The notes beneath the pieces are model-generated. The model made no database searches. It saw only the letters and a program-made list of their open reading frames with translations, and was not told the origin of the DNA. Of a stretch of DNA of 64,000 nt, positions 1 to 64,000 are shown piece after piece. Numbering within the stretch: the stretch's first letter is position 1; the number at the start of each line of letters is the position of its first letter. The stretch comes from Hexactinellida sp. DTS-2022 (lineage: Eukaryota > Porifera > Hexactinellida), in assembly GCA_028753945.1 (NCBI GenBank), contig JAPNXP010000013.1, forward strand, positions 2,418,001-2,482,000, written 5' to 3'. Both the position numbers and the translations under genes were made by a program.

Positions 1-1640
1 CCCTGTAGTCGAAGTACCTCCATGGCTAGAAGGAATGTCAACGCTGATACTACATCTTTCTTAAATGATTGATCTAATGTGTCTCATTGATGCTTGGACT
101 TTAGAGTTTGATGGCGACCATTGTGTACGACCTGCATCCAGATGGTAGATGAGGAGCATAAACCACTTGAAAACACAAAGATATGCATGTAAGGGAGAGG
201 CTGCTATGATGTTGATGTTGGAAGTTGGTTGGTGAGTTATACCAACACGTTGATGAGAAGGTAATTTCAAAAATTCTTCTTCATTAACCTCATTGAAAAT
301 TTCATGAGCATCTTTGACGAATCTGTTAATGGGGAATCCAGATTCAACCCATTCTAAGATTTTAATTTGGGACTCAGTCGCAGTACATAGATGACATGAA
401 GCACCTCCTGCACCATTCAATAGACCAGCCATCTTAGTATGAAAAAGGGAACGAATTATTTTAACATTAATCTGTCCGCCACCTAGATTAAACCCATCCT
501 CCATGATATGGTCAGTTTCAGGATTTATCAGAGTCTCCATTATTTTATTTGACATTGCCATAATCTTCTTTCAGAGCTATTAAAGCAACTGGTCTGAAAG
601 AGAAAGGCGAATTGGGAAACTTATTGAAGAATATTGGTTATGATTGGTATCTGTGATGGTTAGTGGATAAATCTGGATTTGAATTGATTTGATTGTAGAT
701 GCGGTGAGTACCTGAACCATCCAGTCCATCTGATATTGTGACATTAAGAGGATATTGTGTGTCTGAAATGGGATCTAAATTTTCAAGGGTACGTTGAATG
801 GTGAGAGAAAGAATTGAATGATATGATATAGCTATTCCAACTGAGAAGCCTTCAGGGTTTTGAACTATCCTCATCTCATCTGCTAAGGAGATTTCTCTAC
901 GATTTAGTAAGACTACTTTGTATGGTGGTAATTTAACATTTTCGCCTTTGAAAATCCGCTTTAGCAATGAATATTTAGTTGAACCAATTTCTAAGTTGTC
1001 TAACAAATGGGCTGATTTCGGGATAAAAACTTTAGTGAAACTTTATTGAATGAGCCCTTTTCAATTATTTCTTTACATACTCTTGAGGTATCTCTATCAT
1101 ATGTCTCATTGGAAACCAATTCTAAAGTTAGTGCAACTAGTTTTTTTGGTTCAATTAGTTCTCGTTCGGCTATAAAGTTAATATGTTCCAAAAGTACCTT
1201 AAGTCGTTGCCGTGAAGTTTTAGGTTGCAATCTAAAATATGTTTTTTAGATTCCGTTGCAATGTTTTCGGGAAAAACTTTAAGGCCAGGAAGTGTCACTA
1301 CTGAAAAGCCATCTGAATCTGATCCGGAATAATCTGAAATTCGTTTCTTTCTAGGTTGTTTTACTGGTAAAGGAATAGAATGAAATAGCATATTTTTCCA
1401 AGTTTCTAAATCATTTTTTTTACTGGAGGATTCTCTAGATTTTTCGAGTGAGTACTACTTGTAACGTATTACTTCGCTATCCTCCTCCAAAAGATGGCTC
1501 TTTTCAATTAGAGTTTGCACAGATTTCATGATCCCTCTGTTGTTAGCTATACAAGTATCATACGCGTCTTTATTAGAAATAAATTCACTCATACTGTGAA
1601 ATATGATGAGCTTGTACAAATTATAATAGTTATTATTCAA
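1..1640 (-). pseudogene. Decayed RAG1-like (Transib-type) transposase, truncated by the window edge
   Basis: Broken relative of the intact transposase at 6749-8881, read right to left in several frames. Pieces in order: an N-terminal stretch (1640-1455); a segment at 1230-1045 with SNETYDRDTSRVCKEIIEKG, matching SNETKDVSTANFCKEIISKG of the intact copy; a segment at 1006-640 with the first catalytic Asp in SDGLDGSG; and a segment at 561-61 with GGASCHLC, the zinc-binding CxxC pair, then ASPLHAYLCVFKWFMLL. At 60-1 a shifted frame still reads like the GGTTSTG motif of the intact protein. The catalytic Glu and C-terminal part lie outside the window. Stops and frameshifts at about 1010, 630 and 60 mean it is dead. 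It differs from the 6749-8881 protein at many positions, so it is another family rather than a broken copy of it. Confidence 0.85.
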
Positions 1641-2486
1641 GCAAAATCTATTAATATTATTTTAAATCAATATTCATTAACAATCTGAAGGAAATTAGTA
1701 AATTCAGATGAATGCTTAAAATGGGGAAAATTAAAAAATCGTCCGATATTTTGACCCACTTTACTTTACCTCGAATATATATTTGGCCGCCTTTGTGCGG
1801 GCTTAGAAATAATTTAACTCTAAACCTAGAAAAATAGACAATATAAAAACACAATCAATTCAGTTCGAAATTGTTTGCATTCTAAGATCGGACAGTTGGA
1901 AAATTTGCCACTTCGCAGGAAGTTCTTTATAAAATAGCCCGAAAATACAATTCATAAAAAATAATCACATTATTAGTATCTGTTTGAAAACTAGTTAAAA
2001 TATATCAACAAATGTATAAGAATACACATATATATATGTTTTGAATTACCAAAGAATCAATCATAATTAAATATAGCAACGTTGGCTAACAATAGATGGC
2101 TAACAATAGAACAATAGATTTTCAGAAATACAATTTTCAAATTTTATGCATATTTTTGAGACTTTGTGTAGGCATAATATATTTATCCAAGGGGAAATGA
2201 AATAACATTTTAGACTCGTTCAACATTATAGAATCGAATGTACGCATTTATATTAGCATTTGGCGATGTAAAATTTACCTATTACTCCATAGTTCCACAC
2301 AGTGGGTTTGACCTTGAGATTTCATCTGTCTACAGTCTATATTGACCTAAGATTTATATGGATATAATGAAGGAAATTGTGGATTCCTTTACTTCATATG
2401 GACTCCTCTAATTTACTAAATTTCGGCAATTGGTTCTAGGCAGGCTTCGCTTTAAAGGTTGATTTTCCGAGGGTATTTATCATTCA
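1641..2486. other. AT-rich spacer, nothing recognised
   Basis: No coding potential, inverted repeat or known terminus was recognised. The 5' end of the Transib-type pseudogene element probably lies in the right part, but no CACAGTG-like terminus was identified there. Confidence 0.5.
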
Positions 2487-3672
2487 CTATCGCGCTTGAT
2501 AGTTCGCTTCGCGGCAGAACACCTTTATATACTTCTAACATTGTTATAAAGCGTAAATCGGCCTAGAAAGTCAAATTTCACAATGTCAAAATTTAGTGAT
2601 TGCGTCATCATGCGATAATGAGTAAGCTTGTTGTCAATCTGGTGTGGCCAACGTGTCTAGTGGCGTAAACTTGGGGGATGCCGGAGGTGCATGGCACTCC
2701 CGGCGGAAATCATTGGGGTACCTGGCCTGCCTGGCACCCCCATGATTTCCTGTTGCCTTACCAAGACGTAATACTTGGTAGTGCCGCTGGTGCTTAGATG
2801 TAGCATACCTTAATATAGAAGATAAATCCTAAGGAAATTAATTCTATTTGGATCAAAACATTTTGTTATACATGAAATTAACGCGAATAAATTTATTAAA
2901 AAATATTTATGGTTATTATCTCGTGATTAAATAATATTTATTGTCCCAAATAGGATTCCAATCTACTTGAGAGACATGGCATCCTCTCAACCCAGTTGCA
3001 CATTGGAAATTTTCCTTTCATCGTATAATTTGCTAAATACGTATTATGAAACTACCTCGTCAATAGGGTTTGCTGGTGCTTAAAACTTCTTGTTATTTGA
3101 CTGGGAAGGCGAAGAAGGGGTTGACATTAGTAAGAAATCTACTTAAATAAACAAAAGATCAATTAATGCGATTGATTTGTTTTCAAATGTCAATCATATT
3201 TGTAGTCGGATCCAATTAATATGTTAAATTTTCAGAGTAAGGTTCATGGCTCATTTGACAGTTATTCACGAAAACAAGTTATAATACATTGGTTGTATCC
3301 ACTACCAAATGTCTCTAGTTGGAAGTTGGATTTATGCCATGTTGGCACCCCCATGATCAAACTCGAAGTCTACGCCCCTGAACGTATATGCATCATTAAT
3401 GTGCTGTTCCATTAAATTTTCAAATTTATATCTCTTATAGGGTGCGAATTATGTGCGATTAAGTGAATTTTCAGGATTCTCGAAATGTGACAATGACGTC
3501 ATAACTTGTCGAGGTGTGAGAAATTTAGAGTGGAGACCTCAACTTGCTGGTGGAGCCAAAAATGTCCCCTCCCTTGATGCCAAAAATCACACTTGGCAAA
3601 AGTCCACTTTTTTCAATCGTCTCGTAACATGCAAACAACTATTGTACACAGGTTGTGTTTTAATAGTGTAGA
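2487..3672 (-). mobile_element. Non-autonomous Helitron, copy A
   Basis: On the minus strand it begins TCTACACTATTAAAACAC (plus-strand right end, 3672) and ends with the hairpin GCCGCGAAGCGAACTATC next to 2487. Classic Helitron termini are 5'-TC and a subterminal 3' hairpin followed by CTRR. The terminal CTAG of the other copies is altered here to ATAG. It carries the family-specific TGACGTCA box at 3494-3501. A separate element (2658-3380) is inserted in it. Three related copies lie at 28653, 31209 and 56459. Confidence 0.75.
2658..3380. mobile_element. MITE-like insertion inside Helitron copy A
   Basis: It interrupts the sequence that is continuous in Helitron copies B-D (…CCAACGTGT then CGCATCATTAATG…). 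The ends are imperfect inverted repeats: TAGTGGCGTAAACTT on the left and CAGGGGCGTAGACTT on the reverse complement of the right. The flanks AACGTGTC and AACGTATA look like a decayed 8-bp duplication, which would suit hAT. No coding region was recognised. Confidence 0.55.
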
Positions 3673-4209
3673 TTGGATACAGTAAGCTATAAATGTTAAG
3701 TACAGTCAGATTTAAATGCTTAAATTTCCTATATTGATTAATTATATACAGTAAACGTCCAAAATTTAAAAATCGGCTGCCAAAAAGCAACCGCTCATGG
3801 AATGTCCGTAACCATGGCTGTTTCTTATACAGGACTATTGCTTGGTGTACAGCGATTTTTGAACAATTAACTGTCCTCCTCTCGCACTTTCCATTTTTGA
3901 ATGTACAATAATTTCCGCCCTTAGTGTGGCAATGTAATATATTTCCCCCAAATTTAAATGGAAGACCAGGATTTTATATTATAATAAAGTACAATTTAAA
4001 TAAGGACTATGTATTTATTATGGTAAATATTCGTAAAATATTTGTCTAGAATAGATAATTGATTAAATAATAAAATAATTCCAAAATTTGAATAGACTTA
4101 AACAATTTCCGGGACTGTATAAGATGTACTGAGTAAATATACCTATACACTAACCGGCCAAATGTATTTAAACATCAACTATTGGTATTCATACATTCAA
4201 GCTTTTAGC
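3673..4209. other. Spacer with a Tc1-like TIR fragment
   Basis: At about 4149-4179 CACTAACCGGCCAAATG resembles the terminal repeats at 20343 and 21425-21452, so a fragment of the same family lies here. The rest shows nothing recognisable. Confidence 0.4.
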
Positions 4210-4920
4210 ATGACTGTGAAGTTGGCTTACTATTCGACCAGACTCACTTCAGTCAAATATTTGACTCACTTCTAGTTATCAGATTTGAATAAAATTAGTG
4301 TCATTCGAAGGAGGAGAAACGGAGGTTCTCCTTGATATGATTTATTTTCAATTATTTAAACTTTCAGTTGGTTATTTTTATCATACAAAGCCGCACTGGT
4401 ATCTCCTAAAAAATCACTATCTCAAAATTTAATTACATTTCTGAAAAATTGGCATTATACTTTTCAGAGAAGGAGGTTTATATGATTAAAATATTATTTC
4501 TAAATTCGCCCAAAAATTTGGGAGTTATAAACATTCAAACTTGAATTTGGGAAAATCAGTGGAAGTCGAAAATAGGAAAGTCAACTTATAGGAATATCCA
4601 ATAGTTCAAAGTGTCAATTCCTATCCAATAATAAACTGATTTCTAGTTTATTTTTGAATCATTCGTTAGAGGAGCACGGGGGTTTACCTCCTTGTTATTA
4701 GATTCTCGAATATTCCCTAAATAACAGACAAATCAGTCTTTAGAAAATGGCGTAAATCTGTGTTTTTATGGTGTTCTCTTTTCAAATTTTGAACTCAATT
4801 TCCGAGATCAAATATAAGCAGAATCGTTTAAAACTTTACAGGTACTTTCTCTGATATACAATAATTCATTCTCCCGATAAAAAAACAGGGGTCACTAGTA
4901 ATTTCTTTCAAAATATTTGA
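4210..4920 (+). repeat. Left long TIR arm of copy L
   Basis: Matches the reverse complement of 14128-14735 almost base for base, for example GGGAATATTCGAGAATCTAA in both arms. It is clearly less similar to the arms of copy R. The first bases ATGACTGTGAAG correspond to ACGAGTGTGAAG in copy R. Confidence 0.8.
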
Positions 4921-5351
4921 AATTTCTCGGGACAACAATATCTAATTAATTAAATTTTCAATATTCATACTTCAGTTAGCTTAGCATTAATAACAAGGAT
5001 GCACCTATAGCTCTAAATAGTATTTTCTCACAAGTTTAATTTGCGTCACACATTCATTAGTTTCACTTGCAAATTTAGCTTGCGTATTTAGGCTATTCTT
5101 AGAATACTTTTGCCTCGACTCAAGCTATGGGGAGATTTCGAACTTGACATTAATTGCTTTTTTGATCTTCATCATTCTTTCAAACATTTCCTTGATTCTT
5201 CTTCAATTATTTCTTGAACTTTAGTTCTCTTATACAATTATTTCTTGTTTCATTGGTTCTCATCTACAATTCTTTCTTCATTCATTAGTTCTATCTCAAT
5301 GATTTCTATTGAATTGCGGCGTGTTCGCATCGGATTGCATTGCACCCGCAG

Positions 5352-5466
5352 ATGTCGATCATCTCGGCTTTTATTGCATGTATACTAGCCATTCTACTCG
5401 TCATTGGCGGAATTGAGATTAATCCTGGGCCTATCACCCCAACTCAAAATACTCATCACGAACGAG
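5352..5466 (+). CDS. First exon of copy L ORF, hydrophobic leader with 2A-like NPGP motif
   Basis: The 38 codons from the ATG at 5352 end at a splice donor (CGAG|GTAATT, 5466/5467). The peptide is a hydrophobic run (ACILAILLVIGG) followed directly by IEINPGP. NPGP after D(V/I)ExNPGP is the signature of 2A ribosome-skipping peptides; here the consensus Asp is Gly. Similar hydrophobic-2A leaders are known at the N-terminus of some animal non-LTR retrotransposon ORFs and sea urchin NLR proteins. The next exon appears to start after TTTTTTTAG at about 5523. In copy R the equivalent exon is ruined by a stop and by NPRP, so only copy L keeps it. Confidence 0.5.
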
Positions 5467-5522
5467 GTAATTTTGACTGATGTATGTTATGGATAAGAAT
5501 AACTTTATTGTTATTTTTTTTA

Positions 5523-6423
5523 GAACTACAAGCTGAGATCAAATCTTTTGTCGACTCGACTCCTCTCCACAACACTATCATTCAAACAATTGCTCCAGAC
5601 CCTGTCTGCAAGCTACTGTAAGAACCCTGGTGAGGGATGCTTTGAACGAAGTTAAGCCTTTAGTAAGTCCCCCTAGTTCGTAGGAACATTTTAAAGTGAG
5701 TTATAGTCTTAGTAACTTAACTATTCTGAGCAGAGCATCATTGTTAATTTCCACAATCCTTAAGGAAGTAATTTTAAGTGTAGCTGCGTTCTGAATTATT
5801 TTCGTCATTCGATAACATAGATTACGAAATCTTGAATTGAATGTATTTGACAATAAACTTCTTATTGTATGGGCATCTTCTGCATCCGACCAAGCTGTAT
5901 ATGACCGGTTAAAGATTGATTCTCAAAATACAAATCTTAGTTCTCTGAATAGTGAAGTTCACGACGTGTATTATATGTCAATACAACTGAATGTCAGTTA
6001 TGGGTAGACGGTGCTATATTTTATGGATTAACTTGCCCACAAATCTTTCTGGTTTTTGCAATTCGGGGAAACTTGCTATCTTGATAAATGTTTTGATTGT
6101 ATTCCCACTATAGTAAGTACTTATTGTAAGAGTTTTGTGCAATGTACTCCTTTAGTGGTTTTGTGGTTGTCTGAATTACAGCTTTAATGTAGTTTCTTGT
6201 AACAAATGTTTGGTAAGAATATGTGTTTTTAAGTGGAGATGACTTGAGTCTTTTTATAACTTGGGTAAAGGCGTTGAGAGATGAGTACAATGCTAATAGT
6301 GTTAAGTGCTTAGAAGGTAAGTGTACTGATTTTAGTGTTAGAGCTGAAAGTGAATTTAGTGAACCACTTCCTCGTTCTCACGATGTGCCTAATATTAAAA
6401 CTGACAACTTTGAAACAGAAATG
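5523..6423 (+). pseudogene. 5' part of the copy L transposase, degraded, up to the Transib insertion
   Basis: Aligns in pieces with 43384-42362 of copy R. Compared with copy R, about 120 bases are missing near 5616, and single-base changes break the frame between 5700 and 6100. From about 5950 onward the nucleotide sequence is nearly identical to copy R. The segment 6223-6420 encodes SGDDLSLFITWVKALRDEYN and is cut at 6423 by the Transib-type element; the reading frame resumes at 9507. Function is inferred only from position upstream of the catalytic motifs. Confidence 0.6.
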
Positions 6424-6441
6424 CACAGTGGGTTATTATGG
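6424..6441 (+). repeat. Left TIR of the Transib-type element (RSS-heptamer-like)
   Basis: CACAGTGGGTTATTATGG; the first seven bases equal the consensus V(D)J recombination signal heptamer. No clear nonamer-like A-rich block is found at 12 or 23 bases from it. Confidence 0.95.
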
Positions 6442-6748
6442 CTATTCAGGGGAAATAGGCATTTGCGAGGCAGACAGACCTATCAAATGTATTATTTGCG
6501 TATGGGTTATCAACCCTCTACATTCAATTTACATCACTTAATTTTATGTACCGCTTCAATTTTTTGATTTAATGACGTCATCGTGACATCACATATTTAC
6601 AAAAATATCTATTTAGCTCTATAATGTGTTCCTAAATACTTCGAATGCAATGCATATTATTTTCACTCTATTTAAAACATACTACTTCATGCTTTCACGA
6701 TTCAATATTAACTTTCAAATTTTTATTATTAATATCATAGATACTAAA

Positions 6749-8881
6749 CTAAGGAATATATTTGAAGAGCAATGAATCCAAAAGTTTGTCCTGATCCAGT
6801 GAAGCCACTTTATCTCCTTTGCACTTCTCCTTCCTGATATGCCCTATTTCTCCGCAACGTTTGCACACTAAAACTCTACGGTAACTTGAAAAGAGAGGGT
6901 CACTCTGACTAAGAAGTCTAACAAAAACATCTCTGATGTTTAAGGAAAATGAATTTTTTCTTGAAAGGTGTTCACGATAGCGCCTTATTAGCTTATTACA
7001 AGCTTCTACAGCCTCTTCTGAATATTCTTTCAGTCCATAACCGTCATTGCAATCACGGATTAATTCTGTGGAATGAGCTAAAACCTTATGCAATGAAGGG
7101 GTAATACTTGCCCATGGGAAGGCTGTTAAAATTAGCTCGTAAGTCTGTTTGCAAAGGACATCCATTTCTTCTGTTTCTACCTCCTGGCTACTGTTAAAAA
7201 CTCGTAAGATAACTGATAGATTCATTTGAATGATTGCAATCTGCTCTCTAAAGTCTGCCGGAATTAGACAGAATACCCATGTGATAAAATCATTTTTATT
7301 GGAAAAACATTGCCTAGAAATATTCCCTGTTGAAGTAGTACCGCCTTGAGGTGTTGGCTGATCTATTCGAAGGACAGTTTTTTCAAAGAGAAATTCAGAA
7401 CAAAACTTTTTCGCTGTTTCGATTGGTTTTGAAGTAGGCGACCATACTCTCCTTCCAGACTTTAAATGATAAACAAGGAGCATGAACCAATGGAAGACAC
7501 AAGTATAGCTATGTAAAGGCGACGCCGACAGTATGTTTATATCGGATAGTGGTTCATGAGTGATACCTAACCTATCAGCATGAGGAAGTGATAAATATTC
7601 ATCCGCATCCACGTAATTGAACAGTTCTTTTGCATCTGCTATGTGCCTATTAATAGGGAATCCGGCCCTGACTAATTCTAGATCTTTTAATTCGTGTTTA
7701 TGTGCAGTACATAACTGACACGATGCGCCACCAGCTCCGCTTAGAATACCAGACATCTTCCCATCGAGCATACTACGGCTGATTTTAACACGAACAACAC
7801 CTTCAGGAAACTTTATTCCTTCTTGCTCAATGACTGATACTTCTGGATTAATGAAATTAGTCATAATGAATTTAACGTTCTCATAACATTCTTTCTGGGC
7901 CAATAATACAACTGGTCTTACGCCAAATGAAGAATTAGGTGAGTAGTTTTTCCATATTTGCATGTTACTCGAGTTGTGTATGGATAAAATTTTGAATGCG
8001 AATAAGATAAAAAATTTCGAACTTGGGGTTGGATTGAGTTGGTAATGATTATAAATCTGATGACAACCAGAACCATCGAGGCCGTCAGCAATTTTTACTG
8101 ATAAAGGGAATTCAAAATCAAGGATCGGAGGTAATGTTTGAAATAGACGTAATAAACTCTGGAATAAAATCCTTCTATAAGATAGTGAGATCCCGATAGT
8201 AACATTATGGACATTGTTTACATAGGTTAACTCGTTAACTAGAACGGCATCCTTACGATATTCAGCAAGTTTAGAATAAGATGGAAATATTATGTCCTCT
8301 GATTTACAAATTAACCGAAAAGATGTATATTTTTGCTTACCAATTTCGAGAAGATCAAGCAAGAACGTTGATTTATCTATGGACATAATTTTCGATTTAT
8401 CTGCAAATGTCCCCTTTGAAATGATTTCCTTGCAGAAGTTTGCCGTGCTTACATCCTTAGTCTCGTTAGAAATAAGTTGAAGCGCTTGAGCGGCTATGGT
8501 TTTGGCACTAACATCCTCTTTCTCAGCTATTTGACGGATTAGTTGCAATACTGGCGCTAATCTAGTTCTCAATCCCTTGAGGGTTAACTTTGATAAGTCC
8601 TTTCGTATTTCTGCTGATAAGTCAACGGTAAAGATTGCATTGTCAGCTGAAGGTATTTTCGCAGGTTGTTTAACTCTAGGAGAGTAAAACATCAACTCCT
8701 CCCAGGTGCATAAATTACTTTTCTTTACAAAGCTCTCTCTTCCCGATTTGAGATCGCGAAACTTTCGAGTAATGAAATGAAATTCGCTATCCGGCTGTTG
8801 GAATATGTTAAGTAATTCCTCAGAAGCAGCTCTGATTGATGGTTTAGAGTTTAAAAGTTTAAAAGCCTCTTTGTTATTCAT
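6749..8881 (-). CDS. Intact Transib-type / RAG1-like DDE transposase
   Basis: A 710-residue uninterrupted frame, the usual length for Transib transposases. It would cut and join DNA at the CACAGTG ends in the nucleus. Alignment by eye to the RAG1 core gives catalytic D266 (ADGLDGSG), D373 (SMLDGKMSG) and E626 (EEAVEACNKLIRRYR, like the NESGNKLFRRFR region holding RAG1 E962). The zinc pair C388/C391 (GGASCQLC) matches RAG1 C727/C730, and H598/H603 (HKVLAH) matches RAG1 HKTLAH. GGTTSTGN near 513-520 and LLSQSDPLFSS near 656-666 are Transib-like. A C-terminal zinc knuckle, C673-x2-C676-x4-H681-x5-C687, recalls the CCGHC tail motif described in RAG1-like transposases. There is no RING domain. The start ATG at 8881 gives a natural full length. 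No intron is needed. Active or recently active looks likely. Confidence 0.93.
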   Translation of the reverse strand: MNNKEAFKLLNSKPSIRAASEELLNIFQQPDSEFHFITRKFRDLKSGRESFVKKSNLCTWEELMFYSPRVKQPAKIPSADNAIFTVDLSAEIRKDLSKLTLKGLRTRLAPVLQLIRQIAEKEDVSAKTIAAQALQLISNETKDVSTANFCKEIISKGTFADKSKIMSIDKSTFLLDLLEIGKQKYTSFRLICKSEDIIFPSYSKLAEYRKDAVLVNELTYVNNVHNVTIGISLSYRRILFQSLLRLFQTLPPILDFEFPLSVKIADGLDGSGCHQIYNHYQLNPTPSSKFFILFAFKILSIHNSSNMQIWKNYSPNSSFGVRPVVLLAQKECYENVKFIMTNFINPEVSVIEQEGIKFPEGVVRVKISRSMLDGKMSGILSGAGGASCQLCTAHKHELKDLELVRAGFPINRHIADAKELFNYVDADEYLSLPHADRLGITHEPLSDINILSASPLHSYTCVFHWFMLLVYHLKSGRRVWSPTSKPIETAKKFCSEFLFEKTVLRIDQPTPQGGTTSTGNISRQCFSNKNDFITWVFCLIPADFREQIAIIQMNLSVILRVFNSSQEVETEEMDVLCKQTYELILTAFPWASITPSLHKVLAHSTELIRDCNDGYGLKEYSEEAVEACNKLIRRYREHLSRKNSFSLNIRDVFVRLLSQSDPLFSSYRRVLVCKRCGEIGHIRKEKCKGDKVASLDQDKLLDSLLFKYIP

Positions 8882-9483
8882 TCTATAATATCAACAGTCA
8901 AACAATGTTAAAATTTGATCAATTTTGAATTTTTATATTTTAAACATTTTAAGAAATTTATTAGTGACTTCTAGAAAATTGGGCAGAAGGGCCTCGGGGC
9001 GGCTTGGTGCGGTCCGATAAAATATACCAAATTAAAGTTAAACCAATTAGCTATCATAATAAAAATTAAAAACATCTGCTCACGACTGCTCACCAATATT
9101 TTTCACACTAAATAGGCAAAATAATTGTGTCCGATTATTGTTCAACATCATTGAGAGTACACAGAAAATTTTCAGAGAATTTGCTTACGACTCTCTCTTC
9201 GTATATTTATATACTAGCATAAATGTCAAAGGAATAAGAATATCATATCCGCCTTTACGTTTCTATGTAATTAAATATCAATTTATAAATAGAATCCAAC
9301 AGTTGTGAAACATCAAACTTTCACTATGAAAATTGTTTATCAAGTTAGTAATTAATCAACACACAAGTGAAGAACCTGAAGTACTATGACAATGAAAGTT
9401 GGATTTATAGGTTTTAGACAATGCGGAATAAGAATATAATAATATCAAAGCCATTCAGGAGTTTGAAAAATTACACTAATTCC

Positions 9484-9501
9484 CCATAATAACCCACTGT
9501 G
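9484..9501 (-). repeat. Right TIR of the Transib-type element
   Basis: CCATAATAACCCACTGTG, an exact inverted copy of the left 18 bases. Similarity stops immediately inside. Confidence 0.95.
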
Positions 9502-9506
9502 AAATG

Positions 9507-10394
9507 GTGATAGAGAGTTCTGAGATTGAAGTTCTAACTAATTTGAGTAGTAACTGTGGGGAGTTTTATCTCGAACTGAGTGAGTTGGATAATATTTGTA
9601 TTACCAATTCTACTGGTATAACTTCATTGGTTAGTAATTGGACTAATGTTTTTGCTTAAAAATTTAAAGATTTAGCCCCAATGTGTCTTTTAAAGTTTGT
9701 AAATTATTGGTTGAAGAAACCTGATAGTCGTAAGGTTAATAGTCCTTTCTTCAGAGCTACAGCGTCTTGTAAGTTTGAAAATTGTCGATCTTATATCTTT
9801 TATATTGATGATGCACTAAATTTGGTAGATAATGACATACTTGTCAAAATTTACTCAGAAGGATATTTGTCACTTCAACATACAGATGGGCAGAGTGCAT
9901 TTAGTCGCCATCTATCTTGCAGTGAGCGTAGTAAAATGGGAGAATTATTAGTTAATAATTCGGTTAATAAAATTTATAATAAACAGTTTAATAATTCAAG
10001 TAATCCTGGTCTCTGTTATGGTAATTTTACTTCTCTTAAATCACAAGATTGTTTGCGGAAAGTTAAAGCTGAATTGAAATCTAAGGAGCGATTTTCTAAT
10101 TTATATATGGAAGATATAACAGCAACCCAGCAGTATTTCCGTTATCTACTTCCTGAATCCCTCCTACCAGGCTATGTTCAGTATTTCGTACAGGATCCTT
10201 TCATTATTCATATGTATTCTTATAAGCAGCTGGAAATTCTAAAACTAATGAAAAGTAAAGATATTGTCTTGAATTTAGATGCGACTGGTTCTCTTATTTC
10301 TAAATCCCCTTCCTGTTCTGAGAAAATATATTACTATGCCCTTACAATACAACACCCGGAGTTTTCCACCAGTCCCATCCCATTAGCTAAATAA
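9507..10394 (+). pseudogene. Copy L transposase, central part with first catalytic-type Asp
   Basis: Continues from 6420 after the Transib insertion (VIESSEIEVLANLSSNCGEF…), has a stop at 9658-9660, then a 237-codon frame from 9681. That 237-residue stretch appears identical in copy R. It ends with …LNLDATGSLISK and YYYALTIQHPEFSTSPIPLAK, followed by TAA. The DATGS motif with a following P(I/V)PLAE block is typical of a family of DDE transposases in many invertebrates; the Asp is likely the first catalytic residue. A single-base shift after PLAK moves the frame to ISSDHSP, and the same shift is present in copy R. Confidence 0.6.
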
Positions 10395-10515
10395 TAAGTA
10401 GCGATCATAGCCCACTGAAATCTCACACTTCCTGAATAAATGGTGTTTGAGTGTAAAATTATTTAACACAATGGAGTTAAAAATTAAGAAAGTTGAGATA
10501 GATTTTAGTTGGGCT

Positions 10516-11231
10516 GTTGTATACCAGAATGACTCGCATGCTAGAATGACACAAACCATGGATGTTCACTATCTATGCTAGAATGACACGCTCTACTAAT
10601 CATCTAATGACTGTTAGAACTTCACAGGTTTCTCAGTTCATTCAATCAATTGCATTTCACTTTTTGATATGGCTTCTTTATCTTTAGATTTTAGAATACA
10701 GTAGTATTGCCAGAATGACTCGCATGCTGGAATGACACAAACCATGTATATTCACTATCTATGCTAGAATTTTGATAGAATTGAATTATAACAATGTAAC
10801 TATGGTTATTGAAAGGAATCTTACTGTATGTATGCCTTAATCTAGTAAATCTACGAGCACAGGAATATTAATTAGAACAGTATTCTACCAAACAATTTAA
10901 ATACCGAATAATTGGTGTTAATACCTATCTTAAAATGTCTAAATTTTAAACATACTTTTGCTTTTTCTATCAGCGAATATTGGTTTTAAAATAATGAAAT
11001 CAAATACGAAATCTTAGAATTCATTAAAACAAGTAGTACCTGTAATGCTATTTTAAAATCTAAAGATAAAGAAGCCATAGCAAAAAGTGAAATGTAATTG
11101 TCTGAATGAACTGAGAAACCTGTGAAGTTCTAACAGTCATTAGATGATTAGTAGAGCGTGTCATTCTAGCATAGATAGTGAACATCCATGGTTTGTGTCA
11201 TTCTAGCATGCGAGTCATTCTGGCATACAAC
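10516..11231. mobile_element. Foldback element inserted in copy L
   Basis: Absent from the same place in copy R (GTTGGGCTATGATGCAC is continuous there). The ends are inverted repeats GTTGTATACCAGAATGAC / GTTGTATGCCAGAATGAC; arms extend about 190 bases. Part of the left arm is repeated again in direct orientation at about 10690-10772. Flanks GGGCT and GAGCT may be a decayed 5-bp duplication. No coding region. Confidence 0.75.
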
Positions 11232-12060
11232 AGAGCTATGATGCACAGTACATGTTCAGCGTTTAACAAATTTACTATTTTTCATTATCTCCAATTATGT
11301 TTGGAATTTATAGCTAATAATGAGAACTTAGGTGATTATAATATAACAGTCCTCCATCTCTGCTAGGCTCATATCATGCACATAATTAGTTATAATTTAA
11401 ATAAGAAATTCAAATTAGAAAAAGCTTTAAAATTAATAAGATTGCATGTATTTGGTCGTATGGTTAATTGTAGACAAATGAATTATATTAATCAACTTTT
11501 CGGGTTACTTTGTTATATTTTGTGTAGTAAGAAGCAAACTAGTGTTTATTACACTAAATTAAACCAACTAGAAGAATGTATTAAGGCGGAGATTAATGTT
11601 AGTTATGATGCCTCCAATGAATTTGAGGTTGAGACTGAAGTTAAGATTAATGCTGTAACTTACAGATTGAAATCCCCCTTTGGCAGACATTTTGAAATGA
11701 TTTATCATAATACTTTAGTCTCAATAAGTGAATTCGAAAATAATTCACAACTTGATCCTAGTGTATCTTACAATCCCCAGATAGTTAAATTTCTTTTCGC
11801 GTATTATAAGCCATTATTACCGTTGTGGAGTGGGATAATTTTATGTAACGTTAATTCGTAAGAGAATGCAACACACAGTAATGCAGTTGTTGAGAATTGG
11901 TTCATAATAGTTAAACATAGCATATTAAATTCAGAGACTGGGATACGAGCTGCTGATTTCCTTAGAACAGTTTATAATAATATAGACGATAGGATCGCGG
12001 CGTTTAAATTTTCTTATACCCCACTGGCTCATAAAGTGTGTAACGTTATTATAGAGATTA
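11232..12060 (+). pseudogene. Copy L transposase, C-terminal part
   Basis: Resumes after the foldback. The frame reads DFSWA|MMHSTCSAFNKFTIFHYLQL across the insertion point (Asp in DFSWA is a candidate second catalytic residue), then a frame from 11376 and a frame at 11868-12060 with NAVVENWFIIVKHSI, whose Glu is a candidate third catalytic residue. It ends with PLAHKVCNVIIEITRG. Several single-base frameshifts separate the pieces, so as written it cannot make one protein. The family role is inferred from spaced D/D/E-like motifs; no biochemical class is certain. Confidence 0.55.
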
Positions 12061-12070
12061 CGCGTGGAGA

Positions 12071-12964
12071 ATGAGGAGTGCAAAGAGGAGTGGTATAGAA
12101 GTAAGAAGAGTAAATTTAGTTATATTAAACCAACTGTTGATAAAGTTAGTACGATATTTACAAATTTCAAGTCTAGTAAAGTTTTATGTAGAAAATATAA
12201 TTAAACGTTCAACAAACAGGGAGGTAGCTGCAATTTGTGAAGAAAATCCAGTCGATGTTTGTGATGGTATTTTGCGTGCAAGTGGAGTTGAAATAATTAG
12301 TGATTTAGATTTAGTAGAAATGGCTACCATGGAATATAAGTTACCGGCATTCCAACTACTTACATATCGGGGACAGAAGAAGTTATGTGAAGATTTACAT
12401 TTACAGTTGTCGGATTCTACAAATTCCATAAGAGATAATATCCCAGCTAATTCTAATTTAAAAGAATATCTTCCTTATAAGTGTTTTCGAATTCCTGGAG
12501 ATGGAAATTGTTTATTTGCATCATTATCATACTGGTTGACTGGAAAAATTGATAGTTTTAATTTTGTACGGTTGAAAGTTGTAGAGAATATGGTTGATAA
12601 GCTAAAGGAAGCATGCAATAAGTTTATTGCCAATAAATTTCCTAAGAGTGTAATTAACTATCGTAACGTGGCGGACTATGTAGTTAAATCAAATATGAAG
12701 AGGAATTCTACATGGGCTACTGATGATAAGTTATTTGCTACGGCCTTTTTACAGACGGATATTTGGGTATTTAGTTCAGACATGGGTAATAAGTGGATGG
12801 TATTCTCAGGTAGAGGGGTTAAACTAGTTGATACTTTGGAATCTCCCCCAGGAAATAATGCAGGCTCTATCTATATTAATCATAATGGAGTACATTATGA
12901 ACCAATATTACGGGTGGATTTAATATCTACTAGGCAATCAATGAATTACGTAGATATTAATTAA
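12071..12964 (+). CDS. OTU-family cysteine protease (deubiquitinase-like) of copy L
   Basis: A 297-codon frame. The OTU core starts near residue 145: GDGNCLFASLSYWLTG holds the Asp and nucleophile Cys, and the catalytic His lies in YINHNGVHYEPIL near residue 275. OTU enzymes cleave ubiquitin linkages; transposons of several classes carry them. The first ~45 codons overlap a different frame (V-E-N-E-E-C-K-E-E-W) that looks like the transposase tail, so the true start is probably later, possibly near codon 60. Almost identical to 39651-40520 of copy R. Sequence similarity between the copies falls off sharply right after this gene. Confidence 0.75.
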   Translation: MRSAKRSGIEVRRVNLVILNQLLIKLVRYLQISSLVKFYVENIIKRSTNREVAAICEENPVDVCDGILRASGVEIISDLDLVEMATMEYKLPAFQLLTYRGQKKLCEDLHLQLSDSTNSIRDNIPANSNLKEYLPYKCFRIPGDGNCLFASLSYWLTGKIDSFNFVRLKVVENMVDKLKEACNKFIANKFPKSVINYRNVADYVVKSNMKRNSTWATDDKLFATAFLQTDIWVFSSDMGNKWMVFSGRGVKLVDTLESPPGNNAGSIYINHNGVHYEPILRVDLISTRQSMNYVDIN

Positions 12965-13533
12965 TTAATTAAAACTATAGTATACTTAGATAACCAAAGG
13001 ATGACCTTTATTAGTTATAATTAATGTTTTATGCGGAATGTTATCCAGGTTTAGATGTGACTCCAGTTATAACGAAGTCCAACTACTGCACTTCGTTATA
13101 ACGGGAGTTCATTTCTATCGATGTAATTAATTAAAAGGATCTCAACCAAACTGATCCTTTTGATTACATCAATAGAAGCAAAGAAGGATAAAATGATTTC
13201 GGGCTCTTATAGCGAAAAATTGCGATTCTTATGTCTACAGGCAATAAACAAACAATGATACAGCCACCTCTACTTAACTAGTTAACAAGTATTGTCTATG
13301 TGGGATGGGAATTTAAGTGATTGTGTGACAACTGCAGAGAGATGTATTACTGTTAAATAGTAAAGATTTTCAACAACTTTTATGTTGGACAGATATAAAG
13401 TTGTAAGTTATATTCTTAAATGTACATGTGGATGATTTATAAATATTTGTGTAAAGATTTATCCTATAGTTCTTAAAATAAGGCAAATACAGAAAAGGAA
13501 TTGATCTATCCCAAAGCAGTCGGAATTGATATA

Positions 13534-13718
13534 CAGTAGTCTCCCAAAACGGACACTCCGAGAAGCGGACAACACCTCTAAAACGGACAAACATCCTGGA
13601 ACGGAATGAATTTACCATGCATGTAATTAATACTTCAGCCATCTCCGAGAAACGGACATCTCCAAACAACAAGCAAAGGCCATGTACCCAACGTGTCCGT
13701 TATTCGGAGACTCCACTG
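13534..13718. mobile_element. Pogo/Tc1-type MITE
   Basis: 185 bp between TA dinucleotides (13532-13533 and 13719-13720). Inverted ends CAGTAGTCTCCCAAAACGG and CAGTGGAGTCTCCGAATAACGG. Repeated ACGGACA words inside. No coding region. Confidence 0.75.
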
Positions 13719-14127
13719 TAAACACACATTATTTGAATGAGATGCCTGGATGCTATTCTCTCTTCTTGGAATTGGATAAGTAAGATCAATCCAAAAAGCA
13801 GTGGAAATTGATACAAGCACACATTATGGATGCCATTCTTTGTCACCTAACATTAATTTCAACCAGAATAATTCATTGTTTACTGATTCTGTTTGCATTC
13901 CAATCATCTGATGTCTAGTTATAGTATAGTTGCAATAACAATTTGCTATTATTAGTTGAAACTCAATGCTAGAATAGGAACGAAGAGGAAGCGAATGAAT
14001 TGTGTTACATCACGTAGATAGTTTAAATGATATCCCTAATATTGATGTTAATGATGAAATAAAAGTAGGCTTTAATAACTAAAATAATTAGATCGAAATT
14101 GAAGCATTTTGGGGAAATTAATATAAT

Positions 14128-14735
14128 TCTGAAAGAAATTACTAGCGACCCCTGTTTTTATTTGGGGGAATGAATTATAGTATATCAAAGAAAGTACCCG
14201 TAAAGTTTTAATCGATTCTGCTTCTATTTAATCTCGGAAATTGAGTTCAAAATTTGAAAAGAGAACACCATAAAAACACAGATTTACGCCATTTTCTAAA
14301 GACTGATTTGTCTGTTATTTAGGGAATATTCGAGAATCTAATAACAAGGAGGTAAACCTCCGTGTCTCCTCTAACGAATGATTCCAAAATAAACTAGAAA
14401 TCAGTTTATTATTGGATAGGAATTGACACTTTGAACTATTGGATATTCCTACTAAGTTGACTTCCTAATTTCGACTTCCACTGATTTTCCCAAATTCAAG
14501 TTTGAATGTTTATAACTCCAAAATTTTTGGGCGAATTTTGAAATAATATTTTAATCACATAAACCTCCTTCTCTCAAAAGTATAATGCCAATTTTTCAGA
14601 AATGTAATTAAATTTTGAGATAGTGATTTTAGGAGATACCAGTGCGGCTTTGTATGATAAAAATAACCAACTGAAAGTTTAAAAAATTGAAAATAAATGA
14701 TATCAAGGAAAACCTCCGTATCTCCTCTTTTGATT
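14128..14735 (-). repeat. Right long TIR arm of copy L, truncated
   Basis: Inverted match of 4210-4920. The outermost segment up to the …CTTCACACTCGT-type end is missing; similarity stops after CCGTATCTCCTCTT. The sequence beyond belongs to other repeats. Confidence 0.75.
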
Positions 14736-14879
14736 CGATCTTTCCATAAAGGCATTTTGTAAAAATGAGACATTGCCTCTTTGGTTAAGTTGCCTCAATG
14801 CTAGTTGACATCTTGAGTCTGTCTTGGATGAACTGTCTTTTTCACCTCATCACTGTGATGATCTAAGAAATCTGACTCA

Positions 14880-15440
14880 ACTACTTCGTCTCATGTATCT
14901 TTAGCGAAAGTTCACATGCTACAGGCCATCTATCTTTTGCATACCCCTTCGGAATTAGAGACAACCGTGTCTCCAGAACTTCATCGACTTCGATTAATTC
15001 AATGTCAATTAGAAAATAGCCTTGTTCCCAGAAATAGACGTGGATATAACTTACGCCCATTCTCTCCAAAAACTATTCTTGTTTCTCCTTCTTGTTATGA
15101 GTATTTCCAGTATATGTGTTCTCTGTCCCTTCCAAACTTCATTACTTTGGAAAAACTGTATGCAACACATGCAAGCAACACATTCTTTTTCTAATGAACA
15201 AAAGTATGTTGTTCTCCAAATAGATGAAATTAACGTAAACCATTATATCATACTTGGGAGGCAAAATTATTGGATCGAATATATGTCTTGATAATCCTAC
15301 AAAACTGTATTCACTATTATTGTCTAGATTCTTCCGAAAAATGGTCCTGCACTATTCGTCTGTTGCCATGTGCATCTTATCAGCAGATAAGAGATTTGCC
15401 TTTGTCAAATTTAGTATTCGAGATGTTGAGGCTTGTGGCT
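14880..15440 (+). pseudogene. P-element-type transposase remnant
   Basis: Pieces in several frames: RRGYNLRPFSPKTILVSPSC, SLSLPNFITLEKLY, then KYVVLQIDEINV (Asp of the RNase H-like core, compare QMDEIHV at 35500) and GGKIIG at 15257. These follow the order seen in the better P-like elements at 23140 and 33556. Stops and frameshifts make it dead. No THAP finger and no termini found. Confidence 0.65.
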
Positions 15441-16842
15441 TATAGTTGAGATCAATACAACGGACATATACCCAGTCAACTAGAAACTCTTTAAGTTTTT
15501 CTCTCCTGTTGGTGATCTGGAAGCTAAGGTACCCCATCCTTGTGATAATAGTAGAGTCCTTCTCTTCATTTGATTTCGTACACATTAAAATCTATTCATA
15601 ACAATTGATTGAACGTGAAATCTGACACTAAAAGTTTCAACTTTCCTAATTTCGAATTATTCGATCTGATTATTGTTCTTTTCCTCTTGTTCTTGTTCTT
15701 CTCCTGTCCAGCTTCTTTTCAAAATATCCTTACTCTCTATTTTTATGGGAAGAAAAGCTAGGCCAAACTAAGCTTCACTTTTGACAATGAAGTAATGTTA
15801 CCGTTCTTGTCTGGAACGTCAGAACGTTAAGTTGCTTTTACAGGTTTACATTAATCTCCCAATCCTACGTTAGCCTTTCAAAACGAGCAACGTTGTGCGT
15901 TATATAGAAATAATACTTCAGAGTTCGTTGAAATAATGCTCTCATTGTGGAAATTTTCTTACATAAATGCCCTATTTTTAAAAATTATCGTTTAAAAGAC
16001 CCACTATCTTGATCATTTTCTTTCAATGACGAGCGCTTTTCCTTATAGACTAAGATAATATTTTGCTTAGAAGCTTGACAATCGCTACCTGAAAAAGATG
16101 GTTAGTTAAATAAACAAACTTTCACCAACTAATTAAGGTGTATTTGAGGTCAAACTATGGAAAATCTCAATAACGAGGTTCAGTTTGCACAATCAATACA
16201 TGTACTTAATTAATTAAATTATTATAGTAATTGAATCAGAGTTTCGTTGAAAAAATCATGATTAATGTATGAATCACTAACCCTTGGAATCTTGTTGTTT
16301 GGTAGTTTCTCAAGGTCTGGGAGTAGCTTTAAACCATTTTCCCCAAATATCCTCATATTTTGTGAAATTAAATTATCGTAATATCTTCTCCTCTGTAATT
16401 GGAGGTACAGCTAGGCACAACACAATACATCTTATTCAGGTTGATTTTATACTTGTATTTGGAATAAAGTGAGGGAGTCGATTGGATAGAAGGGACAATT
16501 TAATTATTTTGAATCCCATTAATATCCTCCAATGTAAATTGTCACATTATGGGTGGATATAAACAAGATGTACTTATAAGTGACACGCAATATCAGTTCC
16601 TTTGAACATCAGTTCAAATACAAGTATACTCAGCATAATAGAATACTAATAGAGTCAGGCTGCTTATTATGGACAAAATATAGTTAATTTATTGTAAATT
16701 TCTATTTAATATTCAAAGCCTCATTAGTTTTTGTCCCAATGTACAATTCAAATATGAAATGTATTCGAGTTCATATATTATTAAATTTGTGTATAATTAA
16801 CACACAATTGCATATCTAATGATATATGTTTCCTGAGGAAAC
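15441..16842. other. AT-rich region, nothing recognised
   Basis: Short frames only, none resembling a known family; no clear inverted repeats or tandem arrays were seen. Confidence 0.5.
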
Positions 16843-17760
16843 CACGACTAGACGGGATTTTGGGACTTGGTAGAAAAATGATATTATCAATTGAAAAAAA
16901 TAGGGGAGAAAATAAATGAATGAAAAAATGAATGAAGAAAATAATAAGTAATAGTAAGGAAAAACCAAAAATAAGTAAAGCGACAGGTTAAACTAAGTCC
17001 AAACATCCAGCTCAGGTCCAGATATCCCGTTCAGGTCCCAATATCCCGTCAGGTCCCGATATCCCTTTAGGTCCCAATATCCCTTCAGGTCCAGATATCC
17101 CGTTCAGGTCCCAATATCCCGTCAGGTCCCAATGTCCCATTTTGTTCTATCTGTCCTGTATTGATTATATTATTCCCTTAGACCCGATTGTCTTATTCCC
17201 CGTTCATGTCCCAATATCCCGTTCAGGTCCCGATATCCCGTTCAGGTCCCACTATCCCGTTCAGGTCCCACTATCCCGTCAGGTCCCACTATCCCGTCAG
17301 GTCCCAATATCCCGTCAGGTCCAGATATCCCGTTCAGGTCCCAATATCTCGTCTGGTCCCGATATCCCGTTTAGGTCCTAATATCCCGTCAGGTCCAGAT
17401 ATCCCGTTCAGTTCCTAATATCCCGTTCAGATCCTAATATCCCATTTTGTTCTATCTGTCCTGTATTGATTATGTTATTCCCTTAGACCCGATTGTCTTA
17501 TTCCCCGTTCAGGTCCCAATATCCCGTTCAGGTCCCGATATCCCGGTCAGGTCCCAATATCCCGTTGAAGCCCTAATATCGCCTTTTGTTCTATCTGTCC
17601 ATCTAGGGTTCAGTTATTCTCTTATGCCCTATTTTCTTATTCATTCTATATTACCATTTTCAATTCATCTTAATTCATTCACTATTTAATTATTATTTCT
17701 TCCAAAAAATAGTGTACAGTGCATTTTTAATCAAGTCCCAAAATCCCGTCTAGTCGATGT
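16843..17760. mobile_element. Inverted-repeat element carrying a minisatellite related to its own ends
   Basis: The ends are a perfect 25-bp inverted pair beginning CGACTAGACGGGATTTTGGG (about 16848-16872 and 17736-17760). Between about 17010 and 17575 lie roughly 28 units of a ~18-19 bp repeat, consensus CAGGTCCCAATATCCCGTT, in two blocks separated by a copy of a spacer TTTTGTTCTATCTGTCCTG. The unit closely resembles the reverse complement of the terminus (CAAGTCCCAAAATCCCGTC). Apparent proteins of repeated VPISRSG are translations of the array and not genes. Confidence 0.7.
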
Positions 17761-18234
17761 TTATAGTAGAAATTAATTTGCACGCTATATTAATAACTTC
17801 CTGCAATGTGGCTTTTTTAATCCACCCAAATCTTATGATAGTGACAATTGAGAGTTGAATGGTTAGCATTTTCTTGATATATCCTGTATTTTACATATAC
17901 CTGGGGCTGCGAAATTTAATATATTTTAGAAGAATGTTTGGATGCTTGTAAAAATATTTAAAAAATACGAAGACTAATCTTAAAATTCTATTTACTCTGA
18001 ATATTTTTATTTCATTAAAAGGTGCTGCAGTATTTGTTCTTCCATAAACCCCAATTTCGCAAATATTTTCTGGAAGATACAACAACTTCAAACTTAATCA
18101 CAATTGGTGGTTGGTAGTAAATGCCAAGGAAAAGTTTACTCCGGATGTAATCGGGAGTGCACTAATCGCAAGTAATGTAAAATAGACATTGCAAACTAGT
18201 TGATTGATTACAGAGAATCAAAGAAACATGTCTT
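17761..18234. other. Spacer, nothing recognised
   Basis: AT-rich, no supported feature. Confidence 0.5.
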
Positions 18235-18770
18235 CTCCAGACTATAATTTGATACTTTCATATCTACAAATCAGGCTATAGCAGATTTAAGTTCTGATCT
18301 ACCTAAAGAGGGATATAAATATATTCTAACGAGACGCTTACATACTGATCCTCTTGAACGAAGATTTTCACAGTACATGCAGATGTAGGGGGAATACTTT
18401 AGTAGGTTTTGAGGGGATTTATCGTTCAAAATCTATTTTGAGGCTGAAACATGTATATTTAAGAATATTGAACTCACCTCACTGGTTCGTCCATACATAC
18501 GAAGATTCGGCCATTCTTTCAAGACTTTGTGGAGACAATTAATCAAGAAAACGTTGACAACTTAACTATATCTTAATATACTGTTGATGTGTTAACATTT
18601 GCTTCAGGCTATATATCGCGTTCATGACTAAAGAGTATTGACTGAAGAGTGTATAATAGCCCTCACTAACGATCCTGTGTCCAGCTTATCTTGATGACTA
18701 CGATAGAGGTGGCCTCAAAATACCAACATCTGCACTGGACACACAATGTGCCCTCTCTTTATTTAATCAT
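18235..18770 (+). pseudogene. P-element-type transposase remnant, C-terminal region
   Basis: One frame reads YKYILTRRLHTDPLERRFSQ, the motif that in P/THAP9-like transposases precedes YRQMSGG; the next frame continues NTLVGFEGIYRSKSILRLKH. A later frame has YDRGGLKIPT at about 18697. Frameshifts and stops throughout. This is a different P lineage from 23140 and 33556. Confidence 0.6.
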
Positions 18771-19051
18771 CGGGAACAAAGGATTCTTGTGTAGCGCTCC
18801 CTTTAGAGTCTTGGCACAGGGCATCCTGGATCACTTATCTTCCGAGATGATTCACCATGATCACTCAATGGTTGGGGGTCAGAAGGTCAACTCCATTATA
18901 TCAAATTGTTATTTACAGAATTTAGCTAGGGATGTAGCAGAAATTAGGAGAAGGGATCAAGTAAGAGAATATATAAGAATAAATAGCACAGTAATACTGA
19001 ATTCTGATTGTTTCTTGTAGAGTAAATTAACAAATAATGGCATTTTATAAC

Positions 19052-19135
19052 TAGGGCTTAAACGAATATTCGAAATGTAACGAACCAATATTTTCTAAAC
19101 GAAATATTATTCGAATATTCGTTCGTTTGGATGAC
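19052..19135. repeat. Cluster of CGAATATTCG palindromes, probable hAT terminus
   Basis: Begins TAGGGCTTAAACGAATATTC, which resembles a hAT-type end (YAGRG), followed by repeated TTCGAATA words. No matching opposite end was found. Confidence 0.4.
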
Positions 19136-19274
19136 TAAACATTAAATCAATTTCAAGACATAATATACCTAGGAAATAGGTTTTTATTAGTGTTATAATT
19201 TTAATAATAGTTACAAAGTGTATTATACAGAAGTTAACTAATTATCAGCTAGTTTAGGTAGGAATTTATATTTA

Positions 19275-19890
19275 CTATCTCTCCAAGCCAAGTTGCCAAT
19301 CCAATCCAATCGAGAGAACTTATCGATTATCGATTGCGGAATTTTGTATCGATTGGATTGCCCAAAGTCTTCATCGATTGGATAATTATCGACGAATCTT
19401 TATCGATTATCGATTTTTTCCCGATTTTTTCGATTTAGCGAGTAAAGGCAATAAATTATAGCAATTTATACACAATCGATGGAGAATCAATGCATAATCG
19501 ATATAAAATCGATAAATTATTGATAGAAAATCGCTAAATAATCGACAAATAATCGACAAATAATCGATAGAAAATCGACAAATAATCGATAATTAATTAA
19601 CTAATCGATAATTAATCGATAGAATATCGATAAATAATTATTAATTAATCCATAAATAATTGATAGATAATCGATTATTCAAATGATAAACAGTCCATAA
19701 ATAGTCTATAAATTTAATCGATAGAGATCGATAAATAATCGATATAAAATCGATAAATAATCGATAGAAAATCAATAAATAATCAATAGAAATCGACAAA
19801 TAATCGATAAATAATCGATAGAAAATCGATAAATATTCGATAAATAATCGATAGAAAATCAATAAATAATCGATAAATAAATCGATGCAA
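19275..19890. repeat. ATCGATTA/ATCGATAA short-palindrome tandem array
   Basis: About 600 bases made of ATCGAT words spaced 9-15 bases apart (AATCGATAAATAATCGATAG). Could be an expanded subterminal region of a hAT-like element. The apparent frame of repeated FYRLFIDYLS is a translation of the array. Confidence 0.8.
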
Positions 19891-20342
19891 AGACCCCACC
19901 TGTTCCCACCCTCCGCCGGCCTGTCGATATTTCAAAGTGGAACACAAATGGAATTTACTTATATTGTTCCATTCAAATACTTTTTCCAGACTATTTATCC
20001 TATAATAATTTGTATTTTTGTTACATTAATATTACAGTAGGTATTAATTATTGCTAAAAGATTAATTATGAAGTGTAATACATTGGTCGTTAGTGTTTAC
20101 GTTTATACGCCCCAAACTTTAAGTTCTGTTGTCAAATCCATATTTGTCATTTATTTACTGATGTTCGATCACGTTACACCAAATATTCCATGGTTTACAA
20201 TATATTGAGTCATAACTAACTTGTGTCTAGGGCACTTATAACAATGATTAATTCTGTAGAGTGTAGACAAACCGACCAAAAGAATTTTGACAACCATAAT
20301 TTATATTTATGCATTCAATCTTATAGCAGCATGATTACATAC
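19891..20342. other. Spacer, nothing recognised
   Basis: AT-rich, no supported feature. Confidence 0.5.
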
Positions 20343-21452
20343 ACTAACCAGCCAAAAGTATTTGAACAATAGGGATTTTAATGCACACACAATACTCATC
20401 CGGTAACTTATTAACGGCTATCTAAACTACTCTGAAATGACTATAAATATCTTATTATAGATATACCTATGAAAATATTGTGATTTAAATTCAATTTAAA
20501 AATATTTACGAAGTGGCATAAGTGTTTCTGCCATGTGCCACTTTTGGCATAAGTGGCACAAATGGAAATGTGGCTGTATCACAGTAGAAAATATTCGGAT
20601 TGATTTGAAGTAATTTAACCATGTGGAATTCAAATCTGCTATCAGAATTAATATAACGAGCCCTTCGGTCTCGGTCGCTTCGCGACGGATCACTCTCTCA
20701 CAAAAGTCGCTTCGCGACTTTTGTTTGTTCGTGTTAGGCATTACGCAATACAATTAACGGCCGCTTCGCGGCCTTTCCCTCCCCAAAAGCAATAATATTA
20801 ATAATGAGTTTTAATAGCTCAATAAATTTCAGTTGCACGATAAGAAAGCTCGAATCAAAATAATACTAAAAGAAAAACAGGCAATAGAATAGACAAATGA
20901 TTGATTGGTTAAATGAATTTATTTTCAATCAATCAAATTGGAGCCTCAGAAAATATTTCTATTATGCACAGGCTATTTATACTAATTGATGAAATCTGCT
21001 AATGCATACTAACAAACCCTCGAATTTAATTGGCTAACATATTTTGTCACCTTCAAATGTGAATATTTCTCTTCAAAAACCAATAGATTGTTGTCGCAGT
21101 ATAAAATTACCCCTGTTTACAAATTTTCAGCTTTCTGGGACTCGTAGTCTTTCCAATTAATTCTGGACAAACAAACAAACAAACAAACAGACAACAATTC
21201 CTCTTTTTATATATAGATAACATTGATCCTAATGATCACAAATTAGTTATTAATTAGCTAATTATATTTTTAATGAGTTTTACGCCTCCATAAAATGTAA
21301 TTTCGAAATTTTTGCTTTTTTATTATACTTTACATATCGTTTCATTTAAATAGCCAATTTTTGTATAATCTACTAATGTTATTATGCTGGTATAACCTCA
21401 AATGTCGGGATACAAATTTTGCTGTTCAAATACTTTTGGCCGGTTAGTGTTT
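20343..21452. mobile_element. Tc1-like inverted-repeat element, without transposase
   Basis: Left end CACTAACCAGCCAAAAGTAT (after TA) and right end ATACTTTTGGCCGGTTAGTG form a ~27-bp inverted pair. TA is present on the left only. No transposase frame inside. A Helitron-like element is nested within. Confidence 0.55.
20655..21228 (-). mobile_element. Helitron-like non-autonomous element
   Basis: On the minus strand it begins TCTATATATAAAAAGAGG followed by (TTTG)n and TTGTCC, the same plan as the autonomous Helitron start at 59301. The other end holds three CG-rich hairpins: GGTCGCTTCGCGACG, AAGTCGCTTCGCGACTT and GGCCGCTTCGCGGCC. The precise CTRR end is not clear. Confidence 0.55.
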
Positions 21453-22009
21453 GTAGAAGCTTCAACATACATGTTGACATAAAACGATATATTGAGTGTA
21501 ATAAAATTCCAAGATTTTTGAATTTACATTTTTATGGGAGGTATTAAACTGATTAACTATATAATTAGCTAACTATGTCTATAATTTCCAATAATTAAAA
21601 TATACAAATTTAATTGCACATTTGAGCACCACATGGTCGAATTATTCTAGGTTCTTAATTTCAAATCATTCGATTATTTCCCAATAGATACAACCACATT
21701 CTCATTTGTGCCACTAGTGGCACAAATGGGACGTTTCAGGCAAGAAATAATCCAGGTGATCGAGACGCTCCTTCTGGAGCATGATTTGGAAATTTTGAAT
21801 TTAGGAGTTGCGAAAATTTGGAATCCTCTCCTATTCCGTAACATTAATTTGTGATTTAAGCGTATTAAATTGGATCAGACCAGGATTAGCAGCGTATTTA
21901 CAAATGGCTGTATTTTACACTGTTGGCAGGGACAGATGCCACTTCTTGGATTTAGGATAAAAATGAATTTAAATCGCAATATTACTAAATTTGTTACTAT
22001 AGTGAGATA
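21453..22009. other. Spacer with an inverted-repeat arm
   Basis: 21683-21735 (GATACAACCACATTCTCATT…) is the inverted partner of 20553-20580 (…GGAAATGTGGCTGTATC). No gene seen. Confidence 0.4.
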
Positions 22010-22095
22010 TAGTACTGGTAACCGGTTATCCAATGACCGGTTAATTTTATTTCTTCAAAATTCGATAACCGGTTATTTCTTCATCGGTTGATTAA
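22010..22095. repeat. Cluster of AACCGGTTA palindromes
   Basis: Three AACCGGTTA/ACCGGTTA words within 70 bases. Probably subterminal repeats of a hAT-like element; no partner end found. Confidence 0.45.
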
Positions 22096-23139
22096 TTTCA
22101 GGATTTTAATCAAGTTATGAAGCTATTTACACAAAACAGTATTCAGATTTATTTCATCGTGAATCCATTTAAGTATATTCGATTAATGTATATTTATTAC
22201 TAATTTGTAATCAGTTACTATCACTCTCTGCACTGTATTCTTGTACAGATAATCTAAGTCTATCACTTCATAAAATAATGTTCACCACTCAACAACAAAT
22301 ACTAGTATGTGTTACAACACTAAGACCAAAATATGCTTTCCTAATTTTATTCTTTCAATTTGTTCTAAACTTTTTTCTCAGCTTTCTTTTTTCAAATTAT
22401 TTTAGATAGTATTTTACATTATGGCTAAGAGATCTGAATGAAGTGTGGAATCATTTTATTAGGAATTTAGAAGGGGCAAAATGTCGAATTTGTCAGAAAA
22501 CAATTAGTTGTAAAGTTGGGAGCACAACAGGCTTAAAAAATCACCTCATGGTGCATGATATCCAACCATGCACAAAATTCAAAACGAAGACCCAATTCCA
22601 AAGAGACATGCTGCACAAAATTCGATTACTCTATTTCAAAAAAAGGAAACCTAAGATCAAGTGATTGCTAGGTTTGCTGCAGAGGACGGTTTGAATTATT
22701 CAAAGATATGTCTGAGTAAATTTATTCGGTCTGCTTTGCGAGATAAAGGTTTCGCGCCAATTAGGGATCACAAAACAGTTTATCAAATAGTAATCAGATA
22801 TGCAAAAATAGCAAATAAAAGCTGACCTCACAATTACAGGCCTTACTTCTCAATGATGAACTGCTCAGCGTAACCTTAGATGAGTACATCTCTATCAAGA
22901 ATAAACGATATATGAACTTAAATGTACATACTGCCAACGAATTTTGGAATCTTGGAATGGCGAGAATATATGGTAGGATGCCAGCTGAGAAGGTTCTAGA
23001 AAATTTAATTGAAATATTATAAGAGTTCAAAATTGATTTACATCAACATATTGTGAGCATCGTGTGACGGAGCCCCTGTCATGATAAAAATGGGGATACT
23101 TAGCTGTATACACCAACAAACTTGCATAGTACATGGAGT

Positions 23140-26100
23140 CGTGAACTACGTAATATAAGGACTGGAATCAACAATTAAAAAATGGACCATGGATGAAACA
23201 GAAGTGCATTGGATATTTTTGTATAATACATTCAGTTAGGAACTTTACAGGTGAAATATACTATATTTAGCTGAATTTAACTAAACGAGAAATATCCATC
23301 ATGATCATATCATTGAGGTCCATTCATTGTAAATATAACGTATTAATACGTATGTGAGAAACCGTACAGAATGCAGAATATGTGAAAAACACAATACAGA
23401 TTATGTGTAAACACTACAGAAACATTAAGGTTTAAATTTCTTTATTTTCCGGATATCTTTCTTTGCAGATGTTATTTCAGAGTTTATATTGCGAACCTTA
23501 TTGGCTAATATACAATTAGTGCATGTAGTTAGTATCTTCCTTATGATATTCCATCCAGAATTACTACAACCATCACAGTTATTCCTCCAATGCTCGCTAT
23601 ACCCATCAACCAATACGTATTCAGCTAAATGAATTAACACTTTTCTTGAAGGTGAGGAGTAGAATTGTTTCTTCAAAGAATCGTTTTCATCAAGTTTGGT
23701 AAATATTTTCCACAATACAATAATTGACTCGATTACAATATCTGAAGGCCATTTCAGAGAACCACGGTCGATATATCTTACAAGGTCATATTTTGTAGTT
23801 TCTGAAATTTCAATATCATTGTTCTCAGTTAGTTTTTGAACACAATGATGGATGTCGAGGTTAATAGAGTCTAGATCATGAATAACATCAATATATTGAT
23901 AATAGGATATGTGAATGGGTTCATCTGCTGTTGGGGAAAATGTGTTGATAAATTGCTTAAGGGTAAGTTCACTTTTGAATTGTTGTAATGAAAATAACTT
24001 AAGAATATTCGACAGGTTTAAGCGCCGTTGACTCTCTAAAATTTGAGAATATGTGATGTGATATTGAGCACCACTCATCATCCGATATAGTCCAAATTGA
24101 TGCTCAATAGGATCATTCTGGAGTCTAGAGCTAAGAACATACTCAAATCCACAATTCTGAATGAGATGTGCAATTATTAATGGGAAAGTAATACAATAAT
24201 GGCGAAAACTAATGAAAGTTTGTGCACTAAGTTTCCCACCCTTCCCAATAGTAGAACTCCACCGCTTATGCCAATTCGAAACTAAATCAAGATAAACAAA
24301 ACGCCAATCTTTGTCAGTAAGAGGTCTAGAATTCTCGTCATTCAAGCGCACATGCTTAAAAGGTGTATTTATGTTGAAGATCTTCCAAATTTTACTTAAT
24401 ACATCAACAAAGTTTGAAGTGTCATTTATAGATTCCGGATGTAAATCATTTTGAATTTTAAGAGCTGCACAAGTTGACTCGTTGAATACACGAAGTGCTA
24501 AATTAACGTTCTGACGTTCTAAACTAGTGGGCCAACATACCTTAGAACTTAGCCGGTGAGCTTGCTTCATAGTAGAATGTTGTTCACTCTTGTACAATTT
24601 TCGTATATCATTAAACTTTGCCTCATTCAGTTTAGTAGTAGAATTAGGGATTGAAGGAAAGAGTTGCATATCTGGATATGAAAACGTAAGATCATAATCC
24701 TTCAAGTTTAACCAATTGTTTCTCATCGATTTGATAATGTGAACAAAATCAAACAAGATATAAAGCTTTCTCTCTGGACAAGTTGGATGTTGAACAGCAG
24801 GAAGTAATGTCTTTTGATCAGAAGAAAACAATTAAAAAAAACGTACATTCAGGGGATAATTATCTGTAACGAGAACTTCAACAAATAAATCACACTTTTC
24901 TATATCGTTGATTTCAGAACTGACCATTGGGTATAATTCCTCAGCAGTAGAAAAGTTTGATGGGAGCAACCGTACAACTTGTGACCATTTTTTGGATAGA
25001 CTAGAAATCATTATGGAAAAACTTTTTTAGTTGGAGAAGTTGGATCAGTATCACCAATAACCTTTCCACCTAAACAAATAAAAAATTTAAATTTGCTTAA
25101 AAGTGCACAAGTATGTACTGCAAGTGAAACAACAGTATTTACCTTGATAAGAAATTGCTGGTGAAACGTGGATTTCGTCCATATTGAGAATAACATGTCG
25201 GTTCCTCTGAGAAAAATCAGCAGTTAACTTTTTAAGCAGATGTAAATATTCGGTATCCTATCCTATACTTGAGGATAGAACTCGAATTGACTTTGTTATT
25301 GGAAGAATAAGACAATCCAACGATTGAAAAAAACGATAGCAAGCGGGTGATATCAAATGTGCTTTTAAGGCAATGGTCTAGAAGGAAATAAGAGGTAAAC
25401 AATAAAGCACTACATGAGGTTAGAAAATTATAATCTCACCTGGGTAACTACGTTATATCTCCGTCTTTTTTCTGAAACTAGCGAGTTTTCAAGTTGGCAT
25501 ATAACGAACTGGAGGAAGGGTAATAAAGGTGTCCTGTGTTGCAGCTCACAGAGCTCAGTTAGTTCTGTATCTTCTAAAATTGATATAGACGACTGTATTT
25601 AATGGCTGCTTCTTTGATATTTACAAGAACATGGCTTGAATCAAATATCTCAGGGTTTGGCTCGAAATTTGAAATATCATCAATTAGGGATTCGATCTGC
25701 CGTAGGTCTGATATTCGCTTAAGATGCAAGGGCACTTGGTGTTGGCAACTAACGGCTGAAACCGTTAAATCTGAATTGATTGTTAACGTAGATTGGATGT
25801 TAACGGATTGGTCAAGGAGTTTTAGTTGTAAGATTTGCAAGGTGTTACTAGAGGATACCACACTATCCAATCTGGGCTTAGACGTAAATCAGGCAACTTA
25901 GTTCTAAGTTCCTCAAAAGAATCCAGAGCGAATCGTAATTTATCTTGTTGGTATTGAACAATGCTATCATGAAGACCTTGAGCAAAATATTCTTCTTCCT
26001 TAGATTCTCGACTAAAACGCTTTGATGTCTGAGCAGTTGAAGTAAAATGAGATGGAAAACCATGGGAAATAACTGGTACAGCGTTAGGACTGTACGTTGG

Positions 26101-26783
26101 TCTAATGCGTGGTGTTTCTGTGTAGGTACCATCAGCTTGGAGAACCCTGTCAACTCTTATAATGTCTTCCTCTCTAAAGTGGTTTAAATAAATGTGTTGT
26201 TCTCTGATAGGTCACCAGCTATATCTCTATGGAGAGCTCGAATCCATTGATTCTTCAATTCAGGTGGGCCTTTCGGCAATCTGAAAACAGTAGCACTGGG
26301 GTGACCTCTGTAATTCGTCTTACAGCCAAATACAGAACACATGTTAGGCATTACGTATAAGGTTTAGACTAACAAATATCAGTGAAAGATATACAAAGTA
26401 TTAAAAAGTCTAAATAAATTAAATAAGGACGAAGAATTGAGTACTAGCTGAACAACATATTAATCGGTAATGGCTATTAAATGATAATTGCTAAGAAAAT
26501 CTCCCGAGAAATCTCAAATTCATACTGTATAGATAATTTGAAAATTAATAAAATATAGTAAAATATAATTTTAAAGTTTATGGGTCATTAATAATATCTT
26601 ACATAATTACATTTAAAATGCATTCCTAACCAATTTTAAAAGTTAAATTCAGCTAAATATAGTATATTTCACCTGTAAAGTTCCTAACTGAATGTGTTAT
26701 ACAAAAATATCCAATGCACTTCTGTTTCATCCATGGTCCATTTTTTTATTGTTGATTCCAGTCCTTATATTACGTAGTTCACG
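23140..26783 (-). mobile_element. P-like element 1, inserted in the hAT transposase
   Basis: 3644 bp with 143-bp terminal inverted repeats (23140-23282 and 26641-26783; about two mismatches) starting CGTGAACTACGTAATATAAG. Flanked by a 7-bp duplication ATGGAGT (23133-23139 and 26784-26790). Removing element and one duplicate restores the hAT reading frame, which confirms the limits. TIR similarity suggests a fairly recent insertion. Confidence 0.9.
23425..26352 (-). pseudogene. P-element/THAP9-type transposase of element 1
   Basis: Begins at 26352 with a THAP finger: MPNMCSVFGCKTNYRG, then PPELKNQWIRALHRD; a frameshift follows near 26190 and the C-x2-H Cys is Tyr (IYLNHFREEDI). The middle part includes LNMDEIHVSPAISYQG at 25150-25200, a GT-AG intron, then GKVIGDTDPTSPTKK. 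The last 468 codons (24831-23425) are open, with LFDFVHIIKSMRNNW (Asp of the RNase H-like core), SRLQNDPIEHQFGLYRMMSG and a Cys-rich tail. One in-frame TAA at about 24833 replaces a Lys present in element 2. Role when intact: THAP-guided, GTP-using cut-and-paste transposase. Confidence 0.85.
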
Positions 26784-27100
26784 ATGGAGTGTATTTCGCT
26801 GTAGTTGCAGTTCTATACTCCAAGAGCCCAACTCCAATATTTATTCAGGGTATAGACGATGACTCAATGGCATCTAACTTGTTCATTGATTTTGATTGTG
26901 TCGACGATGATAGTGAAAATGGCGAAGTAATCGAAGACGCTTTGATCCCGCCTAGCAGGATGAATATACACACAGTAGTTACGAATGTTCGAAATGATGT
27001 TAGAATATTCAGACAATCACCACTGAAAAATGAAACCTACGTTGAAAAAATGTTAGGAAAAAAACTTAATTTGATCTTGGATTGCAACTCTATGGAATAA

Positions 27101-27295
27101 CTCCGGAGTTTTTTTAAGGTTGAGACCTTAGTGTATCTCAGCAAGGCCTTGGTGTAACTCAACACTCCACCGGCCGCGGTCGAACCGAATCGTGGTGTAA
27201 CTCAACACTGCACCGTCCGCGGCAGAACAGAATTGTGGTGCAACTCCAAAAATCTTGGCGCAAAATTTACACCAAGATCGCCCTTAAAAAATCCT
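27101..27295. mobile_element. GC-rich MITE in the hAT C-terminal region
   Basis: About 195 bp, clearly more GC-rich than its surroundings. Imperfect inverted ends GGAGTTTTTTTAAGG / CAGGATTTTTTAAGG. It has internal repeats of GGTGTAACTCAACACT and CCGCGG-type words. It interrupts the LDCN(T/S) region of the hAT transposase. Confidence 0.55.
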
Positions 27296-28090
27296 GGGAT
27301 AGCTTAAACAAAATTATGGATATATTTTTGACTTTGATAAACCATTATGCAATGCGATGATAGATGTTAACTCTAAACTTGATTTAAAAGAACTGGAATG
27401 GATAGAAAGTATCTCAGCTTGTTTAAATCCAATTGAAATGGGTAAGGCCGATATACCCATTTCAGATATATCCCGTGATTCTAATTTACTTGCTGCCTTA
27501 GGGATCTTTCAATTAATGTTCATTCAGCCTGATATAATTCATTCAGAATTTTCTCTAGAACTCTTATAGCAATTAAAGCGAAATTATCATGGCAGGCGGC
27601 AAACTAATACCGTTAATTTGATGAGATACTTTTTGGTTCCTAGTTGCATACAAGATCTTAGCATAACTAAAAAGGAAGTTCACAAGACAATGAAACAATT
27701 TCTTACTCAATTGGATTCACATTGTGATAGTATTGATGCTGAAGTAGATGATTATTAAAAACTCAATAAATTGGAAACAATGATGAAGTTGAATCAAATC
27801 TTTCTGAAAGTGAATCACTGCATAAACAGCTAGAGGATTCAATATAATTATCGACATCAGTTATGATTCATCAGAAACAGGATGTTGCGTTTCCTTCATT
27901 AAATATATTAATGGTTGTATTTGAAGTAAATGGAAATAAGCGAAATATTTCAATCTAGTTGATTGGGCATTGAGGACAATTCCTCCTACCAGTGTTGAGC
28001 GGAACGAGCTTTCTCTGCCGCAGCGCTAGCAATGTTCCATATTGTCAAACTATGCTACCTAAAACTATATAGGTTCCTAAGAGTACTTAC

Positions 28091-28201
28091 ATCTTCGATA
28101 GTTTCACTGAGCATCCATCTACCCTCTCTAAATTTAATGCGATATAGAATACCAGGGGTAAGACTTTTTACCCATGTTTTAGATTTATTATCAATAATCA
28201 T
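28091..28201 (-). CDS. Candidate first exon of unknown gene
   Basis: A 37-codon open stretch from the ATG at 28201 ends exactly at a consensus splice donor (GAAGAT|GTAAGT). It contains KTWVKSLTPGILYRIKF and REGRWMLSETIED. It is not recognised, and no second exon was found. It may be chance or part of an element. Confidence 0.22.
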
Positions 28202-28652
28202 GGGTGATTAATATATTATTGCTACAAAACCAAAAATATAATACATCATGAAATCTCATTGATCTTCCAAACTACTGTTATGAGATTTACACACATTATT
28301 TTTGATGATGCCATTCAGTTTGCATCTATCACTGACCTATATGTCAATAATAATTCATTTGTGGCTATAGCCTACCAAAATGTCTATTACCCCTAATTTA
28401 TGCCCACTGTGTGAGGTCATCAAATATATACCAAAATCTCTATGCAGAAACTCTTTCCATTTCTGTGATATATAGGAATACCACTATGAATATTGTAACA
28501 TCCAGTATTTGACTAGGAGCAGAACAAGGCTAGTTAGGCATCAAAGAATGAATCTGAATAAGAAACTAACATCAAAAAAGTAATGGAAAGTATGAAATAA
28601 ATAATTAATGTGTAATTTTTAATAAATTCCAACTCGTATTTTTTATATACAA
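28202..28652. other. Spacer, nothing recognised
   Basis: No supported feature. Confidence 0.45.
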
Positions 28653-29113
28653 CTAGCGCGTTTCGATGGCTAGGTCGCTTCGCGGCAGACCACAACCATA
28701 CACCAACCGGTTTGCAGTTGGTGTGTGGTTTATATACTTCTAACATTGATTATAAAGCGTAAATTGGCCTAAATTGTAGAATTTAAAAATTGTGAAATTA
28801 GTGATTATGTCATCATGCGATAATGAGTTAGCATATTGGCAATTTGGTATACCAACGTATCCGCATCATTAATGTACATGTTCTATTAATTTTTCAGATT
28901 TTTGTCTCTTAGAGGGCGAATTATGTCATATTAAATGAATTTTCAGGGTTCTCGACATGTGACACTGAAGTCATAATTTGTTGAAGTGTGATAATATTTA
29001 GTAGAAAATTCACATTTGGAAACCGTCCACTTTCTTCAATCAACTTGGAGCATACAAACAAATATATGCGCACATACACACATACCTACAGGTTTGTGTT
29101 TTAATAGTATAGA
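28653..29113 (-). mobile_element. Non-autonomous Helitron, copy B
   Basis: 461 bp; minus strand starts TCTATACTATTAAAACAC and ends …GCCGCGAAGCGACCTAGCC…CGCTAG. Insertion is between A (28652) and T (29114), as Helitrons do. The TGACGTCA box is mutated here (TGAAGTCA). Confidence 0.8.
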
Positions 29114-29273
29114 TTCCTAGAATGTAGATCTTCAACGGATTATTCATTTGAGTTTAAATCAAAATGAATATATTTTCATTATGGGTAGATATTAAAATCG
29201 CCTTTTGTCTTATCCCTGGTACACTGGAAATTTTCTCTGTGAAGTGCCCTTTATATAGTAGGCTATGTTAGTA

Positions 29274-29429
29274 CAGTGGATGCCGGTTATAAGCACATCG
29301 TCGTGAACTGCACTTGATGTGCTTTTAACCGACATAAATTATATAGGGTATATGGCAACCGTTTTCCAACATGGTGTTCTTATATCCGATATGTTCTTAT
29401 AACCGGTGTGCTTATATCCGACATCTACT
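29274..29429. mobile_element. Tc1/mariner-type MITE (same family as 52010-52184)
   Basis: 156 bp between TA dinucleotides. Ends CAGTGGATGCCGGTTATAAG and, inverted, CAGTAGATGTCGGATATAAG. Repeats of CGGTTATAAG/CGGATATAAG inside. Confidence 0.85.
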
Positions 29430-30019
29430 GTATTAACATAGTTCTATAAATATTGTAACCTCAGTGCGACACTTTACATATTTTGTAACCTGATAATTAT
29501 GTCTCGATTATTATAGACCTTTTAGGAACGATTAGATTGATTTTTCAAATGTAATGACGTGAGATTTCAGCTTTGCTCAACTAGAGCCTTTTGTTTAATT
29601 CACCTGGTGCACCAAAAATAAGTGAAATGGGATTAATAATAAGATCATGAGTTTCGAGAGCAATTCTTACTATTTGACTGTCATTTTCTATTTTTTATAA
29701 AAGAAATCTTATTTAACTTAAAAAGATTTTTCACTGGTATAACTTAGTATTGTAAAAGGATATCCTTTCAGAATGATTAGGAAACGCCCGAGACTCGATT
29801 GATTAATTTAAGCTGCTAACTAATGGACATTAAGTTTTCCTTTTTTTCACATACTTTAGAATGTATATGTTGCTAATTTAATTATTAACCTTGCTTCTTC
29901 TATTCATTCAAATTGTATCGGGTATATATTTGGATCATTTTGAATTAATAAAACTTTAGATTATATCTTGCTAATTATTTAATCTTTTTTATCGCCTCTA
30001 ATTCTAATTTTTCCTTTAG
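29430..30019. other. Probable intron upstream of the DRC5 exon
   Basis: AT-rich, ends with the polypyrimidine tract and AG (…TTTTTCCTTTAG) of the acceptor at 30019. No upstream DRC5 exon was identified in the window. Confidence 0.5.
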
Positions 30020-30989
30020 ATTTAGGCCTGTTTCAAATACATCTGAAATCACCAAATTGAATCATAATCTGGTAGACGATACTATTTCCATTTCTGCTGA
30101 ATTCATTCAAGAACTCAAGATCAATTATGTTCAACCTTCAGAAGACTTTCAAAATTCCGCTAATGAACAAAACAATGAGCTGTCCGATGATATATATTAC
30201 GACCGACCCAAATTGGGACATTTGAATTCCACATTTCTCTTTAATACGCTACACAGATTAGAGAGTCTTATAATATGTTATGGACTACATGATATTGGGA
30301 TGAACTTTGATTGGGCATATTTTACATTTTCTTCACAAGAAGCGATAAGCATTGCGAAAGGTCTAAAATATTCATCTAGTCTTCTTCATTTTGGCTTGAC
30401 AAAGAGTTTCTTAAAGTGTTCTCATATTAAATTAATATTGGCATCTCTATTTGACCACCCATCAATCACTAGTTTAGACTTTTCACATAATAAGATAAGT
30501 GACCTGAGTTTTAAATATTTTGGTAAACTACTCTCACATTTAAATTGTAGATTGGTAAGTATTGACCTTTCAAATAATATAATCGGATTTGAAGGAGCTC
30601 TTTTATTTTCTCTTGGTCTTGAAAAAAATACAACGTTAAAATATTTGAATCTCAGATTAAATAAATTAGGAGATGATGGGTCCGAACATTTATTTAGATC
30701 TTTAATGAAGAACAATACATTATGCACTCTGAATTTGAGTAGTAATTTATTAAGTGAAATATGTTGTAAAATCTTAGCAGAAACAATCGCTTTCAATACC
30801 AGGCTTATATCTCTTGATCTCAGTTGTAACAACTTCAATGAAACAGGGGGGAAATATTTGCAGGATAGAATGGAACAGAATTATAATCTTCTTGAATTTA
30901 ATCTTGCTCTCACTGGAATTTCACAAGAGAGTGATACGTTTATTTCACAAATGTTAGGAAGAAATTTAAAAATCGAAACTCGTATTTAG
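30020..30989 (+). CDS. TCTE1: Dynein regulatory complex subunit 5-like (TCTE1), last exon
   Basis: Open from a splice acceptor at 30019 to TAG at 30987-30989, about 323 codons; the N-terminal part must lie on upstream exons. Residues for LFNTLHRLESLIICYGLHDI and GMNFDWAYFTF match the pre-LRR region of DRC5. About six ribonuclease-inhibitor-type leucine-rich repeats follow (SLDFSHNKISD, SIDLSNNIIGFEGA, YLNLRLNKLGDDG, TLNLSSNLLSE, SLDLSCNNFNETGG, EFNLALTGISQESD). The ISQESD ending is characteristic of DRC5. DRC5 is an axonemal nexin-dynein linker subunit needed for ciliary and sperm motility. It is the only confident host gene here and is intact; AATAAA follows at 31071. Confidence 0.85.
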
Positions 30990-31070
30990 TGCGGCTTTAC
31001 TTCTTGAATTAACATATGTTGCAACAATTCATAGTTACTGCCTTTATTTTGAAACTGTTATAGTACATAT

Positions 31071-31076
31071 AATAAA
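31071..31076 (+). terminator. Polyadenylation signal of the DRC5-like gene
   Basis: AATAAA 82 bases after the stop codon. Confidence 0.6.
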
Positions 31077-31208
31077 TATTACACGATGAATTACTATTTT
31101 GGGGATTCCCTAGGTATTTAGATCCTTCAACATGCCAGATCCCATTGCGATGCTACCTGGAATATGAAATTACAAATCCTGTGAATTTCTGAAACATTTT
31201 ATATATCA

Positions 31209-32772
31209 CTAGCGCGCTTCGCTTGTTAGTTCGCTTCGCGGCAGAAGACAACCACACACCAACTGCTTTGCTGTTGGTGCATAGACTCCTTTAATAGAAG
31301 GACTAGTATCTGACAATCTGGGATTGCGGAACTTGGGTCCCAATTTCAATTTGGGTCCCATCATATCTTGGGTTGTACACATGCTAGAACCTTCATCTTG
31401 GTGAATAACATGGGATTTTAGGGGTAAGAAATCAATTTATTACACTTTTGACCTTTTACCACGTCACCTAAAGGTCATTTTAACACAAATAGTCTTTATA
31501 AATATGTATATATTTCTATGATCAGAGTTGTTTGAAGAAACTTCAAACCTACGGGCTGATTTTTTGCATGCAGGGGTATTTTGGGTCTGGCTCGGACAAG
31601 TTCGAGTATTAAAGCAAAATTCATACCTACAATGTAATTATGATGTCATTATCACCTTTTCGAAAATGTGAAAATTCACAAATTAGCTTATAACTCACGC
31701 TCCATGAGAGATAGAAACGTGAAAAATTAATACAACATGTAAATTAATAGCACCTACATATCTCCCACCAACATATATCCCCAAAGTGGTAAAGATTACT
31801 AATTTTCTAATCAAACGTATTTTCTAAATAATACTTCATCATGATAATGCAAAAATTGGAAAATAAGTTAGCATATTTGTGATTTTGGTGGGAGATATGT
31901 AGGTGGTATTAATTTTTCACGTTTCTATCTCTCATGGAGCGTGAGATATAAGCTAATTTGTGAATTTTCACATTTTCGAAAAGGTGATAATGACGTCAGA
32001 ATTACATTGTGGGTATGAATTTTGCTTTAAGACTCGAACTAGTCCGAGCCAGACCCAAAATACCCCTGCATGCAAAAAGTCAGCCCCGTAGGTCTTGTAG
32101 TTTCTTCAATCAACTCTGATCATAGAAATATAAACATATTTATAAACACTATTTGTGTTAAAATGACCTCTAGGTGACGTGGTAAAAGGTCAAAAGTAAA
32201 ATAAATTGATTTCATATCCCTAAATCCCATGTTAGCAACAAGATGAAGGTTCTAGCATGTGTACAACCCAAGATATGATGGGACCCAAATTGAACTTGGG
32301 ACCCAAGTTCCGCAATCCCAGATTGTCAGATACTAGTCCTTCTATTAAAGGAGTCTATGGGTTGGTGTGTGGTTTATAAACTTCAAACCTTGATTATAAA
32401 GCGTAAATAGGCCTAAAATAGGCCAATTTACAATGTGAAAGTTTAGTGATTACGTCATCATATGTTGAGATAGCAAATTGGCAATCTGGTGTGACCAATG
32501 TGTCCGTATCATTAATGTGCATATTCCTGATTTTTATCTCTTAGATGCGCAAATTATGTGCGATTAAGAGAATTTTCGGTGTTTTCGAATTGTTAGAATG
32601 ACGTCATAACTTGTCGAGGTGTGAGAAAATTTGAGTGGAAACCTCAACTTGTTGGCGGGTTCCAAAAGTTACCCCTTTATGCCAAAAATCAAATTTGCAA
32701 ACCGTCCACTTTCTTCCATCAACTCGGAACATACAAACAAATATATAAAGGTTTGTGTTTTAATAGTATAGA
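31209..32772 (-). mobile_element. Non-autonomous Helitron, copy C, with a foldback inside
   Basis: Minus strand starts TCTATACTATTAAAACAC (32772) and ends …GCGAAGCGAACTAACAAGCG…CGCTAG (31209), between A and T. It carries TGACGTCA at 32599-32606 and a 1080-bp foldback at 31280-32359. Confidence 0.8.
31280..32359. mobile_element. Long foldback (palindromic) element
   Basis: Arms of about 500 bases (31280-31790 and 31880-32359) starting CATAGACTCCTTTAATAGAA mirror each other with few mismatches around a ~90-base loop. Flanking GTTGGTG occurs at 31273-31279 and 32361-32367, consistent with a 7-bp target duplication in the Helitron. No coding region. Confidence 0.85.
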
Positions 32773-32945
32773 TTTGAATAACTTTAGGAGTTGGTTAATT
32801 CTTATAAATTCGTTTTTATGTCTCTCTATATATTTAAATTTAGCCATAAATTTCGATGCCATGTTAGTTTTGTTCTTTCATTAAATAATGATTTAATTAT
32901 ATTATTGTTATCAGAATAGTAATGTAATGTGCACAATATAAATAC

Positions 32946-33300
32946 CCAGGCGGGGAACATCCATTTCAAAATTGGTACGGCGGAAGATTTATAATATTTA
33001 AGTGGTACGGCGACGACGGACTCCCAAGATACAAATTCGTTATTAACTATTTAATCGTCATTGTTCCAGTGTTTGTATACACCGTTAACCTTTCAATTTA
33101 TGGTCGTAGCATCCGTATCCGTTGTACCACACATAAATTTGTAGTTGTTTTTAGCGGGTAAGTCCATTTCATTTTAGCATTGTGTGATTAAGCCCCCAAT
33201 ATTTGGAAATATTTTGAAAATGAGATGCGGCGACCCCGGACCACTCTGAAAAGTGTTACGGCGCTCGCCGTACCTGACGCACCGGGTATGCCGCCCCTGC
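32946..33300. repeat. GC-richer patch with hAT-like ends
   Basis: Ends CAGGCGGGGAACATCC and, inverted, CAGGGGCGGCATACCC. Repeats of GGTACGGCG / GTTACGGCG inside. No target duplication seen, so the limits are tentative. Confidence 0.4.
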
Positions 33301-33701
33301 CGGAATACCGATATTGACTTTGAGATCCTGAATCATCAACTTAATTACCTCCTTTTTATAATAATTTATCTGTAAAAATGATTTATCTGATTGTAATTTC
33401 CAATTTAATTAATTATCAGTATTGATTATGTAGAGATAGCGTAGCATGTAGTATTGCATGTGAATAATTTTTTAACATTCGAAATTTTTCATTAAGTTGC
33501 CAGGAGATGGTTGATTCTATTTTAAATATTTTTTGACGTTATATTTATGTTATTCCATAGCCTACTCTATATATGGCCCAACATTAAAAAAACCATGGAT
33601 ATTTTAGAAGTCATAACTCGTAATTGAATTCAATATTGTAGTAATTACAATAATAAAGACACGTTAACAATAGTTACTAAGTTTGAATAATAATTATATA
33701 A

Positions 33702-36700
33702 TCAAGAGGTTCTAGACTTCTTTGCGCTCTTAACTTTACTGTTAGTTGTTCTAGGACGAGTTAGTTTCTTGAGTTTTCGAGTAGTTTGCCTTTCTCTTGA
33801 TAGTGATACGACGGTTGAATTGAATTTTTTAATTTTATTGGTAATTATGCAGTTAGACGTGATGGTTAAAATTCGTTTAAGATAATCCCATCCAAAGAGG
33901 TTGCAACTTGGGCATTTGTTTCTCCAATGTTGGCATTGAACATCTAGCGATTTTATTGAGAGGTTCACAAGAATTTTTCTTGATGATCCAGCAGCGAATT
34001 GAAGAAGCAGATCATTATCCAACTCAATTACTCTAAATATTTTCCAAACTAATACTACAGCGTCTAGAACAACATCATATGGCCACTTCAGATTTCCTCG
34101 ATCAATAAAATCTAAAATTTTGTATTTTGAATCCAGAGGTTCGTCGAAATGAAGATATTTATCCTCTGTCAAATACATCATACAATTAGTGCGAGGACTA
34201 AGATGCTTCCATAATTGCTGAACAGTATAACCTCCAATAAAGGCTAAAGACTGTAGAGATTCAGTATCCAGGAAAATATCAGACAATTTAAGGATTACAG
34301 ACGAGTAAATATTGATATCATATGGAGTATTGGTATCAGGTTGAGTGTCATCAGTTGTCGCAGAAAATGAGCTTATAAAATTGGCCAAAGTTAATTCATT
34401 TGAGTGTAGATTGGAAAATAATTTAAGATAGTAGAGACCTTGAGCCGTCGCTCACTCTCGAGGACTTGGCAATAAGAAATGTGGTAGTTGGCTCCTGACA
34501 TCATTCGATATAAACCGAAATGATGTTCTAATGCGTCTGTTTGCAAAAAGTAAGTAAAAAAATAAGTGAATCCACATTCCTTTGTAAGATAATTAACTAT
34601 TCTTGGTAACGCAAGACAGGAGTGCTTCATACTGGTAAACGTCTGAGGACTAAGTTTACCATCTTTTTCTGGAAGAGATTTCCAATGATCTTGCCAGTCA
34701 ACAACTTTCGCAAAAAGCCAAAGCGAACGTCATTGTAGTAAAATTGTTCGAAAAAAATCATCATTGAGACGAATATTCTTGTTTGGCCTGTAAATGTTAA
34801 AAAGTTTCCATAGTTGATTAATAACATCAATAAAATCTGATGTATGGGTCTGGAATATCTGACTACGGATAAGTTCTGAATTTTTATGGCCGAACTGGTG
34901 GATTCGCAAAATATTCTCAGAGCAAGGTTAACATTTTGTCGTTCGAAAGATGTCGGCCAGCAAGACTTTGCAATTAATCTAGGAGCTAGTTTGGCACATT
35001 TGTACTGCTCTTCCCTATACAAAAGGCGAATGTCCTCAAAAGAAGCGGTGTTCAATTGTTGAAAGTCATGAAAGTCTGGATACATAAGTATTTGTCATGG
35101 TTCTTGACGATAAGCCAGTTATTACGAATAGATTTTAAGATATGAACGAAGTCAAAGATTAAAAACAAATTACGAATGGAATCTAACGGATGTGGTACAA
35201 CAGGTTGGAGTGTGTGATCAGGATAAAATAGTTTAAAAAGGTTGACGTTCAGAGGATAGAAATCTGTACTTATTACTTGAATTGAGAGGTTACATTGTTC
35301 GATATCATTTATTACGGATTGAACTATAGGGAATAATTGTCGTGCAGAAGAACTACCTAGCGGTAAAGTCGAATTATTGTAGACATTTTTTAAACAAGCT
35401 AGATATCATAATGGAGAAAACTGTCCTTGTCGGGTCATTCGGATCAAGAGAACCTCCAATAATTGTCCAGGCTTGTAAGTAAGATCAGACTTTACATGAA
35501 TCTCATCCATTTGTAAAATTACATTCTTTTCTTGAGGTTTAAAGTTTGCAGTTGCTTGCTTAAGAAATGTAGTAAACTCATTATCCAACCCGAATGAAGA
35601 ATACAGTTTTTGGATCGTATTGAAATGGGGTAGAGCGATACATTCAAGGGACTGTAGGAAGTTATAACATGTTGAAGATATGAGGTGGGCTTTAAGGGCA
35701 ATGATTTGAGTAATTGTATTATATCTGCGCCTATTCTTCTGAATGCATATATTTCGGAGTTGGCAAACTATAAATTGGAGCGAAGGAAGAAAAGGAGCAT
35801 CATTGGATATATCAACGATGTCTTACTTTGAGTGGTCTTCAATACTAGATATTGCATTATGAAGAAGAGCAGAGGATTCAGCTATCATATCCCTAGGTTG
35901 GGATATAATCTGGTCGTTGAAATCCCATAATGGGTCGTACCTAGAAAAAATCATACAAAGCGTATTTTGTATCATTAGAAGCGGAATTTTTCGTAGAATA
36001 ACATATCCAAAATCCGCGTAAATCCGTTTTGGGGGAAACATTTTACACGGGTGGCAGTGTCGGCCATTTCATAGTAAATCGCCGACATTTTCGTAACTAA
36101 CTTTCTCAAATTAATTCTAATCAACTTATAATCATCATATTTGTACTCAGCGTAAAATTTCCAGCAATTTGATATATCACACGACAACATTTGGAGGATG
36201 CCTATCCAATCTAGTGACCCCTCGTTCAACTCCACTAGTATAATTATACACCTATCGACCCTCTAAAATAGGATTTGACGAGATTTAGCAGAAAATCTTC
36301 AATTTTAGGTTTATCTCGATTAATCTCGTCAAATCCTATTTTAGAGGGTCGATGGGTGCATAATTATACTAGTGGAGTTGAACGAGGGGTCACTAGATTG
36401 GATAGGCACACAATTTGAGAGTGGAATGTTCGCACATTCCTGACATATTTTTGATACATTCCAGCGTTGCTATGGAAAAATTCCTCCAAATGTTGTCATG
36501 TGATATATCAAATTGCTGGAAATTTACGCTGAGTACAAATATGATGATTATAAGTTGATTAGAATTGATTTGAGAAAGTTAGTTACGACAATGTCGGCGA
36601 TTTACAATGAAATGGCCGACACTGCCACCCGTGTAAAATATTTTACCCAAACGGATTTTAGCGGATTTTGGATATGTTATTCTACGAAAAATTCCGCTTC

Positions 36701-37469
36701 TAATGATACTAAAATACGCTTTGTATGAATTTTTTCTAGGTTCAACCTTCCAACGACCAGACTAATATCTTTCTGGAAAAACGAGATATTGTATTTACTA
36801 ATTCTGTAAGCAGAGTTTCGATTTGCCTGACATTATAAATACAGTCGATCCCTAAGGATATTTCTTTGGACTGGAATAAACCTCGTGCTTTCAACGTAGA
36901 GTCAATGATCAAAGCTGCTTCTACTCTAACAACTCCTCTGATTTACATGGATAAATTAAGTTTACCATATCTTCTTGTAACCACACAAGCCAAGGATCAG
37001 GATAGTTTGAATTTATTTTCTCCTTCAGGTCAGAAAATCTTTCGACATCAAACAATTTACCTTCTGTATCTTTTGTTTCGAGACTAAGATTACGAGCGAT
37101 AATAATTAATTTTTCTTCCTTAGTTTCATGTGAGAAACGAGATGCTCGCGATGTATGCGTAGAAGATAAATAGCTAGGACAGCCAGGAAGAAGTGAAGTT
37201 ACAGCACCTTTAACTAAAAGAGGTCTGTCTCGTTTGAGGTACTTGATTTCTACGCCGTCATTAATTCTAAACGTGTAGTCAATGTATTGTTTGAGGAAAT
37301 GCTTTATACACACATAGAATGTCTTAGGAGGATTAAGATGTTCTCTGTGTAACGCGTTTAGCCAAGCTTGACGTAATTCTGGATCTTCGGGAGACTTGAA
37401 TACGGGTGTATAGGCATCATTCGGATAGTAGTTGCTTTTACATCCAGGAGCCCAGCATTTGTTTGGCAT
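33702..37469 (-). pseudogene. P-element/THAP9-type transposase of element 2
   Basis: THAP finger from 37469: CWAPGCKSNYYPNDAY (C-x4-C), WLNALHREHL, then YVCIKHF (C-x2-H) and KGAVTSLLPG. After the foldback (35905-36772) coding resumes: YDPLWDFNDQIISQPRDM, SLECIALPHFNTIQKLY, NVILQMDEIHVKSDLTY (RNase H-like Asp), PLDSIRNLFLIFDFVHILKS (second Asp region), ARLIAKSCWPTSFERQNVNL, LQTDALEHHFGLYRMMSG, and a C-terminal CxxC…H block with a basic tail ending at 33702. Introns explain some breaks. Frameshifts near 34390 and 34850 and the foldback mean the copy is probably inactive. Confidence 0.85.
35905..36772. mobile_element. Foldback element inside P-like element 2
   Basis: Nearly perfect palindrome of about 868 bp. 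Outer parts CTGGTCGTTG / CAACGACCAG and CATACAAAGCG / CGCTTTGTATG; the centre contains ATAGGATTTGACGAGATT and its inverse around 36265-36345. The arms are interrupted by a short unmatched block (36410-36480) in the right arm. It breaks the transposase of its host. Confidence 0.75.
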
Positions 37470-37851
37470 ACTCTCACTCGATGTAGATATGAACCAAAAA
37501 TATCAAATATATATTGAAAATGAAGAATAGGTTAGAATGGAGAATAGACTGGTACAAAAGATTGGCAAAAGCATACATATATGGAAGAAGAAAATACGTT
37601 GTAAGTACAATATAATGAAAATATTGTGTTAAATGTAGTAACACAATATTCGCAAATACTAATTATGGTTGTGTTTTTTCCTATAATATTAATAATTGTA
37701 TACCCATAATAAATTGCAAGTAAAGTAGTCTTAGATGGCGCAAAATATGATATGACTTCTAGTCCATCCTCTGTTACAATTATTCCTTCAGTTGTTGGGC
37801 CATATATAGAGTAGGCTATGGTTATTCCTATTTTGGTATCTTTCCTATTGT

Positions 37852-38505
37852 ACGAGTGTGAAGTTGGCTTAGTATTCGACCAGGGTCACTTCAGTCACAT
37901 ATTTGACTCACTTTTAGTTATCAGATTTGAATAAATTTAATATCATTGGAGAGAGGAGATACGGAGGTTTACTGTAATATGATTTATTTAAAACAAAATA
38001 GTTTTCAGTTAGTTATTTTTATCATACAATTCAGGGTTGGTATTTCATATAAAATCACTATCTCAAAATTTGTTCACAATTCTGAAAATTTGTAATTATA
38101 CTTTGAAGAAATGGAGGTTTATGTGATTTAAATTATATTTAAAATTTCCCAAAAAAATTTGATTTATAAACATTCAAACTTGAATTTTGGAAATGAGTGG
38201 AAGTATAATTTTGGAAAGTACATTGAGTAGGGTTAGTTCAAAGTGTCAATTCCTATCCAATATCAAACTGAATCTAATATATTTTGGTATCATTCGTTAG
38301 AGGAGACACGGAGGTTTACTTCAATGCCATTAGATTCTCGAATATTCCCTATATAACAGACAAATAAGTATTTTTTAAATGGTATAAATCTAAAATACAA
38401 TCAGAATCGATTCAAACTTTACAAGTACTTTCTCTGATATATTATTATTCAATCCCCCGAAAAAGAAACAGATGTCGCTAGTCATTTCTTTCAGAATTTT
38501 AAAAT
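37852..38505 (+). repeat. Left long TIR arm of copy R
   Basis: Inverted partner of 43988-44681. Ends inward near TCGCTAGTCATTTCTTTCAG. Confidence 0.8.
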
Positions 38506-39286
38506 TTCTCCAAAAGGTTACAAATTCGATTTCTTCATTATTTTTGCTAAGCCTACCTTCATTATATCATATTCTATTAGTGTAGACTATCTACGTAATG
38601 TAACATAATTCATTCGCTTCCTCTTAGTTCCCATTCTAGCATTGAGTTTATAGTAACTTTCAACTAGTAATAGCAGATTGTTATTGCAACTATATTCACA
38701 CTATACAAGTCAAATAAATGATTGGAATGCAAACAGAATCTTGTAAACAAAGAATATTCTGGCTGTTGCAATAACTTGTAGGTGATAATTATAAACAAAT
38801 GCAAGAAGAGAATGACATCCAAAAATGCGTGCTTGTATTAATTCCGCCTGCTTTATTGGATTGATCTTACTTATAGAAGAGAAATGCCATCCAGTAATTT
38901 CATTAAAATAATTCGTGCTTGTATAAATTCCGACTGCTCTTGGATTGATCTTACTTATCCAATTCCTTCTCTCCAGAAATATATGTATTTGCCTTCTTTT
39001 GAGAACTAGAGGGTGAAACTTTTCACTAATATGTATATATCACCGCATATTTATTTTAAGAAATAACTTACCACTATAAATGTTGGCCAATATAAATGGA
39101 GAGAGAGTGGCTTTATAATTGTTAGTTAATTGCCTACAGACATCAAAATCGCAATCTTTTGCACTATCAAGCCCGAAATTCCTTTATTCTTCTATCTTTC
39201 TATCGATGAAATTAAAAGGATCACTTGGAAATTCCTTTTAATTACATCCATAAAAGTTAACTCCCGTTATAACGAAGTCCCAAGTA

Positions 39287-39463
39287 CAGTCGAATTCGGG
39301 TTTTTTTGCCCCCCAAATGCACGACAAAAGGAGGCAAAAAAAACCAATAAGCAAAAAAACCCGATGGAAAACACATTAAGATATCACATTTTTGCACGAC
39401 AAAAGGAGGCAAAAAAACCCAATAAGCAAAAAAACCCGTGGCAAAAAAACCCGATTTCGACTG
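39287..39463. mobile_element. TA-flanked MITE in copy R
   Basis: 177 bp between TA dinucleotides. Ends CAGTCGAATTCGGGTTTTTT and, inverted, CAGTCGAAATCGGGTTTTTT. The internal block TTTTGCACGACAAAAGGAGG is present twice. Copy L lacks it at the corresponding place (near 13090). Confidence 0.8.
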
Positions 39464-39650
39464 TAATTTAACTTCGTTGTAACGGGAGTTAACTGTATAT
39501 ACCAAAGAGTATTCTAAACCTGGATAGTATTCTGCATACAACAAATAATTATTTATTTATTTATTAATAAAGGAAATTTTCTTTAATTATCTAATTATAC
39601 TATAGTTATTAATTAAATATTATCTACGAGGTAATCAATGAATTCATTGA

Positions 39651-40520
39651 TTACTTCGTAGATATTAAATCCACCCGTAATATTGGTTCATAATGTACTC
39701 CATTATGATTAATATAGTTAGAGCCTGCATTATTTCCTGGGGGAGATTCCAAAGTATCAACTAGTTTAACCCCTCTACCTGAGAATACCATCCACTTATT
39801 ACCCATATCTGAACTAAATACCCAAATATCCGTCTGTAGTAATAAGGCCGTAGCAAATAACTTATCATCAGTAGCCCATGTAGAATTCCTCTTCATATTT
39901 GATTTAACTACATAGTCCACCACGTTACGATAGTTAATTACACTCTTAGGAAATTTATTGGCAATAAACTTATTGCATGCTTCCTTTAGCTTATCAACCA
40001 TATTCTCTACAACTTTCAACCGTACAAAATTAAAACTATCAATTTTTCCAGTCAACCAGTATGATAATGATGCAAATAAACAATTTCCATCTCCAGGAAT
40101 TCGCAAACACTTATAAGGAAGATATTCTTTTAAATTAGAATTAGCTGGGATATTATCTCTTATGGAATTTGTAGAATCCGACAACTGTAAATGTAAATCT
40201 TCACATAACTTCTTCTGTCCCCGATATGTAAGTAGTTGGAATGCCGGTAACTTATATTCCATGGTAGCCATTTCTACTAAATCTAAATCACTAATTATTT
40301 CAACTCCACTTGCACGCAAAATACCATCACAAACATCGACTGGATTTTCTTCACAAATTGCAGCTACCTCCCTGTTTGCTGAACGTTTAATTATATTTTC
40401 TACATAAAACTTTACTAGACTTGAAATTTGTAAATATCGTACTAACTTTATCAACAGTTGGTTTAATATAACTAAATTTACTCTTCTTACTTCTATACCA
40501 CTCCTCTTTGCACTCCTCAT
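39651..40520 (-). CDS. OTU-family cysteine protease of copy R
   Basis: 289 codons, almost identical to 12071-12964. The core has GDGNCLFASLSYWLTG (nucleophile Cys) and YINHNGVHYEPIL (catalytic His). It would act on ubiquitin conjugates; for a transposon the benefit is unknown. The true start is probably internal because the first part overlaps the transposase tail in another frame. The last residues (…VDLISTK) and everything downstream diverge from copy L. Confidence 0.75.
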   Translation of the reverse strand: MRSAKRSGIEVRRVNLVILNQLLIKLVRYLQISSLVKFYVENIIKRSANREVAAICEENPVDVCDGILRASGVEIISDLDLVEMATMEYKLPAFQLLTYRGQKKLCEDLHLQLSDSTNSIRDNIPANSNLKEYLPYKCLRIPGDGNCLFASLSYWLTGKIDSFNFVRLKVVENMVDKLKEACNKFIANKFPKSVINYRNVVDYVVKSNMKRNSTWATDDKLFATALLLQTDIWVFSSDMGNKWMVFSGRGVKLVDTLESPPGNNAGSNYINHNGVHYEPILRVDLISTK

Positions 40521-40559
40521 TCTCCACGCGTAATCTCTATAATAACGTTACACACTTTA

Positions 40560-41470
40560 TGAGCCAGTGGGGTATAAGAAAATTTAAACGCCGCGATCCT
40601 ATCGTCTATATTATTATAAACTGTTCTAATGAAATCAGCAGCTTGTATCCCAGTCTCTGAATTTAATATGCTGTGTTTAACTATTATGAACCAATTCTCA
40701 ACAACTGCATTACTGTGTGTTGCATTCTCTTACGAATTAACGTTACATAAAATTATCCCACTCCACAACGGTAATAATGGCTTATAATACGCGAAAAGAA
40801 ATTCAACTATCTGGGGATTGTAAGATACACTAGGATCAAGTTGTGAATTATTTTCGAATTCACTTATTGAGACTAAAGTATTATGATAAATCATTTCAAA
40901 ATGTCTGCCAAAGGGGGATTTCAATCTGTAAGTTACAGCATTAATCTTAACTTCAGTCTCAACCTCAAATTCATTGGAGGCATCATAACTAACATTAATC
41001 TCCGCCTTAATACATTCTTCTAGTTGGTTTAATTTAGTGTAATAATGAGTAGTTTGCTTCTTACTACACAAAATATAACAAAGTAACCCGAAAAGTTGAT
41101 TAATATAATTCATTTGTCTACAATTAACCATACGACCAAATACATGCAATATTATTAATTTTAAAGCTTTTTCTAATTTGAATTTCTTATTTAAATTATA
41201 ACTAATTATGTGCATGATATGAGCCAGCAGAGATGGAGGACTGTTATATTATAATCACCTAAGTTCTCATTATTAGCTATAAATTCCCAACATAATTGGA
41301 GATAATGAAAAATAGTAAATTTGTTAAACGCTGAACATGTAATGTGCATCATAGCCCAACTAAAATCTATCTCAACTTTCTTAATTTTTAACTCCATTGT
41401 GTTAAATAATTTTACACTCAAACACCATTTATTCAGGAAGTGTGAGATCTCAGTGGGCTATGATCGCTAC
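40560..41470 (-). pseudogene. Copy R transposase, C-terminal part
   Basis: In order: TEISHFLNKWCLSVKLFNTM, then KIKKVEIDFSWAMMHITCSA (candidate second Asp, uninterrupted here), LQLCWEFI, a frame 41215-40730 (HIISYNLNKKFKLEKALKLI), and NAVVENWFIIVKHSI (candidate Glu) in a shifted frame. The shift between PLAK at 41474 and ISSDHSP is the same as in copy L. Confidence 0.55.
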
Positions 41471-41473
41471 TTA

Positions 41474-42187
41474 TTATTTAGCTAATGGGATGGGACTGGT
41501 GGAAAACTCCGGGTGTTGTATTGTAAGGGCATAGTAATATATTTTCTCAGAACAGGAAGGGGATTTAGAAATAAGAGAACCAGTCGCATCTAAATTCAAG
41601 ACAATATCTTTACTTTTCATTAGTTTTAGAATTTCCAGCTGCTTATAAGAATACATATGAATAATGAAAGGATCCTGTACGAAATACTGAACATAGCCTG
41701 GTAGGAGGGATTCAGGAAGTAGATAACGGAAATACTGCTGGGTTGCTGTTATATCTTCCATATATAAATTAGAAAATCGCTCCTTAGATTTCAATTCAGC
41801 TTTAACTTTCCGCAAACAATCTTGTGATTTAAGAGAAGTAAAATTACCATAACAGAGACCAGGATTACTTGAATTATTAAACTGTTTATTATAAATTTTA
41901 TTAACCGAATTATTAACTAATAATTCTCCCATTTTACTACGCTCACTGCAAGATAGATGGCGACTAAATGCACTCTGCCCATCTGTATGTTGAAGTGACA
42001 AATATCCTTCTGAGTAAATTTTGACAAGTATGTCATTATCTACCAAATTTAGTGCATCATCAATATAAAAGATATAAGATCGACAATTTTCAAACTTACA
42101 AGACGCTGTAGCTCTGAAGAAAGGACTATTAACCTTACGACTATCAGGTTTCTTCAACCAATAATTTACAAACTTTAAAAGACACAT
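41474..42187 (-). pseudogene. Copy R transposase, central part
   Basis: 237 codons, apparently the same protein as 9681-10394. It contains a Cys pair (ASCKFENCRSY), DPFIIHMYSYKQLE, then LNLDATGSLIS with the candidate first catalytic Asp, and ends PIPLAK plus stop. The stop at PLAK breaks an otherwise continuing transposase frame. Confidence 0.6.
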
Positions 42188-42208
42188 TGGGGCTAAATCT
42201 TTAAATTT

Positions 42209-43384
42209 TTAAGCAAAAACATTAGTCCAATTACTAACCAATGAAGTTATACCAGTAGAATTGGTAATACAAATATTATCCAACTCACTCAGTTCGAGAT
42301 AAAACTCCCCACAGTTACTACTCAAATTAGCTAGAACTTCAATCTCAGAACTCTCTATCACCATTTCTGTTTCAAAGTTGTCAGTTTTAATATTAGGCAC
42401 ATCGTGAGAACGTTGAAGTGGTTCACTAAATTCACTTTCAACTCTAACACTAAAATCAGTACACTTACCTTCTAAGCACTTAACACTATTAGCATTGTAC
42501 TCATCTCTCAACGCCTTTACCCAAGTTATAAAAAGACTCAAGTCATCTCCACTTAAAAACACATATTCTTACCAAACATTTCTTACAAGAAACTACATTA
42601 AAGCTGTAATTCAGACAACCACTAAAGGAGTACATTGCACAAAACTCTTACAATAAGTACTTACTATAGTAGGAATACAATCAAAACATTTATCAAAATA
42701 GCAAGTTTCCCCGAATTGCAAAAAACCAGAAAGATTTTGTGGACAAGTTAATCCATAAAATATAGCACCGTCTACCCATAACTGACATTCAGTTGTATTG
42801 AACATATAATACACGTCGTGACCTTCACTATTCAGAGTACTAAGATTTGTGTTTTGAGAATCTCTCTTCAATCGGTCATACATAGCTTGATCGAACGCAG
42901 AAGATGCCCGCACTATATGAAGTTTATCGTAAACTAAATCAAATTTAAGTTTTCTTAAATCTAAGTTATCGAGTGCCGAAAATAAATCAGAACACGCAGC
43001 TACACTTAAACTTACTTCCTTATGAATAGTGGAAGTTACCAATGATGCTCTCCTCTGAATAGTTAAGTTTGTAATGTACAACTCACGTGAAATTGTTCCT
43101 CCGAACTAGGGGGACTTACTAATAACTTCGCTCAAAGCATCCCTCACCAGCGTTCTTATGTTATGAGAGTTGTTTCTCCATTTCAAGTACAAGCTGTGTC
43201 TCTTGACATGCTTGTTACACGAGTAAACCTTCTTACAGATCGAACCCCAAATAGAACTAGGCGAACTGTAGCTGACAGACAGGGACTGGATCAATTGTTC
43301 AAATGTTAGTGTTGTGGAGAGGAGTGCGTCGATAATAGAGTTTATCTCTGCTGGTAGACTGGTAGTAGTTCTAAAAAATAACAT
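42209..43384 (-). pseudogene. Copy R transposase, 5' part (several exons or frames)
   Basis: Pieces: 43384-43106 after an acceptor (TTTTTTAG), ending at DALSEVIS before GTAAGT; 43081-42611 with CQLWVDGAIFYGLTCPQN and CYFDKCFDC (Cys-rich, possible zinc binding), followed by GTAAGT; a short piece FNVVSCKKCL; and 42562-42209, which spans the empty site for the Transib-type element at NFETEMVIES. Exon structure is plausible but not proven. A leader exon upstream (43430-43600) is degraded. Confidence 0.5.
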
Positions 43385-43987
43385 CCTTATTTATAACGTA
43401 TATCAATCAAATTACCATGTTTGTGACGAGTATCTTGAGTTGGGGTGATAGGCCGCGGATTGATCTAGTTGCCGCCAATGACAAGTAAAATAGCTATTAT
43501 ACAAGCAATATTAGCCGAGCTCAGTGAAACAGATGAATCAATTTGGTCTGTTGATGATAGATTATGGTTATTGCATTTGCGGCTACAATGTAAACCGATG
43601 CGAGCACACCACAATTCAATAGAAATCATTGAAGGAGAACAATGAAGAAATTAATCAAGAAAGAATTTTAGAAGAGAACTAAAATTCAAGAAATAGGGGA
43701 AGAAGAAAAATGAAAAGATTGATAAAGATAAAAAATAATGAAAACAAAATAGTGTAAAGTTGGAAATCTATTTCTATTCTTAGGAAAAACTTATATATTC
43801 TAAGAATAGATTATAGGCGCAACAGCTAAATTCCTTTTAAAATGTGTGAGTGGAACTAGCGATTGTGTGACGCAAATTCGACTTGTGAGAAATACTGTTT
43901 AGGTAATAGGTGTATAGTTATTATGAGCTTGCCACTTACAACTTGAGTATGAATATTTAGTTAATTAATGTTTTCCACGAAAAGAAA

Positions 43988-44681
43988 ATTCTGAAAGAAA
44001 TGACATGCGACCCGTTTTTTTTTCGGGGATTGAATAATAATATATCAGAGAAAGTACTTGTAAAGTTTGAATCGATTCTGATTGTATTTTATCTCGGAAA
44101 ATTGAGCTCAAAGTTTGAAAAGAGAAAACGATAAAAACAGAGATTTATACCATTAAAAAAAATACTTATTTGTCTGTTATATAGGGAATATTCGAGAATC
44201 TAATGGCATTGAGGTAAACCTCCGTGTCTCCTCTAACGAATGATACCAAAAGATATTAGATTCAGTTTGATATTGGATAGGAATTGACACTTTGAACTAA
44301 CCCTACTCAATGTACTTTCCTAAATTATACTTCCACTCATTTCCAAAATTCAAGTTTGAATGTTTATAAGTCAAATTTTTTTGGGAAATTTTAAATATAA
44401 TTTAAATCACATAAACCTCCATTTCTTCAAAGTATAATTACAAATTTTCAGAATTGTAAACAAATTTTGAGATAGTGATTTTTTATGAAATACCAACCCT
44501 GAATTGTATGATAAAAATAACTAACTGAAAACTATTTTGTTTTAAATAAATCATATTACAGTGAACCTCCGTATCTCCTCTCTCCAATGATAGTAAATTT
44601 ATTCAAATCTGATAACTAAAAGTGAGTCAAATATGTGACTGAAGTGACCCTGGTCGAATACTAAGCCAACTTCACACTCGT
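43988..44681 (-). repeat. Right long TIR arm of copy R
   Basis: Inverted partner of 37852-38505, ending CTTCACACTCGT before the 8-bp duplication. Confidence 0.8.
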
Positions 44682-45035
44682 CCTATTGTCTATTATTATC
44701 TAAATATTGTCTTTAATTGATGAATATATTAAATGCATTAATTATTTATATTATTTTAATAACATGTACTACATAAGCTAATAATAACTAGAATTGGAAT
44801 CTTTTTTAAATTTGTCGATAATATAGCCTAAACTATATAAGGCCTAACAGTAGATGTACCATGGATGCGGTAATAGATGGACTTTCCGAATTATAATAAT
44901 ACAATGGGAATGAACATAATTCCACTTAAGTGCAACTCACGCAAATATTTCCCAACCCAGTATTCCTTGTGAAGAATAAACCCAAACACTTATTAGGAAT
45001 TAATATATTTTAATGTAAATAAGTCAACCTACAAA

Positions 45036-45183
45036 CCGTGGCGGACCTTTGACGAAATATTGGGAGGGGGCGAAATTAGTTGGGACTCGTCACACTTTCA
45101 GTATTCTCAGTCAGTGCCCCCAATCAATTTATTTTTCGAAATTATTTGGGGGGCGACCGCCCCCCCCTTAGTGTCCGCCACTG
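45036..45183. mobile_element. hAT-type MITE
   Basis: 148 bp flanked by the perfect 8-bp duplication CCTACAAA (45028-45035 and 45184-45191). Ends CCGTGGCGGACC and, inverted, CAGTGGCGGACAC. GC-rich relative to flanks. Confidence 0.85.
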
Positions 45184-45539
45184 CCTACAAACAAAATACA
45201 AACATATAAACTACTGTAATACCTAAAACATTTAGGAAAACACGCTGTCTTGGAACTTCTCTCTCTCTCTTTCTAAAATTCACATCACTTGACAATTAGT
45301 ATGCTTGATTTCGCGCAATCTAAGATACAAATATAAAGAAATTAAGTGCTAACAAGATTAAATATTATGTAATGATAAACAATATTTCATGAGAATGTTT
45401 TCACTTACTTTTATCAATACCTATTTGAAGCACAGGAGTAGTTTTTTATTTGTTGGCAAGAAAACAACTAGCAGCAGTAAAGATTAACTTTCCCAAAATA
45501 CTCAATCTGTACTCATCGCAATATATACAATTTGATTTC

Positions 45540-46300
45540 AGATGAATCTCAAGGTGAGTTCCACTGATAACCTTCTAGATGGACCGTCTCATGCAAAGTC
45601 AACAGCTGATTGTTGTTTTCTATAGCAGTCAATATCTTCCATAAAGTTATACTGAAGTAAGAACAGGCTCAGACGGATACTTAAGCCCGCCACGATCTGT
45701 TAATAGCAAGAGCTTGAACTCAGTATGTGATTCAACATCAAAAACAAATTTTTTATCATAAGTTAAAGTCTTAAAGTATCAGTGCACGCATGACTTTCCT
45801 TTAATCTTTTCAAGAAGGTATGGGGAACATCATTGTGGACTCTACCGTATGATGTCGGGTTTGAATTACCATAATTCTTACCTTCAGATTCTTGAAACCG
45901 AGCATCGTCTTAAAATATTAAACATGTTTGCAGACTAAGAGACTCTTTCCAATCGACAGTCATTGTCAAGTATTTTTATTCCCCTTCTGTTACATCTAGT
46001 GATGATGAATAGTTGTAGTGCCTTTTCTTGGTGAAATTGGAGATCTATCATACCTTGAATGCTCTCAACAAAACGTTTAGTCGTTAGCTTTTATCGCAAG
46101 TTATACTGTCCAACGGGTCAGTTTGCAAAAGGTATGATAAAACGTAAGAAAAGCCACAATATTCAGTTAGATGATTGGTTATAAGTGGTAAGGGAGTACA
46201 GGCGTGTCTAAAACTGATATACGTTTGCTTACTCAATTTATCCGTTTTGTCAGGTAAATTATGACAAGCATCTAGCGTATATTTTTTTCTAATTTTCATT
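45540..46300. pseudogene. P-element-type transposase fragments on both strands
   Basis: Minus strand 46299-46084: LSKQTYISFRHACTPLPLI then CGFSYVLSYLLQTDPLD, like 34630-34500 of element 2. Plus strand about 45825-45930: HHCGLYRMMSGLNY and ILETEHRLKILNMF, the adjacent part of the same domain. So neighbouring parts of one transposase now face opposite ways, which shows a local inversion. No termini found. Confidence 0.6.
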
Positions 46301-46379
46301 TAACTTTAATCAACCATTTACGAATTTTATATAATGTTGTAATTAGATATCGATGCTGTAACTAATACAAAATTATTAA

Positions 46380-48600
46380 AAAATGCCATATTATAATGAC
46401 TTTCTTGTATACTAAAGGTAAGGACTTGCCATACATGTCAGATGACAGCGGCCTTGCCACCACAACCGCAAAAAGAAGCTCCAACCAATCCCACCTCAAT
46501 CTAAAACGTGGAAACATATAGGGATGGACCTTATATGTGATTTCTCTGAGAGCAAAGATGGATATAAACACATTTTAGTCACTTTGTTATCTGAGCAATT
46601 ACGTTGCAGTGCGCGCTCTCAAGTCGAAGACATCAGAAGTAATCCATAATCTTAAGGATATCTACCTCGATATGGGATTACCCGATATTATTCAGCACGA
46701 CCAAGGAACGGAGTTTACAAGTATTGTGAGTTGCATAATAATTTTTCTACATTCTAATCAAATATTATCAGTGACATATTGCAAAATATTTATTTTTTAT
46801 AATATTAGTACGTATTCGATGGTAATTTTGCTTGTATTATTCATTGATATTTCAGGAATTTCACCGGAAATTAGGAGTTGAAAATCGTAGCACTCGTGCA
46901 TACCACCCGATGGCTAACGGTTTAGTCGAAGCACAAATAATAAGATTATCAAAAGGCAGTGTTATTAGTAAACTAGTAAATGATAACAACATTTCGAATG
47001 CATGATTTAGGATAATATACCAACTATGAAAGTTCTTTTTTAGTTAACTGAACAAAATGGAGATCCAGACTGGGGATCATTGGACAAATCTTCTAAAAGC
47101 TGCTGCAATAACAATGAATTCTACCTTTAAAGGTACCATGGACAAACTCCATTCAAGGTTATGTGGGGAAGAGAGTTCAGGCATCAAGATCTTCTGTCGA
47201 CCATTAACAACCTGCAGGCAACACTGAAGAAGATTTTTTCAACTTTGAGCAAATAAAACAGAAGATGCAGTATGATAAGAAGGTCAACGAAGGACGGTTA
47301 GTTGAGCTTTATAGATTCAACAATGTTTTCTTACTCACATTTTATTATCATTATGACATCTGTAGTGCCTCTCTGAAGATGGATGATAAGATCATATACA
47401 CTAACATGCCAAAACTAAAACACTTAACCAAAACGAAGAAGCAATCAAAATATATTGGGCCTTACACGGTGTCGAAAGTAACAGATAGTCACGTTACTTT
47501 TTCTCAGACAGAATTAGGAGCCAAAAAAGACAAGAAATATCCAATCCATATCACACGTCCTTATTTTGTAAGAAACACTAAGAAGAAAGTTAACCTCGAT
47601 TCGAGCATAGGTGTCGACACATCACAGGTACTATTGATTAAATCATACATAATTAGCGTCAATTTCATTGAAAAGATTCAATTTAGACTTGCCTGAATCT
47701 CTATGGATTCACACCAGTATCTATATTTACACATCTAACTACTTTCAAAGTAAGGATTCAATTCTCTTTACATTCCTGAATTATTGTTGACAAGTCATTG
47801 TTATTATATAATTTACTTCTCCAATTGATGTCAATTTCAGTTATCTCATCAACTTCCAGGCAATAATGATTACTTCATCATTTTTTTTCTTTTTCTAGGA
47901 AATCCTAAAACAGAATATTCTTCAAGGAACCTTCGCGACTCCTTTACATGAGAAATTGTACAGAAGCTTAAACAAACAACACATCTATACTCCCAACACC
48001 TATTTATTTCAGTTTTTGAATGGTGAAAAAGAAGATAAATTGTAAGTCTAACCGAGTATAAATTAGTAAATTTTAGAATAGTAAAACACAACTTATATCC
48101 ATTGAATCTATATATCTGTAGAAGAGAGACAAATTGAGACTGTAATGGAATGGACACCAGATCTTTATCCAGTTTTACAGATAATGAGCTTGCTAGACAT
48201 ACACATAAAATACTGTATTTAGTGGTAAGTATTCTACACAATATTAATTGTGTAATTTTATTATAGTTAATGATTCCTATATACCATTATTAGGCGATGG
48301 AGTATCTCAATACGATGCTATGGGAAACGTTCGACGAAAAAGATAAAACCGTTGTTACAGATGCCTATCCGGATGACCCAAAAAGTATTGTTGTACATGA
48401 GAATTGGCAGCGTAGTAAATGTGTTCTCTTGGGGATAACAATAGATTCAGATAGCAAGCAACCATCGGTTCTCGTTGTACAGCCACTGAGCAAATACGAA
48501 CCAGAGCTGACAGAGTTGAAATAATGGCTGCTTCTGCTATTCTGAATGCCGATATCTACGTTGCTAACAACGATTATGGAATGCAGGTAAGTGATATATA
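46380..48600 (+). pseudogene. Ginger-like (gypsy-type integrase) DNA transposon remnant with OTU-like tail
   Basis: CHTCQMTAA (CxxC of the H2C2 zinc region) at 46428; TWKHIGMDLICDFSESKDGY with catalytic Asp at 46505; NYVAVRALKSKTSEVIHNL, then DIIQHDQGTEFTS with second Asp at 46690. An apparent GT-AG intron (about 46729-46856) splits this from EFHRKLGVENRSTRAYHP and ANGLVEA (third residue, Glu). QTPFKVMWGREFRHQDLL at 47147 and an integrase C-terminal region (KYIGPYTVSKVTDSHVTF, HITRPYFVRN) follow. 48294-48592 encodes WETFDEKDKTVV and, in another frame, VEIMAASAILNADIYVANND, which resembles an OTU domain end, before a GTAAGT donor. Integrase with introns and an OTU tail is the plan of Ginger1 elements. 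Frameshifts at about 46500, 46590 and 46960 kill it. Confidence 0.65.
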
Positions 48601-49449
48601 CCTATGGAATCAAGTGAGTTTTAAACTTATTTTTTAGTTGAAGTTAATATTGTTTGTGTTTTTTCTTTTAAGTTTTTAGGTACATTGGAAAGCGCCTAGC
48701 CTTCTTAGGATTCTTCATAATACCTGGAACTAGATCAACAAAAATTTCCAAAGCCAATTCTTCCGTTTATCCAGTTTCATAAACATAGCGAACTCTCGAT
48801 TAAATTATAAAACGAAATTAGAACAATTTACAAACAAACTGGTCTATAATTAAAAAGAAATAGAATAATTAATTTACTAATACTACACTAGGTACAGCAG
48901 CTAGAAACGATATTTATTAATAATTGTTATATAGCGATGTCGTATGCCATATAAAAGAGTATCTAATTTCAGTTCATATGTCTGGCTATAATTTGGTGGT
49001 TGTTGTGGAATACTGAGATAATAACTAGCCAAAATTTCCATTTCTTTCAGTTAAGAAAAATATTCACATCTTCCCTCCCTAAAGGTGACAAAACCTTAGC
49101 CTATTAAATTCTAGGGTTTTCCAGTATGGATTAGCAACTACCATTCAATTAGTATGAAAGATTTTAGTTTCTCTATCATTGTAAAGTGTGCATATAGAAT
49201 GCCTATTCAGGCTAAAATTTTATTGGCTTAAAAAATAAGGACAAATATATTCGACCAAATGTATATTACTATACACTTTACTATTATTAATCGCATAAAT
49301 AGTAGTTTATCTTTGAAGGAGTCTAACCTTTCTACTTTCATTTTCATTTTACAAGCTTCATTATGCACCGAATTATAAAACGCGTCCTCAATTAAAATCA
49401 CATTTTACTAAAAACGTGCATTGAGAATGGAAATTTTGAGGAGTAATTA
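48601..49449. other. Spacer; source copy of a 44-base duplication
   Basis: 48980-49023 is repeated exactly at 51287-51330 inside the decayed Helitron. Nothing else recognised; the 5' end of that Helitron may lie here. Confidence 0.5.
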
Positions 49450-50508
49450 AACATTGGATGCTAAACAAGTCAGGCTTGAGAAGCAAAAAGAGTATCAACT
49501 GGCATATTATGTAAAACAGAGTGATGAGGATCGAGCTTCCCGTCTCGGTAAACAACATAATTATCAATTATCTTTTTGTGCAGAGTTCAGACGAACGAGA
49601 ATCCCGTCTCGGTCATTTTATCGTGATAATCAGAGTTCAGATTGGCAACCTACCCGTCTTGAACGGCAGCTAGAATATCAGAAAGCTTACTATTAATTAA
49701 GTGAGAGCAGCGATAGACTAACTAGCCGCCGCAAGAGCCGGCTAGATTATCAAAAGTCTCGTTTCGACGAGCAGAGTAATGAGAGGCGAATTGCCCGTCT
49801 AGACTATCAAAGAAAGTACCAATCGCTAAGGACTAGAGGTAATAGTAATGATAGTTATCTCAATATTGCGCGTTCCGTTCCTGCATCTGAATTTAACGAT
49901 AGTCTAATCAACGAAAATTCTTTTGGTGCAATGGAATTTATTTGTCCACTGTGGTGCGATGTTCTGGAAGGGCGAAAAGCTTACCAGTAGCACTAAGAAA
50001 TGCAACAAGTTCCCCCTCTGTTGTGGACAAGGGAAGGTGGTTCTACCCCCTTTAGCCTCACCGCATGAGATGCTGATGCATCTGCTGACTGCTGCTGACA
50101 AGCGAGGGAGAGAGTTCAGAGATCATATTCGAGCCTACAACTCAGCTCTGGCCTTTGCTTCGCTGGGAGTAAACCTCGATAAGGAACTTGCTAGCGCGAG
50201 ACGTGGAATGTACACCTTCCGTATCCAGGGAGTTATACACCATTATATGGGACAGCTGACACCGAGAGAGGGAGAGGCTCCCTCCTTTTCCCAGATATAC
50301 ATCCATGATGGGACAGCTGAGGGCGAGATAGATAACCGCCAGCGGCATCGGGGAAAGGCAACTCTGCCAGAACTGAAAGCACTGCAGGCGCTAATGCATG
50401 AGGTCAATCCTTAATCCTTATGTGCAGTACTTCAGGCACGGAATAGAGCTAATGAAAGACCAAGGAGGTACTGACGTTAGGATGATTTTTCGAGCTGATG
50501 GTGTCCCA

Positions 50509-50807
50509 CAGTGCTCGACAAAATGAAATTTTTATGGTGTCTAATTAAGCCACCAGCTCACTTTTTCTGGTGGCTAAAGAATAAACAACTGCCGGTTTAA
50601 CAAACCACTGATGACTTGACAAAGTTCAGATGCTGTAAAACAACACTAATGTTAATTCAAATGATGCAACGAAAAATATAATCTATACAAAGTCAAATTA
50701 TTCACAATTTATGGTAGATTAGTTAAGCCACCAAAGGCAAAATTTGGTTGCTTAAATAAGATTTTTGGTGGCTAATGCCACCAAACCACCTAATTTGTCG
50801 AGCACTG
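50509..50807. mobile_element. hAT-type MITE in the decayed Helitron
   Basis: 299 bp; perfect 14-bp ends CAGTGCTCGACAAA. Flanks GTGTCCCA (50501-50508) and GTGTCGCA (50808-50815) are an 8-bp duplication with one change. Internal TAAGCCACCA words in both directions. Confidence 0.85.
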
Positions 50808-51286
50808 GTGTCGCAGATCCCAGACGCTATAAAGCCCCTGCTGCACCCGAGGTAGCCGTCATTATGCCTGGAGACGGGTATTCAGAAGGCGTAGCCAGCA
50901 GAGACATAGTGCTACATGCACGTACAGGGGGTTTATAGCGTATAACCGAGTGCAATTGCGCGTATGATTCTTTGTATTATGTACTTTTGTTCCCCTCAAG
51001 AGATAATGGCTGGCATCTGAAAATCCCTCACAGTAGAGGGAAAGGAGATGTGACTGCATTGGAGTATTACTCTGCCCGTCTGAGAAGTGTGAGAAGTGAT
51101 TTGAGCTATCTACACATGTTTGGCAGACATGTGTCATCATTACTTGGTGGATATGTTTGCTAAAGTGGAGCAACAGTGACTGAACTATATTAAGTGCAAT
51201 AAGCAAAATATTAGAATAGATCTATTCAGTGGCCTTGCTGATCTATTTCTGCTGGCGATTCTAATCCTAGAGATTTTTGACGTAAA

Positions 51287-51330
51287 GTCTGGCTATAATT
51301 TGGTGGTTGTTGTGGAATACTGAGATAATA
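51287..51330 (+). repeat. 44-base filler copied from 48980-49023
   Basis: Exact duplicate of a sequence 2.3 kb upstream, in the same orientation, placed inside the Rep region where the intact copy reads DLGRNIILPSS without a break. Confidence 0.8.
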
Positions 51331-52009
51331 TTGCCTTCTTCCTTCACAGGTAGTCCTCGACAGATGTTTGAGTTATACCAGGACAGTATGTCTATAGTCA
51401 GAAAATATGGTAAACCAGACTTATTCATTACATTTACATGCAATCCTAAATGGCCGATCGTCCTGATTTAATTGTTAGAGTGTTTAAGATGAATTGAAAG
51501 AATTACTTAATGATATCTGTAACAAACACGTATTAGGTAAACCGTTGGAGCATTTTTATACAATAGAATTCCAAAAACGGGCCTCCCCAATGCACACATT
51601 TTTGTGATTCTATGTCAGAGCAATAAACCTAGAGAACCATCACATTATGACAAAATTGTATGTGCGGAAATCCCCACCCAATCCATAATCCCAGTCTTCA
51701 CGATATTGTTAAGCGTTGTATGATACATAGTCCGTGTGGCTCTATAAGGAGAAACGCTCCTTGCATGCGCGATGGTAAATGCACGAAAAAATATCCAAAA
51801 GCTTTTGCTGGATGTACAACAGGCAACGATAGCTATCCTAAATACCAACGTCGTGATAACAAACGAACTGTACAATTGAATGGTATTGAATTAGACAATC
51901 GTTCGGTTGTTCCATACAATCCTTATTTACTTCTAAAATACAATGAGCATATTAATGTTGAGATTTGCAGTACAGTTGCTGCAGTTAAATATCTATACAA
52001 ATACTTGTA

Positions 52010-52184
52010 CAGTAGATGTCGGATATAAGCACACCGGTTATAAGAACATATCGGATATAAGAACACCATGTTGGAAAACGGTTGCCATATAACTTATATA
52101 ATTTATGTCGGTTATAAGAACATGCCGGTTATAAGCACATCAAGTGCAGTTCCCGACGATGTGCTTATAACCGGCATCCACTGT
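52010..52184. mobile_element. Tc1/mariner-type MITE in the decayed Helitron
   Basis: 175 bp between TA dinucleotides (52008-52009, 52185-52186). Ends CAGTAGATGTCGGATATAAG and, inverted, CAGTGGATGCCGGTTATAAG. Removal restores TACTTG-TACAAGGGTC, the YLYKGHD codons. Same family as 29274-29429 but in opposite orientation. Confidence 0.9.
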
Positions 52185-52640
52185 ACAAGGGTCATGATAG
52201 AGGCATTGTCGAGTTCCATACTGCCGACAGTAGTGAAAGTAGTAAGACTAAGAACGTAGATTAAATTGTAAACTATCTAGAAGCTCGATACGTGTCTGCT
52301 ACTGAATCTTGCTATCGTCTCTTTGCATTTGATCTCCACGCCAATTTTCCACATGTGATGATACTAGCTTTGCACCTAGAAGATCAGCAGCCTGTAGTGT
52401 TTGCTGAAAGTGCTTCTATAGAAGATGTCCTCAGTAGACACATTACTCTTACTGGATGGTTTGTTGCTAAACGAAATTTTGCGAGTGCAAGGGATCTTAC
52501 TTAGACAAATTTTCCCGATAAATTTGTGTGGGATAAGACTGATCGTGAATGGAAGGAGAGGGTTAAAGGGCATGTCACTGTGATAGGTCGTGTCTATTCA
52601 GCTCATCCAGGTGACGGTGACCGTATTACTTAAGAATGCA

Positions 52641-54730
52641 TCTTAATCATGTCACGGGCTGTACCAGTTTTCAGGAAATCCGCACTCTCTCTGATGGCAC
52701 CGTGTGTGATACCTTTAAGGAAGCAGCCCGCAGACGAGGCCTGTTGGAGGATGATCAGAAATCTGATGATTGCTTGACACCAGCTGCCATAAGTGAAGTG
52801 CCAGCACAGCTACGCCAGCTGTTTGTGATTATTCTTTTGTTCAACGAGCCATCTGAACCACTAGCTTTGTGGAATAAGCATAAAGTCTCCTGTTTGAGGA
52901 CTATTTATTTAAAGCTAGAGTATTAGCTCCCAATCTCAAATTGAACGAATACTTGACTAACAAGGCATTAATAGATATTCAGTATCGACTAGAACAACAG
53001 GGTAAATCACTATCAGATTTCCCTGGAATGCCACTTCCGTCTCTTGCCAAGAGTCCCTATGATCAACCTAGCTTCATTCGATATGAAATGGATTATAATG
53101 TCACTGAACAATAACTGTTGCTGAGGTAAATATTCGGGGGTTTAACCCTGATCAAACTCACATATTTGAATGCATAATGGAGGCAATCAATGATCCAATG
53201 ATTGCCCAGAGAGCATATTTTAGTGATGGACCCGGAGGTACTGGCAAAACCTTTCTGTACGACACGATATTAGCTGAAGTCCGATCACAGGGTCAAATCG
53301 CACTAGCGATGGCTTCTTCTGGGATAGCAGCTTTCCTGCTGCAAGGCGGGAGGACTGTTCATTCTAGGCTAAAGATTCCAATTCCTGAGAATGAGCTATC
53401 CGTGTGTAACATTTCTAAACAGAGTGCCTTAGCTAAACTAATACAATCTGCAAAGTTATTAATATGGGATGATGCCCCAATGAAACATAGGCATGCTGCT
53501 GAGTGTATAGATCGGAGTTTTAGAGACCTTTGTTCGTGTGACCGACCTTTTGATCGAAAGGTTATCGTATTTGGAGGTGACTTTCGTCAAATTCTACCAG
53601 TAATTAGACACAGAATTAGATCAGAAGTTGTATCTGCGTGTTTAAATAGGTCATCACTTTGGCGTTGTATTAAAGTGATGAAGTTAACGATCAACATGCG
53701 TCTTCAGCGATTATCTTCTCAGGATTCTGTTGAAGTGAGCGAATTCTCAGACTTTTTGCTAAGAGTAGGTGATGGTACTGAACCTCAAAACGAAGATAAT
53801 ATGGTTCATATAAATGAGAAATTTATAGTACGTGGTGAAACTTTCGCAGACTTGGCCACAATTGTCTACTCTGATATTAAGGAAAATATCTAAATCGTGA
53901 TTACATCACTTCCCGCATAATTATGTGTCCTAAGAACGACACAACATAAGAAATTAATGAGTTTGTGATTAATAAAATACCCGGTGAGGCTAAAGTATTA
54001 TTGAGTGCGGATTCTATAGATTCTAATCAGGCTGCCATGTATCCAACTGAGTTTTTAAATTCCATTACGCTTGCTAGCTTACCTCCACATCGCCTCTATC
54101 TTAAGAAATACGCCTCAGTAATACATTTGCGTAGTATAGATCCCACTCAGGGGATGTGTAATGGCTCTCGCTTAACAATTATTGAAATGTCAAGCCATGT
54201 TATTGATGCTGAAATTGCAACTGGCACACATCGGGGTAAACGAGTGTACATTAATCGCATAGTGATGATACCTTCCGAGGCAGACTTCCCGTTTGTTCTC
54301 AGGCGAAAACAATTTCCAATTCGTCCTGCATTTTGTATTACTATTAACAAAGGACAAGGACTGAGTCTTAATTCAGTTGGTATATTTTACCTACTCCGGA
54401 GGCTATATTTTTTAGTCATGGACAATTATATGTTCTTCTTAGCAGAGTCCAGAATCCTCGCGGCTTGAAAGTAATGTGGAGGAACTAACTCTGCCTCTGG
54501 TGGAGTTTCGGTACGGAATGTAGTTTATAAGGAGGCATTTCAATATCATCTGGGAAACATTTCTCCCTCCAACCAAAACTCTGGATATTGTTCCCCAATG
54601 GATTTGTCATTCGAGAATGCATTTTCTGATTCTGAGCCAGACTCGGTTCCAGCTGATACTGAAAAAGAGGGAAGTTTGCCTATCTCTCAAGTTCGACAAA
54701 CTGAATTGATAGAATCTCTAACAGGTTCTG
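52641..54730 (+). pseudogene. Helitron Pif1-type helicase region, broken
   Basis: MHLNHVTGCTSFQEIRTL and FKEAARRRGLLEDD at 52636 are the Helitron link region. 53177-53893 is an intact stretch of the ATPase: Walker A GPGGTGKTF, LLIWDDAPM (Walker B-like), VFGGDFRQILPV, and LTINMRLQ. 53965-54468 continues with HLRSIDPTQGMCNGSRL and FCITINKGQGLSLNSVG (the final helicase motif, normally INK(S/A)QGQ). The subsequent piece GGVSVRNVVYKEAF is typical of the Helitron end. Stops at about 53112, 53892 and 54390 separate these. Confidence 0.85.
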
Positions 54731-54766
54731 TTAACCAATTTTCCCTAATGATGCAACCATATAGCA

Positions 54767-55350
54767 ATGACACTTGATATGGAAATACAACCAATACTAT
54801 CTATCCGAAATAATGTAATGGTTATTGTTGATAGCACTTTGAAAGATTACTACGCGTCGCTTGAAGCAAGGCTATCACATTTGTTTGGTCACAATTGTGA
54901 ACTATGCCCTGTAACTGGAGATGATAATTGTCTTTACCGATCCTTAGCGCGTATTATTTTTGGTACAGAGGCAATATGTGAACACTTAAAATTTCAATTG
55001 ATTCGTCAATTTCGAAACAGCCCTCTACACTGTTTTAATGTAATGAAAATGTTACATTATAGCTGTGAAGAGGATTTGAACAATCATTTAGACTTCATAA
55101 GCAATCCAAATGAATGGGGTACTGATGTAGTATTAGCTATATTGGGTTCTCTAGCGGAGATAGCGAGATATTAGTTATCAATGCTACTCACACTAATCCC
55201 AATATGTGGAGAGTAGACACTATCTATGCTCATGACACATTGTCAGCTACAACACACAGTAACCCTGTGTTCAGCGGCCATAAACTTGGTGTAGAGCTGC
55301 ACCGACTACACAATGTCGAAGAGCTCTATCACTTCGATCCATTGTATTAA
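54767..55350 (+). pseudogene. OTU-like protease domain of the decayed Helitron
   Basis: ELCPVTGDDNCLYRSLARII contains the OTU Asp/Cys signature (GDxNC), then HLKFQLIRQF and ISNPNEWGTDVVLAILGS; after a frameshift at about 55165, VINATHTNPNMW and HRLHNVEELYHFDPLY end at the TAA at 55350. Some animal Helitrons are known to carry OTU domains. The candidate catalytic His is in the second frame. Confidence 0.65.
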
Positions 55351-55362
55351 AAGTATCTCCTA

Positions 55363-56220
55363 GCGTGACCTTCGTTATATAAGGCCTTACTACTAGTAGA
55401 TTTTGCTGGACCATGGATTACTTAAAGGGCATTGATTATTAGCTAACATATCTTTATCTAAATAGCTAGTATTGACAGACCTGAGAAATGCATTATAATT
55501 GTATAGGAAGTTAGGAACAGGATATCAAGGCATACTTAACACCCTTTAGAATTGTGATATATCACCATTTGGTTCGTAATCGCTATTTTTCGTGGGAATT
55601 ATGATTATCGTGTTTTTATAGCCTGTTTTTCTAGGCCTAACTTCAATAATCTTTGAGATAATGAGTGTATACTATATCAAGAATTACGTGCTAATAATCT
55701 CATTATCTCAAAGATTATTTAAGTTCGGCCTAGAAAAAGCATTATCAATGAATAGGAAGTTACCAATTGCAGATACATCAGTACTAGCATAGTTTACATA
55801 AAATAGATAGTTTTTGAGTTATGGCTCATTTTAAGAAATATGCATTTCCCTGGCAACCGAGGAATGTGTCAACATTCCACTTCTAATGTCGATATATTTA
55901 ATTCAACGAGTTATGGACATCCTCATGTTCCAATTTTGAACATTTATAACGCGTTTAACTATGTTAAAAGCAGGCTATAAAAACACGATAATTCCCACGA
56001 AAAATAGCGATTACGTAATCAAATGGTGATATATCACAATTCCTAAGGGTGTTATGTATGCCTTGATATCATGTTCCTAACTTCCTGTACAATTATAATG
56101 CATTTCTCAGGTCTGTCACTAATAGCTATTAAGATAAAGATATGTCAGCTAATAATCAACGGCCTTTAAGTAATCCATGGTTCGGAGGAGTAGTAAAGCC
56201 TTATATAACGAAGGTCACGC
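55363..56220. mobile_element. Long foldback element
   Basis: About 858 bp palindrome: GCGTGACCTTCGTTATATAA at the left and its inverse at the right end. Further matched blocks include ACACGATAATTCCCACGAAA and the central ATAATCTTTGAGATAATGAG pair. Starts 12 bases after the Helitron OTU stop. No coding region. Confidence 0.85.
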
Positions 56221-56458
56221 TCATAGGAATCTATGTCGGCTACACTTTAAGTACTCTCTCGGAGTATTGTTTCGACATTTTACTCTAAGATTTAATCCGT
56301 TGCAACTCTGTCAACGAATTCTGGATTTTCGGAACTTTTCGAGAGTTTGTAACGCTCATAGAATTATTTGAGCAACTATATATAATGGTTTTTGAACTAC
56401 GATTTCCACAATATTATTTTTGTTAAATGTACTCATGAATTAATTATTTAATTATTTA

Positions 56459-56935
56459 CTAGCGCGCTTCGCTTGCTGGTCGCTTCGCGGCAGAACACAA
56501 CCACACACCAACCGCTTTCCGGTTGGTGTGTGGTTTATATACTCCTAATATTGATGTGAAATTTTAATGATTACGTCATCATGCGATAATGAGTCAGCAT
56601 AGTGGCGATCTGGCGTGACCAACGTGTTCGCATCATTAATGTACATATTCTATTAAATTTTCAGATTTTTATCTCTTAAAGGGCGCGAATTATGTGCGAT
56701 TAAGTGAATTTTCAGGGTTCTCGAAATGTGACAATGACGTCATAACTTGTCGAGGTGTGAGAAATTTTGAGTGGAAAAACTCAACTTGTTGGCGGGTGCC
56801 AAATGTTACCCCTATATGCCAAAAATCCCATTTGGAAACCGTCCACTTTCTTCAATCAACTCGTAACATACAAACAAATATATACACACACACATATACA
56901 CACACACACCCAGGCTTGTGTTTTAATAGTATAGA
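56459..56935 (-). mobile_element. Non-autonomous Helitron, copy D
   Basis: 477 bp; minus strand starts TCTATACTATTAAAACAC and ends with GCCGCGAAGCGACCAGCAAG…CGCGCTAG, inserted between A (56458) and T (56936). It carries TGACGTCA at 56735-56742 and a CA dinucleotide run at 56882-56910. This is the cleanest member of the family in the window. Confidence 0.9.
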
Positions 56936-56943
56936 TTTGTAGA

Positions 56944-57092
56944 CAGTGGCCGCGCTAGCCAGCCGCCACTCGTGGGCCACAATTGCGTCACAGGTCGGGC
57001 ACAGGCTATTAAACTGGGACACACATACATTAATGAGGTGGGGCACACTTAAATTCAGGTGGGGTACAGGCCCCACCCTCGCGCCGCCTCTG
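56944..57092. mobile_element. hAT-type MITE
   Basis: 149 bp, GC-rich. Ends CAGTGGCCGCGCTAGCC and, inverted, CAGAGGCGGCGCGAGGG. Flanks TTTGTAGA (56936-56943) and TATGTAGA (57093-57100) are an 8-bp duplication with one change. Confidence 0.75.
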
Positions 57093-57100
57093 TATGTAGA

Positions 57101-57769
57101 TATATGTTGAGCAGTCAATGTATCGATATGATTATAGACATCCGACAAATACCTCATGTAGTAAGACAAAGAAATGCAGAAACTGTTTTTTGTTCAAGGA
57201 TAAGCGACTCTGTCAACAATGGACAAGTTGGGAGTAGTCTAACATAACAGGTAGTGAACATTTTGATCCAATTTGCTTAATAGTTCAACATTGTCTATAC
57301 GTATTTAAAGGAGATCTTAACAGTTTTCCTCTATGATATTTTTATTCAATATTATATCCTTGATTTGCCCACTTACTAATGATAGCTCTTACGAATCGTG
57401 AATGAATGCTTTCGGATAGTGTCTCTGTTAAGTGTAATACCTGAGTAATTGCATTCTAAAGATTCTACTTTGAGCTGCAAATTATACAAGTCTCAATAAT
57501 AACGCGTATGAAGATTCTATGATGTATGTATTAATACATTAAGTGTCCATTCCAATACTTTTTTACACTAAACGTGTTTATTTGTTTCCATATTTTATTT
57601 GAGGAAACTCACCACACAAAGCGATAAACACCCCATTATACCAGCTCTACGTACTGAGAAGATCAATATCTCCAAATTAACAGAAATACACTTAGAAGCA
57701 ACAAACAAGATAACTTTAAGAAAGAGGTAATCATATAAATGTAATGTTGTTTTGATTTCGTTAACCTGC
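57101..57769. other. Spacer, nothing recognised
   Basis: No supported feature. Confidence 0.45.
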
Positions 57770-57960
57770 CCAATCAAATAATACTCTGTTAATTTAGCGT
57801 TTTGAAACATTATTTAATTGGCTACCGAAGTAGTCATAAGCAATTTTAAATTGTTCCAATCAAATAATACACCAGTTTATTTGGCGCATTGGCCCATTAT
57901 TTCATTGGCTCCCGTAATAGTCATAAGCAAATAATTCTTTAAATACTAGTTAAAAGCAAG
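57770..57960 (+). promoter_or_regulatory. Duplicated CCAAT-box promoter region upstream of 57973
   Basis: Two direct repeats of about 77 bases (57771-57846 and 57857-57933), each with CCAATCAAATAATAC at its left and ATTGGCT then GTCATAAGCAA at its right. So four CCAAT boxes in alternating orientation sit just before a TATA-like TTTAAATA at about 57942 and the ATG at 57973. CCAAT boxes bind NF-Y in animals. Confidence 0.55.
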
Positions 57961-57972
57961 TATTATACCAAA

Positions 57973-58202
57973 ATGCAAAATACAATCGTTAGAATGGAAA
58001 ATTTAAACTTTGATACTAAAAAACAATCCTCTCCAGATCCCAAACAACCCTCTCCAGATCCTAAACAATCCTCTTCAGATCCCAAACAATCTCAAGAACA
58101 TTTAGAAAGCTCAGAGGCCTCCAAATGTCTAAAGAGAAAATTAGGAAATGCAGAAATTGCTCTGCAGTTTAAAAAGTTAAAATTGATGAAAAATATTATT
58201 GA
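57973..58202 (+). CDS. First exon of an unknown small gene
   Basis: 77 codons from the ATG to a consensus donor (ATTGAA|GTAAGT, 58202/58203). The protein begins MQNTIVRMENLNFD, then has imperfect repeats of (S/P)SPDPKQ (residues about 18-38), followed by a basic segment KCLKRKLGNAEIALQFKKLK. Not recognised as any family. The organised promoter and donor make it credible; it could be a host gene or a transposon ORF. The supposed intron contains a pogo-like MITE (58254-58438), and no second exon was identified. Confidence 0.45.
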
Positions 58203-58253
58203 AGTAAGTTCCCTTTTAAATTTTAATCACTTCTATATTGAATAATACAAGTA

Positions 58254-58438
58254 CAGTCAACTCCGCTTAATAGAGCCACCGGTTAATCGGTTTCTCCGCT
58301 TAATCGGGTCAAAATTTCACAGGATTTATAGGACAGAATTACAGTTTGGCTTACAATATTTTCGGTTAATCAGTTTCTCCGCTTAATCGGGTCAAAACAA
58401 CTTGGTCCCGAGGTGGCTATATTAAGCGGAGTTGACTG
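58254..58438. mobile_element. Pogo/Tigger-type MITE
   Basis: 185 bp between TA dinucleotides. Ends CAGTCAACTCCGCTTAATA with an exact inverted partner; GAGCCACC/GGTGGC next. Repeats of CTCCGCTTAATCGGGTC inside. Confidence 0.9.
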
Positions 58439-58784
58439 TATCGTGTTTCATACTAATCACATTAGAATCCAGAGGTACTGAATCTGTTGAAAAATAACAA
58501 GATCAAATTAACTATCAACTTATAATTTGGTGAGTTTCCATTCTCTAATTATATCTACATATTTTGAATCAATTTCTTTTAATCTACCTCTTTTAGATTC
58601 TCACAATCAATCTACTTATAACCATCAATATCAAACCAGTATTTATTCTATATTTCTATCTATATTTATGTCTATTTGTATCTTATATTTTAAATCACAA
58701 TGATTTGTTTGATTATTTTGTTCGGAGTGGGACGAGCCACTATGCTACTAGATTATTATTGTATGTGCTACCTATAAATACTAG
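58439..58784. other. Spacer, nothing recognised
   Basis: AT-rich, no supported feature. Confidence 0.45.
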
Positions 58785-58885
58785 ATGTGCACCGGATCCT
58801 GGATCCGGCCGGATTTCCCCATTTGTGGTGGATCCGGGATCTGGCCGGATCCGAGATGAGGTTACCGGATCCACCGGATCCGAAT
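58785..58885. repeat. Cluster of CCGGATCC palindromes
   Basis: Six GGATCC-containing words within 100 bases, beginning TAGATGTGCACCGGATCC, which looks like a hAT-type end with subterminal repeats. Only one end seen. Confidence 0.55.
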
Positions 58886-59146
58886 CTGTATGCGTATCAA
58901 CTATTTAATTGATTCTATTAATCAATAAGTAACCTCTAATTACTTACAAAAACTATTCAATAGTGACATACTCTACGCCAATTCAAATTTATTGTGATTT
59001 TATGAAGTAATAGGAGACATAAACTATTTAAATATCTTTGATTGACAGATTGAGGAAAATATGGATAAGAAACTTCGAACTCAAGTTTGATCTGGATTGC
59101 TTAAAAAATGTATTATTTTGAATAGACAATTACTTACAGTGGAACT

Positions 59147-59275
59147 CGCTTAGTTACTACTCGGCTTAAGACGTACTCTCGGATAATACGCACTATTCTC
59201 TAATATCGATTTCCCCCCCTATCAAATGCATTATGAATAATTCGGTTAATACCTAATCGGATAAGACCTATCGAT
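59147..59275. repeat. Pogo-like MITE end
   Basis: CAGTGGAACTCGCTTAGTTA after TA, then repeated CGG(C/A)TTAAG/CGGATAA words. The opposite end is missing or too decayed. Confidence 0.4.
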
Positions 59276-59394
59276 TTATATTCTCTAGTAAATACGTATA
59301 TCTATATTATTAAATCTCGATTGTTGTTTGTTTGTGTTTGTGTGTGTGTGTGTGTGTTTGTCCGGATTGATGGGGGAATATAAACCGCAATTAA

Positions 59395-60735
59395 TATTGG
59401 GATATAAACTAACTTTCAAATGTTATAATAGCTAAACAAGTATGCTGAACACGAATTTCGCGTTTATAAATTTCTCATATGAATATTTGTTGTGTTGTTA
59501 AGACAAAATAGGTAAACAAATTAATGAAATTCAAAATCAACCTAGAAGTTAGCTTTCAACGGGTATTATAGGTAAACAAGTATGCTGAACACGAATTTCG
59601 CGTTTATAAATTTCTCATATGAATATTTGTTGTTGTTGTTAAGACAAAATAGGTAAACAAATTAATGAAATTCAAAATCAACCTAGAAGTTAGCTTTCAA
59701 CGGGTATTATAGGTAAACAAGTATGCTGAACACGAATTTCGCGTTTATAAATTTCTCATATGAATATTTGTTGTTGTTGTTAAGACAAAATAGGTAAACA
59801 AATTAATGAAATTCAAAATCAACCTAGAAGTTAGCTTTCAACGGGTATTATAGGTAAACAAGTATGCTGAACACGAATTTCGCGTTTATAAATTTCTCAT
59901 ATGAATATTTGTTGTTGTTGTTAAGACAAAATAGGTAAACAAATTAATGAAATTCAAAATCAACCTAGAAGTTAGCTTTCAACGGGTATTATAGGTAAAC
60001 AAGTATGCTGAACACGAATTTCGCGTTTATAAATTTCTCATATGAATATTTGTTGTTGTTGTTAAGACAAAATAGGTAAACAAATTAATGAAATTCAAAA
60101 TCAACCTAGAAGTTAGCTTTCAACGGGTATTATAGGTAAACAAGTATGCTGAACACGAATTTCGCGTTTATAAATTTCTCATATGAATATTTGTTGTTGT
60201 TGTTAAGACAAAATAGGTAAACAAATTAATGAAATTCAAAATCAGCCTAGAAGTTAGCTTTCAACGGGTATTATAGGTAAGCAAGTATGCTGAACACGAA
60301 TTTCGCGTTTATAAATTTCTCATATGAATATTTGTTGTTGTTGTTAAGACAAAATAGGTAAACAAATTAATGAAATTCAAAATCAACCTAGAAGTTAGCT
60401 TTCAACGAGTATTATAGGTAAACAAGTATGCTGAACACGAATTTCGCGTTTATAAATTTCTCATATGAATATTTGTTGTTGTTGTTAAGACAAAATAGGT
60501 AAACAAATTAATGAAATTCAAAATCAACCTAGAAGTTAGCTTTCAACGGGTATTATAGGTAAGCAAGTATGCTGAACACGAATTTCGCGTTTATAAATTT
60601 CTCATATGAATATTTTTTGTTGTTGTTAAGACAAAATAGGTAAACAAATTAATGAAATTCAAAATCAACCTAGAAGTTAGCTTTCAACGGGTATTATAGG
60701 TAAGCAAGTATGCTGAACACAAATTTCGCGTTACT
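59395..60735. repeat. 141-bp minisatellite inside the Helitron leader
   Basis: About ten head-to-tail units; landmark TATGCTGAACACGAATTTCG at 59441, 59581, 59722, 59863, 60004, 60145, 60286, 60427, 60568 and 60709. The spacing is 141 bases except for the first (140, where GTTGTGTTG replaces GTTGTTGTTG). Units differ at only a few positions. The last unit is cut after AATTTCGCGTT. Confidence 0.97.
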
Positions 60736-60799
60736 AAACAGATATGATAGATAGATACTATGGTTAATTCGATTAATTAAAATGTTAAAATAGTGTAGT

Positions 60800-60940
60800 T
60801 AACCAATGAGAATTTTCTACTTAAATTATTAATTTAATTGGTTAATTTTTATAACAGCTTTATGCATGCAGGAATTATTAATTTATTAACCAATGAAAAT
60901 TAACTAACTAAGTATGCAGAGAGTTTTATATAAATAGCTC
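60800..60940 (+). promoter_or_regulatory. Helitron RepHel promoter
   Basis: Three CCAAT boxes: AACCAATGAG at about 60799, ATTGGTTAA (reverse) at about 60838 and AACCAATGAA at about 60889. TATA box TTTATATAAATAG at about 60925-60937, about 50 bases before the ATG. The hairpin-like CTCTATAGTAGCTGTATAGAG (one base over is trimmed by the loop) lies at the likely start site. Confidence 0.65.
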
Positions 60941-60982
60941 TATAGTAGCTGTATAGAGCTCAAGAATAAATTTTGTTCAAGA

Positions 60983-63900
60983 ATGTCGGATAATAATTTT
61001 CCTAATGCTAAACCGTTCAAGACGGAAGCTGAGCGAAAGCGCTCAATGCGTGAGAATGAGACTCCTGGCGAAAGAGCTCTCCGTCTTGAGAAGCAACGAG
61101 AGCGGCAAACCTCTCGGAGACTGGCGCAGTCTGACGCAGAGACTGCTATGCGCTTAGAGTACAAGCGCAAACACCAGGAGGCCCTCAGACAAAGTGAGTC
61201 TGAGGCTGAATCAGCTGACCGCTTGGAGTACAAGCGCAAACACCAGGAGGCCCTCAGACAAAGTGAGTCTGAGGCCGAATCAGCTGAGCGCTTGGAGTAC
61301 AAGCGCAAACACCAGGAGACCCTCAGACAAAGTGAGTCTGAGGCTCAGTCAGCTGATCGCCTGGAATACCAGCGCATACACCAGGGGGTCCTCAGACAAA
61401 GTGAGTCTGGAAATGAGCGAATTGTTCGTTTGAAGTCCCGGACTCTGTTGTATGAGACGAGTAAGACTCTCCAATCTAAGAGGTACCTCAATTTAGCCAG
61501 ATCACAAATCTCTTCTGAGGTTAGTGATGGTTTGGTTGATGAACATTCAATAGGTAGTATGTCCTATAATTGTTCAATTTGTGATGCTAAGTTTTGGGAG
61601 AGTGAAAAGCTTTCCACAAGTACGAAAGCATGTGCAAAGTTTTCCCTCTGTTGCGGAGAGGGCAAGGTTGTTCTTCCCTCCTTAGATAAACTTCCTGAGT
61701 TGCTAGGCCATCTGCTCACAGCTGTTGATAGCAGAGGCAAGTACTTTAGGAGCCACATACGAGCATACAACTCAAGCCTTGCGTTTTGTTCCCTCGGGGC
61801 AAATATCGACAAAGAGCTTGCTAATGCTAGACGTGGTGTATACACCCTCCGTATTCAGGGCGTTGTGCACCATTACATTGGAAGTTTGCTTCCAAATAGT
61901 GATGAGGCACCAGTCTTTGCCCAGATTTACATCCACGACGGTACCGCAGAGGCTGAAGTGGAAAACCGTCAGAGACATCTAGGCGAGGCCGAACTTCCTG
62001 AGTTAAAGGCCTTGCAGCAAATGCTACATGAGGTTAACCCCTATGTCTCTCACTTCAAGCACGCAGTTGATCTAATGCGAGCACAAGGAGGAGTGGACAT
62101 CAGGTTGATCATCAGAGCTGATGGTTGCCCAGACCCACGCCGATACAATGCTCCTTCTGCTCCTGAAATTGCAGTGCTGCTCCCAGGTGGAGGTTACTCT
62201 GAGGGAGTTACAAACAGGGATATTGTACTGCATGCCCACAGTGGTGGTCTCAAAAGGATCACAGAAACACACTGTGCGTATGACTCGCTACATTATGTCT
62301 TACTGTTTCCCCTAGGAAATGATGGCTGGCACCTTGGTATCCCTCATAGCAGAGGTAGACGCGATGTTACTGCACTGGAGTTCTATAGCTATCGCCTGAT
62401 GCTCAGGGGCGGGCTTAACCACCTGCACCTCTCGGGAAGGCTATTCCACCAGTATATCGTTGACATGTACGCTAAGATTGAGCAGCAGCGGCTCAACTAC
62501 ATTAAGCTCAATCAGCAGAAGATCCGAGTGGATCTGTATAGTGGATTGGCTGATGCTGTTGCCAAAGGAGACACTAATGCGACTGATTTGGGACGGAATA
62601 TTATTCTACCCTCGAGCTATACCAACTCTCCGAGGCAAATGTTCCAACTTTACCAGGACGCAATGACAATAGTGCGGAAATTTGGTAAGCCAGATTTATT
62701 CATTACATTTACATGTAATCCGCTTTGGGACGAAATAACGAGTAGTCTTTTGCCTAACCAGAAGGCTACTGATCGTCCCGATTTAATTGTTCGTGTTTTT
62801 AAACAAAAGCTAAGGGAATTACTAGATGACATTCTTAAGAAACATGTTCTTGGTAAAACCGTTGCACACGTCTACACAATTGAATTTCAGAAGCGTGGTC
62901 TTCCGCATGCTCATATATTGGTGATCTTAGCTGATGATTGCAAACCACGTGACCCTTCTGATTACGATAAGATTGTATGTGCTGAACTTCCTGATCCTGA
63001 TCTCAATCCGAGATTGCATCAAATTGTGAAGCGCTGTATGTTACATGGCCCATGTGGTACTGCAAAGAAGGCTGCTGTTTGTATGCGCAATGGTTCATGT
63101 GCTAAACAATACCCAAAGAAATTCTCTGACGTTACTACCACCACTAAGGATGGTTACCCATTGTATCGGCGCAGAGATAACTCCCGTACTGTAGAGGTAG
63201 CAGGCATGAAACTTGACAATCGCTGGGTTGTACCATATAACCCATACCTTTTGTTAAAGTATAATGCTCACATTAACGTTGAAATTTGCAGCACAGTTAG
63301 AGCAGTTAAGTACCTCTATAAGTATGTCTATAAAGGCCATGACCGAGCCATTATCGAGTTCCAGTCGGGTGATCACACTGATAAACCCCGGCAGGTAGAT
63401 GAAGTATCTAATTATGTGGAAGCTCGGTATATATCTGCATGTGAGGCTTGCTATAGAATATTTTCTTACGATCTCCATGCTAATCTGCCACATGTGATGA
63501 GGTTAGCTCTTCATCTTGAAAATCAGCAATCTGTCGTTTTTCGAGATGACGCTGATATTGAGGATGTGTTAAGTGTAGAAAAACATTCCACTCTAACAGG
63601 ATGGTTTCTAGCTAACCAAAAATTTCCATCTGCTCGGGCAATTTCTTACTTAGATTTTCTGAATATTTTGTATGGGATAAAACTAAGCGAGAATGGAAGC
63701 CGCGAGTTAAGGGGCACGGTAAGATGGTTGGCCGAGTGTTTTCTGCTCATCCAACTGAGGGAGAGCAGTTCTTCTTGAGAATTCTGTTGAATCACGTCAC
63801 TGCCTGTACAAGCTTTGAGGCTATTCGTACTCTTCCTGACGGAACTGTTTGTGGTACCTTCAAGGAGGCCGCATGCCACCGCGGATTGCTGGAAGATGAT

Positions 63901-64000
63901 AGCGAATATGATATGTGTTTGGATATGGCTGCTTCGTGGCATATGCCTCCACAGTTACGTCATCTATTCGTTACCATTCTACTCTATAACGAACCATGTA
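60983..64000 (+). CDS. Helitron RepHel protein, N-terminal Rep part (frameshifted, runs off window)
   Basis: 931 codons open from the ATG to 63778, but the real frame changes at about 63655, where a single missing base turns the expected DF(P/S)EYFVWDKTKREWKPR into DFLNILYG; the correct frame continues to 64000 with HVTACTSFEAIRTL and FKEAACHRGLLEDD. Order: charged 22-residue repeats (about 54-145), zinc region CSICDAKFW…LCCGEG near 195-225, HIRAYNSSLAFCSLG, and the HUH nuclease motif FQKRGLPHAHIL near 640. The catalytic Tyr motif KYLYKYVYKGHD follows near 773. Rep nicks and joins single strands in rolling-circle transposition; the Pif1 helicase should follow outside the window. The break may be a true mutation or an assembly error. 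Confidence 0.9.
61145..61420 (+). repeat. 66-bp in-frame tandem repeat in the Rep N-terminus
   Basis: Four to five units encoding RLEYKRKHQEALRQSESEAE-type 22-residue repeats, nearly identical at the DNA level. Probably a coiled coil. Looser versions of the same repeat occur in the decayed copy at 49460-49850. Confidence 0.85.

Follow-up and report, generated by a model that had tools for sequence, protein, structure and literature searches.

The element that we describe here is, with a probability of about four in five, an autonomous cut-and-paste Transib of a glass sponge, recently mobile and closest in its architecture to the Subgroup I Transibs, whose transposase would bring one short-spacer end and one long-spacer end together in synapsis. 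It lies in a stretch of 64,000 nucleotides that was analysed as a whole (hereafter, the window), and its features are collected in Table 1. Asymmetry is already known in Transib; what is new is the glass-sponge lineage, with an exact heptamer, an intact transposase, several hundred ends, two distances and a fixed polarity.

Table 1. Positions, in the window, of the sponge element, its gene, its ends and its empty target site
Feature	Position	Strand	Remarks
Target-site duplication AAATG, left	6419..6423		same as 9502-9506; one copy in the empty site
Left terminal inverted repeat (TIR), 18 bp; long-spacer end, on the 3' side of the gene	6424..6441	+	heptamer CACAGTG at 6424-6430
Second end motif GAAATAGG, 21 bp past the heptamer	6452..6459	+	spacing seen genome-wide
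Transib transposase gene, 710 aa, stop-free	6749..8881	-	D269, D373, E626; C388/C391, H598/H603; Cx2Cx3GHx5C at 673-687; predicted NBD-like region at about 87-165
Second end motif GAATTAGT, 7/8 to GAANTAGG, 12 bp past the heptamer	9475..9482	-	spacing seen genome-wide
Right terminal inverted repeat, 18 bp; short-spacer end, on the 5' side of the gene	9484..9501	-	heptamer at 9495-9501
Target-site duplication AAATG, right	9502..9506		same as the left copy
Paralogous empty target site, lone AAATG at 42362-42366	42350..42378	-	exact 29-letter match; alignment of about 400 nt on each side

The element and its empty site

The element spans 6424-9501, and its two ends are identical over 18 bp, inverted, and begin with CACAGTG. 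An earlier note on this DNA had given the length of 3078 bp, the perfect TIRs and the 5-bp duplication AAATG, and all three stood when we measured them again in the sequence. The same note had placed an uninterrupted target at about 42361-42380. This target is real, and the joined flank, 29 letters with one AAATG, has a single exact occurrence in the window, whereas none of 100 shuffles gave a match. It is, however, a paralogous copy of the target and not an allele. Indeed, the surroundings of the element consist of two inverted copies of a larger element with long TIRs (roughly 4206-14733 and 37852-44685), and the flanks beside the insertion align to the copy that holds the empty site, one with 99.8% identity (1015 nt) and the other with 90.8% (811 nt). 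With this qualification, the empty site demonstrates that an insertion took place and fixes the limits of the element exactly.

Copies and relatives in the genome

The search covered the 112.4 million bases and 18 contigs of the genome, in which 10 places are 98-100% identical to the element. Seven of these are full-length, uninterrupted copies, all with the same ends and perfect duplications of 5 bp, in six different sequences (CATGG was found twice). Another, on contig C4, is split by an insertion and keeps both ends, with TGAGA on either side, and the remaining two lack one end. Copies with other ends or with duplications of another length would have spoken against the earlier note, and none of the full-length ones is of this kind. 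The seven diverge from one another by 0.42-2.02%, and the window copy and the C4 copy differ at 5 of 2783 sites. The family is recently mobile. One may nevertheless ask whether it has since died out, leaving the intact copy of the window as a recent relic with no active source, as would fit the fact that only 2 of the 10 near-identical places encode the intact 710-aa protein. We consider this rather unlikely: the two full proteins, the 5 differences over 2783 sites and the perfect duplications and ends all argue against it, as do the stop-free frames that other families keep (for example, C1:2361382-2363505).

More distant relatives are numerous: of 1037 first-look candidates, 63 were scored and yielded 67 matches, at 41-79% protein identity. 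The window family and the C1:2361101 family are separated by a dN of 0.24, with a dS that is not computable (the NG86 method returned -1, which we read as saturated), and this fits purifying selection while they diverged. Among bacterial and archaeal genome contigs, 20 stretches answered to the search pattern, and none was confirmed as a relative. As for the host, a 961-aa stretch of the second subunit of its RNA polymerase III is 86% identical to that of Oopsacas minuta, the best named match, and about 63% or less identical to that of the demosponge Halichondria and of various other animals; three database proteins with no name attached stand at 91, 87 and 82%. The host is a glass sponge.

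A RAG1-related transposase encoded by a single gene

The gene is the sole frame of at least 80 aa lying wholly within the element, and it is free of stops, as the earlier note had it. A RAG2-like partner is thus missing among the open reading frames of this size wholly inside the element (a count of unsplit frames). With one gene and no such frame, the element is a Transib and not a RAG1-RAG2 transposon. The RAG1 kinship proposed for the protein is borne out by profile, chain and fold alike. It matches the Pfam RAG1 family (E 3e-6, 26.1 bits for a cut-off of 25), so the absence of a profile match that would have undone the proposal did not materialize, and Pfam finds in it neither a RING nor any other N-terminal RAG1 domain. 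Its best sequence match is HzTransib (E 8e-21), followed by RAG1-like and RAG1 proteins. The HzTransib match begins only at residue 163 of the sponge protein.

The sponge protein holds D373, E626 and the two zinc pairs CxxC and HxxxxH, as previously noted, but its first catalytic aspartate had been misplaced. The catalytic Asp of both RAG1 and HzTransib aligns to D269 of the sequence DGLDGSG, three residues past D266, and these alignments rule out D266 in this role. Both aspartates are invariant across 13 aligned sequences. The residue of RAG1 that aligns to D269 is, we assume, its catalytic D600. Within the zinc region, sponge residues 405-454 align with RAG1 but face only residues 241-255 of the HzTransib chain, which, in its alignment with the sponge protein, lacks about 35 residues of this region.

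The predicted fold was overlaid on both proteins and matches both. In the better of our two models, residue 87 onward pairs with RAG1 from residue 388, and a predicted NBD-like region can be recognized at the N-terminus, in accord with a profile match to RAG1 that begins at profile position 61. The nearest solved structure to this model is HzTransib, on whose tail the low-confidence tail of the model also superposes. In the poorer first model, the RAG1 chains scored above HzTransib (26.4 versus 24.6). As the order is reversed from one model to the other, the ranking of HzTransib and RAG1 by fold depends on the model.

Such a RAG1-like predicted fold with its NBD-like region could also be expected of a RAG1-RAG2 type (RAGL) transposon or of a domesticated RAG1-like host gene, and the CCGHC tail of the protein resembles that of invertebrate RAG1L, as given in the available part of PMC7204232. 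This reading is hardly credible: the lack of a partner frame and the existence of several mobile copies with duplications led us to reject it, and the lack of N-terminal RAG1 domains by Pfam also counts against it. A search of the genome with the RAG2 family PF03089 gave no match, but its positive control was equally silent, so it counts for little.

Placement among the Transib subgroups

A RAG1-related DDE transposase, TIRs that start with the heptamer, a 5-bp duplication and a single gene are the features of the Transib superfamily, and the sponge element has them all. Within it, the Subgroup I Transibs combine a tail of the RAG1L type with a zinc domain that includes a RAG2-binding segment and with asymmetric ends, the last reported for all of them. 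In the Subgroup II Transibs, the tail is different and both symmetric and asymmetric ends occur; an equivalent of the nonamer-binding domain has been reported for both subgroups (Tao et al. 2022, PMC9435367).

The sponge tail has the CTT1 form (Cx2Cx3GHx4C), in CKRCGEIGHIRKEKC at residues 673-687, with x5 rather than x4. To see how common this tail is, we surveyed 28 proteins, namely that of the window and the 27 relatives in which both zinc pairs were located by script. The CCGHC tail is strict in 16, degenerate in 5 and absent in 7, these last being proteins of 382-566 aa. In 27 of these 28 proteins, the zinc pairs stand 205-208 residues apart. The ends of the element are asymmetric and bipartite, as in Subgroup I, and the RAG1-like zinc segment may be shared with this subgroup, to judge from the alignments. 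Thus, by its CCGHC tail, its predicted NBD-like N-terminus and its asymmetric ends, the sponge element resembles the Subgroup I Transibs, a likeness of features rather than a position on a tree. HzTransib, which seems to miss the zinc segment, we take to belong to Subgroup II. Two observations on the better model run counter to a Subgroup I placement, namely that its highest whole-fold score is to HzTransib and that its low-confidence tail overlays the HzTransib tail too.

A second motif at two distances from the heptamer

The earlier note had linked the element to V(D)J recombination through the heptamer. The heptamer is indeed present at both ends, but a second motif was missed, and its spacing of 12 and 21 bp ties the ends to the V(D)J signals more closely than the heptamer does by itself. 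This motif, GAANTAGG, caught our attention when the ends of three families were compared, as its distance differs on the two sides: 12 bp from the heptamer 5' of the gene and 21 bp 3' of it. In the loci examined, end-like sites were scored for the motif with at most one mismatch (at least 7 of 8 letters). It was found in 33 of 43 such sites, 16 times at 12 bp, 17 times at 21 bp and at no other distance, the other 10 falling below the threshold; the short end of the window element itself passes with 7 of 8. Other heptamer-like sites carry the motif in 7 of 83 cases, at scattered distances.

Genome-wide, CACAGTG is followed by GAANTAGG at 4-34 bp in 671 pairs, against 9 for a control with the pattern reversed, though many of these ends duplicate one another, so the counts are not independent. 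Spacers of 11-13 bp account for 252 pairs (control 0) and spacers of 20-23 bp for 396 (control 3), so that 648 of the 671 fall within seven of the 31 possible spacers. Among the first 100 pairs listed, 33 are at 12 bp, 38 at 21, 21 at 22 and 8 elsewhere. In the listed pairs, a G almost always precedes the motif; counted as nine letters, the spacers become 11 and 20-21 bp, and the firm quantity is the difference of 9-10 bp between them.

The two spacers are also ordered with respect to the gene and to each other. Beside the transposase matches on contigs C1 and C2, every short end (5 of 5) is on the 5' side of the gene and every long end (8 of 8) on its 3' side, and the window element has the same polarity. 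When neighbours that face each other within 5 kb are considered among the first 100 pairs listed, 18 of 20 combine a short with a long spacer (11-12 with 21-22 bp), one is 12 + 28, one is 22 + 22 and none is short + short; the 12 + 28 case suggests a damaged inner heptamer. In the more distant family L070 (47% protein identity), the exact motif is absent from the ends, and the scripted search returned no paired ends for L069.

All of this could be read in terms of an ordinary Transib, the motif being an inherited subterminal sequence or a regulatory site, with a spacing irrelevant to pairing and the first 15-18 bp sufficing for the reaction. In its favour, the outermost 18 bp form a perfect repeat in the window family, and the available part of Martin 2020 (PMC7204232) proposes that RAGL complexes with a CCGHC tail depend chiefly on 15-17 bp at the very ends and respond rather little to asymmetry. 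Yet the letters of the spacers vary between families while the heptamer, the motif and their distance persist, at least ten distinct long-spacer sequences keeping the distance (counted by eye in 100 of the pairs at 20-23 bp). As the distance is kept while the spacer sequence is lost, simple inheritance is disfavoured, and the preponderance of short + long facing neighbours also speaks against a spacing without consequence, which makes the ordinary Transib distinctly improbable.

We thus favour a Transib that pairs unlike ends. The transposase would bind each end at the heptamer, and the second motif may be read by the NBD-like N-terminus or by the zinc tail. One short-spacer end (12 bp) would be synapsed with one long-spacer end (21-22 bp), mixed pairs presumably being those that the enzyme prefers, and each end would be nicked and turned into a hairpin next to the heptamer before insertion with a 5-bp stagger. 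Hairpin chemistry is known for HzTransib and RAG, and by analogy the sponge enzyme may use it as well.

Comparison with known systems

With the Subgroup I Transibs (PMC9435367), the sponge element has in common the single gene, ends starting with CAC, 5-bp duplications, an NBD-like region, a CTT1-type tail and asymmetric ends. It differs in that its heptamer is exactly CACAGTG and in having GAANTAGG, 12 and 21-22 bp away, as the second motif. Glass sponges are not named in the main text of that study, although its hundreds of elements from 'other metazoans' may include sponges. HzTransib (6pqn, 6pqx) has the same catalytic core and is the best match in sequence and, for the better model, in fold. 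The available part of PMC8289069, in which most Transib families are described with symmetric ends, gives HzTransib symmetric ends with little or no similarity to the nonamer, whereas the sponge ends are asymmetric. In the 2021 review (PMC8355894), in the part available, an asymmetry of the 12/23 kind is known in only a few Transibs, some of them of insects.

The ProtoRAG/RAGL transposons are alike in their CCGHC tail, bipartite asymmetric ends and 5-bp duplications, but the sponge element has neither a RAG2-like gene among its unsplit frames of at least 80 aa nor the N-terminal zinc domains of RAG1. The end elements of ProtoRAG lie 27 and 31 bp apart in the same portion of PMC8289069, in contrast to 12 and 21-22 bp in the sponge, and the algal AanRAGL has spacers of 4 and 13 bp (PMC9435367), that is, a difference of 9 bp, as in the sponge.

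Vertebrate signals consist of CACAGTG, a spacer of 12 or 23 bp and the nonamer ACAAAAACC, again according to what was available of PMC8289069. The sponge ends carry this heptamer, together with two spacers, one short and one long, that differ by about one turn, and the transposase has the predicted RAG1 fold with its NBD-like region. They do not carry ACAAAAACC at 12 and 23 bp: the motif is GAANTAGG, the spacers are of 12 and 21-22 bp, and no RAG2-like frame accompanies them in the element.

Relatives of this transposase from glass sponges are already in public databases: by the labels of the database proteins, on which this comparison rests, 8 of the 49 relatives are named, and all 8 are from Oopsacas minuta, some being called V(D)J recombination-activating protein 1 or DNA-mediated transposase. 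A second profile search, aimed at other taxa, brought up 56 proteins, and those that carry a name again come solely from Oopsacas. Neither the word Transib nor the word RAG1 occurs in the available part of the main text that describes the Oopsacas genome (PMC10280926). Our literature search found no paper on Transib in Hexactinellida or on hexactinellid RAG1, and, for Transib and sponge together, no title on a sponge Transib among the titles and abstract beginnings returned.

Implications for the 12/23 rule

How the 12/23 rule arose is among the unsolved points in the history of V(D)J recombination, and this early-branching animal offers a natural data set and a testable enzyme for asymmetric pairing in the absence of RAG2. 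We put forward, tentatively and at somewhat less than even odds, that a rule pairing one-turn with two-turn spacers, read by the NBD and independent of RAG2, may govern hundreds of ends in many families of glass-sponge Transibs. The sponge element is useful for asking whether a 12/23-like rule predates RAG2. If the pairing rule is true, the asymmetry on which the 12/23 rule rests would be an ancient trait of RAG1-type transposases, one that predates both the recruitment of RAG2 and adaptive immunity.

Transib copies and their surroundings

The 3078-bp Transib lies within the first of two copies of a DNA element with long terminal inverted repeats, with inner arms of ~610 nt at 95% and 700 nt at 90%. 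The ORFs of this host element include an OTU-type cysteine protease (12071-12964). Elsewhere in the window, a separate transposase fragment shares 53% identity over 154 aa with the 710-aa protein and spans its zinc region, with a His instead of an Asp at the position aligned to D373. Two other ORFs, encoding a PIF1-like helicase and a Helitron_like_N domain, are probably pieces of Helitrons, and the ORFs with TNP-like GTP-binding insertion and THAP domains probably derive from THAP/P-element-type transposons. A tandem array (9.4 copies, 98% matches) directly precedes the Helitron-like ORF.

Features in the window and related Transib copies in the sponge genome
Feature	Location	Strand	Remark
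Partial Transib transposase	window 61-561	-	separate from main element; protein similarity to 710-aa protein
Long-TIR element, copy 1	window 4206-14733		inverted relative to copy 2
Long-TIR element, copy 2	window 37852-44685		inverted relative to copy 1
ORFs, TNP-like GTP-binding insertion domain and THAP domain	window 23425-24831 and 36921-37469
PIF1-like helicase ORF	window 53177-53893
Tandem array	window 59413-60732		141-bp unit
ORF, Helitron_like_N domain	window 60983-63778
Near-identical Transib, split	contig C4:1678806-1684905		loci L047, L057
More distant Transib	locus L070 297-3621		CACAGTG ends

End signals across the genome

The near-identical copy on C4 keeps an intact ORF and is flanked by the 5-bp duplication TGAGA, with ~3 kb of other DNA splitting its non-coding side. 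The more distant Transib has 47% protein identity and a CATTT duplication, and its heptamers are followed by ACTTTAGG at 21 bp and TATTTGGC at 12 bp, which may represent a diverged version of the second motif. Counted by itself, the heptamer has 10484 occurrences in the genome, compared with 7649 for the reversed control. Among the first 100 of the 671 heptamer-motif matches found genome-wide, 20 neighbouring pairs face each other less than 5 kb apart, and since 12 of these are separated by only 0.97-2.1 kb, this suggests that numerous non-autonomous elements share the Transib end signals.
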